The notes under the pieces: model-generated
Told to the model about the DNA's origin: nothing
What the model saw: the letters and a program-made list of their open reading frames with translations, nothing else
Database searches by the model: none
Translations under genes and position numbers: made by a program
DNA from: Margaritifera margaritifera
Lineage: Eukaryota > Mollusca > Bivalvia > Unionida > Margaritiferidae
DNA length: 64,000 nt
Direction: 5' to 3'
Assembly (NCBI GenBank): GCA_029931535.1
Contig: JAQPZY010001490.1
Coordinates: 866,001-930,000 of the forward strand
Part shown: piece after piece, positions 1-64,000 of the stretch
Position numbering within the stretch: the first letter of the stretch is position 1
Layout of the letters: each line of letters opens with the position of its first letter

Positions 1-1168
1 TTTATTGCAGATTATCACCAATATTTTTCTTAATTAGTTGTTTGCATATGATTCTCCGCTCATTTCCTCCTTTCTCTGTATTTCCTTGGCTTTTCAATTT
101 CATTGATATTCTATACGAAACCACAAACATTTGCAGAAGTTTAAGCTAATCACAAATATTATCTTAAAACACTTTAAAAACAAAAATGATGAAATATACA
201 TTATTATACAAGGTAGAAGTGACACAAACAATAACAGTAAGATTTAGTTTTTATTTGAATATCGAGGAATTCTATTGTAATAAGGGGCATATAGTTGCTG
301 TTGTATTCCTTCACATATTTCAATCCAAATTTGTTCTATTGTGATCACAACCACGTCAGACATATATCACGAGAACATGTTATGCAAGTAAACTTGAAGA
401 AACATAACGAGTTGAGAAGTCTCTAAATTTCAGAGGAAAGCCTCCAAAAAGACGTACGTAAACACACACTAAATTATCATCGCATTGTGAATGGAAGATA
501 TTACTGCACCAATGAGACTCAGCTGATTCAATAATTGATGACAAAACTATATTTTCGCGATTGTACAAGTTGCACGGAATGACCTAATATGCGATTTAAG
601 TTTTTGTATACATTTTATTATATAAAAGTCCAATTTAAAATAGTATCGTGCATCTACCGACAAACTCATAACGAAAGGAAATACACCTGTGAAATTAAGC
701 CTTTAACAAAAGTCATGATTTTTCCCTACAGATAGCTATATTCGCTGGAAATGTCTAGTATGCATTAGTATATATACAAAGATATATGAAAATATTAGTT
801 TATCTACTGATGTATAAAAACTAAGAAAACAAACAAACAACTGTAAATAATACTAATCAAAGTCCACATTAGTTGGGGGGTGGAATGCAGAGTCAGTTAT
901 GACTATTTGCAGTGAGATTGTATTAAACGCTTAAGGGCTTATAGGAATAAGCACGTTTAATATATTAGATATTAGGTACATAAAGCTGATATCAAGCAAT
1001 AAAAGTGGATACAGTTGTGTATATAAACTCCTTTTACTTACATCACCGCAAATAAGCAACTGTTGTTAACGGCCATCGCTGTCAGCAACCATCTTGTGCT
1101 AACATCGGTGCCGTCATTATGCAGCAGGTCTATTAAGTGGCGGACCTGTAGCAACCTAGATACCTGTC
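1..1168. other. AT-rich non-coding sequence, no gene seen
   Basis: Every frame is interrupted often and only short chance open stretches occur. No splice-bounded exon, RNA gene or recognisable transposon protein was found on either strand. Confidence 0.6.
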
Positions 1169-1253
1169 AACCTACCTACCAATGAACCTACATACCAATG
1201 TACCTACATACCAATGTACCTACATACCAATGTACCTACCTACCAATGTACCT
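1169..1253. repeat. 16-bp tandem repeat, about five copies
   Basis: A unit close to ACCTACATACCAATGT is repeated head to tail about five times, with substitutions mainly at the ACCTACAT/ACCTACCT position. It is a short minisatellite in non-coding sequence. Confidence 0.9.
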
Positions 1254-2579
1254 TCATACACAACCACATATATATTTGACTTGACACTTGTGATGTAATT
1301 TTGTATTTCAGTGCAGAAAACAGATACGCCCATGGCAACGACTTGTCCAAGCCTTCATAAGGACACGTTAGTGATATTGCCGAGGAAGAGTACTATGTAC
1401 AAACAAATCTCGTAGAAGAGCATGGGTGATAAAGTGCAAAAGCTCAATTTGAGTTCATTTACACTTAATGTTTCTCATATTTAAGTATATTCTTCAATAC
1501 TTACATGTATCAATTGGGCATGTATACATATTTTCCTTCATTCATTACTTTTAATAGACAGTTTCTTAGGATATAAATTATAAGTTGGGTTGGGGTTGCA
1601 TGACTAGACGACCCTGTGCAAAGCTATAAACGTTTTGTCTCAGTAAATATAATTATCGTTCATGTTACTTTCCCAACGTTTTTGTTCTCACATACCTTAT
1701 TGTGCGTATAAATCTAAACGTATTTAGTGTTGATTTTATTCATGTGTGGCATGTGCTTAGAAAGGTAATCATAGCCCGTTCCTATTACCCACTTGCTGAT
1801 GCAATAAGTACTAACTAATCTCAATATTTATGTTCATGTCATGAAATATTGAATACAAAATATCAACAAATTGTGAAGAGACTGCTACACTGGAACAAAG
1901 TAGGAACAATTGCAAACAATTCAAAGTAATACACAGTGGGGATTATGCTAAGGTAAAACATTATGTAAAATACTTAAGGAGAAATACCTACAGATACGTC
2001 TTTATTTATATTTAAAAACAGGAAGTATACAAAAAGTAATGCTTGAACTAATTTATAAATTTACTGATAGCAAAGATAATGTAAGCCAACAACACATGCC
2101 TTGTAAACAATTACATGACGATGATGTTTGAGTCAAGATGAACTAACTCAAAGTGATTGCAAATAAGTAACGAAATGTAAGAGAGGTTGACATAAGTTAC
2201 GCAGTATTAGCATAAGCATCAAATATATGAGACATGATGCGAACCCAGGACTTGTTTCATTGACACTAGAGATTTTTTAAAAAAGATTAAAGAATATTTA
2301 TTTCAGATCAGTTAATTCTGTATATGTTTTGGGCTCTTTAATAATCAACCAAATGGAAGTATTAAAAATCGATATATTATCTATTTTAATTGAGGGCCAA
2401 TATCATTTTTGAATTTAATATACAGAAAATGAGTCAAACTGTATTGCCAAAGGAATAAACAATGTTTAGAATGTTTGATAGATGAAGCCCAGAAAATATA
2501 AATAAGTAGATAATATGAGAAACTATCAGACTTATCTAAGATCCTTTATCTGGCACTTCAGAGCAAGTTTTCCCAAGAA
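1254..2579. other. AT-rich non-coding sequence, no gene seen
   Basis: No coding signal could be supported on either strand. The right part (about 2270-2580) may be the badly decayed upstream part of the LINE that becomes readable from about 2580. Confidence 0.5.
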
Positions 2580-3990
2580 TGATTTTGCCTTTTGACTTCT
2601 AAAAATGCTTTTAATACTATTTCAGGGAACTTTCTTGAAAAACATCTATAGAAATTTAGTGATTCAATAATCAGATTGATACTTTTATTCAATAATGGTA
2701 CAAACTCGTGTATTTTGAACATGGTTATATTTCTGAATTGTATACCTTGAAATGATGTTCCCTTTTATACACTTTCAATTTATTTGTAGAGCAATGTTAG
2801 TGCAAATGGTAGGAAGAAATACAATGATTAAGGGAATTACAATCAATAATGTAGAACTCAAAATTAGTCAATTCGCGGATGAATTGCAGATTTGTATAGA
2901 TGGTATTTAAACATTCCTAAGCTGTACATTGCATTTATGATAAATAGTTTAGCAAATGTTGGGATTAAAAATAAATATTGGAAAAACAATGACGACATGG
3001 ATTAGAACTTTCGCAAGGTCAGATATCACATTGTATCAAGAGTTTATGTTAGATGTTTTGTGATATTTTGGACTTGATCCAGCGGAAGTAATACAACAAA
3101 TAACATCTTTGCATAGAAGTTGGAACGTTTTTAAAACATAGCTATTTTAGGTAAAGTTGCAGTAATTAAATCATAAGTATTATCTACATATACACATTGT
3201 GTTTTAATCTTTATCGAATCCACTCCAGTCTATTATTATCATACCAGAAAATATTGTTTGGTTGTTTTTTTGTTTTTTTTTTCTTTTAAATTTATTTGTA
3301 GTTCTGATGCGGACGAAAAATATTTTAGAAGCAAGAAGAGAATCCACAAAAGAATACATATGGAAACAGTGTACAAAATATCTTTTATCTCACTGATATA
3401 ATCTGAGTATGATACGGACAGAACACCTTTGTATCAAAATTTGGCATGACCGAAGTGGTGAAAATATCATTGAAATACTAGCTATTGATTCTACCGTTCA
3501 TTAGTTTCATGAGTTGAATATGTTTTATTTGGATTATTTGTCAATATTAAAAGAAATACCCCAAAGATCCAAGGAGTTCAATGAAGAGGAACAAACTGAT
3601 ATTGGATAATCTAAACAGTATGCTGTGGCAAGTTATGATGTCTATATGTTATTGACACATAAGAATATAACATACAGTAACATGTTGTTTAATGGTAATT
3701 TAGTTCAGCAAGAGAAAATAATATTCACGAAAAACTGAGCGCAGCATTTGAAAATATAAACGAAAATATTATGAGACATTGTGTTTTATTAATGTGACAC
3801 GTTAATACCCTCAGTTAAAAGTGTTACACAATGTATTATGCACAGAATCCTCTTAAATGGAATTAACATTTTAGATGATGATAAATATAACTACTGTCAA
3901 ACTAAAACGAAATCATTTAGACATGTATTATTTTACGTAAAAAGGGAATCATATTTGGCCTAAGTGGGAAGGTTGGTCAATGGAGCATTT
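2580..3990 (+). pseudogene. Decayed LINE reverse transcriptase (L1/Tx1-like)
   Basis: Fragments of a non-LTR retrotransposon reverse transcriptase can be read in order on the + strand across many stops and frameshifts. Around 2600-2720 there is an NAF..I block and an N-G-T-N-S-C-I-L-N block that match the RT region before the catalytic motif. Around 2815-2905 the text reads NTMIKGITINN, then ISQFADELQI, the position of the FADD catalytic box, with the second Asp replaced by Glu. Around 3835-3930 an MHRILLNG stretch followed by a Cys-containing block resembles the C-terminal RILHRIL...C..C region of L1/Tx1-type proteins. No ORF longer than about 60 codons remains, so the copy is old. The clade call rests on motif spacing and wording only. 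Confidence 0.65.
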
Positions 3991-5462
3991 TAACATGAGA
4001 CAACAGCTTGATAACAGCATTAAAATTTGAAAGCAGTAAGTCCTAAGCTTATCTACTTTCTAAGTATATTAGCCAAACCTAATGCAAGTTTTCAAAAGCA
4101 TTTTTAAATGTGTTTGCCTTGATCCAACTATTTATATAATGTCTTAGACAAGAGAAACACGTTGCAAATTCAAATCATTGGACAAGGAAGTTTATCTTTG
4201 AATGGACATAAATGTGTACCTATTTTGAATACTTAACACTTTGTGGATATGTGTATAATAAGTAGTAATTTCGTACTTCTCTCTTAAATTTTTTCAAAAG
4301 ATTTTGATATAACAAGTTAACTGACTTTTTGTTGTCATCATTTATTTGCCTGTAGAGACTAGTAATTAGATGTGCCCGGATCACCATTTGTCTGTTTAAA
4401 TTCATTCACGTTTCTCAGAAATTTTAAATTTCTTATTACATATATGCTTGTTTTTTAGTTGTGTGGGTATGTGTGTATGAAAGCGAGAAGTAGTTGTTTT
4501 GTATAATATTATGTCTTTGTATGTATAATGTCTACAATATGAAAATAACGTATTTAAACCATGCAATAGTTTTATTCTTTTCAGTCGAATGTTGTGAATT
4601 TAGTTTCCATATCCTCTAACACTTTTATCACAAAGTTAATAGCGAAATAAAGATCAGATACAGGACTTAAGGTGGATAAGCGAACCAAAGTTAAGAAAAC
4701 CCTTATTGTTCCCGGTTTTAACCAATGTCAACCTCTTTTTGATTGAAGTATGATAATTTAAAATATGTTAGGTTTTAAGGGTGCATTTATAAAGCCGACT
4801 TGCTGCAGGATACGACTATGAAAGTATGATGAAAAATAAGTTATACTTCATTTCCAACTGAAATAACCAACACACGAATACTGCAGATAGATTGTATGAA
4901 TTGTGGTTTATTCTGTTTCTAAAAATGTCGGTTTAAGATAAAGCCTTCTGAAACAAGGAACCAGCCTGGAAATGCCTTAGTAAACTCGCTCCATCCAGCA
5001 TCTGACTAGAGTAAAAAGGCAAGTTCAATGTTTAGCCCACAGTCGGCTATTGGTGGATTTTAGAGGAAAAGATATAAATTTTAGAACATATCTGAGATGT
5101 GAAATAATCGGTATATACGCAGAGTAGACATTTATGGATAATATGAAATTAAATTTTGTCACGTGAATACGCATTTCTCTCTCGGGCACTTTTGAATACA
5201 TATCAAATACATGGCCAATTTTGTTGGAACTGTTCGATTTTCGTTTCAGCTTCGGAAGGTATCACAATCGACATAAAAGTTGCGGAATTGGAAATAATTG
5301 TTTAGATGTTGCTTTTGGAAGGTGCAATCAAATAACCACCTATAAAGTCATCGGATTATCAAAAGGAAAGTGGAAATTGTGTACTCTAAAAATTGATCGA
5401 ATGTAGTGACAATAAACATTGCTGCTGTATATATTGTTTTCTAAACGCATAAATAAAAAGAG
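3991..5462. other. Non-coding sequence, no gene supported
   Basis: Only short open stretches are present. A 61-codon open stretch at 5221-5406 (+) has an acceptor-like CAG near its start, but no family resemblance or clear donor, so it is not called a gene. Confidence 0.5.
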
Positions 5463-5621
5463 GATAATTTCTTTTCCGAAGTTAATACTGGATATATTTC
5501 ATCGCGTGGTACACAAAATCCGATATTTTAACGAGTGGCGAAGCCATGAGTTAAAATATATCGTTTTTTTGTACCACAAGATGAAATATGTCCAGTATTC
5601 ATGTAGGAAAATAACATTTTC
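5463..5621. mobile_element. Fold-back (MITE-like) element
   Basis: The two halves are imperfect reverse complements. The left arm starts AATACTGGATATATTTCATC at 5484 and the right arm ends GATGAAATATGTCCAGTATT at 5599. The arms meet at a small hairpin at about 5532-5550 with loop GAA (AGTGGC GAA GCCATG). The clear palindrome is about 116 bp, and weaker similarity extends it on both sides. There is no coding capacity. It looks like a short non-autonomous inverted-repeat element; no target duplication was identified. Confidence 0.7.
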
Positions 5622-6102
5622 GTTTTATTATACGCTATAATTGCTTCTGAATCGAAGATTAAACTCATTTTTCCTCAAACCACCGCCAATCCTCTTTTCG
5701 TAAGTTAAACTCGATTTCAATCACATTTATTGGCTGATCATAAAATATCAGCGATTTAAGATAACTGTTGATATGGGGTGAACTAATCTGTTGCAATAAA
5801 TAACATTTTTGACATTTCGCAAACTATTTTATCCTATTTGACTACACCAGCAAGTCCGATTGCGCGATGCAACACGCCGGATGTTTCACATTCTTGTCAA
5901 GTTAGTGTCAAAGGGACATAACGTTCGTAAAGAAGCAAACGGTGACGAGTCAGATATCTTCTGCAAAGAATAATTTCCATGCCTGAGCGGCAACACATTT
6001 TCCATATATTACTCAAGCTCACTAAATGCTTGTTTTTTACGTAAATATCACTTGTATCGGCACACACAATCAAGCGTCGCATGGCATGTTGGGAAATCTT
6101 AG

Positions 6103-6148
6103 ATTTTCACATGTGAAAATATAAGGATATACTTTTCACATGTGAAAA
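6103..6148. repeat. Two palindromes in a ~30-bp direct repeat
   Basis: The 18-bp perfect palindrome ATTTTCACATGTGAAAAT at 6103-6120 is followed about 30 bp later by TTTTCACATGTGAAAA at 6133-6148. Each is followed by a TATA(A)GGATATA sequence, so the unit is also directly repeated. The core CACATGTG contains a CANNTG E-box. No adjacent gene indicates a regulatory use. Confidence 0.8.
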
Positions 6149-7329
6149 TATAGGATATAACATAATATGAAACATTGCACCAAAAATGTTCTGTATTTCA
6201 CACTTAAGTTTATAATAAAGATAATAATTCTACTACCAAGTATACAAGATCAAATACATTCTTGTCTCCTTTTAGTTTTGGTAAATATTACCATTGTCTT
6301 TTTTTTTTCGTCGTTTATACTTCACTTAAATAATATATTACCATATATTTTTCTTTGATTTTCATCATATGACTAATGTTATTTCGCGTGTTGTGTTAAT
6401 AACTTATGTTATCATTCTTAATCACGTGAATAATCATATTTGGTGTATTAATTAAATAAATATTTGTTAATATAATTTTTACTGCAGACTTTTTTATATA
6501 ATTTTTGAATTATTCCTCGTATATTAAAGCTTTGATGAATATTTAAGTAGCGGGTTAGTGCCATATTATCGGTGAAATTCCACGTGTAAATAAATATAGG
6601 CTCTTTACAATTTTCAGTTTAAACTCCATACAAGTACATATGCATGCACAGTAGGTATTGCCCTTTTTCGCATTTTTATTATAGAAAGTTAGCTGCATTT
6701 TCATTTTCTTTTTTCCTTTCAAAATGGCAGTCTATACTGTCTCGAAAATTCAAAGTGGGATTCTATACCATAATCGTGAATGATGATATAGTTTACTACA
6801 GACTTAGCATTCGAAAGCAGAAAATTTAAACACTCTATCCGGTTATTTTGTTTTATATTTTTTTATATTTTGTATTTATTTATTTTTTTTTTGGTTCAGT
6901 TAAATATTAACTTGGAAGTGTCTAACTGATAATTTCCGCTCGATCTTCTTGAGTGCTTGGACTTATACCTGTGGTATCATACAGTGATGTTCGTGGGGGT
7001 CGGATACTGGACAGCGATATAATATGGTGCGACATTTTGGTTGTGGTTGATAAGAACAGAAATTTTGTTAGCGTTAGACGGAATTGTAATTTGAGTTATG
7101 ATTGTGTTCCTTTCATATAACGCAATGAAACCGCTAGCTATTTTTCCCAGTCATGATTGTACACATAGTTGTCGTTAACAATATCCATATTGACCTCAAA
7201 TGGTCGTTGTCGCCACCTTTGTACGAAGTGACTACAAGGCTAACGGCAAAACTTGATTGCTTGTCACAAGTCTCAACTCATATGGTTCATACCCGCAGGT
7301 CAGTTGCTTTTTCCTAGGTCAATATCCAG
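6149..7329. other. AT-rich non-coding sequence, no gene seen
   Basis: Short chance ORFs only. There are T-rich runs around 6300 and 6840-6895. No recognisable protein or RNA gene was found. Confidence 0.55.
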
Positions 7330-8690
7330 CTAATATCAGAATACCCAGGTCTATTCCCGGAAGTCATGGTGTTGTAGCCGATGACTCGTAAAATGTCAAA
7401 GTATATGTTGAACTTGTAATCCGAAAATCTTCAAAGCGTACAAGCACGCCGTTAATCATAGTATGACCCGAGAGGCAGATTGAATGCCGATATAGAGCTG
7501 CAAAAACTCCTAAGCCTAGACCGCTAAAGCGTCGCACTACGTGTAACTTTATACCTGACAAAAGTTGACGACTGTTCCGGCTAGGGCATGTTACAATGGA
7601 ATTGGTTATCACAGTTATTTCCGAAAAGAAAGTCAGGAATCACTCATCTGTCTCTTATCTCGTGTATTACGGCAATGAGAAAAGGGACATCGACCTTAGG
7701 GTGAATAATATCAGCTAAAACGAGTGACTATATCATTCCCAATACAATTATACCGGTATACATGATTTGATTGGTGGAGTTAATTGCATTAGTAACAGGC
7801 TCCGTATCGAACAGACGTATGCTCATGTCCATACCATATTCATCATCATTTAGTGCTTTGAAAGCAACATCAATTGTAATCAACTTAGCCTTCCACAAAC
7901 AACACACCTTTTCAGTAAGTGTCTCGGACTCGTCGTTTAATTATAGCAGATTGCCAAAGCAAAGGTACGTAGAGGCATATTGCGGGCCAAACAACGGAAA
8001 CGATTATATACGGTGGCAGCGTTCAGATGACGCAGACTAATAAAAGAATCGTTCGGCTTATTTGAATATTAATATTTATTAATATATCTGTAGTGTTATC
8101 CGACATGGACAGACGCCTTACGTCATTTGGCGTTTATTGGGCCGCAAATAAAAGAATTCGCCGTAACAATATACATAAGTTAAATTTGGGTACGAGAAAA
8201 TATCTACAATCGGACAGTGGCAGATCTGATGAACTCTTAAGCGCTTGCCCATAGGTACGTAAAAAATACGAAATATATCTAACCAGTACTCCCTAGGGTC
8301 TCTATTTAAAAGCGCCATCGTAGATGCAGCCGAACCCATCATCTAAAGGCTTGAACAAATTGAAGAAAATGTAACCTTGGCTACAAGCGGAAAGCCTGGA
8401 ACACAAAAATGATTGACTGACGATCCTGGTTCAACGCATGACACAATCGGAACTCCGGTACATATTTCCCAAGAAGTGGTGGAAAAAGAAAAAGGGACTT
8501 TGATAGAGCTTTGGGTGTATCTCCCTGAACCTAAAACCGCGTCAAATGGTTGTTGTGGTCCAAGGCTGATAATATTACATTTGAAGGATGGCGCATTAAT
8601 GCTACCCAGCAAATCGATGTTATTAAGTCTAATCGTTTGACAAATGAAGACCAGGCTCTTAAAGAACGACAAAGGAATATAAAAAATCAA
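7330..8690. other. Unexplained, less AT-rich region with several short open stretches
   Basis: This stretch looks less AT-rich than its surroundings and holds several overlapping open stretches of 75-130 codons on both strands (for example 7364-7612 -, 7771-8040 +, 8343-8741 -, 8413-8640 +). In the + direction the text around 8340-8690 reads like coding sequence broken by a stop and a frame change. I recognise no family. It could be a decayed gene or a transposon gene related to the polymerase remnant that starts at 9.8 kb. Confidence 0.3.
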
Positions 8691-8702
8691 AATAAAACTA
8701 AA

Positions 8703-8705
<3 letters not shown>

Positions 8706-8744
<39 letters not shown>
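8706..8744. repeat. (AC)n microsatellite
   Basis: About 19 uninterrupted AC dinucleotides. The long Cys-Val or Thr-His runs read through it on either strand are artefacts of the repeat. Confidence 0.95.
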
Positions 8745-8748
<4 letters not shown>

Positions 8749-9815
8749 CGAGAGGGAATAGGGCCAAAACCGACTCATCTGAAAATTATAGGGGAAAGAT
8801 ATTGATGGGTGAGTGTAAGGAATACAACTATTATCTTCTTACCCTCGAATGAACTTTTCAAGATCTCGCGGGGTTTACGGTTATTTGAAGGCCCTTGGGC
8901 ATCCACACTAACAATATGAAAATGATATTTTTCTAAATGTTCAAATAAATATTTGTGCATAAATTGATGAATAGCATCAAAGCAGATTATTAAGACCTCC
9001 CATTGATATAGCAGAGTTAAAATCAATGTATATTCGAAACTTCAATCTGTTTTTAAATAAGAAGTCCTCTGAAAACCTCACAAATATTGATTTACAGACT
9101 AGAAAGCTATAACAATTTGAATCTGTACATACACATAGGAAAACACCTACATGTTTAATAAATCAGTTCACCACGCTACCTACATTTCAGATAGATTAAT
9201 ATTCACGGTAATGTTGCGTTATGATTCACACTTTATCTGGTTTGTACTTTAATCAACCATTAGACTATGTATTAATCGACTGGTGTTATATATGAGTAGA
9301 CTGGTGATTCCTCAGTTATAGAGTCCTTAGTTCAGGATAACATCCATATTATCTTCAGACGAAAATAGCAATTAAGCAGAGAAATTACTTTCCACCAAGG
9401 TATGCAATTCTAGGAAAAGTACAATAAAATGAACTTTGACGAGAGACCGAGAAACATCTTATAATATTTATTTCTCTCTTCACAATTCACATTTTTCAAA
9501 AAGAATCAAAAGAACCATAGATGACAAAATTAATGCTGTAAAACAAATATCTACGTACTTTACAACGCACCCACCGCCAAGTGTTGCTTACGGACAAGCA
9601 GCGGCGCCTGCTAAATGAACTTGGCCGAAATAATATCTGCCACAATGTTGGTTTGCTACTTCACCATAGCATCTCTTGCATCAAGCGAAATACTATTTTG
9701 GCGATGCTAGAAACAAACAAATAGAGAAATAAATTACCCTATATATAATGAGCACAATCACGAGCTTTAGATACAAAAACGACGGGCATTTGGGGGCTTC
9801 AACAAGACTTTTGCT
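8745..9815. other. Non-coding sequence, no gene seen
   Basis: No supported gene. Short open stretches at 8775-9026 (-) and 9436-9618 (+) have no recognisable content. Confidence 0.5.
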
Positions 9816-12800
9816 ATGGAAAATGTCAAGTTGATTCCGTTTTATATTTTTGTCAGGTTATTAGAGCTAAGCATAAAACAAATTCTTTCCAATAAGCTGC
9901 GTTTGCAACGTGGCATACAATTTGCTGTTGGTAATGTAAAACAAACAGATGATGCTAAAACTGAATCACATTTAATGTCCAAACCAGTGCGCGCATTCCA
10001 TAGCCATTTTGACATCAAACGCATTTTCGAATCTCTTCAAAATAGTATTAATAATTGACACAAAAAGGGTTCTGGCTGGGTTATGATTGTTGTTTCAGAA
10101 TGCATTGTTAATACTTCTAAGTACAATCCACACATTTGGAACTAGCAGCCAAAATTAAAGACAGCCAAAGTTGCGTCAACGTTAGAAATAAGGACAACAA
10201 GTGTAGTATGTGGGCTGGGTTATCTGCACTGTATTGTGCAAACATAAATCCAAACCGTGTAAGCAACTAGACCACAAATCAGAATAAATTAACGTTTACT
10301 GGGATCAATGTTCCTGTTCAGATCAATGTCGTGTCAACATTTGAAAAAATAAACAATATTTCTGTCAATGTCTTTGGCGTGGATGCCGGCAAAATGTATC
10401 CACTGCATGTGTCTTCAGTTACTAGCGAAAGAGAAGTAACTTTGCTTTACATTCATAATGATACCAACGATGACCACTACTGCTGGATCAAAAAATGTTC
10501 GAGATTGATGAATGGACGAAGCAACAATCACCAGCACAAACTATTTTACTGCAGAAAATGTCTATATGGTTTCACGCGTGAGGACTTGCTTTATGAGCAT
10601 GGCTAAGATTGCGTCAGTTTCGTACGACCTATCATGCCAGAGAAAAATAATAATACCTTTACATTCAAAACTTTCTACCACATGACAAAAGTTACGTTTA
10701 TTATTTATGCCGATTTTGAAGCACTCTCTGTTCCAATTGACGGCGCAAACAATAATCCAAATTCTTCTTTTACCAGAAAGTACTAAGAGCATGTTCATTG
10801 CGGCTACCCACGCAAGCTGTCTGCGTTAATGATGTTCTAAGTAAGCCAATCAAATTGTATCGCGGTGCTGACTGTGGAGAAATCATAACAAGTTTGGTTG
10901 GCGAAGTAGATTATGTGAGCAGCACTGTTTCAGCAAAAGTGATGTATACCCCAGAAGATAGAGGAAATCTGAGCTGTGTTGCATCTGTGAACAGCCACTT
11001 GGTACTGACAGAGTACCTGATCATTGTAATTTTACTGGATAGTATCACGACGCTGCTCAAGACAAGTGCAATCTTTATCTGAAAACGCCAGAATGTATTC
11101 CATTGGTGTTGCATAATCTTTGCAGTTATGATTCGCATCTCATCGAAAAGCATTTTGGAACCTTTTCTGAAAAATAACTGTCATATCCAATAACATGAAG
11201 CGCTATATGTCATTTTCGCTTGGCCATCTGCGCTTTATTGACAGTCTTCAATTTTTAAATGCTTCATTGGATGAGCTTGTCAAAAATTCAAAAGCATTTA
11301 AATATGCAGCTGACAATTTTCCTGGTGACAATTTAATTTGGTGACTCGAAAAGGAATTTACCCATATGACTATATGTCGTGGTGGAAAACATTTCAAGAA
11401 ACAAGTCTTCCAAAGAAAGAATCATATAACAATCACCATAATGATGCTGATGTTTTTGATGCTGAAAATGATCACGCTTGCAATGTCTGGTCTGCTTTTG
11501 ACATTACAAATATTCGTTAGTACCACGACTTGTATCTAAAAACATATATATTGTTACTTACGTGTGTATTTGAAAACTTCAAAAATATCTGCATGTCCTA
11601 TTACTAGTTGGATTCTGCTTGGTAGTAGCGTTTAAGTTTCCAAAGGTAAAGTTGGAGTTGCTCACTGACATCGACATGGTTCATTTTATTGAAAAGGTAT
11701 TCGTGACGGAATCTCTGTTATAACAATTAGTAAGTATTTGGCCAACAACATGTATCTGCAACATTATGATTCAGCACAGGAGTCAAAACATATGGTTTAC
11801 ATTTATACAAATAATCTTTATGACTATGCTATGTCGCAAAAGTTGCCTGTGGGTGATTTCTCATGGCTTAATCCAGAAAATGTTACAGATAAATTGTTGT
11901 AGAGTGACGATGATACTACCTACATTTTAGAAGTTGATATCGCCAATCTTGATAGCTTACATGACATGCACGATCATTATCCCTTAGCAATCAGACCACA
12001 TAACAGTGGATGACACCTTCCTCAGTCCTCATATTCAGTAGCTCAAAGAAAAACTTGGTTTTGGTAATTTCAATGTTCCAAATTGATTCCAAATCTGATG
12101 GATAAAACTCGCCATGTGATTCATTAAAAAAAATCTAAAACAATGTCTGGACTTAGATTTGCAGTTAATCAGAATTCATCGTGTATTAAAATTCAGACAT
12201 GAAGCCTAATTGAAAACTTACATCGACTTTAACACAGCAAAGAGAACTGCAGCAGCAAATGACTTCGTAAAAGATTTCTTGAAGTTGATTAATAATTCTG
12301 CCTTTGGCAAAACTATGAAAATATCAGAAATATAGAACTGGTCAATAATCAAAAGCACAGAGATAAATTGCTTGCGGCACCAACTTTTGCATCGATAAAC
12401 ATATTTGACTGCGGTTTTACTGTATTAGAACTTTAGAAGTTACATATGTATGATTTTCATTATAACCAAGTCAAAGCAATGTATGGAAACAAAGCCACAT
12501 TGCTTTTTACTGATAAGGATTCGCTATGCTATGAAATCGCAACTGAAGATGTCTATGCAGATATGTTTGCCTCAAATTTTGTTTTACCTTCCTGGTTATC
12601 CTCATGACCGCAGCTTTTACGATGCTAGCAACAAAAGGTTATAGCCAAGTTCAAAGATGAAACCTCATTTAATTCGATTGCAGAGTTTCTTAGACTCAGA
12701 AGCAACATGTATTCTATTAAGCTTGGAGACGACTACATCAAAAAACGTGCTAAGGGCATCAAAAAAAATGTTGTCTTAAAAAAAATGTAATTACTCACGA

Positions 12801-12990
12801 AGACTATTGAAGAGAGCTATCTGGAGATACACATTATGTGACAATGAATACAATCAGGTCAAGCTGTCATGTTCTGCATACAGTAACGCTAAACAAATTG
12901 GGTTATCTGCATATGACAACAAACTATATGTCTTGGATGATGGCGTCAATACATTAGCTTGCGCCAATTTGAGAATAAAAAAACAATAAT
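9816..12990 (+). pseudogene. Decayed protein-primed family B DNA polymerase, Polinton/Maverick type
   Basis: Successive fragments on the + strand match, in order, the large PolB (DNA_pol_B_2 type) protein found in Polinton/Maverick elements and relatives. An upstream part lies at 9816-10150. At 10210-10400 come a KCSMW..LSALY block and VNVFG. At 10480-10620 is a zinc-binding-like segment with HYCW, YCRKC and a following Cys. At 10695-10720 is FIIYADFEAL, the exonuclease I Asp-Glu motif. A YRGADCGE block lies near 10858, and Cys/His and NLCSYDSHLIEKHFG blocks lie near 11070-11150. The polymerase part follows, with FIEK near 11680, YAMSQKLPVGDF near 11826, a FGKTM block near 12305, and the VKAMYGNK...LLFT..DSLCYEIATED motif C region at 12470-12550. 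A C-terminal LSAYDNK..VLDDGVNTLA block lies at 12905-12960. Stops and frameshifts are frequent, so it is non-functional. No integrase, capsid or ATPase gene was recognised nearby. Confidence 0.82.
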
Positions 12991-13682
12991 AATGCAGATA
13001 TTTTTTGACAGAACTAAACATAATCTAAAGATAAAACTTATGCCGCTGCGACAAAACAAAATGAAAACCAAACGTTGTAAATTGGTGAATAAGATTTATT
13101 TCTTATGCCGCTCCAACAAAAACGAATAGCTTTACAGTTTGTACCAAATGATAGTTCAGCTTTAAACATGGATGGAAATATTTCTCGCTCTATAGTTTCT
13201 AAGCTTGTTGCTTCTACAGGTCGTGTTGTCTTGTTATGTTTGCAAACTCCGCGGCGCAACTTATTTATTTGTCGTGTAACAGTTTCTAAATTTGCTATCT
13301 TGTTATCAGATTTTTTTCGTTAAGGTGATCAATGATAAGATCTCTTGGTATGATTCCGTGAAAGCACTCAAAGATAAATCGATGTGCGCCCGATATTTTA
13401 TGGCATCTGTCAATGCTTGAAACTGCAATGAGGATGTAACCATTGTTGTTAGGAATTTTGGCAAGAATATTTTGACGAAAACATATCTTACGTCTCCTTT
13501 TTCGTTTGCTTCGTACAAGTTGTGGACGGGGTGCTATCCACAGGCCATTATATAGAAGTATATTTATCTCTCTAATTCGACATTCATCGTGCTTGAAGAA
13601 AAAAAGTTATGTCAACATTGATACAGAGGAGAAAATTGTGTAAACATTAATGTACACTACCATAAATACACAGCCTCCTATT
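12991..13682. other. Sequence downstream of the PolB remnant, unassigned
   Basis: Open stretches of about 70 codons occur on both strands (13105-13323 +, 13038-13259 -, 13306-13518 -) without a recognisable family. They may be further parts of the same decayed element, but nothing in the sequence shows it. Confidence 0.35.
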
Positions 13683-13760
13683 TTGTAGTATATAGAAAGG
13701 CCATTCTTGAAAACACTAGTATGTTTTTTTCTGGTGAAGCCGAACGTTCGTTTAGAAACA
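13683..13760. repeat. Single arm of the 14.2-kb fold-back element
   Basis: The text GTAGTATATAGAAAGGCC..., followed by TTGAAAACACTAGTATG and a GGTGAAGCCGA stretch, matches the left half of the element at 14237-14354 with about ten differences. No matching inverted arm follows, so this is a broken or solo copy. Confidence 0.65.
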
Positions 13761-14236
13761 TTCCTGCTGTGGCCATATGCACTTTTTTTGAAAAAACAAA
13801 AAATATGTAACATTTTTGCAAAAGCCCAGTCTCAGACCGGGTGCTAACCCTGATAAATATCGGAATGGCTACCACCTGCACCCAGTCGTTAGTGTGAACG
13901 GCTTCGAAAGCGAGTTTATCCATAACCTTTTCAACTTGCTGCGACTTAAGAGGCAGTGTTCACATCGGAAGTTAAGCCGTACCCGCTAACTGCTTCAGGG
14001 TCCCAAATGGACCCCGGCCCGAATGTCACGACAGAGTATCCTTCCCCGTAAGACACCAGACCTTTCTACAGCTATCTATACATATACTTCAATTTTAATA
14101 TAAATCAGTACTATACTACGTTTCTAAGTTTATGCTGTAGCTAAATTTGCATACTTGTGTATCTAAAAAAAAAGATGCAATGAAGGGAATTAACTCGTGT
14201 GTGCCATATTTCCACCTGAGCCGGTGTGCGTTAGTA
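13761..14236. other. Less AT-rich stretch, no gene recognised
   Basis: The segment 13820-14060 looks richer in G and C than its flanks and is open for 81 codons on the - strand (13678-13923). No family, tRNA or rRNA match was recognised. Confidence 0.4.
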
Positions 14237-14354
14237 GTATGTACAAAGGCCGTTCTCGAAAACACTACTATGATTTTTCAGGTGAGGCTGAGCGTGAGCG
14301 AGGCCGAGACTGGGAAAATCATACTTGTGTTTTCGGAACGGCCTTTCTACATAC
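14237..14354. mobile_element. 118-bp fold-back (MITE-like) element
   Basis: The left arm GTATGTACAAAGGCCGTTCT at 14237 is matched in inverse by the right arm ending AACGGCCTTTCTACATAC at 14354. The arms are about 41 bp with a few mismatches. The centre is GAGGC/GTGAGC-rich and non-coding. A one-armed relative lies 550 bp upstream (13683-13760), which supports a dispersed family. The flanking TAG/CAC trinucleotides do not give a convincing target duplication. Confidence 0.75.
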
Positions 14355-14579
14355 CACACAGGGTAATTTTCTATAACAGTCCAGACTGTTGAAGATCATA
14401 TTTGTGTGCGGTCCGCGGTGTATTTATGTGCGGTCCTTGACGTTGAAGCTTCACTTCTCGAAACCGTCTCACGCACGGGTTGTTTGGGGCCCACGTTGGT
14501 TACAATCGCGAACACACACGTTTGCTGAATGTCCTAAGTGGTGAAAAGTCATGGGGAATATAGAAGGGATTTATCGATT

Positions 14580-14880
14580 GGATACCATAATCGGCAAAAA
14601 AATCTCATTGATTTTGAAAGTTGTATTCGCATAACTACATGTAACATCCACTTGATATGAAAATGAAAGCGAAACAGGGCAGGAGGATAAAAAAGTAGCA
14701 GCCCTCTTGTACACTCGTATCATATGAGCATATTAAATGCTAAGTTTGGTTAAAATCAAACCAGCAGTTTTGGAGGAGACAGGTAAAGGACAGAAGAACT
14801 GTCAGAAGGACGGACAGATATAGGGTATCATCATACACAGACGCTAAACCGTGGGTATGTTAATAATACAAGGAACCCCT
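14580..14880 (+). repeat. Possible dispersed repeat tail
   Basis: The text includes TTTGGTTAAAATCAAACCAG, TTTTGGAGGAGACAGGTAAA and a GGACGGACAGATA stretch. Such strings are typical of abundant short interspersed repeats of marine invertebrates. This is a recollection of style, not an alignment, and boundaries are not defined. Confidence 0.35.
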
Positions 14881-16928
14881 GCCCAAAACGTAAAGAATGA
14901 ACTATAAACCAATCCCACTAGACATAACATTAACATAATCCATTATAAGTTAGAGTTCACTAGTATTAAATTTCATGCTATATTATGCACTGTATGCATT
15001 ACATTGACTGAATTAAATTAAGTAATGGATCGCTGGCTCCTCCCATTCGTCAGTCAAAGCATAGATTATAATTTACACTGGCTCGCTAATAACTGACATG
15101 AGTACTAAGTAATTACAGCCTTGGTGAAACTTGCCTATGGGCTTGGCCGGGCAGCTACGACACATTCATGATAGTCAATGTGCAAAATATGGACATTTAA
15201 GTAGTCATAACTTACAAATTTTTCATCCAATTTTCTTGAACATTTCAGTATTTACTAAGAACTGACTTTAGTTTGAATGCAGTGTTTTTACCGAAATAAA
15301 AAGTTTGATTTTGTTATATAAATTCGTATGCTAATTACTAATCGGAACTATCTCTCCTCTAGTTACCTTTCAATTGCAAAGCCCATAATATTGCTAGTTG
15401 CATTGCTGTATTCAAAGAGACATATGTGTGTGCGTGAATTATTGAAATCGGAAATCTATGTAATGAACAAATATTTAAGTTAGAAAATGTCTTATTACGG
15501 GAAAAGAAGGGTTCGGGGATCAAAATCTAGGGTACAAAGTGATTCTTTCAGGAGTTAAATACCAAGAGATGCATACGTCGGCGGTTATGACGGCTTCACT
15601 AACGCCGCTTTTTGTGGGGTAAGTCTTAAAACAATAAGGTCCGTGTGTGTGTGTCCTCATCTATCTAACCATATATTTATATATACTTTACTTGTATATT
15701 TATGTATAAGTAAAATAAATAGTTTCGTCTCAATAACTGTATCCAATTAATAGATTCATACACACATACATACAGACATACATACATACTTGTGTGGGTA
15801 CATCCATATAAAGATAGATGGGTAGACAAATAGAAAGACGAAATGCAAATAGACAACCATACATATAAATGAAATACGGATAGGCATATATGTAGATAGA
15901 CAAATATGTAGACAAAACCGCGTGAGTCACACATTATATATTGTAATGGCAACAGTTGAGTCAATCAAGAAAAAAGTTTGGAGAATGGATGAATAAAAAG
16001 AAGGACGGGCGAATGGAAGGGGTATTAATAAATAATGACGGTTGAAATGGGTTTCTATTCTTCTTGATTCAAGCCGCCTGGTTCGCTCAAGCAACCCCCG
16101 CAACTACGGGGACGGATAGGGGGTGTCACATGCTTAGTGGGGGCCCAAAGTTCCCATCAAACAACTTTCTTATTGGGAGGCGGTCCCATAATTAAGTTTT
16201 CCGGGGGGGGGGGGTACCCAGAATTTCTTGCCACTCTACTGGCCTGGTCTGAAAATTCTGAAGTGGCAAATCCAATGAATTTTCCTTGAATTTCTGATCT
16301 CGAGCCAGTTTTGATTGTGGGCTATTCCAGTCAGGATAATGTCATTGAAATGGCGGCTAGGGGAGAAAAATGTTCTGCAACGGGGCTTCTAGCATTTTTG
16401 AGAGGTTTTGCCAGTCGGGTCTATGTAGATGCTATAAATGACCCCAAAAAAATTATTAAATGTCGCAAACACGATTAGATCGCGGTATTCTTGTGACGAA
16501 ATTTACAAAAATACTGGCGTTATTGCGTTGTGTTACGTAATGACCTAATTGCGTCATGCTTTACTACTGAATATAACAAAATAAATAACAAATCAAAGAC
16601 ACAATTTATATACATACTATCTTATGTCATTGTAGTCTCCAACTTCAATCCGTATTTCCTTTATATCTGGTCATAGTTTAAAAAAAAAAATCTTCCACTT
16701 AACACTGATAACGCAGCTATATGCATCACAAACGATTTTTATCTTAAAACGTTTGTGGAGGCAATACCCTAGAAATATATGGTTGAAACCTCAAAATAAC
16801 GTCTATCATAATACCCCAATTTAAAAAAGAAATTGTTAAAGAAATAGTTCAACTACTCCATCGAGAGTTGCCTCTAGAATCACTGTTGCCGTTGTTGTCA
16901 GTGTGGAGGTAGGGAATAGAGGCATACA

Positions 16929-16932
<4 letters not shown>
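14881..16932. other. Non-coding sequence with simple repeats
   Basis: No gene is supported. It contains a CATA/GATA-like simple-sequence zone at about 15765-15910, which yields misleading open frames on the - strand. A patch with less A+T at about 16070-16440 includes a G11 run near 16203. No coding family was recognised. Confidence 0.5.

Positions 16933-16966
<34 letters not shown>
16933..16966. repeat. A34 homopolymer
   Basis: Thirty-four consecutive A residues. A tail of this length could mark the 3' end of a retroposed copy lying just upstream on the + strand, but no parent sequence or matching target duplication was recognised. Confidence 0.9.
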
Positions 16967-16968
<2 letters not shown>

Positions 16969-17739
16969 CAAAACATATAGATTTAAACTAAACAGATTTA
17001 ACGGGATCAAGCATGTCATATTAGTATATATCATTATAAGAAAGAAAATAGCAGCAAAAATCAATCATTGTGGTGATGCATTTATGAAAAGATGTATGTA
17101 TCATCATATCAAAGACATCGATATTTAGAGTTAATTAAATCGATGTAAAGAAAGTATACCGCAAAAAAATATTTAGTTATTATTGCCTTCGCTTTCAGCT
17201 TGGATCTCACTGGTCTACAGCCAAAATGCTTCTGCGATCAATGTTGTCAAACTTTACTAATTCTGGGTCACTGAGAACGAAAATGATGCTTAAAAGTGTT
17301 AATTGGCTCTAGTTTTAAAGATGTGATACTGGGTCAGTATATACGACCCTTGACTTGGGAATGGCGGAAGATAAGTGAGTTATATAGGGAAGGGATCTCA
17401 ATTTAAAACAGAAATTACTAAAATACATCTTTGACTGGATCTATGAATAAATCTATAACTGGGTTTGGACAGTACTTGCTTTTTAGGCAAAACAGTGAAT
17501 GATGCAATCTGAAGCTGGCATTGCGTCATGCACGATATGAAGTGCATCATGTTATTCCTAGAAGTCATGGATGATGCAATCATAACTAAGCTTACATCAC
17601 TCTGCTGAAGAAATTGCCCTATATCAGCTCTACAAATCATACAGTGTCGTGTTCTCTTATTTGTCAGTGTTTGATTTTTCAAAGGGACACATGTTTGTTT
17701 AGCCAAAGTGAGCAGAGATACATCGTACTTGTGTGAACA

Positions 17740-19146
17740 ATGCAGTTAATTTCTGCTATGTTTGTGGTGAAGTGACTTTTGCATCACAAAAGCGCAGTAT
17801 AACCACTATGGTTAAGAAAGCCTATCACCTTTATTTTGGCTGCAAAATTGGAGATTAGGACAAGAGGTGGGCCCCACACATATGCTGCAACACTTGTGCA
17901 ACAAATCTTAGCCAGTGGTTGAACAGGAAAAGGAAATCTATGCCTTTTGCAGTGCCAATGATTTGGAGAGAGCCAACAGATCATATCACTAATTGTTACT
18001 TCTGCATGGTGCCTCCAGTTGGGAAAGGTGTTTCAAAGAAGAAACCGTAGACTGTGCATTATCCAAACATTCCGTCAGCTATACGCCCAGTACCCGGAGA
18101 AGGACTGCCGGTTCCTGATGCACCAGAATCGTTCTCACTTGAGTCAGACGAGGAAGAGGAAGAGGATGAAACGTCTAGTCCTGAACCATCAATGTCACAT
18201 GACCCATATTTTCTCCCATCCTCCTCCTCTGAACCACACTCATAACACAAGGTGAACTGAATGACCTTGTTAGGGATTTGGAACTACCCAAGAGTAAGGC
18301 AGAGCTGTTGGGCTCCATACTACAGCAGTTGAATCTCCTGGCAGGTGATGTTAGGGTTTCCATGTTCCGTGACCGTCAAAAGGATCTTGTCCCATTCTTC
18401 TTCATGGAAGCTGATGGTGTGATGGCAGCCCTCAACATTGTTCATGATCCACATGAGTGGAGACTGTTCATTGATTCATCGAAGACGAGTCTTAAAGCTG
18501 TTTTGCTGCATAATGGCAGTGTTTTACCATCAATTCCAGTTGGTCATGCAGTCCATATGAAGGAAACCTATGAAAACATGAAACAACTTTTGAGGTGCAT
18601 AAACTATGACCAACATCAGTGATGAAGAACTTTGTCAAGGCCATGGACAAAACACAAGGAGCTTTCAAGTACCTCCGTGGAAACTTTCCAAGGTTAAGTG
18701 AAGCTAAAATAAGGGAGGGTGTCTTTGTTGGTCCTCAGATTAATGAACTTCTTCGAGATGATGCATTTCACCGTACACTGCGTGGCAAGGAAAAGACGGC
18801 ATGGAAAGCCTTACAGTTAGTGGCAAAAATTTTCTCGGAAAAGCAAGGCAGACAACTACAGGGAGTTCGTTGAAAACCTCCTCAAGGCATTCAAAACATT
18901 GGTTGCAACATGTCACTAAAGATACATTTTTTGCACTCTAACCTAGATTTCTTTCCACCGAACTGCGGAACAGTGAGCGACGAACACGGCGAGTGATTTC
19001 ACCAGGACATTGCAACAATGGAGAAATGCTATCAGGGCAAATGGAGCCCATCAATGCTTGCAGACTATTGCTGGACAGTGACAAGAGATGCTCCATTTAA
19101 TGAATACAAGAGACACCCCAAGAAACCCCGAGTAGACACTGAATAA
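17740..19146 (+). pseudogene. Degenerate CACTA-like transposase, internally deleted copy
   Basis: This is a diverged relative of the transposase at 28.3-30.2 kb. The N-terminal FCYVCGE zinc-knuckle block lies near 17750, followed by C..C and WREPTDH..NCYFCM near 17970-18010. An acidic segment at about 18140-18175 comes next. Then come LNDLVRDL...KAELLG at 18255-18310, EWRLFIDSSKTSLKAVLLHNG at 18450-18520 (first Asp) and VPVGHAVHMKE-like text near 18540. At about 18620 the frame jumps directly to LMKNFVKAMDK, so about 110 residues present in the other copy are missing, including its GDFKMV second Asp and CYLC. The C-terminal part (GVFVGPQI near 18720, FHQDIATMEKCYQGKW near 18995-19050) is broken by frameshifts and ends at TAA 19144-19146. 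No terminal inverted repeats were seen, so it is an old, immobile copy. Confidence 0.8.
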
Positions 19147-19779
19147 GGACTAAACTATGTACTGATATATACATGATAGTTTTGTTTTACTTTTGTTTCA
19201 ATATATTTTTTTTATTTATATAACCCTTTTGCTGTTTTTTAAAGTCTTACATAAACAGGACAGGTGAAATATTATCATGTAAAGCAACCATAAACACGTA
19301 AAACGACCTAGGTTTACAATTTATGATTCAAACTCTACTATGTACACAATACATATAGACGTAAAATATAAAAACTTAAATATCTTGGAAACAATAGCCG
19401 ATCAGTTGTTTTAATTGTCATATTTGAATTCAGCACATCAAAATCCCTAATAAATAGCACATTTTATCTCTGAAGCAAACAACTTCGAATTTTTTTTATA
19501 CCAGTGTCTTTAGAAAGATAACATTTGAGGGAAACTTAACCTTTTTCATTTGATAATAATCAGTCACTATGGTCGTTTGGTAGTATCCTCAACGTTTACT
19601 ACTACTATTATTTGCTCAAGGTCTAGTTGCGGATTATATTATTTGGGAGGGTATTTCAGCCATTTTGATGTAAATGTACCCGAGATCCATGTGTGGAGGC
19701 CACGTGATTGGGTTAAATAGCAAAGTGACACACCAGTAAAATACTAAATTCCTGTCTCTTATCTGTGTAGGCAGGGCAT
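19147..19779. other. AT-rich non-coding sequence, no gene seen
   Basis: No coding or repeat structure could be supported here. It may contain the 3' flank of the decayed transposon copy. Confidence 0.5.
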
Positions 19780-20030
19780 GCAGGCTTTTTGTTACGGCAG
19801 TTATTGTCTACGAGGTGTCACTGCACTAATCAAGTTCCTTATGTATTTCCTTCATTTTTCCACATATTTTACGACATCTCGTGCGTTAGGTATACGCTCA
19901 GATGCATCAAGACCAATTTACTTATGCTAGGCATTAACTTAGACACACCATTCGAACTTGGTTCTACTAGTTCGGAATATCTTCCTCATTTCGGTCAACC
20001 TCGATGGGAAATAATTGTGGTCTGAGGCCT
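19780..20030 (+). repeat. Dispersed repeat, copy 1
   Basis: The segment ending ACCATTCGAACTTGGTTCTA...TCGATGGGAAATAATTGTGG.TCTGAGGC is similar to the one ending at about 20945, with matching blocks in the same order. The pair lies about 950 bp apart and in the same orientation. Confidence 0.5.
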
Positions 20031-20739
20031 GTCTATCCATCATTTCGTAGAACATTTTAGCAAAACTCTTACATTTGCATTTCACACATGTTTCGACTTT
20101 AATCAGCAAATCTGAATAAGTTTCAGGCAAACAAGGAGTTTGACAGCTGTTAGAAATTTTGTAGCGTCGGTGTCCAGCAAGATGCAATTTTTGGACCACG
20201 CGCTTTTAAGACCACGAAACTACAATTCCCGTCTCTTTCTTAATTTTATGACATTTTTAAAGCAGTGAAAACTTATTGCCGATATAAGATATTTTCTACC
20301 TGAAATTAGGAAAACATTGGTAAGTTTAATTTTTATAGAATCTTAAAAATAAAATTTTAATTAAACAAAAATTAGACGTATAAAATTACATTTTCAGAAA
20401 AGAAAACAAATTGTAAACTTTCAAACAACAAAGATGAAAAATGAATTACACTGACTATAAGTAGTGGTTGGGCCTGTAAGACTTATAGCATTTGGTTCAC
20501 AGGTAATGAAGCCTATAACTGTGTTAAATAAGCATTTTGGCAAGCTATATAGCAAATATTTATTCCTAGTATTTCACACCTTCAACATCACAATATTTAA
20601 CTGCTGAAATCTGTAAAAACCGGTGCAAATTACCACAGGCACAAAATTAACTAGGATGCATTTTTCGTTTGTTTTTTTAATAAAAGTCCCATAGTGACAT
20701 TTAAGAGAAAAAATATTGCAACTGATACTTTACATATCG

Positions 20740-20960
20740 TTCGTTGTGTTCAATGCAGTGCCGGCAATTGTTTTAAATCTATACAACTTTCTAACGTTTT
20801 GAAGTCTATCCGTTTAGTATCAGTATAGCTTGTACCATTTCAACATAAGTAAGTTGTGGAACATACCATTCAAACTTGGTATACTTTTTGGAGAATATCT
20901 TGTTGATTTTGGTAAACTTCGAACGCAGCTAATTGTGGTATGAGGCGCCATGATTGTATG
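20740..20960 (+). repeat. Dispersed repeat, copy 2
   Basis: It has ACCATTCAAACTTGGTATAC, then GAGAATATCTTG..GATTTTGGT and CTAATTGTGGTATGAGGC, parallel to 19945-20030. Both copies are diverged and non-coding, so the element is old. Confidence 0.5.
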
Positions 20961-21945
20961 TCCAATTGCCGTGTAAGGGATGGAACCTGCAATTCTGATA
21001 CCCTATCCAAACTGCACATTCAAATCAGTCAGAACAAGATTCCTTTTAAAAAGGAAGTAGTTGCGAAGTTTGAATAAAACCGTATTTGATTGCTAATAAA
21101 AACTGGAATTTTATACATAAATTTAATTATCACAGAAAATAAATATACATGTAAATGTTTAAGGAATTTAAACAGCAAAATCATGCATCACTATTGAGGA
21201 AGTTAACTTCTTATTCACAAATAATGCATTTTATTAATTTATTTATTTACATGAAATGTAATATTTCAGTTTTAGGAACTTCTGTTTGACTTTTGCAATT
21301 GTTGACTCAGTTGCAAATAAGCACTCACTTAACGAGCAAGAACTTAGGTCTCGGCTTTCAAAGCTGTCTACAAATATACTAGGAGATAATTGGTATTATC
21401 AAATAGAGGTCAAGGTATGATGTGTATTACCAGCGACTGAGCAATCAAATGTCTCATCCTGTCAATAAACATGCTTCTCTGCTTTAATGGTCAGCCAGTG
21501 TAGCAATAGGTGAAATAATCTTGATTGTATATGAAATGTGTTTATTTGATTATGCCAGTGATCTCAGTGATTATTGTTCAATGAAAAGCAGGAATGTATA
21601 CAGTGCCAAATTGCATGATGTTGAAATAAAGCTGTATCCTCGAACACTCTTTCCACTGGGATGCCCGTATAAAGTAAAACGTATACCTATGAACATTAGT
21701 TCATGAAATATAGGTTAATGTCTCTCCCTCGGGATGGCAATAAGGAGCATTACTGAAGCAAAATTTAAAAACTGCTCAACAATTACTAGAATAGTCATGC
21801 CTGTATACAGAGAACATGACATATACTTATACTGCCCTTAACCACCTATTTGTTTAATTTTTTAAATTTTTGTTTATCCTTGCTAAACAAACAATGAATT
21901 AAATATAGCTGAGCCTGTAAGTTATTTTGGGAAGCGAATGATTTC
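20961..21945. other. AT-rich non-coding sequence upstream of the Ig gene region
   Basis: No signal-peptide exon, Ig exon or chitin-binding exon could be recognised here. A 61-codon open stretch at 21521-21706 (+) has no family resemblance. The first exon of the Ig/chitin-binding gene must lie elsewhere or was missed. Confidence 0.45.

Positions 21946-21946
<1 letters not shown>

Positions 21947-22038
<92 letters not shown>
21947..22038. repeat. (TTA)n microsatellite
   Basis: About 30 TTA/ATT trinucleotides without interruption. It ends seven bases before the acceptor of the micro-exon at 22046, so it forms the upstream part of that splice site. Confidence 0.95.
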
Positions 22039-22045
22039 CTTTCAG

Positions 22046-22057
22046 CTAAGTGTCCAT
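22046..22057 (+). CDS. Putative 12-nt micro-exon preceding Ig module 1
   Basis: TCTTTCAG is followed by 12 bases encoding x-Lys-Cys-Pro-x and then by the strong donor GTAAGT. Taken alone this would be too short to call. It matches the end of the 30-nt exon at 31740-31769, which also finishes with a Cys-Pro codon pair plus one base and is followed by GTAAGTATA. Both precede a type-A Ig exon and both are phase 1 at each side. The homologous placement before each module is the main support. Its upstream partner exon is not identified. Confidence 0.45.
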
Positions 22058-22804
22058 GTAAGTATATACTGTCATTAGTTCAAATTTTCTGACCAAGAAT
22101 AGTTTCTTTAAAAAAGATAGATAATACAACGCCATTTCATGATTTGATCTTCACACATCCAGTCAGGGTGCTCATAAATCTGAAATTTGTTTAAGTATTT
22201 GTATGACTGTTGTACTCTTAGATTTATTTATTTATTTATTTATTTGTTTGTTTGTTTCTTTATTTATTTATTATTAGCAATGAAATATTCGTTTTGTTCA
22301 AATCTACTGTTTGTTTTTAACAGAGATCAAACTGAGATAAACGAGACGGAATCACTATATTGTTATGAAATTTTATAAATTCAGACACTGGTTTTTAAAA
22401 CAGCAATCCAAATTAACATTAAATACCATTAGTAGGCATTGTAGCGGAAAATGTACAACGACCCACTAAAACAACCCACTAAAACAAGGAAACACCTCAC
22501 CCATTTAAATGCAAACTTTAAATTAATACTGCATAATATCAAAAGATTCAGTAACCTAAGAAATTATTTTATTTACAAGTCTTTTTATCAGATCGTTTAC
22601 AAATGTTTATAAACGTCAAAATATTCTTCTTAGAGGTAAGCGAATCATACTAGCATGTTACATTTCTACAAAATATTCAATGTGGTAGAGGAAATACAAT
22701 TTCCGAAATGAGGTGTTTCTTTTTTTTTAGCAGGAAGGGGTTACGTAGGGTTAGTATTTCTTGTATAAAATGATGCCACTAGAATAATTTGTTTTCAATT
22801 TTAG
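22058..22804 (+). other. Intron before the first Ig exon
   Basis: AT-rich, with TTTA tetranucleotide runs near 22208-22270. No coding or repeat-family content was recognised. Confidence 0.4.
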
Positions 22805-23146
22805 TCCTGTACTGCAGAGATACAGAGGTCAAAATAGGGGACCGCGCTACAATCATCTGTGAAATCTTCTTCTGTATTGACTCTTTCTCTCTCTCAATAA
22901 AACATTCTGAAGACACTTTATTCAGTAACAATAATATCTCTGGTAATATTTCTCTGAAGTCAGAAAATAAATACATACAAATTTCGGTTGTACTTGGAGG
23001 AACGGCGATAATGTTTACGTTGAATGAGACAAATTGCAACCGACAGGAGAATAACACAATAGCAACTCCCAATGTGAGTAATGGAAACACAGCTTCAAAA
23101 TATTTTTTATTTTCCTTCTTTTTCACAACAATTTCTAAAACGTGTG
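22805..23146 (+). CDS. Ig-like domain exon, type A1, module 1
   Basis: The acceptor TTTTCAATTTTAG precedes a phase-1 exon coding for a divergent Ig-type domain. Early residues include VLYCRDTEVKIGDRATIICE, that is GDxATIxC before the first strand Cys. A later TNCNRQ segment occupies the place of the ILCNQSG segment in the homologous exon at 33769. Several N-x-S/T sites are present. The 3' end is uncertain. A donor GTATAC after 23146 keeps phase 1 and gives a length divisible by three (342 nt). A better donor, GTGAGT at 23074, would break the phase. The C-terminal residues are unusually Phe-rich, so this exon may be decaying. In the proposed architecture it is the membrane-distal Ig domain of a secreted Ig/chitin-binding protein. 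Confidence 0.6.
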
Positions 23147-23477
23147 GTATACACATAAACTAACCGATCTAAGAATTTGTATGATGTCATTGTTACATGT
23201 TATTATATTTTGATCAAAGTTTCATTCTCTACTTGTTTAAAGATATATTCACAGTTGATAAAATTTCCAACATATACATTTTCTAAATATCTTTCGTACA
23301 CTAAGTATCAATTTTCCACTTTATAATGATAACATTTTCAGTAAGTGAGAATATTATTCGATGCCATATCTTTTACCTTCATATAGTCACTGTTAGAGTA
23401 AATAACCTCGCGTTTTAGAACAACTAACTCATTCATATGATCTTTTGTCGGAAGAAAAAAGAATTATTATATTTTAG

Positions 23478-23789
23478 TTCCTCCCGAAAGACCTACGGTC
23501 AAGTTGCCACAATCAATCGTGGCTTATACAGAAGCTACCGTAACCTGCTCTGGAGAACGAGGAGTTCCACAGCAGAATATGTACATAGAAGTGATGTTCA
23601 ATAGAGGCAACTTTTCAAAGTATGATAAAACAACTTTAACAACAAATCGTCAGAACTGCAGTAAGATGGATACTCTGGTGATGACTTTCCTTGTCGGAGA
23701 CATGTGGGATGATGCTCGAATTCGGTGTGTTATAGGTGACTACAGCACATCAAGACTGGAGTCAGACGTGCATGAAATCAAGACGATAG
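23478..23789 (+). CDS. Ig-like domain exon, type B1, module 1
   Basis: A 312-nt exon, phase 1 at both ends, between acceptor TATATTTTAG and a GTTCCG donor. It starts with a Pro-rich PPERPTVKLP segment. It then has the type-B signature shared by all four B exons here: a VTCSGERGVP block (first Cys, then G-x-x-G-x-P), a middle NC, and a RIRCVIGD block with the second strand Cys before two to three further strands. There are two or more N-glycosylation sequons. The reading frame is open throughout. This is the best preserved exon of module 1. The donor is weak (GTTCCG), and an in-frame read-through meets a stop at 23819-23821. Confidence 0.75.
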
Positions 23790-25309
23790 GTTCCGGTATT
23801 GTATTTTTGTTTAAAGTTTAGCCTTCTTATATGATTTGCCTTGTGTTCCTATGATGTCAGATCTTAGCATGAAACATAAATTGTGTAGTGGTTGAGAAGC
23901 CACATGTGCACTAATAAAAACATAATACATTCCTCACAGGTGCCTGCACATTGGCTCTGTATTCAGTTCAGCCCAGAATCTGAAAAAATCATCAAATGTG
24001 AGTTGTCACGTTACCTAGGTTTTCATGGATAAATAATTTATTGCAGATATCACGTAATAAAACCGTCGTTTCTTATGTATAGAGACTTTCTCTGCCCTTA
24101 TCATTTATTTTTGGTGCGACCCGGAAAACAATAAGTATATGAACAATCCAGGATATCAATACCATATAAAAAAATCCAGTGTTGATACATGAATATGGCT
24201 ACATTCATGAACCTCGTCCAACAATTCTGCGCACGCATATTAACGTAAGAATTTATGCTAATGACAATTTGCATGCCATTTTCCTTGTTTCCCTGTTTTT
24301 GTTCTGTCAGGTTACCAAGCCCTCATGGTGAAAGCTTTAAAAGTTGACAGCAAGAGTCACATGCGACGCCAATACAATTATTTAAGACAAAGGTTTTATT
24401 TTTCTTTCTTAGTGCTATAATTAGTATTGTTGTTATCGTCTACCTCTATTAATGATGAAAATGACGATTATTATTATTATTATTATTATTTTTCACTTCT
24501 TCAAGAATCAGGGTCCATTTAATCTTTATTATTTTCGTCAGTTAGACTTCAGTTCAGCTTTTATGATAATTTAGATTTAGCAAGTTTAGACAAAAATATG
24601 TTACTGTCTGCATTGAGATCATGTATTACATATTTAACGGTGATTAGATCAAACGCCAGCTAAAGGAAAATGTTGTATATCCCACCTAAAAACTTTTGCT
24701 TTTAAGTTACGTCAAGCCTCCTAGCTGAATTATTCAGATAGGCATGTTCAACGCTCGATCTTGTTACAAAAAAATGTTTGCGCATTGCTTTGTAATCATT
24801 GTGAAGTTTTAAGTATATACTATTTTTGCTATAATGTCATGTGACTCAATACTTCATCACCGCGTCACGTTCAGTGTTATCCATTTACAGACAACGTTTT
24901 ATCGTTGCTATGATGCGATCTTATATGCCATCTCAAGATAAAAATATATAGACGCAACTTTAAGCATTTACGACTTATGCATTCAAAATCAAATGTGTGA
25001 ACTTGATAACAGACTATTTATTTTTGATTATTTTTATATATAAGTGTTATAGAATCATAAATAAACTAGTGCTTGATGGGGTCAAGAGTTATTATTTTTT
25101 GCTGTAAATATCGACAGTCTCTAAATTTAAAATGATGTTGTCGACTGTATCAAACTGTCAGTTACAATGAAAGATTGAGGGAAGAAAAACTTGAACAAAA
25201 TATTTGTTTAAAATATTGGTGTCAGTGAGGACCTTTTTTGCCAAGTTCACCAGCATTTTCACTCCTTAAAATAGCATCTATCTTAACTTTTAATTTCTAT
25301 CGGTGTCAG
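23790..25309 (+). other. Intron between Ig exons B1 and A2
   Basis: AT-rich non-coding sequence with a short (ATT)n run near 24470-24490. No further exon or transposon protein was recognised. Confidence 0.5.
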
Positions 25310-25623
25310 TTTTCCTTCAACTGAATTTTCTGGGTTGATGAATGATACGGTGGAGATAAATTGCACACTTAGGGGAATTTTCAACGGAGACACCATCCTC
25401 ATTTCGAGATCAAAAGGCATTTGGGGAGAGGAAACATTGTCCATCATGACATTTGGCAACGCAACCAAATATAATCTAACAGGCATACAGATCAGTTCAA
25501 CTGATTTATCAGTGAATGACACGATAGTTCACATAATTATCAATTCCTTCCAGTGTCACGATGGTGGAACATACTACTGTAAATCAGGAAACAGAACAGC
25601 AACCACGTTATTAGAAGTATTGA
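25310..25623 (+). CDS. Ig-like domain exon, type A2, module 1
   Basis: The open frame carries the classic Ig V/I-set ending: an INC first Cys near 25356 and a QCHDGGTYYC second Cys near 25550-25580 (the D-x-G-x-Y-x-C motif). It starts with an FPSTEFSG segment like the FVPPSSLG of the module-2 counterpart. It ends with a strong phase-1 donor A|GTAAGT. The start is odd. With acceptor GGTGTCAG the exon is 314 nt and begins in phase 2, whereas all neighbours are phase 1. One extra T in the TTTT run just after the acceptor would restore phase 1. That points to a one-base indel or a consensus error. Multiple N-x-S/T sequons occur. Confidence 0.78.
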
Positions 25624-26556
25624 GTAAGTAGACATTACATAAGACATAGGGAGTGTGTGGATTATTAAGAGCGATTATGGTAGGTTATTATTGATACATT
25701 GAAATCGATATTTCTTGTATTTGGGGAATACTAAATAATCGGAATGATCAGAAGGGTTAGTCTTTTAATGTGCAAATAAAGCTAAGGCTATTAAGCTTTA
25801 AAAATCTCTAGAATTGAAGTACGACTTTTTCTTGTTTGCAAGAAATAACAAAACCGTAAATTTCGTTACAGTCTTAAAATTCCGAATGATACATGTATCA
25901 CCGTTTGGAAGCTTTAGAAGCGTATATTTCAACTGCATATTATGTTACATCTTGTGTAACTTATTGATTGCATAGTATGTGTAAAAATATACAGAACGTG
26001 TCAATACTAGCTCGAAACGGCAATACAATGCCATTCACATAAGTATCGGTCTTCACAATTTTGAGAATGTCAATGTTTTCTTACACAATTTATGATGGAA
26101 CCATATTCAATTAAATATACTGCTTGCCATAACAAATAGATTTATTGGCAAAGACCAATATAAGCACACTACTAATGCTGAAAATATCGATACTACTAAT
26201 ACTTTTCTTAATTCTTCTCCACCTCCTCCTTTTACGTTTATTATTATCATTATTATCGTACATACATTGATCAAGATAGATATTATATTAGTCTATTATT
26301 TTCTATTATGTTTATATCTATTATTATTATTATTATTATTATTCTATTATTTTCAGTATACCTTAAAATTATTATTATTATTTAGTACTCAGCTAACTTC
26401 CTCCTGCCTTCTAATGAAAATCTAAATATATATTATCGTCATTGCAACTATTCAGGTCTACGTTGATATCTTCGATTTACAAAAGGGGCACATTTCAAGA
26501 TTGTTGTCTTTTGAATTGGCGCAGAGGTTTTTAACGGGTATTATTACTTGACACAG
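25624..26556 (+). other. Intron between Ig exons A2 and B2
   Basis: Non-coding, with short (ATT)n runs near 26320-26375. Nothing else was recognised. Confidence 0.5.
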
Positions 26557-26901
26557 GAAAACCAGATACGCCTAAATTAAAACTACCATTGGACGTAATA
26601 AGTGGTGGATATAATCAAAGAGGCGATCCCTTCGTCTGTGAGGGAAACGTGGGCTATCCTAGAGGATAACTTTTTGTCCTAGTTAACAAGGACGGAGAAT
26701 TTAAGGTGGTTCAACCGTTTTCTTCTACCAGGACCACAGGCAATGTAACTGAGTGTGGGAGAGTAAATAAATTTGAGTTTTACCTCAATATATTTACACC
26801 CGACCTACATAATTCTACTGTACGATGTATTGCAACAAACAATGAGACGTTATCTTATGAATCTGCCCAGTTTGAAGATAAAGTTCTTCTTCTCGTTCCA
26901 G
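26557..26901 (+). pseudogene. Ig-like domain exon, type B2, module 1, with in-frame stop
   Basis: A 345-nt phase-1 exon between acceptor ACACAG and a GTATTT donor, coding for a type-B Ig domain. It has a GKPDTPKLKLP start, FVCEGNVGYP (first Cys and G-x-V-G-Y-P), a middle ECGR and a VRCIAT block. Codon 26667-26669 is TAA at the position occupied by a normal residue in the other three type-B exons, just after the GYP turn. The rest of the exon is intact and keeps the phase. Either this allele is a pseudogene or truncated, or the base is wrong. If real, the protein would end inside the fourth Ig domain and lose the chitin-binding domain encoded at 31.0 kb. Confidence 0.72.
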
Positions 26902-28033
26902 GTATTTTCGTTATAATATACTACTTACTATTCTTACCTGATATTTTCATAATTAGCATGCATTGAACATTTAATTATTTCTACTATGTTTTGTTTCGTT
27001 CAACTGAATATCAAGACATTCCCGTCTGCCCCAAACATTCCGGTTCCTTTCCTTCAGCTGTACTTGCTGCCGGTATGACTTATGCCGCCTAGCATATGTC
27101 TTTGATGCTTCTTAATTGGACAATTGTACAATATTTTTAGTTTCAGAATTTCGCCAACTGACATTTGCTCAGTTTCGTTTTTACCTTATAGCAAATAAGA
27201 TCAAATGAATCGATCACACATTATCTATGGATCCTCTATTCTCCACATTTATAAATCCCACTAGGCCATTCAGATAAGAATGTTAATTTAGCTACGGATT
27301 ATCTTTGTCACAGGCTGTTGGAAATACAATTTTTACGAAGAACAAATAAAAAATAAACAAAGTATTGACTGAGAAGATGAATCAATTATGTTTTCAGTAA
27401 AAACTATAGAAAACAATAGGCTTTTATTTCAGTGAAATCAATAGAATTCCACGATACCGCAATGGTTAAATATAAAATTCTCTTTTAAATAAACTGCATT
27501 GATTTTGTTTTAAATGAGACTTTGAATTTTATTTGCGGCTTTTCAAATATGATCAAATATGTCATGGGGATAAAAGGTACTAAATCATTAAAGCGGTACT
27601 ATAGGTGCACAGTTTATTAAAACAAATTTAAAAATGGCTCACTTGTTTTAGTTAGTTTTTATAGACGATCTTGCATGATTGATTGCTAGATATGAAATTG
27701 ATGAAACGTATTCAGGTATGCAGCTGTCTGTAGCTGCATGGTGGTAAATTGTGCTATTATATGAAAATCACAAATGTATTGTCAAACAAGTCTTCAAGAT
27801 TTAATTCAACCAATAACTGCGTAGATTTTGAATTTTCTAATCAAGTTTCCAAACGATGTTGCATCAGTATGAAATACTGTATGCGGATACACATCTAAGT
27901 ATGAACCCTTATAAGGATAAATACTTATGAGTAATCTTTATCTCAACATGGCATAAAATTACAACATGAAAAATTGACATGATCATAAGCGTTTGACCTT
28001 GTATGCAAAAACGAAAACAAAAGGATTAAATAA
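26902..28033 (+). other. Intron sequence between Ig exon B2 and the CACTA-like insertion
   Basis: No coding content was recognised. The transposon has inserted at a TAA trinucleotide at 28031-28033. Confidence 0.5.
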
Positions 28034-28180
28034 CATCGTGTAACAAAAAAAAATTTTTCCTGGGTAGTAAGTGTTATTTCCTAATTGCTTATGCCTCAAA
28101 AATATTGCAAATGGCTATTATTCCCCACAAACTTTGCTTTTGTGACCAGGAGAGTGATATTTTGAAATGTACCTATTTTC
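28034..28180 (+). repeat. Left terminal inverted repeat of the CACTA-like element
   Basis: From TGGGTAGTAAGTGTTATTTC at 28061 to about 28180 it matches the reverse complement of 30321-30440 almost base for base. The outermost 27 bp include the end CATCGTGTAACA and an A9T5 run absent from the right arm. Confidence 0.88.
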
Positions 28181-28318
28181 CAGAACATTCCAGATAGATT
28201 CAGTGCTGAGTAAACTTGGAGTAACTTCTAGAACTTTCCAGTAATATAAATTGTAGTATCAATACAGGGGCTTTAAGCGCATCAGTTCAGTTTAGTTCCA
28301 TATCTGCATTTTTCTGAG

Positions 28319-30203
28319 ATGGCATCAAGAGGCTGCAAGCATCCGGCAGACGCATTTTGCTATGTCTGCGGCCAATTTATCAAGTCAAGAGCCAAAAAGT
28401 ACTCCGTGGAAGCATCTGCTAAGATGTGTGAGGCCTACAAGGCATATTTCGGCATGCCTGTCGGGGATCAAGACAGACCCTGGGCACCTAATTTCACCTG
28501 CTAGCACTGCAAAAAAAAAAAAAAAAACTCTGGAAGGTAAGATGGACAATTGTTGCTCAGAATGTTATGTTATAAAATTTGTTAAAATTTTTAAAATTGT
28601 AAAAGTTTTTAATTTTAAAATGTTTTACAATTTTCAATGTTATTGAAAAAATATATCATATATGAAAAATGTTGCGAGAATCTTGTACACATTAGTCATG
28701 GGTGAAATAAATGTATTTTTGTATTATGGTACAAAGGGGAAAAGAGAGCCATGAAGATCGCTATCCCAAGAATTTGGCGGGAACCCACTGACCACTCAAG
28801 CAACTGCTACTTCTGCATGGTGGACCCTTCCAAACGTCGGACTGGCAAAAATGCACCTATCTCGTATCTGCACCTTCCTTCATCCATCGCCCCGGTGCCA
28901 CACTGCCATGAGCTCCCTGTACCCACTCTTCCGGAGAGAGAGCAGCCGTCTTTAGAAGAGAGCAGCAAGTCAGAGAGCGAGGAAGACGTTGTAGATCCAG
29001 ATGACAATTTCAGAGGTGGAGCTGAGGAGAGAAACCTATACTACCCCAACCAAAAAGACCTCAACGACTTGATTAGAGATCTTGGTCTCACAAACTCCAA
29101 TGCCGAGCTTTTGACGTGTAGGCTCAAGCAGTGGAACTTGTTGGATGAAAGTGTGCAAGTCGCAGATCAGAGAAAGCGTCGCCAACCTTTTTCCAGCTTC
29201 TTCGCCCGTCAAGATGGGCTCTGCTTCTGCCACAATGTGACCAGTCTGTTCGAGGCAATCGGAATCGCCTGTAACCAGAATGAGTGGGCGCCTCTTCATT
29301 GACAGCTCATCCAGGAGCCTCAAAGCCGTGCTGCCCCATAATGGTAACAAGTACCCGTCTCTTCCCCTGGCTCACTCGGTGCACCTCAAAGAGGATTGCA
29401 ACAGCATCAAGACCTTGCTGGACGCCTTGAAGTATGATGAGTACGGCTGGGAGGTCATAGGAGACTTCAAAATGGTGGCATTCCTGGTGGGTCTCCAAGG
29501 CGGTTTTACCACGTTTCCCTGCTATCTTTGCCTTTGGGACAGCAGGGACACCAAGGCGCACTACCACAGGCGGGACTGGCCACAGCGGACCGAGTTCTCT
29601 GTGGGGAGGAACAACGTCAAGTGGGAGCAACTGGTGGACCCCCGGAAGGTCCTGATGCCACCACTGCACATCAAATTGGGCCTTATGAAACAATTTGTCA
29701 GAGCTTTAGATAAGGAGTCGGCAGCCTTCAAGTACCTTCAAGACTTCTTCCCTAAGCTGTCTGAGGCAAAGGTCAAAACCGGTGTCTTCGTCGGACCACA
29801 GATAAAGAAGATCCTGGAGTGCAATGAATTCCCCAAGAAGCACACTAGTAAGGAGAAAGCGGCTTGGAACAGCTTTGTCGCAGTGGTTCAGGGCTTCCTG
29901 GGCAATCACAACGCCGAAAACTATGTGGAGCTGGTTGAGACTCTGGTGAAGAACTACGGCACAATGGGCTGTAGGATGTCCCTCAAAGTCCATATCCTTG
30001 ATGCTCATCTTGGTAAATTCAAGGAGAACATGAGAGCGTACTCAGAGGAGCAAGTCGAGCGCTTCCACCAGGATATACTGGACTTTGAACGCCGCTACCA
30101 AGGACAGTATAACGAGAATATGATGGGAGACTACATTTGGGGGCTGATTCGTGAAAGTGATTTACAGTATAATCGTAAATCTCGAAAAACTACTCAGTTC
30201 TAA
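28319..30203 (+). pseudogene. Transposase-like protein of the CACTA-like element (broken)
   Basis: The start ATG at 28319 opens a zinc-knuckle N-terminus with FCYVCGQ and, later, C-x-x-C at 28499-28510. That second knuckle is interrupted by TAG 28502-28504, followed by an A17 run. A probable 200-nt intron (GTAAGA at 28537, AAG acceptor at 28736) joins to KIAIPRIWREPTDH..NCYFCM. An acidic linker and LNDLIRDLGL follow. One extra G at GGG 29284-29286 shifts the frame inside EWRLFIDSS. The main downstream frame (29280-30203) has LFIDSSSRSLKAVLPHNG (Asp 8), GDFKMV (Asp 62), CYLC (81-84), PPLHIKLGLMK (His 130) and a conserved Glu-Arg-Phe-His-Gln-Asp (260-265). That spacing fits an RNase H-like D-D-E nuclease with a zinc-binding insert. 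The catalytic reading is inference. The family is widespread in invertebrates and is usually left unnamed. Confidence 0.78.
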
Positions 30204-30320
30204 ATCTTTTGTAGTCATTTTTGTATTACTTTAGTATAAATACATGGTAATTTGGATTCATATGTTGTTTTTTCTGACTTCATGAGAACGAAAAGACACA
30301 AATTCGCCCGTTTTCTCATT

Positions 30321-30454
30321 GGAAATAGGTAAATTTCAAAATATTACTGTCCTGGTCACAACAGTAAAGTTTGTGGGGAATAATAGCCATTTTCTATACT
30401 TTTGAGGCATAAGCAATTAGGAAATAACACTTACTACCCAATTGTTACATAGTG
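30321..30454 (-). repeat. Right terminal inverted repeat of the CACTA-like element
   Basis: It is the reverse complement of the left arm, ending in TAGTG at 30454 (CACTA when read inward) and followed by the target trinucleotide TAA. Confidence 0.88.
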
Positions 30455-30841
30455 TAATCGATGCATTTCACAGATACAAACTGATGTGAGACATCCAATA
30501 AACACTCCAGACATATTTTGCGATAAAGACTTGTAAACATAGGACGTTTGCAACCTTGATAGAAGCAGACAAGCTATTTTACATCTTAGATTAGATCTCT
30601 TGTTAATAAGCTTGATTATTAATAATATGGGCCTTGAGATCAGAACTGTGAATGAAACAAAATAATTGTCTCTAGATTATTGACTTTCATCTGTAGACGT
30701 TTGCTATTTCCAGGACTGTAAAATGCTGAGAGGAAAATGGTGTTCTTTTTAATGGAGATATTTATGTTTTCTATATGAAATTTGGATTGTGTTATAATTA
30801 CTTTTTTGCATTATTATGATGATACATGTATATAAATTCTC

Positions 30842-30880
<39 letters not shown>

Positions 30881-31024
30881 TCTGCTTTTTCTATTTTTTT
30901 CTTCTTTCTTGTGACTTATTTTGTAACTGTCATGTGTTAAATATTTCTGCGGTATAAATCACCCATACAGTTTGCATAATTGCTTGTTAATGAAAACTGG
31001 CATCATCACTTTTCTATTATGTAG
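30455..31024 (+). other. Intron remainder before the chitin-binding exon, with (AT)n tract
   Basis: Non-coding. It contains about 17 TA dinucleotides at 30846-30879 and ends with the acceptor TTCTATTATGTAG. Confidence 0.55.
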
Positions 31025-31213
31025 AAAATAAATGCTATGGTGTGACGGAAGGCTTGCACTTGCCTCACCCATATCCATTCTATGATTGCGGGAAGTATTT
31101 ATATTGCTCTTGGAATCGAACATTTGTGAGAGATGGTGGATGTAAAGATGGAGAATGTTATTACACTGATATGAATAAATGTGAGAAAGAGAGAACAACA
31201 ACTACAACTAAAC
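31025..31213 (+). CDS. Chitin-binding (CBM14/peritrophin-A-like) domain exon, module 1
   Basis: A 189-nt exon, phase 1 at both ends, with acceptor ATTATGTAG and strong donor GTAAGT. It codes for ENKCYGVTEG, LPHPYPFYDCGKYLYC, then Cys residues at spacings C-17-C-5-C-11-C-4-C-7-C. A K-E-R-T5-K-R linker follows. The P-H-P-x...D-C-x-K-Y-x-x-C core and six spaced cysteines are the signature of peritrophin-type chitin-binding domains. The Thr-rich end looks like an O-glycosylated spacer. Its counterpart in module 2 is at 39765-39938. In a secreted Ig protein this domain would bind chitin or a related glycan on a microbe or a mucus/cuticle surface. That role is known for VCBPs and is inferred here. 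Confidence 0.85.
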
Positions 31214-31739
31214 GTAAGTGCAAAATGTATTTACTAACATGACATTCTTTGATTATAACAAAATAAAAAAGCAAAAATATTTCGCATTATAAGATCAGGT
31301 GAACTGAAGATTATTAAACATCAGCTAACTATTAAAGTGAGCCTCATGCAAACTTGAAACAAAATTAATTCCAAGGTAAATTTTGATTTTCTTATCACAA
31401 ATAGTTTATCTAAGGGAATTTAGAGCATGTGACCATTAGTTACTAACAGGGAATTACATAGATACGCTGATGTATTGTGTAATCATGTAACTTTGTATGC
31501 ATACGTTCACATAAGTATTGGGACAATGTGTATAATTTAAAGACGAAACTTACATGTGGACATTTTGCACTGCTAGGTTTTTTTTTCTTTTTTTGCTCCT
31601 TTAATTTTATATGCTTGGCCATGTTTGTACCCAAATAAATAGCATACACTTTTATTTGTTTTAAATTCCAATTTACAATGAATAGATTCTTAGATATCAT
31701 ACGGAAGGAAGGTATACGATTCCTTTCTTGTCTTTTCAG
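31214..31739 (+). other. Intron between chitin-binding exon and Thr-rich micro-exon
   Basis: AT-rich with T-runs near 31578-31595. It ends in a polypyrimidine tract and the acceptor TCTTTTCAG. No coding content beyond chance open frames. Confidence 0.5.
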
Positions 31740-31769
31740 CAACAACGACGACTCAAGCAACATGCCCAT
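31740..31769 (+). CDS. Thr-rich 30-nt micro-exon ending in Cys-Pro
   Basis: A polypyrimidine tract and acceptor TCTTTTCAG precede 30 bases encoding x-T-T-T-T-Q-A-T-C-P-x, followed by donor GTAAGT. Phase is 1 at both ends, so it can be spliced between any two exons of this gene. It continues the Thr-rich spacer that ends the chitin-binding exon. It parallels the 12-nt exon at 22046, which precedes module 1. It suggests that module 1 and module 2 may be joined in one transcript. Confidence 0.6.
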
Positions 31770-33481
31770 GTAAGTATAACACTGACTGGGATTAAATTGT
31801 CGCCCATAGACCTCTTTAGCTGCCACGTTTCTGAGGACCAACACTTTAATTGTATAAGCAAGATTATACGAGGTGAATAAATAAGTATATGCACGTAACC
31901 AAAATGATAAACATGTACATGATTGCACAGATCGTATATGTAATGACTAAGTACACTAAGAATGAAACCTACCACCTTCTCTCCACATATGACGCAAACT
32001 CCAGTGATATTAAATCAGTTGCCCTGTCCTTTTGCACAGACAAGCAGGTGCACTACCAGCTGCACGGATGTTTTATTTTTTTAAAGCTTTCATTTTTTAA
32101 ACTGACCTTCACAGAGTTGTACAATATAATTTAATATAATAGTTCTGACGAAATTATTTGAAATCTGTACCATGAACATAAATGTATGTCATATTGATCC
32201 ATATTGTATTCCATGTTTCAATAACTTTGGTTTCATCATATATATAAACGCAAATAGTATGCCCTATACATGGTAAAATTGTAAACTCAGGTGCATTATT
32301 GTGCGTACTACATATATTATAAAGAGATGACAAGCTTGTCTACATTTAATGCTTCAACACATTGGCAATGGTGTTAATAGCGCTGCTAATGTTAAACTTA
32401 CCGAAATAATACATATAGAGGGTATGGTATACTTAACCGTATCAGATATGTCGCGCATTGTTATTATTTTGTTTAAAATTCGCGTTGAGCCCAGTTTTTA
32501 ATGCCAAAATTATGACATATGTGTTCATTCTACTTAAAGCATGTTACTTCATCGTCCACAATGGTCACCGTGGTACATTATATTTACTTTGGTGTATCTC
32601 TGCGTCAGGCGTTGTTCCTCAATAAATGGAGGAAAAAAAATGAGACATGAAGAGAATGCTTTTTTTTAAAGAGGATTCGCAGGATCTTGAATCTCACCAA
32701 AGACCAATAAGTAGTATATCTTTCAGGACAATATTTTCAGTGTTCCATAGGTGTATAATGTGCACACGAGAGGTCTTGGCTAGAGCACTAATCCAATACA
32801 ACTAAATTTGTTATCCAATAGTTCAATCTGAATCTCAATACGAACATTATTGTTTGCAGAACATAGAAAGTATTGTTCTTCATGTCAAAGTTGCAGGACC
32901 ATCGATATGAAGGATTGATGAAGAAAAGAACTTCACATATCACCCACCAGATTTAATTCGATAGTTTTTATTCGAGCTTCCAATGCGCTGATAACCAGAC
33001 TTTCTCCTGGACAACATGTCATCCATTACGTAATAACACCTAGCCGACTAAGAGATCGTCTGTTGCATAATTGTTGGACACCGAGACAGTTTGGACTATA
33101 AAACATATATAACATTATATATTCAATACCTTCATAAAGTGATAAAATTTTCAAAGCTTCCATTTTACAGAAGATGTTACACTAATGAGTAGGAGTGGTT
33201 ATATCGGTTCTGGCAATTCTTTCGTTGCAAACAATGGTCAGGAAAGATATTCAGATGGAAGTAATTTAAAGTCCTTAATATCAACATATGCAAAGCACAA
33301 CAGTTAATAATTGACAAGCTGCAATAAGTTTAATGATCTCTATAAATCGATGTCACTTTATAGGTTTTGTTTGATCGATATTTGTAATATTGGTTTCAAT
33401 GGAATTAGTGATGTGCAGTGGCTTTGCATTTCTCAGTAACTGTCTTGGAAAAAAAATATCAAATAGATTCTCAGGCTTTAA
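31770..33481 (+). other. Intron or intergenic sequence between the two Ig modules
   Basis: About 1.7 kb of AT-rich sequence without a recognised exon, promoter or poly-A-bounded gene end. It cannot be decided from sequence whether this is an intron of one gene or the spacer between two genes. Confidence 0.45.
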
Positions 33482-33699
33482 TTATAAACGTTTGAATAAT
33501 AATCAGATATTGTACAATCATGTATTTATAACAGGTTATATGAAATCTTGTTCGAATAAGAATACGCTTTCTGCATTTATAATTGACAAATTATAACCGT
33601 TTGAATAATAATCAGATATTGTACAATCATGTATTTATAACAGGTTATATGAAATCTTGTTCGAATAAGAATACGCTTTCTGCATTTATAATTGACAAG
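33482..33699. repeat. 109-bp tandem duplication
   Basis: 33482-33590 is repeated at 33591-33699 with essentially one substitution (TAAACG versus TAACCG). It lies 70 bp upstream of the acceptor of the first Ig exon of module 2. Near-identity shows it is recent. Confidence 0.95.
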
Positions 33700-33768
33700 T
33701 CTCACCAACTGTTGATAAATGCGTGGAAAAATAGTTGTAGTTATGTTTCAATTATTTTTTTATTACAG

Positions 33769-34074
33769 CTATAACTTGTTTGGGTGCAGAAGCTTTTATT
33801 AATAGTGCTGACACAATAAATTGCGAAATGATACTTTGCGGAGATGATTTTGATTTGACTATTGACTTAGAATCGAAGGTACAATGCAGAGAAACAATAC
33901 ATGGTAATCGTAGTTCTCCATTTCTCAGCAACGCACGTCTCAACCTTGTTGTGCAAGATAAATCTGCCAACTTGAACATTGTGTTTGCAAATATTTTGTG
34001 CAACCAATCCGGAGCGTACAACATCAGTATTTACAGAGGAAATGTATCCAGTGTGGCAACATTACGAATTAGAG
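33769..34074 (+). CDS. Ig-like domain exon, type A1, module 2
   Basis: A 306-nt exon, phase 1 at both ends, with acceptor TTTTTTATTACAG and donor GTAACT. It codes for a divergent Ig domain: ITCLGAEAF, DTINCEMILC, a Gly/Asn-rich middle and NIVFANILCNQSGAYNIS near the end. It finishes VATLRIR before the splice. It aligns with the exon at 22805 in order and in the unusual early Cys (ITC / LYC). Several N-x-S/T sequons occur. The frame is open across the whole exon. Confidence 0.8.
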
Positions 34075-34729
34075 GTAACTTAAATCAGTCGTTAGTGTTT
34101 TATCTGTGATTATTTATTTTGATTTTCTAAATTAAATGTATACGTAAATTTTTAAGCTGTATAATTTGAACGCACACAGTACTTTTTCATTTTTTTACTT
34201 AAAATAAAATGCAGAGGTACAAACTTTTACAAAAGTATGTAGATATAAATTCATAAAAAACGGCGTTCACGTTAAAATAGTGTATACAATAGCATTGAAT
34301 ATATCTCAATATGAGAGAGAACGAGGATCATAAATTTCAATGTTCTACCTCATTCATTTTGTTCTTTTTATCCCTTGTAATTCAGCGGGTCTATACATAG
34401 TAATCCAGACACCACCCATTCCGTTCTCTTTATGTTACAAATTGCACACTTGTTTAGGTGCATCTAAAAATATCAATGCAAAAACATAAGTAAACAACCT
34501 ACTACAATCTCATTGCATCGATGAGCCGCACACGATGTTGAGCTCAAACATAATGGAAATACCTTGATTTACACATTATAGCTTTAAATTAGTATCAATC
34601 CATCTTTATATTTAGATGTTACAATGTAGTACCTAAACATATAGATAGATGGATACACAATTATTTCTGATACATTGGATGTATAAAAATAAGCCCATTT
34701 TTATAGCATGCATTGCCGCCTTCTTTCAG
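34075..34729 (+). other. Intron between Ig exons A1 and B1 of module 2
   Basis: Non-coding AT-rich sequence with nothing recognised. Confidence 0.5.
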
Positions 34730-35056
34730 TTAATCCTGAGAAACCAAGTATCACAGCACCGCCCAAGCTTTACAAGGATCAGAAGGCTATTTTGTCCTGT
34801 ATCGGTCAAATGGGAATTCCAAATGCATCGATGTTTTGGCAATTAATGTTACCCGGTGGCAACTTTCAGAGCTACAGTGTACGAGGTTCGACAGACATGT
34901 TAAAAATCGATTGTAGTGTTATGGGGAACTGGACAATTGAAGTCTATCCGGAGGAAAATTGGAACGGTGGCGGTATTAGATGTGTCACCCAAACACAAGG
35001 GAATCGCTCAATCGAAATATATTCTGATGCGATAGGAATTACCATAGAAGAACCAG
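34730..35056 (+). CDS. Ig-like domain exon, type B1, module 2
   Basis: A 327-nt phase-1/phase-1 exon with acceptor CCTTCTTTCAG and donor GTCTGT. It begins NPEKPSITAPP and has AILSCIGQMGIP (first Cys and G-x-x-G-x-P), MFWQLMLPGGNF (core Trp), a middle DCSV and GGIRCVTQ with the second Cys. It is fully open. The type-B arrangement C-x-G-x-x-G-x-P ... (D/E/N)C ... (I/V)RC is the same as at 23478, 26557 and 37977. Four or so N-glycosylation sites are present. Confidence 0.83.
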
Positions 35057-35442
35057 GTCTGTAGAAGAAACATACGGTACAAATTGTTGTATGTGTATGC
35101 TAACATGGAAATAACTGGACGCCTATAAGTGGTCGAAATTACATGGAATGTAACATCCAAATTTTGAAATATTGTATGTGGGCGATTAGTTTACTGCATT
35201 ACTTTTATTCTCATAAATATATTTAGTTTCTCTTCATAACACTGAAATTCCACATGTTAATTGATTCTTCAAAGGAAGTACTGACTACTTTGTTTTAGTT
35301 CCATAATAGAATTCTTGTGCAAGAAAAATGCATACAATTTATTTTGTTTCCTTCTGGATAATTATCCATATGTACAAAGTGATGAATACAATTATGGTCT
35401 ATTGGAGCTTCTATCAAGCAACATGATTTCAAATATATTTCT

Positions 35443-35655
35443 GAAATTTTGCTAGATCAAATATAGCGATCGTTGACAATTTGCTGTGTACAAATGTTTG
35501 TCGTAGCACGGGAGAAGAGTTTGAACCCAAGTACAATGTCCGAGTGTACAAAATCTTTCGTGACTGTTCTGGCATGCGTCTGTACACATCAAGCCGTGTA
35601 TGGTTGCCATTTCTACATGACCAGTTATTTGGCACATTCATTATATACCAAAACA
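35443..35655 (+). other. Unexplained open stretch within the module-2 intron
   Basis: About 70 codons are open between a TGA and a TAG, containing EEFEPKYNVRVYKIFRDC and SSRVWLPFLHDQLFGTF. The composition looks coding, but the - strand of the same segment is also open for 75 codons. No homologous stretch was seen in module 1 between its B1 and A2 exons. It may be a fragment of a transposon gene or an extra exon. I do not recognise it. Confidence 0.25.
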
Positions 35656-36019
35656 CCTAGAAAATGGAGTTTTAGTTCTTGCTTATAAAGTCTGTAATCA
35701 AATTGGTGTCTGGATAAATTTGTTCAAAAGAAATATCATGCGTTAGGCCAGACCAGATCATGTTCAAGATTCTTCAAGACAAAAAAATTATAAAATCTTC
35801 CTGACATAACAAAATATGTTGGCTAGTTTGATTTCTTGTTGTTTGGTTTGCTTTTGAAGAATTTTGGATGTTCTATAGCTGCACTAGTGTTAACATTCCT
35901 TGCAGTTAGGTTACAGTAAGATACGTCTGGCATGTAAATGCAATTGTAACATGAACTTCTAGTTATGTTTTCCCAATTTTCCCTACGTCATGATGTATTT
36001 ATTTTGTATCCATCAACAG

Positions 36020-36340
36020 ATATATTTTTTGTTCCACCGTCATCGTTGGGCTACATTGGATCACCTCACAGTATAACATGCATTGCCAGAGATATGACAA
36101 ATATTTCCAGTGTCAAAATTGAAAGGCAAACCGCCTCGGGTTTCCGAGAAGTTGCTTCCATGAATGTGAACGAAGCAGGGACAACTAACTTTATCGGAAT
36201 AAGAATAAGGAACACAAGTAGCATAAATTCAACAGATGCAACTATTCATGTGGATTTTGATAACCTGACCTGCGCAGACAAAGGAGAGTACTTTTGTACC
36301 ATAGGTGCATTCTCTTCACATGGAAACCTCAGCGTCTTAC
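36020..36340 (+). CDS. Ig-like domain exon, type A2, module 2
   Basis: A 321-nt phase-1/phase-1 exon with acceptor CATCAACAG and donor GTATGC. It codes for FVPPSSLGYIG, SITCIARD with the first Cys, and LTCADKGEYFC with the Ig D-x-G-x-Y-x-C motif, ending NLSVLR. It is the direct counterpart of the exon at 25310, and the comparison shows where that one lost a base. It is fully open and rich in N-x-S/T sequons. Confidence 0.85.
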
Positions 36341-37976
36341 GTATGCATGAGATGATAATGTGCAAATCGCTGGACCCTGGATCACCAAGCCTGCTCATTA
36401 GCAAAGTATTTTCCATAATTAAAGTTGTTTTCTTCTTTTTGTCGAAATACTGCCTTTTTATTAGAGAGAACTTTTTTCGATAAATAATGAAAAGGTCTCG
36501 ACAACTGAACTACGAAATATTAACTTTATAACAGTCGAAATTGTGTAATGTTATAGAGTAAACACAGAGAGAAAAAATATGTTTGTGTTAACAGTAGTGT
36601 GCAATTTTGACTCCGAGTTAAACATGCTTTGTGATGCAGGTGTAATTTGCAAGTACATGTACTTGCTATTTCAAGTAAAGCTTTGAGTGCGATATGTAAG
36701 CTGTAACTTGAACTCAAATTTTAAAAAAAAATCATTTTTGGCTAAAATGTGATTTTAGATATGGGAAGTATAGCAACTGGGAAATTGAGGCTATGGTGTC
36801 GACCTTTTTGTGTCGTCATACATCTGTACACGATGGGCAGTCAAATGGGTGCGAATTATCAAATAGTGTATACAAAAACAGTTTATGACCATAACATTAT
36901 ATATACAGTATATATATATATATATAATATATATAATATATATATATATATAATATATAATATATATATATAGATATATAGATATATATATATATATTGC
37001 GCATGATCTCAACAAAGTATAATACTTCGGCATTACACATATGCACATACTTAGTTTATTTTAGTAACATGACGCATAATAATTTTCCATTACCATAATT
37101 CTGCATTATGTAAAAATAAACTTTACAGAAGACGATTTCCCAGACTGTATGGTTTTTATCCCCACGGTATCTTTTTTAATTGTCGGGGATACTGTCATAT
37201 CCTCTGTCTCTCCGTCAATTCATCTTCCGTTACCACAACTCCTCTCCTAAACCGCTGCGTGGAACTTGGCAAACCATTTAAGTGTTGTATGTATGGTCGC
37301 CGTCTGCAAGAGGCGTATCATTGTTGAGCCTCGGGCTTGGGGTTCCTGGGAGGGGGTCAAAGGTAAAAGGTAGCAAACTTTAAGTAACAATGCCATTATG
37401 AAATACTTTCTCGCAAAGCTTCATATCCTCAGTCATAACAGAAAAACGCATCATATATTTGATTAATTATATTATGAGCCCTGGGTCACTGTCTTGCGGC
37501 TGAAGATGAATATCGGGGAGAGATAAAGGGGTGGGTGAGGTGGAAAAGGCAGTGAAAATTGTGGTGATTTGTGATGGTGAGCGATGGCCCTTGTTCTAGT
37601 ACTTTTGCTTCAACATTTATACGCCATTTTGTTATAACGAATCAAAAACAAAGAATAAGTATACATTATGTAAGTTCTTGAGTTAATTTATCCACAAGGT
37701 GGACATAAATTGGTAGTGGCCACAGTTTGAAAAATATGAGTGATCGTCAGAACATATCGGATTCAGAATATTTCCACCCTTTCTTTACAAGTTTATCCGT
37801 TTTTACCCGCCGCTTTCTCTGTGATGTATCATTTTCTTTTGTCAGCAAATGTATGAATGCCTTTGTATTGCATTAGAAAAGAATTTTTATAAAGCAGTGT
37901 GATGGTAAATATTGGAGCTGACCAAACACTAGCGTTTACTATATTTGTTTATTTGTTCTTTTTATTTTGTTTACAG
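36341..37976 (+). other. Intron with (TA)n tract and possible dispersed repeat
   Basis: It contains an imperfect (TA)n palindromic tract at about 36904-36998. At about 37160-37420 it has a CTGTCTCTCCGTCAATTC / GGAACTTGGCAAACCATTTA type sequence reminiscent of interspersed repeats. It ends in TTTATTTTGTTTACAG, the acceptor of the next exon. Confidence 0.5.
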
Positions 37977-38314
37977 GAAAGCCCAAAGTACCTCAAATGA
38001 TAACTTTCCCGACAAGTGGGATATTAGAAAATACAGCCTCAGAAACAATCAACTGTACTGGGGAAGTAGGATATCCTGCCAGGAAAATTGTGTTTGAAAC
38101 AAATAAAGGTGGCAACAACACCTTTACTGCTGCTCCATTTAGCTTAGCTACAGTTCAGAAGGAAGGGGAATGCGGCACCACATATTTATACTCTCCTATA
38201 CATTTAATTAGGACTGGAATAGCACGGTTATTCGATGTAAAATAGACACTGGTGACGTATTCGGTGACAATATAACATCGCTTTACGTTGACAAGAAAGT
38301 TTTAATCATACCAG
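37977..38314 (+). pseudogene. Ig-like domain exon, type B2, module 2, with a one-base frameshift
   Basis: Acceptor TTTGTTTACAG and a GTATCG donor bound a type-B Ig exon. It has KPKVPQMITFP, TINCTGEVGYP (first Cys, G-x-V-G-Y-P), a middle ECGTTY, then W-N-S-T-V-I-R-C-K-I in another frame and a VLIIP end. The exon is 338 nt, not divisible by three. The reading frame shifts between about 38200 and 38214, and the original frame stops at 38243-38245. Both ends still agree with phase 1 when the shift is allowed. So the exon is recently broken or contains a consensus error. It is the counterpart of the exon at 26557, which is broken differently. Confidence 0.75.
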
Positions 38315-39028
38315 GTATCGAAAGCAAATTTATTTTCTAGATTCGTCTTTTTTCCCGCCTTTTCGAAAAAGGGTGTTAAATGTAGCTAGAGCATCTCCGT
38401 CCATATAACTTTACCGTGCAACTTGAGCAAAAAAGATGAAATTTAATACACTTACGCATCATTGCTTAAAGATGAGTTACATGTTTTATTCGTTGTCCTT
38501 TCGTTAAGGTCAAGTTCGCAATTTTACGTGTTCAAATTGTTCCGTCATCACAGTTTTCTGTACTTTACAACTTTAAAGACATGATATCAATTTCTGAAAC
38601 TTGGAACATTTGTATCATTGCTAAAACATGTGTGGCAGAATATATCTGGGGTCCTATCGTCATAATCAGGTCAAAGATCAGCATGAAGTTATTCTGTCTA
38701 CCCATCTGTCTATAAAGCTTTTTCATTATACTTGGTACAAACCGAATGAACCGATTAAGTTGGGTACTTTTATATAGCATTGTTTATCATAGCAATAAAA
38801 AGAAATCTGCCAGCGTATTGAACTTGCACAGGCTTGTTTAACTTGACAAGTAAAACATTTCTCTGAGGAACACTAGAATATAAGAAGAAGAAAAAAAAAC
38901 TTTTCTTCAAGGTAAAAGTCATAAATGTCATTTAAGGGACGGTACAATTTACATTTTTATTTAAGGAACCTTTCTGAAAGATGTACAGATTATTTACAGA
39001 TATTTTATTGTATGTATGTGTATGTATG

Positions 39029-39107
<79 letters not shown>

Positions 39108-39764
39108 GACACGTCAATAAGAAATAATTCAGTCAAAGTAGTACTCATTGTTAGTTGGAGCTAATAAATTCTTCGAAGCTGGAAAGACAGTCCCAAATAA
39201 ACTTGGCATGGGTATCGAGCTGACGCTATAATGAAATCTCTTGTCAGAGTAACATAAAACACTGAACGGGAACTGTTAACGTCTAAGACTTAAACATGTG
39301 CATATAATAGCGAAATCAGGTAGACCTGGTATAATAGATGTAACACCAGATTCACCATGTTTTCTGGTGAAATACTTGGCAGAACAACCCACACTTTTAC
39401 ATCGAATGTTCCCCACTGAAATTACTTGGTAAAACAAATATGATTTGACGTTTTATATATCGCAATGAATCTGTACGGCGGAACTGTTCCGCAGTGAAAC
39501 AACTTGGCGCAATCGTTTTCTCTTCAAAAATACTTGGAAAAACTATCTTCGCTCTGAACTTTGTATAATTACTAAACCTAAACTCCTCTGCTTATTAAGT
39601 GCAACCACCAGCTTTCGGGAAACTGGTTATAATAAATAAATTGTACCGACAATATTCCTTGTAATTAATAGATACATAGAAACTATGCAATTTACATAAC
39701 ATATTATACACGTGTTTAACTTATATCAAACGTCTGTGATAGTTCTAGCAAATTTCATTTACAG
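38315..39764 (+). other. Intron with (TA)n tract before chitin-binding exon 2
   Basis: It contains TATG repeats followed by about 35 TA dinucleotides at 39035-39104. It ends CAAATTTCATTTACAG. No exon was recognised. Confidence 0.55.
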
Positions 39765-39938
39765 GGGATATATGCCAAACTTCCAATGCCATATATGTGC
39801 CACATCCATATGCCTGCAGGAAATTTGTATGGTGCGTAACAAATCAGATATACTTGCAAAGCTGTCCAGTAGGCACATGTCATTCGACTCTCCCCGATAA
39901 TATAACAGCTTGTGATGGAACCTGCATTGGCTGCTTCG
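39765..39938 (+). CDS. Chitin-binding (CBM14/peritrophin-A-like) domain exon, module 2
   Basis: A 174-nt phase-1/phase-1 exon with acceptor TTTCATTTACAG and donor GTGAGT. It codes for GDICQTSN, VPHPYACRKFVWC, and cysteines spaced C-13-C-5-C-9-C-4-C-10-C, then DGTCIGCF. The P-H-P-Y..C-x-K-F-x-x-C core matches the module-1 domain at 31025 and the peritrophin-A pattern. The frame is open throughout. It overlaps a shorter chance frame (39712-39900) that has no meaning. Unlike module 1, no Thr-rich tail is encoded, and the exon ends in a Cys-rich segment that continues into an unidentified exon. Confidence 0.85.
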
Positions 39939-40568
39939 GTGAGTGAAATAAATTTGAAGCTTTGACTATTGTTACATATGTATCAGTGTGCACCAATAAA
40001 TGAGGAAACTTAGAGTTTTTAGTCGGTTAGATTGACTTCAAGTATTTGCTTCACTTTGTGAAATGTACTTAAAATCTGTGATATAAATACCATGCTAATA
40101 TAATAACGTAGCACAGTACAAATCAGAAAATCTATCTTAAATATGGTTCCCACTGTTCTATAATAATATGAGCGATACGGCTCGCAGGATAGTTTTATTA
40201 GCAAAACGTACTGTTTTAACTAACATTAATATGTAATCGCACTTATTCGTATGAAGAAAAACGTAATGGCATGGTTTTTGTTTTTCTATTTTACTGTACT
40301 CATATAGAAGTAGCATCGCTTTGTATCCGGAGACTCGAACGTATTGATTAAGTGTATGGTGTGTTTAAACGTTCTGAGATTTATATCTGTTTGCTATATA
40401 GGTGTTAGTTTGTGAAATGATAATTTCATCTGTAAACCTTGGATTTCTAAAATTAATTCAGAATTTTTTGGATTACTGTGTGTTAAAGTCCGATTGCCTA
40501 ACAAGTGAGTTTTCATGCACCTAGAGTCCTTTCCTTCATCCTTGTTCTTCTTTCATGGGGGATGAATG
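39939..40568 (+). other. Intron or 3' flank, no exon seen
   Basis: Non-coding AT-rich sequence. The right part (from about 40400) belongs to a segment that recurs from about 40760. Confidence 0.45.
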
Positions 40569-40635
40569 CATGGCCATGTGGATTAAGGCGCTGGTGCGCG
40601 AGTGCTAGGCACGGGTTCGATTTCCGCTTGGAACG
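40569..40635 (+). repeat. tRNA-like SINE head, copy 1
   Basis: TGGCCATGTGGATTAAGGCG resembles an RNA polymerase III A box, and GGGTTCGATTTCC at 40613-40625 resembles a B box, 33 bp apart. No complete cloverleaf can be folded, so it is a tRNA-derived SINE rather than a tRNA gene. Upstream text (TTTTCATGCACCTAGAGTCC) recurs before the second copy. Confidence 0.6.
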
Positions 40636-40921
40636 AGTTATAACTCTCTACCTGTTTGAATATAACGGTGTCATTCTCTATACATTTATTTGATAAAGTA
40701 ATGTATCCATACATTCAAAGTGTGTTCCAGCGATAAGCAATTATTTCTCTGTTTGGTACATAGGTGTCAGTGTATTGCTATAATTTCATGCATCTGTATA
40801 AATCATGCACTTCTAAACATAAAATCCACTGGGTATGTGCATATATAGCTGCGTGTTAACCTCTTTGCTATTCTGACGAATTATCTCTCGTGCACCTAAA
40901 GTCCTTTGCTTCCACATTGTT

Positions 40922-40979
40922 CATGGTCAAGTGTCTAAGGGCGCTTGAGCACGAGACCCAGGCGATAGGTGCCCGCTTG
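40922..40979 (+). repeat. tRNA-like SINE head, copy 2 (diverged)
   Basis: TGGTCAAGTGTCTAAGGGCG parallels the A-box segment at 40571. GCACGAGACCCAGGCGATAGGTGCCCGCTTG parallels the rest, with a lost B box. The preceding TCGTGCACCTAAAGTCC and following TAGAACTTTCTA..TGTT blocks also match, so the whole ~300-bp segment is duplicated in direct orientation. Confidence 0.5.
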
Positions 40980-41022
40980 TAAATAATTAGAACTTTCTAT
41001 TCTGTTCGAGCTCGTTTGTTTC

Positions 41023-41061
<39 letters not shown>

Positions 41062-42071
41062 CATACATTGAATGTCATTCTTCTTGCAGATTCATTTTAA
41101 CGACCGGTGTCCAGTGCACTGAACAGACCATGGACAAAGCTTCTTCACTTCTTCCCAGGAATTTCGGCATGGCTTCATTTGGGATGTCCATTTCTTCTTG
41201 TTAAGCATGTGTTTTATATGAAAACCATATGCTGCAATTTATCAATGTACATTATGAATCATTTACAAGTATATAATATCATGCAACATGTAAGAAATGA
41301 GTTTTGTTGCCAGAAATATTATATTTTATACGTTATTGTTCTTTTCTTTTTTGCATTTACGCGATTTGTAAATTGCGCGGTGCTATCGTCTAATATGAAA
41401 GGTGGAAAATGATTCACGACCGTTAAATTTACATAAAATAATGTTTTTAATTAGTAATGAATATACTATACAAAGCTATATCTTGCACTATTAATTTTGA
41501 GGTAAATATTAGATGGAGAGATCACTCATCGTCATTTGGTACTTTGGGATGCATATTTGAGTTCGCTAGAAAGTTGCTTTACTTTATTAAATGTCACTCT
41601 TCGAATAGATTTTGAATAGGGACGAAATTAATATTATAAGACTGTGATAAATATAAAACGTGTATTAATATTAATTATTCCACACAATTCTAGTAATTAT
41701 CTCATACAATTCCAGAATCTGCCTCCTTTTAATTTCCTGGCTAATGAGAAAAAAACATTAAACTATACACTACCGGGTTTAATCTTTATGAATCCATATA
41801 TACTGACGGGACTTTCCGATGAGTGGGCATCATTATGATATTATTGTGCATCACATTGATATTTTTGTCAGTAATCTGTAAGAATGCTATATTCCCCTCA
41901 ATATTAGATTTGCTAACATCTCCATCTTTGCAAACTTACTGATAAATCCATGTATGTATCCTTCACATATCTGAATATTGTAAATTGGAAACCATATATA
42001 TATCTGAAAAGTTTTACTTACTAAGGTACACACTACAAACTTAATACTAACACCACGAGCTGTTTACACAG
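40980..42071. other. Non-coding sequence with (TA)n tract
   Basis: About 16 TA dinucleotides lie at 41025-41056. Short open stretches at 41107-41412 and 41644-41838 have no recognisable content. Confidence 0.5.
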
Positions 42072-42110
42072 GTTACAACGCATGTACATTATGCAATGCT
42101 ACTTTAACAA
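42072..42110 (+). CDS. Possible 39-nt exon with two cysteines
   Basis: TGTTTACACAG is followed by 39 bases encoding x-Y-N-A-C-T-L-C-N-A-T-L-T-x and then by a GTGAGT donor, with phase 1 on both sides. It could continue the Cys-rich end of the chitin-binding exon at 39765. Exons this short occur by chance, and there is no second copy to support it. Confidence 0.3.
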
Positions 42111-42987
42111 GTGAGTCACCGATCCCCACACCTCTCGTTTTTATTGTGAACTATAACGTACTATAAGGGCAACCACCACAACCTTTCACGATAGGCTTTT
42201 GGATGAATCCAAACAAGTGGAATGGGTGAAATTTTCTTTAATTTTGTACATTTTATTTTTTATGACTTATTTTTACGTAAATATATATCTTTCTCTTGGA
42301 GATAATTGGGGATAATTGTTTAAAATCTTAGAAGCGAATACAAACTTTACGATGAGATTGATTGAAATGTTCCCTTCACATATGTTTTGACATATTTAAT
42401 GTTACAATATTATCAAAGTATTTACAACTATAGTGACGTTTTTTTTTTTATTTTTATAATTTTGGCTTCATTACGGACATTCCCACTCATGAAAACAAAA
42501 GTTGACTTTACTGTATAAGTGCAAAGTAATGAATGTATTTGTATTTTCTTTGTAAATACATTAGCTCAAATCAAAACAAACTTTTTTACATGCATGTAAT
42601 ACTGGACATATACAAAAAGATATTGTAACATAAGTCTTATAGCCATTGAAACCTTTATTTTTTAATTGTAATAATTATTTTTCCTACCGTACATCTTTTT
42701 TTTTTCTTTATCATTCAGTTTTTCTTTAATAGTCGTATTGGATTTTATATTATTTTCGCTGTAGACTGCTCAAGTGAATCGTTATCACAAATCCAGTCAC
42801 ACTGAAGTTTCTGCAGTATCTATGCGTTTAGTTCACTTTCATTCTGTTCTTCCTCCTCTGCATCTTTTCTTCTTTCTCCTACATTTGATAGAGGCAGGCT
42901 GCATTTTATAATTTGTACATTGTTGTAGCTTTAAAGCAAGAGACAAAGCCCTTCTTATTCCTACTGTTACAACTTTACTTTATATAA
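42111..42987. other. Non-coding sequence, nothing seen
   Basis: AT-rich, T-run-rich sequence with no gene or repeat family recognised. It may include the 5' part of the LINE that follows. Confidence 0.5.
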
Positions 42988-44600
42988 ATGGCTAGGTCTA
43001 TTATTTCATATACGATAAGCGTTGGACTTTTCCTCGTTATAACTATAAGTATACCTAGTATGAAAAGGCTAAAAAGTAATAAGGATGTATTTCTCAATCT
43101 CCTTATTTTAGTGGGTCAAAAATATAAGGTTGGCAAATCTAATGGTCTTAAGATTAAGCATGTGTATATTATGAATGATATATGTTCTTATATTATCTTG
43201 GGACATTGAACTGAATCCAGGTCCAATATCTGTGTCAGATTCATTTGGTTTCTGCAGCTAGTACGTTATCATCTTAGATATGTTCGCTATAAATGAGATT
43301 TTGTCGCTGCTTCTTTCTATGATTACAACATTATTGTACTTAGCTAATACCATTACTGAAGATGATCTTATGATAGATTGTTAACATAAACTGACTTGGT
43401 GCGATTGAACAAATCATGGGAGAGTCTTAATGGTCTATACTTTAGAAAACCTAATTTCCAAACCATGTACCGATCTGTTGATACGCAGTATTGAAGAGAT
43501 ATGGATATAAATATGTGTAAAAGCTATGAAATATGCTTTACTTGAAATATATCGCCGTCCCTCTGCATCATCACACTTCTGAGATTTAGTGAATATCGGC
43601 ATTGAGCGGGGTTTCAGTCTTTGTGATAGTAATAATATTATGGGTGATTTTAAATTAGGACATAATCAATTCTGAATTTAAAAATCTTTGAAAGCTAAAG
43701 ATTCTTAACGACAGGCAAAATATAATAACTGAGTCTAGAGTAAGGGATCACTCGACGACTATGTTACACCCTATTATGAAATATCCATCTATACACGTTC
43801 TAAATTCTGGAATTGCCTATGCTGACGCATCTGTATGTAATTATACGGCCACCTATTTTATTTAGCGGCTGCATTATGAATCCACCACCTGTTATATGAG
43901 AGAAGTATGGCTCTATAATACAGCAAATTTTATCAAATTTAATAATAATATAACAGGCATAGACAGAACGACTAAGACATGGACGTTATGGGGATGTCCA
44001 TGGTGCTGTACAACTTTGATCTTGTCTTAAATTCATTTAGCTAAAGAAAGAATACCATTTCGTACCGTAATCGATTGGATGATGGACATATGTTGGTATA
44101 GCACAATACGTAGAGCAACCAGGAAGCGCGAAAGCACACAAACATATATGTTAATAGTAATAATCCCAGTCACTGGGATAACTACAAAAATAACGCAAAA
44201 GAGTTAACATTCAAAATATAACTTCAAGGAAAAAATATAATCGTAACTTGGGAAATATTGGTAACCATTGTGAAAACTCAACAGACTATTGGAAACTTTT
44301 GCATCACTTTGTCGAAGAACATTTTTGAACCACAATAACGGCACTCCAGAGCACAGATGTAGAGGGTACCATGTACAATTTCGTACACAAACGCATAAAG
44401 TCTTTATCCCTTCTTCACAACGATAGCTAAGGATGATTACATCATTGTGAATATACCAGATATACATTTGATTTCTGATAAACAACTTACTAATATAGTA
44501 ATTATGGAACAATCAATTCTTGATAAAATTAAACTCCTTGTCGACCCACAAAGCATGTCGAGTGGACAAAAGATATCAACGGATACTGAAAGGAACGGCC
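42988..44600 (+). pseudogene. Decayed LINE with N-terminal 2A-like motif and APE-type endonuclease
   Basis: The remnant begins with an ATG at 42988 and a hydrophobic stretch, as in LINE ORFs that carry an N-terminal 2A. After a frameshift it reads DIELNPGP at 43202-43225, an exact match to the 2A consensus D-x-E-x-N-P-G-P. Downstream pieces include IMGDFKLG near 43636 and RDHS near 43744, the positions of the endonuclease G-D-F-N and S-D-H motifs. WYSTIRRATRKRE near 44092 is the linker region that follows the endonuclease in CR1/Rex1-type proteins. A DYWKLLHHFVEE-like stretch follows near 44280. Stops are frequent and the RT core is not recognisable, so the copy is dead. The clade (CR1/Rex1-like) is tentative. 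Confidence 0.68.
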
Positions 44601-46091
44601 TCGTCCAAAGATAAAACACTCTGTATACTATTTTGCACGTTTCATGTTCACAGATCTTATGTGCGTTTACTTAGCTGTTGTTGTTCGACGACAAGGATTG
44701 CCGATTTGGGACAATGCCATCCCTTTTTATCATATATGTGATAGATGTTAGTTGACTTAAAATGTATTTCATCCTTATCTGTGAACACCATGGGTTGTGC
44801 ATTTTTTTTCTTCTGTTTTTAATACTTCTTACACTAGTTTTACAATCTTACCTAACAGATCGTAAATTAGCTTAAGAGAACGCATACCTCTGTGAATTAT
44901 CGGTTTATATCTCTCGTTGATTGATTTTAGGTAGATGCAAATTTTCCGATGGAAACTTGTTTTGTACATGATTCTGCGTGATCCTAGGTAGATGCTGTGC
45001 CATGTACTTTTAAACTTAAAATAAATAACGAATGAAATCTTTAGTTGATGATGGAGGTTTGCCTATTCTACAATATAACTCATTTCAGGCATGGCGTGCA
45101 TCGTATTACCTACACTGTAACATAATGTGTTGTGATCAGTTGAACATTTTAGTGCATCGGAAAAGCTCAAGCATTGTTTTACTAATGTACTTTCGACTGT
45201 TATGTTCATTCAACTGTGACGATACCAATCTCGAGAAATATGTTATTGCAACCTCACGGAACCTTCATTCGTTGCAGTTGTCAACATTTGTAATGTGCGC
45301 AATACATGTAACATCTCCTTCGCTTTCTATGCTGAAAATGATTAACAAATCGAAACGTCTGGATCGATCTACTGTATTTATCCTCTTCTGTCACGTAAAC
45401 ATTAAGAGATATATCAAATTCATTTTCAAGTGCCTCGATGACCTATATTTGTACCGGAGTCTATGAAATCAGTATATATTAATTGTACTGTGATGGTCTG
45501 TATTTATGATAACTTGGTTGTGTGCTTAAAATCAAATTTATAGTTTGAAAAAATACTTGCTGTCGTTATTATTAATTCTGGCATAAGCGTTTTAGTTTGT
45601 TGCCCTCTTGGATAAACCGATGAAAGAGTTTTCCTGCGAGGTTCGAAACTACTAAGTTCATGGTCAATTATTCAATCCTCTGGAATATCCATTTTGTATT
45701 GTCAGTAATATTTTCGTCAAACTGAGTGCGGTCATTTTCACCAGCAAATGTTCATGTGTTAAAGCACATTGGTAAAATATGTCCATGCGATTGTATTTAA
45801 CTTCTTGCTTTGTCAACAACGATGTTTCTTCGCAATAAGTCGTATCCATTTTATTTTTCCTTTTTTATCTTCGCTATATAAGACATTCTAGTATTCGACT
45901 TTCAGCCTCATTGCTCCGTTAGTTTGTGTTTGAGCTTATCCAGCCTATGTCTGATGTTTTTCATTTTATTGATGTTGGTATATATTTTGCTATTGTACCC
46001 TACTGAGTCGATGATGTCCTCCTTGACATGTCTCCTACGACGTTTTTCCTTCCCGTGAGAACTCTTCGAATTTTCAACCATTTAATTCATT
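44601..46091. other. Non-coding sequence; one 144-codon ORF without support
   Basis: The ORF at 45032-45466 (+) is long for this base composition, but it has no recognisable domain, signal or splice context. It is not called a gene. The bases CATT at 46088-46091 are the left copy of the LTR element's target duplication. Confidence 0.45.
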
Positions 46092-46845
46092 TGTTATGTA
46101 TGATGTTTATATAATATTATAAATATTTTAGGAAATTATAAATGTTTCTTCACTTTAATATTTGCTTAAATCTTAGTGTTTGTCAGGAAAAACATGTTTA
46201 ACTAGTGTCCTTGAATTAGGTTGTTTTGATCAATATGTTTTCTCAATTTGAAGGTCAAGGTTGATTTTTGTTTACAAGTAAAAATTCCATTAAGATGACT
46301 CATATTCTAGAACATTCTGTCATGTGAAAAATCTTTATATATGCCATGTTTGGTGGACATTTATTCAGTTTTGACATTACCATCAGTCTTGTAAAAAGCT
46401 AATACAGTTGTGAAAATTCATTCCAAATTCTAAGAGAGGAATTATTTTAAATATTCATTGGATTATAACAGTGCTCATAAACTTTGGATTTTGGATTTTT
46501 AATTGATGATTTTGGAATTTATGTGAACTTATATTCAGATATTTTGGAATACTTCATTTTGACATCAGCACATCAAAGATTACTAGTACATCAGGACTTT
46601 GGAGACCATTGGCACATAATAACATTCAAGGACACAGCCGTGAATTCGAAACATTCTATATTTAGGACTTGTGATTAGAACAATCATTCTTATTGGATTA
46701 TTAGGATTTCAAAACACATTACTGTAAGTGACTTTTCGATTTTTCATTTTAATTATCTAGTAATAAATTGCTTGTTGATTTTTACTTGATTTGTTGGTTT
46801 CACTTTCTTTCTGTTACATTTTTCTTAGACCATAGAGTCGTAACA
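46092..46845 (+). repeat. 5' long terminal repeat
   Basis: 754 bp with the 5-bp inverted ends TGTTA/TAACA. It differs from the right LTR by substitutions in the AAAAAGCTAAT/AAAGAGCTATT stretch (two), GGAATAC/T, CACAT/CAAT, TTCGA/GAAC and ACATT/ATTT. No indel separates them. Confidence 0.97.
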
Positions 46846-46850
46846 GGAAT

Positions 46851-46873
46851 TGGGGGCTCGTCGTTCCGGGATT
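46851..46873 (+). promoter_or_regulatory. Primer binding site, tRNA-Pro type with 4-nt insertion
   Basis: TGGGGGCTCGT is followed by CGTT and then CCGGGATT. Without the four extra bases this is the 18-nt complement of a tRNA-Pro 3' end (as used by murine leukaemia virus). It begins 5 bp after the LTR. Confidence 0.8.
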
Positions 46874-47017
46874 GAATTTCTTTAAAGAATATTAGAGATA
46901 TTTCAGTTATTTTTGAAATTCATATTGATTTTGTCTTGGAATTTTTTTTTGGTTTTGTCTTTGGCAAAGATTTTTAAATAGAGAAATTTTTTTGTGTGAA
47001 ACCAACAAGCATTTACA

Positions 47018-48380
47018 ATGGCATCTAATGTTCAGAATTTCATTTCAAAACCTACCCAGGAGGGGTTAGAGTGCATGAGAAAGGATGAGTTGCTCGAGCT
47101 TGCCAGAAAATACAGTCTATCTGAGGCAAAAGTATCATTGACAAAACAGGAAATAAAGATTATTTTAATTCAGTATTTAGTAGGAAAGGGAATTTTTGAT
47201 AGCAGTGCTTTAAGTTTGAAGAGAAAGCCTGTATCTGGTTCTGACAGGAAATTAAGGGAATCAGAGTTAAAGAACCAGATGGATTTAGAATTGGCAAAGC
47301 TTCAGATTCAGAAAGAGAGAAAAAGAAGAGAGGCAGATGGAGAGAGAGAAAGAAGAGAGGCAGATACAGATGGAGAGAGAGAAAGAAGAGAGGCAGATGG
47401 AGAGAGAGAAAGAAGAGAGGCAGATGGAGAGAGAGAAAGAAGAGAGGCAGATACAAATGCCGAAAGAAGAGAGGCAAATACAAATGCAGATGCAAAGAGA
47501 AGAAAGGGAAATGCAATTTAAATTAAGAGAATTAGAACTGGCAAACAGAGCACACTCCACTCCTTTAAAAACAAGTTCAGGTTTTGATGTTACTAGATAT
47601 ATTAGGTTAGTACCCCCTTTTCAGGAAAAAGAAGTAGATAAATACTTTCTTCATTTCGAGAAAATAGCTGAAAACTTGAAATGGCCCAGAGAGCATTGGA
47701 CTTTGTTATTACAAAGTGTACTTATTGGCAAAGCTCGTGAAGTCTACACTTCACTGTCAGTACAACAAAGCACTGATTATGATGTGGTTAAGGAGTACAT
47801 CTTGAAAGCTTATGAGTTGGTACCAAAGGCATATCGACAAAGGTTTAGGAATTGTAGAAAAGAAACTGGACAAACTCATGTCGAATTTGCAAGGGATAAA
47901 GAACAACTATTTGATAGGTGGTGCTCAGCCAAGAAAGTTGATCAAGGTTATGATAACCTCCGACAGCTCGTATTAATTGAAGAGTTCAAGAGGTGCATCC
48001 ATAGTGATGTTAAAACCTATCTTGACGAGCAGAAAGTGGAAACTTTGGAAAATGCTGCTCGTATGGCTGATGATTATTCCTTGACTCACAAAATTTCATT
48101 TGGTAATAAATCGTCCACTCAGCAGTTTTCTGGTAAAAAAACATTTCAATCTCATTCGAGTACTTTCAAATTTCACAACAGCACAACTGTTAGGAATCAA
48201 ACATCTGATAAGACTGATCAGAAATCCTTATCTCTTCTTACGTGCACTTATTGTAAAAAGAAAGGGCACGTTATTTCTGATTGCTTCAAGTTGAAAAATA
48301 AGCAACAGAGAAAAGACAGAGCTTTTCCAAATGCTCTTATTTCTACGAACTACGAGGTCAAGGTCACGGTCTTGTATTGA
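47018..48380 (+). pseudogene. Gag polyprotein with SCAN-related capsid and zinc knuckle (one frame change)
   Basis: ATG 47018 opens the N-terminal part. A highly charged region of repeated M-E-R-E-K-E-E-R-Q units (27-bp DNA repeats, 47337-47450) follows. The frame changes upstream of it, most simply at the A5 run 47320-47324, because removing one A joins the N-terminus to the long frame that continues to 48380. The capsid part begins near 47580 with DVTRYIRLVPPFQEKEVDKY, then EHWTLLLQSVLIGKAREVY. This is the region from which, by published work on Gmr1-like elements, the vertebrate SCAN domain derives. A CCHC knuckle CTYCKKKGHVISDC lies at 48243-48284. Gag binds genomic RNA and assembles the particle. 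Pol starts in the next frame, overlapping by about 50 nt. Confidence 0.88.
47337..47450 (+). repeat. 27-bp in-frame tandem repeat in gag
   Basis: Four near-identical copies of a purine-rich unit encoding M-E-R-E-K-E-E-R-Q, with 6-bp ATACAG spacers after the first and last copies. It forms a charged probable coiled coil. Its open frames on the - strand are artefacts. Confidence 0.9.
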
Positions 48381-51300
48381 AAGCAATACATTTGTTGGGT
48401 CAAACAAACCCCAGTCTGATTCTATTTTGGAGGCTTATGAACCATTCATGTCAGAAGGTTCTATATCACTTATTGGTGATTCTGCCAAACCTATCCCAAT
48501 TAAAATATTAAGGGACACTGGAGCTTCTCAGAGTCTTTTATTATCAGGTACTTTGCCTTTGTCTGAGGAGTCTTCTTCAAGTGAAAGTGTTCTTGTTCAG
48601 GGAGTAGAGTGCGGCTTTGTAAATGTTCCTCTCCATTGTGTAAATTTGGCATCAGACTTAATTTCTGGACCTGTGACTGTTGGGGCAGTGACTTCTTTAC
48701 CCATAGAGGGTGTTCATTTATTACTAGGCAATGACCTAGCTGGAGATAAGGTTGTGGTTAATCCACTTGTAACTGACAAGCCTTGTTTGGATCAGAAAGT
48801 TGATCCTGTCGAAACTGAAATCCCTGATTTGTACCCTGCTTGTGCAGTTACTAGAGCTATGGCAAAAAGAGCTCTTGAGAGTGATGTTGATCAGGATATT
48901 ATTCCTTTAGCTGACGCATGTATTGGTCAGTTTTTTTATGAGGTCACTTTTTCCTCAGGTATTGATCAATCAAACGGTATTGATCACAGTGATCCTCTTT
49001 TGGCAACTCATTCTCTTTGTTCTAATCAGGAGGACAAACGACAATCCCTTGTCGTTGAACAGGAGCAAGATCCCGAGATATCTTGTTTGTTTCAGAGGGC
49101 TATTAGTGAAACTGAAGCCACACAAGTTCCAGTGTGTTACTTTGTGAAAAATGGGGTCCTTATGAGGAAATGGAGACCACCTGATGTACCCGCTGGTGAC
49201 GAGTGGTCAGTGAGCTATCAAATTGTTGTTCCTAAGTCATATCGACAGGAAATTCTTAATTTAGCCCATGAAACTCCTTTGACTGGTCATTTAGGAGTCC
49301 GTAAGACTTATCACAAGATCAAAAGTGATGTTTCTAAATACTGCAGATCTTGTCACACTTGTCAAATGGTAGGAAAACCCAATCAGAAGATACCTAAGGC
49401 TCATCTGCAACCTATTCCTGCATTTGATGAACCATTTAGTAGAATAATAGTAGACTGTGTTGGTCCTTTACCTAAAACCAAGTCAGGCAACCAATACTTG
49501 TTGACCATCATGTGTGCATCTACAAGATTTCCAGAGGCAATTCCTCTGAGAAATATAAAAACTAAAACTATTGTGAAAGCTTTGGTGAAGTTTTTTACAC
49601 TTGTTGGCCTTCCCAAATCTGTCCAGTCAGATCAAGGGTCAAATTTTATGTCTGGAATTTTCCAACAAGTTATGCATGAATTAGGCATCCAACAGTTTAA
49701 ATCTTCTGCCTATCACCCTGAAAGTCAAGGTGCTTTGGAAAGATTTCATCAAACTTTGAAGAATATGATTCGATCATATTGCTTTGATACAGAAAAGGAT
49801 TGGGATGAGGGTGTTCATTTGTTGTTGTTTGCTGTTAGGGAATCAGTTCAAGAGTCGTTGGGTTTTAGTCCCTTTGAACTAGTTTTTGGTCATACTGTCC
49901 GTGGACCATTGAAATTATTGAAAGAGAAACTTCTTTCAAATGAAGATTCAAAGATTAATCTTCTTGATTATGTTTCTGATTTCAAATACAAGTTGTCAAA
50001 GGCCTGTGAAGTAGCAAGAACTAATCTTCACAATACCCAGTCAAAAATGAAATTAAGGTATGACAGAAATTCACAGGAAAGGAGTTTTAAACCTGGTGAC
50101 AAAGTTCTGGCTCTCTTTCCCATACCTCAGAATCCTATTCAGGCTAAATTTTATGGTCCTTATACCGTTGAAAAGAAAGTAAATGACTTAAATTATATCA
50201 TTAACACTCTTGGGAGACGGAAACAGAAACAACTTTGTCATATAAATATGTTAAAGGAATATTTTGACAGAGATAGCCCAGCTAATTATTCAGTTAATTT
50301 AGTTGTACCTGTCCCACACAGTGAAGATATCAACGATGGAGTACAATCAGACTATAGTGACTCTGGTATAACCAATCTTCGGAATTCAGAAATATTGAAC
50401 AACCTAGACCAGAAACTTTCACATCTACAACAACAGGAAAGAAATGAACTAAAACAGCTATTACATGACTATGAGCACTTGTTTCCTGATGTTCCAACAC
50501 GAACAAGTAAAATTTATCATGACGTTGACATTGTAGATTCTGCGCCTGTGAAACAGCATCCTTATAGGATGAATCCTCTCAAACAGAACTATCTGAAGAA
50601 AGAAATTCAGTATCTACTGGAGAATGATTTCATAGAACCAAGTAAAAGTAACTGGAGTTCACCATGTATTCTTGTTCTCAAGCCAGATAATACATTCCGT
50701 ATGTGTACTGACTATAGAAAAGTCAACAGTGTCACCAAAACTGATTCATTTCCAATCCCAAGAATGGACGATTGCATTGATAAAATTGGAAATGCGGAAT
50801 ATGTCACCAAGTTTGACCTTTTAAAAGGATTCTGGCAAATTCCACTCACGGAAAGGGCAAAAGAAATTTCAACATTTGTAACTCCAGATGGACTTTATCA
50901 ATATAAAGTCATGCCGTTTGGAATGAAAAATTCACCTGCAACGTTTCAACGTCTGATGAACATGATAACATTTGGTCTTGATAATTGTGACGCTTATATC
51001 GATGACGTCATTATCTGCAACAACACCTGGGAAGATCATTTGGAAACCATTCGAAAATTCTTTGATCGACTCAGCGATGCGAATCTGACAATTAATTTGA
51101 GCAAAAGTGAGTTTTGCCATCCTTGTGTCACATTTTTTAGGACATATTGTGGGACAAGGTCAAGTTAAACCTATAGAAGCTAAGGTCAAAGCTATCTCTG
51201 AATTTCAAGTTCCAATTTGTAAAAAGCAACTGATGCGATTTCTAGGTATGGCTGGATATTATCGGAAATTTTGTTCCAATTTTTCCAAAATTGCTGAACC

Positions 51301-51800
51301 TTTGACAAGTTTATTGAGTAAGAAAACCAAATTTCATTGGTCTGACAAGTGTCAGGAATCTTTTGACAAGTTAAAGGCCAATGCTTAAGAATGCACCAGT
51401 TCTTTCTGCACCAAATTTCAGCCAATCATTTAAATTATCTGTTGATGCAAGTGATGTAGGGGTTGGTGGAGTATTGATTCAGGAAGACAAAAGTGGTGTG
51501 GATCACCCTGTGTGTTATTTTTCTAAAAAACTAAACAAGCACCAGAAAAATTATTCCACAATTGAGAAGGAATGTTTGGCTTTGATATTGGCTTTACAGC
51601 ATTTTGAAGTGTATGTTACCTCAGCTCTTTCTCCAATTATTGTGTACAGTGATCACAATCCCCTTACTTTCATCAACAAAATGAAAGATAAAAAACGGAG
51701 ATTGTTGAGATGGAGTTTGATATTGCAGGAATATAACATTGACATCAAACACATCAGGGGAAAAGACAATGTGATTGCAGATGCACTCTCACGTGCCTAG
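48331..51800 (+). pseudogene. Pol polyprotein: protease, integrase, RT, RNase H (two frame changes)
   Basis: The first frame is open to 51168 (945 codons). The aspartic protease has DTGAS at residues 62-66 (48514). The integrase zinc finger has H..H from about 49266 (GHLGVRKTYHK) and C-x-x-C (CRSCHTC) near 49342-49360. The integrase core has Asp in IIVDCVGPLP (49450s), Asp in SDQGSNF (49629) and Glu in GALERFH, with exactly 35 residues between the last two. RT follows (50540-51135) with KFDLLKGFWQI and the YIDD catalytic box near 50995. The frame then changes at the T6 run 51133-51138, and a second frame carries RFLGMAGYYRKF (51107-51388). The frame changes again near 51379, and RNase H (51381-51800) has SVDASD, IEKECLAL, YSDHNPL and DNVIADALSRA. 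Both changes are consistent with one extra base. Integrase upstream of RT is the key oddity for a Gypsy-type RT. Confidence 0.95.
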
Positions 51801-51930
51801 AAATCTAATATTGCTTGATGTAATTAAGTCCAGTATCATAAAACATGTTCTTATGTAATTTTGGTTATTATAGTATTAGATGTATATTCAAAAGAAAGCT
51901 TTATTATATAAATCTTTCTTTTTCTTTATG

Positions 51931-51938
51931 AGGGGAGG
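51931..51938 (+). promoter_or_regulatory. Polypurine tract
   Basis: AGGGGAGG lies immediately 5' of the right LTR, the standard position for plus-strand priming in LTR retrotransposons. Confidence 0.88.
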
Positions 51939-52692
51939 TGTTATGTATGATGTTTATATAATATTATAAATATTTTAGGAAATTATAAATGTTTCTTCAC
52001 TTTAATATTTGCTTAAATCTTAGTGTTTGTCAGGAAAAACATGTTTAACTAGTGTCCTTGAATTAGGTTGTTTTGATCAATATGTTTTCTCAATTTGAAG
52101 GTCAAGGTTGATTTTTGTTTACAAGTAAAAATTCCATTAAGATGACTCATATTCTAGAACATTCTGTCATGTGAAAAATCTTTATATATGCCATGTTTGG
52201 TGGACATTTATTCAGTTTTGACATTACCATCAGTCTTGTAAAGAGCTATTACAGTTGTGAAAATTCATTCCAAATTCTAAGAGAGGAATTATTTTAAATA
52301 TTCATTGGATTATAACAGTGCTCATAAACTTTGGATTTTGGATTTTTAATTGATGATTTTGGAATTTATGTGAACTTATATTCAGATATTTTGGAATATT
52401 TCATTTTGACATCAGCACATCAAAGATTACTAGTACATCAGGACTTTGGAGACCATTGGCACACAATAACATTCAAGGACACAGCCGTGAATTCGGAACA
52501 TTCTATATTTAGGACTTGTGATTAGAACAATCATTCTTATTGGATTATTAGGATTTCAAAACACATTACTGTAAGTGACTTTTCGATTTTTCATTTTAAT
52601 TATCTAGTAATAAATTGCTTGTTGATTTTTACTTGATTTGTTGGTTTCACTTTCTTTCTGTTACATATTTCTTAGACCATAGAGTCGTAACA
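51939..52692 (+). repeat. 3' long terminal repeat
   Basis: 754 bp, starting TGTTATGTATG and ending GTCGTAACA, followed by the target duplication CATT at 52693-52696. Confidence 0.97.
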
Positions 52693-52696
52693 CATT

Positions 52697-55600
52697 CTTA
52701 AAATGTCCTCTAATAAAATATAAACAGCAAAATTGCACCAATTGCTTTCCGTAAAAAAAGATAAATAAATAAACGCATCTAAATTTCATATTATCCATCA
52801 TTGTTAAATTGTCCGATTTAAATATCGAAACTTTACACAATTTGCTTCTGTAAGAACACATCAAACTGCATTATCCATCGCTGTTAAATCCCCTGATTTA
52901 TAAAGCGAACAGTATTCAATTTGCTATGGTTTGAAATGTTCGGACAATGTTTTCGGTAATTTTGATGTAAGTGCTTCATTAAATTGAGTTTTTGCATTTT
53001 CTCCGCATTCACATTTTACCTTTGTAATTTTTCCTCTTGGTGTAGATTCTGAACATCTCATCCATCCATATTTCTTTGTTCTCAAATAAGTCATGTGAGC
53101 CCCTTTGTCCATGACACTTTCTCTGAGTATTTGTAATAATCGCATACAAATAGTTCAGCAACGGCATTACTATCTGCTTGCTCTTTTGCACTTACCGTTT
53201 ATTTGTGAATTTCTTTTTTAATATTTTTCAATCTTCAACTGACTAGGAACTAAGGCAACAATGAGCAAGTGTATCTTAGTTACTTTTAGCGACTTTATGT
53301 TAGGACCTATTCATAATCTTTAGTGACGTTCAGATAGTTCCTATCTAAGTAGCTGTATTGACTTAGCTTTTGTCCCTAACAGAACTAGAAGATAATACAG
53401 AAACTAGTGATTATCGCTCTCGCACATCAAAGGATAAGCGGAATATATGATGACATGTCAAAAGCATACACGCTAACGTGATATATCAATTCAGCTCACG
53501 TAAAGCTTCAAAACCTGCAAGCACACAAGAAGCGGAAAGATAGCAAGAAAACATACAAGAACTAGAGCTGAAAAAACATAGTAGGAGAAAGTCTTGTCAA
53601 AGCAATATAAAAAACAACAAACAAACAACGAATAACAATTGAAAAAGCGTACAATCTTTTATCAAATGAATGAACATTTCAAGAGAAACAAAACTCAGAC
53701 ACTTTGTTTGACAAGCTACATTACATCAATGGAAGTTTAAACAATTTATTTATTGCAAGACAAGGAGTTAGAGTAAAACGGAAGACAAAATGGAACAAAT
53801 AAAAGAAATGGGGGAGGAAGTAGAAAGGAAGACCTAAAGCAGGGAAAGGTTTCCTTCGGAACATTGTCTATTTCAAACTATCGATGACTTGCTGGTATCG
53901 ATTACATCATATATAAAATAGAGACATGGTCAAACCAACCAACATTCTGCCCAGCACAGGCTTTGCCGTTACAAGACCGAATGGAGCACAAAGTACTGTT
54001 ACAAAACAAGAAAGTAAGCCAACTGTTCAACCACCAAACAACTATTACCTCTTTGATATGTTGTATCTTTTTTAATGCTCGTATGCTTTTGTACCCCTTT
54101 TCTCTCAATATACACCACGGTTAATGTATTGTATACGTTCGTTAATATGTTATTTCTTGTTACAGTTTGTTAACACAAGAGTTTAACTCCTTATCAAATT
54201 TGATTGCATAGTATATGGTGTCATAATATCTGAAACAATTGCAGTTATATTGATCCTACTATAAACGACGTAGATAGTTTGATGCAGACTATATATTATA
54301 GTTGTCAAGTATAATTAAATAGCTACAACTATTTTCCTATTTTTGTAAACATTTTCATAATTTTAGTATAGCAATGATTTTGTTTTGTAAACTCGGCTGA
54401 AAATATTGAATATCTTAAAGATGAGTTGGTAACAGCCAAGTGATAGACTTATATAATTAAATCAATCGATCAAACATTCTTTCAAACGCAAATCTAATAG
54501 TATAATACAATACCAAAGTCGAGAGAACCGACTTAAAAACGACACCATACACTATACTAAGATCTGTAAAACAGTACATACGGCACAACATATCTCTAAT
54601 AGGTAAATACTAAATCTGTTTTTTTTTTTTTCTTTTTCAATGTAAGTTTTAAATATAGCGTTTAATGATTTAAGATGTTGATGGTTTATTTCGGGACTTG
54701 TTAATTTTTAATGAATCTAATAAATATGAGTCATTTCATATTACGAGTTATTAATGTGTGAGTTTATGGGCCATTTGTTTTACTAGTGTCATACATTTAC
54801 TAGTGTAATGTATGACATCTGATTTTCTGTACCGCTGAAGTTTTAGCCTAAACGATTTATGAAAGAATTATGTTGCCATGGTAGACGTGAATCTGCGAAC
54901 TCTCGTTTTCTATATCATTTGCAATGAAATCAAAAGTTTGATTAACTATTTCAATATCTAGTCAATGATGTGACTTTTGACATTTATGGAAATAACTAAT
55001 ATCTTACCTGCATGAACAATGCAATTTAAGATGCAGAATGGTGATAGACGTTAATTTATTCATATATTTGCACAATAAGTACAAAACCATACAGGTACAC
55101 ATATATATTTATATATAGATTTATGTCAATAATTGTAAAAAGCATTTCGAGCAACACAATACATTTATTCTATATTATGATAGTCACTTCCAAGAGAATG
55201 ATTCACAAATTATGGAACAATTTCCTGGGAATAAATATGAAGCTTGTTAAAGGGACTACAATGAATACTGATTACAAATTATATGCATTTCATTAAACAC
55301 AAAGTACAATGATTGAAGTGATGTATAATGAAATGATGCGTGATGATGAAACACACTTTTATTATCTGATAAACCGTATTGTGCAATCAAAAATGCCATA
55401 AATGATGCAGAATTAATAACCTATACGTTTGATTTCACCTCGGTATAATGTACGTATAAAAACGCTAATTAAATTTGCAAAAAGTCAAGATTTTTCTCTT
55501 GTCACCATAAATTTGTATTGATATTACATGTTAAATAAACAAAATAATTATCGAGTTGTATATGTTCATGGTATATCAAATCCAAGTCCTGCCAAAAAAC

Positions 55601-56110
55601 AGTTGACTTTGATGATCTTAATATATTAATATGCATCTAAGCCTCCCTGAACTTAAGTGTACAAGTCCTTTGCTCTATTTAGTGACAGTCGGGACTCTAG
55701 CACAAAAGTGTTTACTAATACGCAATAAGCACAATATTGTGACCAATATTTAGATTTTATATATGTTCTCAAATGAAAGAGAAAGATGTAAAAGCGCCTA
55801 CTTATTATAGAAAGTAATAACGTAAGAGGGCACCAGGATACTCATCACACATACGTGCGTGTGTGCGTGCATTGTATTGAGAAGAAACTGAAAAATCACA
55901 CATCTGGAGATTTACAAATATCATTACTATTAATAACCTATATCTCAATGAAGTGATAGAGTTTGAATATGTAAAACTGTTCAGCTCATAATGATGTAAC
56001 TTGTGTTGCCTCCAAACGCATCACTTGTGGAAAAGTCTTTTGATATTTTATTTTATTTTAAACCTAAAATATTGCATGTGCTTTGGGTACAGTAGTGATA
56101 GCAAGCGCAT
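52697..56110. other. AT-rich non-coding sequence; weak coding remnant on the - strand
   Basis: Mostly uninformative. On the - strand at 52924-53191 two frames together read YGWMR..ST..GKITKV and CECGENAKTQFNEALTSKLPKTL. This looks like a fragment of a decayed gene, but I cannot name it. A T/C-rich run lies near 54620. No other feature is supported. Confidence 0.4.
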
Positions 56111-56400
56111 TTTTAAAAAAAAAATCAGGTAACAGAGATAATTATAGTTTATCTGGCAGATATCCCTATTATATCCAAACCTAATTATAATTATCTCGAG
56201 GTAACTATATATTTTTGTTAAATTCGCGGCAGGTATTTATGAATTATCTCAGACTAATTACTTTTAGGATAGGTAATGCCAATTAGATCCAAGCGATACT
56301 CACAGCAATTCAGGTAAAAAATAAATATCTCTGAAAATAACTTAGTTTATCTTCCAAGTATATATATATATCTGAAACCGACTTAGCTAATGAGGTCAGC
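56111..56400 (-). repeat. Diverged repeat, inverted relative to 58.4-59 kb
   Basis: Read on the - strand it gives GAGATAATTCATAAATACCTG and TATAATTAGGTTTGGATATA-type blocks. They match 58560-58590 (GAGGTAATTCATAGATACCTG) and 58650-58665 on the + strand in the same order. Confidence 0.6.
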
Positions 56401-56427
56401 CTTTATAAGTGCCGTATTATCAAGAAG

Positions 56428-56498
<71 letters not shown>
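56428..56498. repeat. (TA)n microsatellite
   Basis: About 35 TA dinucleotides, immediately left of the Penelope-like remnant. Confidence 0.95.
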
Positions 56499-56501
<3 letters not shown>

Positions 56502-56519
56502 TCATGGGCAAACTGGAAA

Positions 56520-57701
56520 GCAGACATTTAGACTCATTGCCGTATATTCTACTCTAGTGCCAAAGTTTCATTGACGAGACTGATATGAAGTGGCACCACG
56601 CAAAAGAGCTGGACGATTTTATTAATAAAGCGAACGAAGCCCATCATTGAATCAAGTTCAAGGTAGAAATATCAATTACAAACGACGTGTTTTGGGATAC
56701 AAGAATAAAATCATTGAAAATAAACTCCAAATGGATGTTTAGTCCAAACCAACAAACATCGATACTTGCTCCCATTCAGCTGCGAACCAAAAGATTGCAT
56801 TCAAGAAAATACATTTTAGCTAGGCACTAACAGTGAGAAGGATGTGCTCTGACAAAGAGACATTAAAAACAAAAACAAAAGCAAAAACAAAAACAAAAAA
56901 CGATCTAAAGAATTGTCTCAACACCTGGTCGAGCAGAACTGTGACATACAAATTGCTGACCATGCGATAGAAAAGGCGACAATGAAAAATCGGGACGATC
57001 TTTTTACAGTACAAAACACGGGAAACAATTTGAAAAATTACCATTCGTCCTGGCTTTCCGTCCAGATTGCCCTCCAGTGGGAAAATCACTGAGCAAGACT
57101 GATCTACCATTTAGTCATCTGAAACCCAAAACAAATCTTTTTGTTTCCAAATAAACTAGTCATAGTGTACCGCAGACCAAACGATCCAAGAGACATCCTA
57201 GCCAGAGCAAAAATAAGTGCCCGCACAAACCAAACATCCTAAACGTGTGGGGATGAAAAAAGCAAGACACGGCAAAACATGATTAAAACTAATGATTTCT
57301 TCAGCATAGTCACGAACGAAGAACTCCGTATTCACAGCAGCTTCAACACGTGCAAACACAAAATGTTATATATTTAATAACATGCAAAATTTGGTCAATC
57401 CAGCATGTGGGGAGACTGTAAGCTAAACAGGAGAATAAATCTACATAGATCCGACTGGCAAACCAAACATTTGCTAAAACCGCGTTGCGAAACACTTTTC
57501 TTCCCTGACCACCATTTCAAGAACATTATCCTGGCGGGAATATACCACAGTCAAAATTGGAACCTCGAAACTAGAAGTGCAATGGAAACTGTCTGGATTC
57601 GCCACTTCAAAACTCTCAGACCAGGAATCCTGAATAAAGAGGAAAAGAAACCCGTTTCCCTTTTCATGCTTACATTTGTTTGGAAGAGTTTACCTTTATA
57701 G
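56520..57701 (+). pseudogene. Penelope-like element remnant: RT C-terminus and GIY-YIG endonuclease
   Basis: Text at 56585-56720 reads MKWHHAKELDDFINKANEAHH..IKFKVEIS and VFWDTRI, the region after the catalytic box in Penelope-like RTs (ELDDFI..N...H..IKF...S....FLDT). At about 57030-57180 come LPFVLAFRPDCPPVGK and further linker. At 57364-57420 NVIYLITCK...S-I-Q-H-V-G is the GIY-YIG core (here VIYLI and HVG). The last 98-codon frame (57405-57701) carries RINLHRSDWQTKH, a C..H-type finger region, and WNLETRSAMETVWIRHFKTLRPGIL, the conserved C-terminal block with the catalytic Glu. Multiple stops and a (CAAAAA)n stretch near 56868-56898 break it. (TA)n tracts lie on both sides. Confidence 0.75.
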
Positions 57702-58391
<690 letters not shown>

Positions 58392-58399
58392 GACAGACA

Positions 58400-58990
58400 T
58401 ACCGACATCTGCAGATAATGCGAATTACAAATAGGTAATATCTAGATAAATTAGCTTTATCTGATGTAACTATATATTACATGACTTGGGGGTGGGTGGG
58501 TGTTAAGGTTTGGTTCAACCCTAATTAGCATTGCCTTTACTTAAACATAATTTATCTGAGGTAATTCATAGATACCTGAAGCGAAATTCACAAAACTTCA
58601 GCTAAGACATAACTACCTGCAGATAAAGCGAATTAGTATCCGATAGTATAATTAGGTTTATATGCCATATATCTCTGTGTTACTTGAATTGTTGTGAATT
58701 TCGTGAGCCATACTTAGCATTTGCGTAAGGTAATGCAAAATCTCAGAGAAAGGTTAATAAATTCGTATTACCTGCCAATGCTTATTATCAGCAGATGATG
58801 CGAATTATACTCAGTAATATATAGAGACCTGACAGATAAACTAGGTTTGTCTGAAATAACTCTGTATTACCTGACTTTTTTAATCACGCCAGCCGTATTT
58901 GGTATTTGCATCGGGGGATGCAAGTTGTCATGAAAATAAAGATAAATTTGCATTATCTGCCAATATTAGTTATCTGCAGTTTATGCTAAA
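58400..58990 (+). repeat. Diverged tandem repeat, period about 180-205 bp
   Basis: A block like CTGCAGATAATGCGAATTA...TAACTCTGTATTACCTGA recurs from about 58410, 58615, 58788 and 58972, with much divergence. The same unit occurs inverted at 56111-56400, on the other side of the Penelope-like remnant. Confidence 0.6.
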
Positions 58991-60196
58991 TAGGTCCACG
59001 CATTATAGGCATACTTGCCATACAAATTACGTTCACTAAGGTAACTATATTACCGCGACCAGACGTAACCATGGTGAAAACATAATAACGCGCAGGACAA
59101 GATTTATCACACCTGGTGAAGCGATGTAATATCCCCGGCGAAATGTAAAAATCGCCGCGTGACAACTTCGAAAGGTAAGATTTTCTATTTCTATACGAGC
59201 ACTTTAAGAAAAATAAAATACACTGCAGAACACTGGAATTCTTCAGGATCTGAAACATCCAACAATAGATTCCGTACCTTAACTGGTATTTTAAATCACG
59301 TCAGCACAATATATCTACATCAATCCAAAAGTAGACAAGATCTGTCATTTTCACGTATTTCTTCCAATTAATTTTATCAGTGAATTAAATTGACTATGTA
59401 CTGATGTCTCAGGTTGAAACTTATACTGTAGAATCACTTTTGTCAGCTAAGTAACGGATTTTAAATGAGAAACTTATTCGCAACAATCGGTGAAAAGGAT
59501 ATTATAATCTGTTTATTATGATGAACCTCGCATCGTTTATTATAATAAGACAATAGTAAAAAATTAATAATAAACTGGGAGTCAATGTCCAGTCCATCAT
59601 TTATTAATGTTTCAGGTCATATTTTTGCACGAAATGCTGATGTTAACAAAAACACAAGATGATTATTCAAGAGACAATGTACAAATGAAAGCTTGATCCC
59701 GATGGCTTAAGATTTATTCCATTATTTCATTGAATTGATTCAATCAGGAAAGCTGATGTTCTTTAGTTTCCCAGTTTTAAAAAGTATTTATTAAGTGTAC
59801 TCTCGACACGTACTTTGCTTTCAATTTTATATTTGTCCTTGCTGACCTCAAAAAAAAAGAAAGAAAAAAGAAATAACAAATACAAATTAAACTGGTGTAA
59901 TAAAGCATTATTAAGATGCGACATTGTTGAAGGACAAGACAGTATTAATCAATGAAGATATCTAAACCACAGTAATTATACCGTTTATTATCATCCTTTT
60001 TAAACCGTGACGATATTAGTAGCTCTTTACCAGGGAAACATATACAATGTAACTAAACATCGATCATGAGGACAATAGTGGAAGTTTTGGAAGTATTTAT
60101 TGAAGATTATTCCAAAGTTTGGCACATTCTCAATAGGTCAAATGTAGATAAGGAAGACCTTCAAAGTCATTTTCCTTAAAATAATTTAATACGCTT
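58991..60196. other. AT-rich non-coding sequence, nothing seen
   Basis: No gene or recognisable repeat on either strand. A purine-rich run lies near 59845-59875. Confidence 0.5.
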
Positions 60197-60400
60197 TTTT
60201 TTTTTTTTTTTTTTTTGTTTGTTTAGGCTTTTAATGACACATTAACATAGGTAAGGTTATAACGTGAGACGGCAATAAAAGCAAGATGGCCTACCCAAGG
60301 ACACAATTACCACAGCAGACGACCTAGGCTGATCTGAGCAGGATTCGAACACCCGACAATTCAGATTCACTACCAGTGTGTACTTTTCAAATAAGAAGAA
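60197..60400 (-). mobile_element. tRNA-derived SINE
   Basis: Read on the - strand, a tRNA-like head has an A-box-like TGGTAGTGAATCTG and a B-box-like GTGTTCGAATCC near 60340-60385. It is followed by TGTGTCCTTGGGTAGGCCAT, which resembles the conserved TGTCCTTGGGCAAG block shared by many SINE and LINE bodies. It ends in a poly-A tail, seen as a T run at about 60197-60217. The order head, body, tail is as expected for a SINE. Target duplications were not identified. Confidence 0.68.
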
Positions 60401-61917
60401 AGAGTTGTGACTGTGCATACGTTCATCTGCGGGTATATGTGTCATTGCATGGTAAACATTCGTGTTGACTATATGATTCACTTTGGCATTTAGCCTGCGT
60501 GTCAAAGAACTACAGAAGTATATTTGATAAAAGTGTATAGAGAACTATTTTCATCGAACATTATCAAGAAAAAGATATCTTTCCACCATGCGTTACTTTT
60601 CATTTCTGTCGATTGTTCATTTAAAATAAATTATATAGCTTGCAAAAATGATTCGTATTTGTTAAACCAATGCATAGTCAATTGTATTCACTGATAACAT
60701 CAAAATGGCAGAAAAGCGAGACAATAATCAGATCGTGTCTACCTGTGGACTTAGGCCGACAAATTGTGTTGAATACAAAGTCTACATCTTACCTTCGAAG
60801 CTGTTCTTTCTTACATTTCACCGGAAGTAATTTGGCCGTTTCACACAGAGTTATAAATCTGTTCATCGATCGTTATCATCTTCTCACCGTTGATAACGTC
60901 TGGTCGGGGTGTATATATCACCATATTTGTATTTATTTTTATTTTGTGTTTAAATTTCGTTTGGTATAACAGTGGCTCTTTCAAATGTGTATTTTTTTCA
61001 ACTGATTGTACAACGAGTCTTGCGTTATAAATTTGCGTATTTGAGAAACTAGGCATTATGTATGAAATGAAAATAATAATGTGCAAACTTTAATTATAAT
61101 TAACGCAGGGATAAGATGTCATGTAGGTATGTATGTATGTATGTATGTATGTATGTATGTATGTATGTACGGAGGTCAGATGGTAGGTAGGTAGGTAGTG
61201 ATTCAATGCTTTACTTTAGTCAATAAGACAGTAAGTACGGAAGTAAGTAATTAAATAAGTAAGTAATGTAGTTATTTAGTTAGCTACTTAGACAGGATTG
61301 AGTTAGTTCGTAATTTAGTAATTCTTCATGTTCTTCTACAGTTTTTTTTAATATTTTTTTTTTTAAATCTTTGTTCCCTTGGAGTACCAGTTTCAAGAGT
61401 TCATTTAACACGCGGAAGCAATTTTTCCCCCCAAAGACTATTCAATTTGACGATTGTGCTTTAATGACACTGTTACTAGATGCATCCTCGCTTTATATTT
61501 TAAAATATCCAAACATTAGCAAGCTTTTCCATTTTCAAGTGACAAATAAATACCTTTTAGATACCTTAGCGTGCGTACTGGATAAAAATACATATAATTA
61601 TGTTTTGCATAATTAAAACCCAGGCCAGTATCAGCATGATGTTCCTCTTCTACATGACATGGAAAACCGTTTACAAGAGATCTCCATCAGCGGATAAAAT
61701 TAATGTAGTCTACCAATATTACCTAACTGTCCAGGTTATAAATTACATGCATTTGGTGTGAATTTAGGGCACATTAGTTTCAAATCCTAAATTTGGAACT
61801 TTATGTTTAACATAACAATATCATGGCTTAATAAACTTATATATTTTTTATGGCTCGGTAGTGCACATTTTCAGTAGACTTAAACTACCGTCAACACCAA
61901 ATCTATAAATCTGTGGT
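60401..61917. other. Non-coding sequence with GTAT and TAGG simple repeats
   Basis: A (GTAT)n tract of about 10 units lies at 61126-61168, followed by GGTA repeats and AAGTAAGTA-rich text to about 61270. Short open stretches (60670-60969, 61371-61616) have no recognisable content. Confidence 0.55.
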
Positions 61918-62580
61918 GATTAAAATAAACTAGTGTTTTAAACTAGCCTCAGAGCTTCCGACTCTCACTGAGTCATTGTCAAAGGCAAACACAAAACAGA
62001 GACATGACAAGCAATACACAAAATACGTTGAAATTACAAACGTTTACATGTCTATTTCTAATGGAATTAAAACTTGAAAATGTTTGATGTTTTGCCTAGT
62101 TGACTGATGATGTGGTAAACTAGTTGGTATGGACCCACCAAGGGAGGAGCAATAGCGCCATCTGTTTTTAATGTAAAGTGGGTGAACCATACATCATATC
62201 CCGGATATTTAATTGTTTCTGTAATGCGAATATTGACCATAGCAATAATAACACCAGGAAGAACTACAAAAAAAAACTAAAAAAAACAAACAAAAAAAAA
62301 AACAAAACAGTAGTAGTTACAGGTGAGTGAGTGAGTAATAAGCAAACTGAATTAGTTATTTAATTGAAGAAGTGGTAACTGTAAACAGATGATGATTTTA
62401 TCTGCGTATGGTTGTCCTTAGGAGTCTTCATGATTTAGGCCGCTTGGTTTCAGTGTTCTAAGGCGGCGTATCCAGTAAGATTCATTTTCATTCCTGGTTT
62501 TGGAACTCCAGTTGGGGCTGTGAGAAGTGAATGAAGAAATAATCACCAGACGGTGGTCTTTAAAACGTCTGATTGAATAA
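61918..62580 (-). pseudogene. Penelope-like element, 3' fragment
   Basis: On the - strand, around 62580-62410, the text reads HSPNWSSKTRNENESYWIRRLRTLKPSGLN. This is the conserved C-terminal block of the GIY-YIG endonuclease in Penelope-like proteins (P-N-W...R...E-x-x-W-I..L-x-T-L.P.G-L-N), written here in parts of the same frame. Only the last ~60 codons remain. Further along the - strand (about 61990-61925) ACTCAGTGAGAGTCGGAAGC and CTCTGAGGC look like 3' untranslated sequence. The RT and first part of the endonuclease are missing. It abuts an unrelated LINE fragment at 62.7 kb. Confidence 0.62.
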
Positions 62581-62729
62581 TGAGGAGTAAAGTCATAATT
62601 TATACTAATGATGCTTCACAATACATTATTTTTTTTGTGTATAGTGTGCAAGCAGTTATGACTTTGAAACGTATCTTACGGTATACAGGACATTGACGAA
62701 TAATCTACATGTATTTCTAGTACTAGCTA

Positions 62730-63110
62730 TTGGGGATTATTACCCAGTAATTAGATAAACGACATGCATTTGGAATTTTAGTCTCTTTCAATTTTATAAC
62801 TTTTGACCAAAGCTTGATAATCTCATTAACTAACAACGGATAACGACCCAACTCTCCTAATACAGCCGATTTTGAATTATTTGAATTATCTTTAATAATA
62901 TTTTTTCAGAAATTTATCTGAACATTTTCAACACAATGAAAATACTCATAGCCCCATATTTCAGATATATGTAACAATGTTGGTAAAACAATATGATCAA
63001 ACAAGAAAAGTAATATTTTAACATATGTAGACTGACCTTTAGAAGTATAACTCTTCAGCATCCCAGCAGTCTTGTGTCCTTTAATAGGTAAACTAAGAAT
63101 GGGGTTTGGA
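62730..63110 (-). pseudogene. LINE reverse transcriptase C-terminal fragment
   Basis: On the - strand from about 63110 down to 62740 one frame gives a YVKILLFLFDHIVLPTLLH block, SEIWGYE, INF.KNIIK and then AVLGELGRYPL and IIKLWSKVIKL. The order F-D..V.P.L.....E-x-W-G, then G-E-L-G-R-Y-P, then a W..L/I block is the C-terminal region following the RT in several LINE groups. One stop interrupts it. The clade was not determined. Confidence 0.65.
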
Positions 63111-63912
63111 CCATTTCGTCGCGGAAGAGACTGTTGTCATTAGATATTTATAAGACTTACATAAATAGGTAATGCTCTTGAGACTTACATAAATAGGTAA
63201 TGTTGTAGGCAGGCACGAGACAGTTGAGTTTCATGATTTACATTCGTCTCCCTGGATCTAACCAATCATGTGGGATTACACCCTCCACCATTCGGGTTAG
63301 AGCCACGATAAATTATTTATTAATATAAGTAATAAAAAGAATTTTTGTATTAAACCGATGCATGTTTACGCTGACTGTTCTGACTGGAAATTCCAACGGT
63401 AAATACATATGGAGCAATGTCAACATTTAATTTAATGTATAAATGCTTTCAACGCTATCCCATTACCAGCATTTAAAGGAAACCTTATCATATTTTAAGA
63501 GCGCGAAAAAATCTGGGAGCATATGTTCATGCATATACACCACTTGCTACAGGGATCGGCTGATGTGGTATTTCCACTTTAGCACAGACTACATCGTCCC
63601 TTCTAAAAAGATCAAAGCTGCAATCTCCTCCTCCGCCGGGTATGACAGTCTGGCTGAAATTAGTAAATAGAAGCAAACAGCAGACAAGGTTTATTTGAAG
63701 CACAGAACATTGTAACTTATACTGTTATATGATGGATAGGAGGGTGAGAAATTTGTACAAGCCTTTCACATGCTGTTTATCATTGGAAACACGGCATCAA
63801 CTGGTCATTTAATTTTATTTAATTTTTCAGACTTAAGTCATATGTTCTGTGTCAAGTCATCTTTGTTTGAAGTAACTTCAAAGGTATAAGCTCTACCCTG
63901 TATACTGTTGAT
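63111..63912. other. Non-coding sequence; 5' region of a LINE at the right end
   Basis: No gene is supported. A 75-codon open stretch at 63443-63670 (+) has no recognisable family. The last part may be the 5' untranslated region of the LINE starting at 63913. AAGACTTACATAAATAGGTAATG is repeated near 63151-63203. Confidence 0.45.
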
Positions 63913-64000
63913 ATGGTAGATCATTTATTTCTTTGGCTTACTTTAATTTTCTTACTAGCAGGTGCTGTCAAACTGAATCCAGGTCCGTCCCACTCCGATA
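63913..64000 (+). CDS. Start of a LINE ORF with a 2A-like motif (cut by window end)
   Basis: ATG 63913 opens a hydrophobic, signal-peptide-like run (LFLWLTLIFLLAG) directly followed by AVKLNPGPSHSD. N-terminal 2A or 2A-like motifs ending N-P-G-P after a hydrophobic leader are known from APE-type non-LTR retrotransposons. Here the N-P-G-P is intact, but the consensus Asp and Glu of D-x-E-x-N-P-G-P are Ala and Lys, so ribosome skipping is doubtful. The frame is open to the end of the window. The rest of the element lies outside. Confidence 0.6.
   Translation, partial: MVDHLFLWLTLIFLLAGAVKLNPGPSHSD

Follow-up and report, generated by a model that had tools for sequence, protein, structure and literature searches.

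The window analysed here, a 64,000-nucleotide stretch of a Margaritifera margaritifera contig (C741), carries two collinear copies of a five-exon module that encodes four immunoglobulin (Ig) domains and a chitin-binding domain in the order Ig-A1, Ig-B1, Ig-A2, Ig-B2, CBM14, and this window copy of the gene is probably, judging from its lesions, a decaying and now non-functional duplicate of a gene whose paralogue on contig C1421 is intact. We consider it fairly likely that both genes belong to a mussel multigene family of chitin-anchored immunoglobulin-superfamily proteins.

All exons of the window copy lie on the plus strand. Module 1 consists of a V-like A1 (22,805-23,077), an open B1 (23,478-23,789), A2 (25,303-25,623), B2 (26,557-26,901) and an open CBM14 exon with a Thr-rich tail (31,025-31,213); module 2 consists of a V-like A1 that is without the F-strand Cys (33,769-34,074), B1 (34,730-35,056), A2 (36,020-36,340), B2 (37,977-38,314) and CBM14 (39,765-39,938). 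The duplicated four-Ig plus CBM14 module had been noticed in a first-pass annotation made from the sequence, and this observation is confirmed: the best module-2 match of each module-1 exon is the exon at the same position (5/5 exons), with exon-versus-exon z-scores of 5.5 to 21.6 in both directions (200 shuffles). Recomputed exon starts differ between the modules by 10,964, 11,252, 10,710, 11,420 and 8,740 bases (A1, B1, A2, B2 and CBM14), reproducing the offsets given earlier (10.7-11.4 kb for the Ig exons and 8.7 kb for CBM14). The reason offered for the shorter last offset also fits, namely a 2.4-kb transposon (28,061-30,440) that is bounded by 118-nt inverted ends (28,061-28,178 and 30,323-30,440) and lies in module 1 within the B2-CBM14 intron, an element missing from the matching site of the C1421 paralogue. 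All ten domain exons had been described as phase 1, which holds at both ends for eight of them and fails for A1 and A2 of module 1, each of which has lost one splice site. The series had been taken to end at 39.9 kb, as the domain exons do; a proposed terminal coding exon (Asp-Ser-Phe-stop, the stop being TAA) lies beyond this at 41,090-41,100, and both it and its cttgcag acceptor are identical in the C1421 paralogue. A 12-nt mini-exon precedes module 1 (22,046-22,057; identical exon and splice sites in the C1421 paralogue), and a Thr-rich linker mini-exon (31,740-31,769; a similar exon is found in two paralogues) connects the two modules in frame.

The Cys-rich exons had been called CBM14, an assignment that Pfam upholds above its cut-off for module 2 (30.1 bits at 39,767-39,937) and narrowly misses for module 1 (20.5 bits at 31,027-31,212, just below the cut-off of 22.1). 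Among the eight exons called Ig, the A2 exons give V-set matches of 22.9 bits (module 1) and 23.8 bits (module 2), short of the cut-off of 26, and A1, B1 and B2 match no Ig family when searched singly against Pfam. Cut-offs are exceeded in relatives, by V-set at 27.4 and 32.6 bits (cut-off 26), by C2-set_2 at 33.2 bits (cut-off 21) and by CBM14 at 46.0, 35.2, 26.1, 30.2, 24.4 and 26.3 bits (cut-off 22.1). The B exons are named C2-type because the relative P0001, a mussel protein described below, provides this C2-set_2 match; in the B-type exons of C295, C1421 and C147 C2-set_2 falls below its cut-off, and in P0001 itself CBM14 (12.1 bits) and V-set (14.7 bits) fall below theirs. Searched singly, the ten domain exons of the C1421 gene all stay below the Pfam cut-offs, and the last, which has no Pfam match of any kind, is called CBM14 because of its 61% identity to the window CBM14 exon. 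Compared by sequence with the PDB, a three-row profile of the module retrieved antibody V domains (best E 1.2e-7) and, over A1-B1, JAM-A (6e-7), and P0001 alone retrieved JAM over A2-B2 (8e-5) and over A1-B1 (1.4e-4). With the CBM14 exon of module 2 the matches were to a polyphenol-binding protein of three domains (2.6e-5) and, weakly, to chitotriosidase in its chitin-binding domain (0.05); B1 of module 2 alone retrieved only CD276 (E 0.03), and the CBM14 exon of module 1 alone retrieved nothing related. Small profiles of A and B, made from few sequences, do not match each other. By these comparisons A is assigned to the V-type fold and B to the C2-type, giving a predicted domain plan of (V-C2-V-C2-CBM14)x2 and supporting the earlier description of four Ig domains of alternating types plus CBM14. 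A1 also hit an RNA polymerase family, at 10.5 bits against a cut-off of 27, which we put down to chance. Two further candidates in the window were rejected: an Ig-like reading of ORFs near 10.3-11.1 kb, with neither a Pfam nor a profile match, and a CBM14-like piece at 11,540-11,632 (E 0.0099), with no Pfam match and missed by the enlarged profile.

V-type, C2-type and CBM14 exons follow one another in one direction on four contigs (C741, C1421, C295 and C147), the loci of this kind on C1421 being L036 together with L039, L037, L038, L041, L042, L043 and L044. A stretch of C201 has a C2 exon and then two CBM14-like exons, L035 reads V-C2-V-C2 with no CBM14 within the 10 kb read, and family members differ in content, some having fewer Ig domains and some additional CBM14 domains. 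With the C295 exon of C2 type as query, 10 matches were obtained, on C295, C1421, C670, C1339 and C677. Hits of one other search that lay on no domain exon were disregarded. Pfam C2-set_2 is a poor detector of the family, since only one of its 35 matches lies on a family contig (at 405 kb of C295). The sole relative that our protein-database searches, which depend on shared five-residue words, turned up is a "hypothetical protein" of the freshwater mussel Sinanodonta woodiana (ACJMK2_018270, our P0001; E 5e-165, 55% identity, and 56% to module 2), and it was also the only protein returned by a profile search. P0001 has the same A1-B1-A2-B2-CBM14 order as the window modules, with an open B2, yet it has one module where the window has two; judging from its sequence, the predicted model starts partway through A1 and apparently continues past the last donor. 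By sequence, P0001 is an unnamed member of the mussel V-C2-CBM14 family. A two-module query found no larger relative, under length limits that also exclude P0001. The nearest relative thus comes from a unionid bivalve, bearing out the suggestion of a non-chordate genome, and our literature search returned no description of such an Ig-CBM14 family, in agreement with the earlier suggestion that it would be distinct or unreported.

Between 20,544 and 41,329 (plus strand) the window is a segmental duplicate, introns included, of about 775.2-801.6 kb of C1421 (minus strand), as found by blastn in 27 blocks of 67-88% identity; a 42-base block at 16.3 kb was excluded from this span. The C1421 gene joins 13 exons into a single open frame, and the 997 residues that this encodes include 34 N-glycosylation sequons as well as 42 Cys; its ten domain exons are without lesions, and additional modules lie upstream of it. 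The A and B profiles at E 0.05 found no match in the window 5' of module 1 or in the 30 kb that precede the window, and the 30-kb flanks on both sides gave no A or B match. The window copy probably arose when the C1421 gene was segmentally duplicated, it seems without the latter's upstream modules. Three CBM14-like pieces with weak scores (E 0.014 to 0.042), of which two lie in the flanks and one on the window's minus strand, were judged to be chance matches. Four of the ten window domain exons are broken. In module 1, relative to the C1421 paralogue, the 3' end of A1 is scrambled and its donor is lost, the AG that serves as acceptor of A2 in the paralogue is CG, with the next AG (25,309) out of phase, and B2 has an in-frame TAA at 26,667; B2 of module 2 has a frameshift at about 38,190-38,197 and a TAG at 38,209. 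That the locus is a working gene, its lesions being assembly errors or its broken exons being skipped, seems improbable to us with four exons bearing lesions of such differing kinds against none in the ten C1421 exons, with searches for an upstream module or a convincing start exon of the window copy coming up empty, and with a transposon inserted in it. What speaks for a working gene is that skipping phase-1 exons keeps the frame, so that omitting three exons (A2 and both B2 exons, the A2 being that of module 1) would leave 651 residues open as far as the terminal exon, provided that A1 of module 1 is still spliced at its degenerate end, and that the CBM14 exon of module 1 keeps a dN/dS of 0.12. 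Comparisons with saturated dS (nan or >3) were not used. Relative to its C1421 counterpart, module 2 has dN/dS values of 0.38 (A1), 0.21 (B1) and 0.28 (A2). Values of 0.55 (2.92 over 34 codons) for B2 and 0.67 for CBM14 in module 2, and of 0.76 for A2 in module 1, suggest that constraint has loosened on these exons.

The architecture had been called VCBP-like, which is true of its parts and not of its domain order or exon plan. Shared with VCBPs are Ig domains, V-type ones among them, that are followed at the C terminus by a chitin-binding domain of the CBM14 type (here the one above cut-off in module 2, followed by the predicted short terminal exon), and, for VCBPs according to the available part of PMC2632668, clustered genes with duplicates and pseudogenes. 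VCBPs have two tandem V domains (V-V-CBD), whereas in the mussel family V alternates with C2, two or more modules are linked by a Thr-rich linker, and each domain has one phase-1 exon; the exons of amphioxus VCBPs are all in splicing frame 0, with V domains split over 2-3 exons, in that same portion of PMC2632668. By exon plan, domain order and lineage, as far as sequence can tell, this is not a VCBP, and retention of true VCBP orthologues since the bilaterian ancestor is very improbable in view of these differences and, as a weaker point, of the single mussel protein returned by the word-based protein searches. VCBPs are further characterised by secretion, with the signal peptide in exon 1, by expression in the gut, by binding of bacteria and chitin, by opsonin activity and by regional hyperpolymorphism of the first V domain. 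The order of V-type then C2-type Ig is also that of JAM, nectin and CD80-type receptors, as the JAM and C2-set_2 matches indicate. To our knowledge these receptors sit in the membrane and have no chitin-binding domain. Among molluscs, FREPs and other Ig-lectin proteins likewise pair Ig with a carbohydrate-binding module, which in FREPs is a fibrinogen domain, not CBM14 (PMC5877582, in the part available).

We tentatively propose, at somewhat less than even confidence, that bivalves evolved VCBP-like recognition independently of chordates, as a tandemly expanded, germline-diversified (V-C2)n-CBM14 multi-module family whose products would be multivalent Ig receptors tethered to chitin on mucosal or shell surfaces. 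On our main reading of the family, the proteins would be secreted and glycosylated; their CBM14 domains would hold them on chitin (in the gut mucus or peritrophic matrix, the mantle or shell lining, or on chitinous microbes), their V domains could bind microbial or self ligands, and the whole might tether or opsonise microbes as VCBPs do. Symmetrical phase-1 exons would allow modules to be gained, lost, skipped and duplicated. An immune function is here suggested by analogy, and secretion is something we infer, since a crude scan for a signal-peptide exon found no convincing candidate in the window, C1421 or C147 (those in the window were of low complexity or far upstream, and C1421 and C147 gave one weak candidate each in poor context). 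Structural proteins of shell, mantle or peritrophic matrix, in which Ig would serve adhesion and CBM14 would bind a chitin scaffold without immune recognition, are a less likely though still sizeable alternative. Recognition families more usually show what is seen here, namely V-type domains, numerous tandem paralogues that have diverged, and few relatives in the databases; a structural role would suit the resemblance of P0001 to the adhesion molecule JAM and the at least 150 CBM14 matches in the genome (150 of 563 candidates were scored, and 150/150 matched). In Pinctada fucata, four proteins of the shell matrix contain chitin-binding domain 2 (PMC4660305), and the available part of that paper names no Ig-CBM14 protein.

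In the literature we found, the joining of Ig to a chitin-binding domain, which is described chiefly in sea squirts and lancelets, is a protochordate device for managing gut microbes. If our proposal of independent recognition is true, a mussel family with the same parts in another domain order and gene structure would be a convergent case, and one could then test whether filter feeders whose mucus is rich in chitin generally rely on Ig receptors tethered to it. Freshwater mussels include many threatened species and some that are farmed for pearls, so an expansion of recognition genes could be relevant to their diseases. Across the family, dN/dS is below 0.6 in most paralogue comparisons, with 0.19 (A2), 0.41 (B2) and 0.20 (CBM14) between two short copies. 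When three two-module copies, all from one genome, were compared, dN/dS was higher for A1 (0.38-0.51) than for B1 or A2.

The window, at C741:866,001-930,000 of a 2.45-Gb assembly, carries two modules on its + strand, from 22.0 to 41.1 kb, each composed of the exons Ig-A1, Ig-B1, Ig-A2, Ig-B2, and CBM14. The first-pass annotation had reported this order twice, and it was recovered at the same positions, with each module 1 exon finding its best match in the same-position exon of module 2 (5/5) and with exon starts offset by 10,964, 11,252, 10,710, 11,420, and 8,740 bases (A1, B1, A2, B2, and CBM14, respectively). At the DNA level, the modules do not match each other on the plus strand at E 1e-3, which makes the module duplication an old one. 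The 3' part of the module 1 CBM14 exon encodes a Thr-rich tail extended by a 30-nt mini-exon, after which module 2 A1 is in frame; a similar linker exon is found in two paralogues on the contig C1421, one in the stretch L042 and one at C1421:792,955-792,984. A 12-nt mini-exon lies 5' of module 1, and its copy in the two-module C1421 paralogue is identical. The proposed terminal exon after the last CBM14 exon encodes Asp-Ser-Phe-stop and is, together with its cttgcag acceptor, identical in the C1421 paralogue, so that CBM14 is probably the C-terminal domain, as in the VCBPs (V domains plus a chitin-binding domain) of amphioxus and tunicates. Directly 5' of module 2 A1, a near-perfect 109-nt tandem duplication (99%) occupies positions 33,480-33,698.

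The chitin-binding annotation was borne out by Pfam, with the last exons of both modules matching CBM14, one above the cut-off and the other slightly below. V-set was matched below the cut-off in both A2 exons, and no Ig-family match was retrieved for the A1, B1, and B2 exons of the window. Three protein database searches yielded a single relative, P0001 (hypothetical protein ACJMK2_018270 of the unionid freshwater mussel Sinanodonta woodiana), which has the five-domain order of the window, with an identity of 56% over module 2 and 29% over module 1. This points to a unionid or close kin as the source of the genome. Against the PDB, a whole-module profile of three rows, two of them joined exon translations, retrieved antibody V domains over its A2 part (best E 1.2e-7) and JAM-A over its A1-B1 part (E 6e-7), while P0001 alone retrieved JAM over A2-B2 (8e-5) and A1-B1 (1.4e-4). 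Module 2 A2 alone matched antibody V domains (best 7e-6, to a chain with repeated V domains), and module 2 B1 alone matched only CD276 (E 0.03). C2-set_2 was detected in the B-type part of P0001 at 33.2 bits against a cut-off of 21, and below the cut-off in single B-type exons of C1421, C295, and C147. Comparing the small A-type and B-type profiles (3 and 4 sequences) by hhalign gave no match (probability 0.1%). Based on these Pfam, PDB, and profile matches, the predicted layout is V-C2-V-C2-CBM14, twice. As read from alignments, the F-strand cysteine is missing from A1 of module 2 and of P0001.

When the genome was searched with P0001, 90 of 130 candidates were scored and at least 85 matched at E 0.01; among the matches listed, the best is on C1421. 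Window positions 20,544-41,329 and approximately C1421:775.2-801.6 kb form 27 blastn blocks with identities of 67-88%, and the alignment extends through the introns. Joined at phase-1 junctions, the ten domain exons of the C1421 gene (named from their similarity to the window exons), its two mini-exons, and its terminal exon give a single 997-residue frame, and the predicted product has 34 N-glycosylation sequons and 42 cysteines. Stops counted inside the matches of P0001 to this gene sit outside its exons. Taken singly, none of the ten domain exons exceeds a Pfam cut-off, and Pfam returns no match at all for the last CBM14 exon. Because the splice donors are weak at the B1 exons and the linker, and GC at the first CBM14 exon, the exon joins are predictions. 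Further modules, belonging either to this gene or to a neighbour, lie upstream on the same strand, in the stretches L043 (A, B, CBM14) and L044 (A, B, CBM14, and a further A1). At E 0.05, neither the window 5' of module 1 nor the 30 kb preceding the window contains an A or B match, which suggests that the window copy was duplicated without its 5' part.

The layout is real, with every exon open in the C1421 copy; the window locus itself is most likely a decaying duplicate rather than a working example. Four of its ten domain exons are broken: by frameshift-aware alignment, module 1 B2 has an in-frame TAA and module 2 B2 carries both a frameshift and a TAG, and comparison with the C1421 paralogue reveals a lost acceptor AG at module 1 A2 and a scrambled 3' end, donor included, at module 1 A1. 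A 2.4-kb transposon (28,061-30,440), whose 118-nt inverted ends are 93% complementary, sits inside an intron of the window copy and is absent from the corresponding C1421 site. Any single lesion may be an assembly error. The overlapping transposon frames (198 and 320 aa) match no Pfam family above the cut-off, with a weak GRAS match of 19.1 bits against 27. Frames at 18,233-18,873 look by eye like the transposon's protein, share no DNA similarity with the transposon by blastn, and are possibly an older relative.

dN/dS was estimated by a simple counting method over 33-116 codons. Between window module 2 and its C1421 counterpart, values were 0.38 (A1), 0.21 (B1), 0.28 (A2), 0.55 and 2.92 (B2, split into two parts), and 0.67 (CBM14); for window module 1 they were 0.52 (B1), 0.76 (A2), 0.15 and 0.42 (B2 parts), and 0.12 (CBM14). 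The C1421 module 1 copies against one another gave 0.24 (A2) and 0.21 (B2), and two short copies gave 0.19 (A2), 0.41 (B2), and 0.20 (CBM14). These values suggest that the V-C2-CBM14 family has evolved as coding sequence under constraint; they are compatible with recent loss at the window locus but do not prove it.

CBM14 exons lie downstream of Ig exons on all five contigs examined (C741, C1421, C295, C147, and C201) of the nine with matches listed for P0001, the other four being C1458, C1301, C1339, and C670. Short V-C2-CBM14 copies are present at approximately C1421:330-335 and 356-361 kb, and matches at approximately 371-377 and 387-392 kb have nearly equal scores, with a TAA in the V exon at 392.5 kb. 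The three nearly alike V-C2-CBM14 units at C1421:356-392 kb, spaced by about 15 kb and one with the TAA in its V exon, represent either a recent tandem expansion or an assembly duplication. Approximately C1421:517-530 kb holds a second two-module copy; the stretch covered does not reach the first A1 and B1 of this copy, and the 10 kb examined showed no last CBM14. Diverged V-C2-CBM14-CBM14 genes on C295 and C147 have CBM14 above the Pfam cut-off, and the C201 stretch examined has a C2 exon followed by two CBM14-like exons, one above the cut-off. The last CBM14 exon of the window has eight matches in the genome, on C741, C1421, C295, and C147. Arrays of CBM14 exons at C838:1,600-1,642 kb and C290:4,573-4,599 kb have equal or nearly equal scores and regular spacing (about 2 and 4 kb), a pattern that points to recent amplification of chitin-binding genes.

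CBM14 domains are chitin binders. The architecture had been called VCBP-like, which is apt for the parts list (Ig domains including V-type, and CBM14) but not for the domain order, exon plan, or lineage. Passages of PMC4757023 describe Ciona VCBPs as binding bacteria through their V domains, promoting bacterial uptake, and binding chitin fibrils in gut mucus. Since the mussel proteins carry the same two parts as these VCBPs, V domains and a chitin-binding part, their mechanism is most likely the tethering of recognition domains to chitin: CBM14 would serve as the tether, and in a two-module protein there would be several sites for recognition and two for anchoring. No convincing signal exon was found for the mussel Ig-CBM14 genes, and the openly accessible papers searched describe no Ig-CBM14 family in a mollusc.

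Downstream of the modules, an LTR-type retroelement at 47,000-51,800 encodes, in several frames, SCAN, integrase, reverse transcriptase, and RNase H domains and a zinc knuckle below the cut-off. Its 957-aa frame places the integrase ahead of the reverse transcriptase, the opposite of the usual Gypsy order, in which reverse transcriptase precedes integrase.
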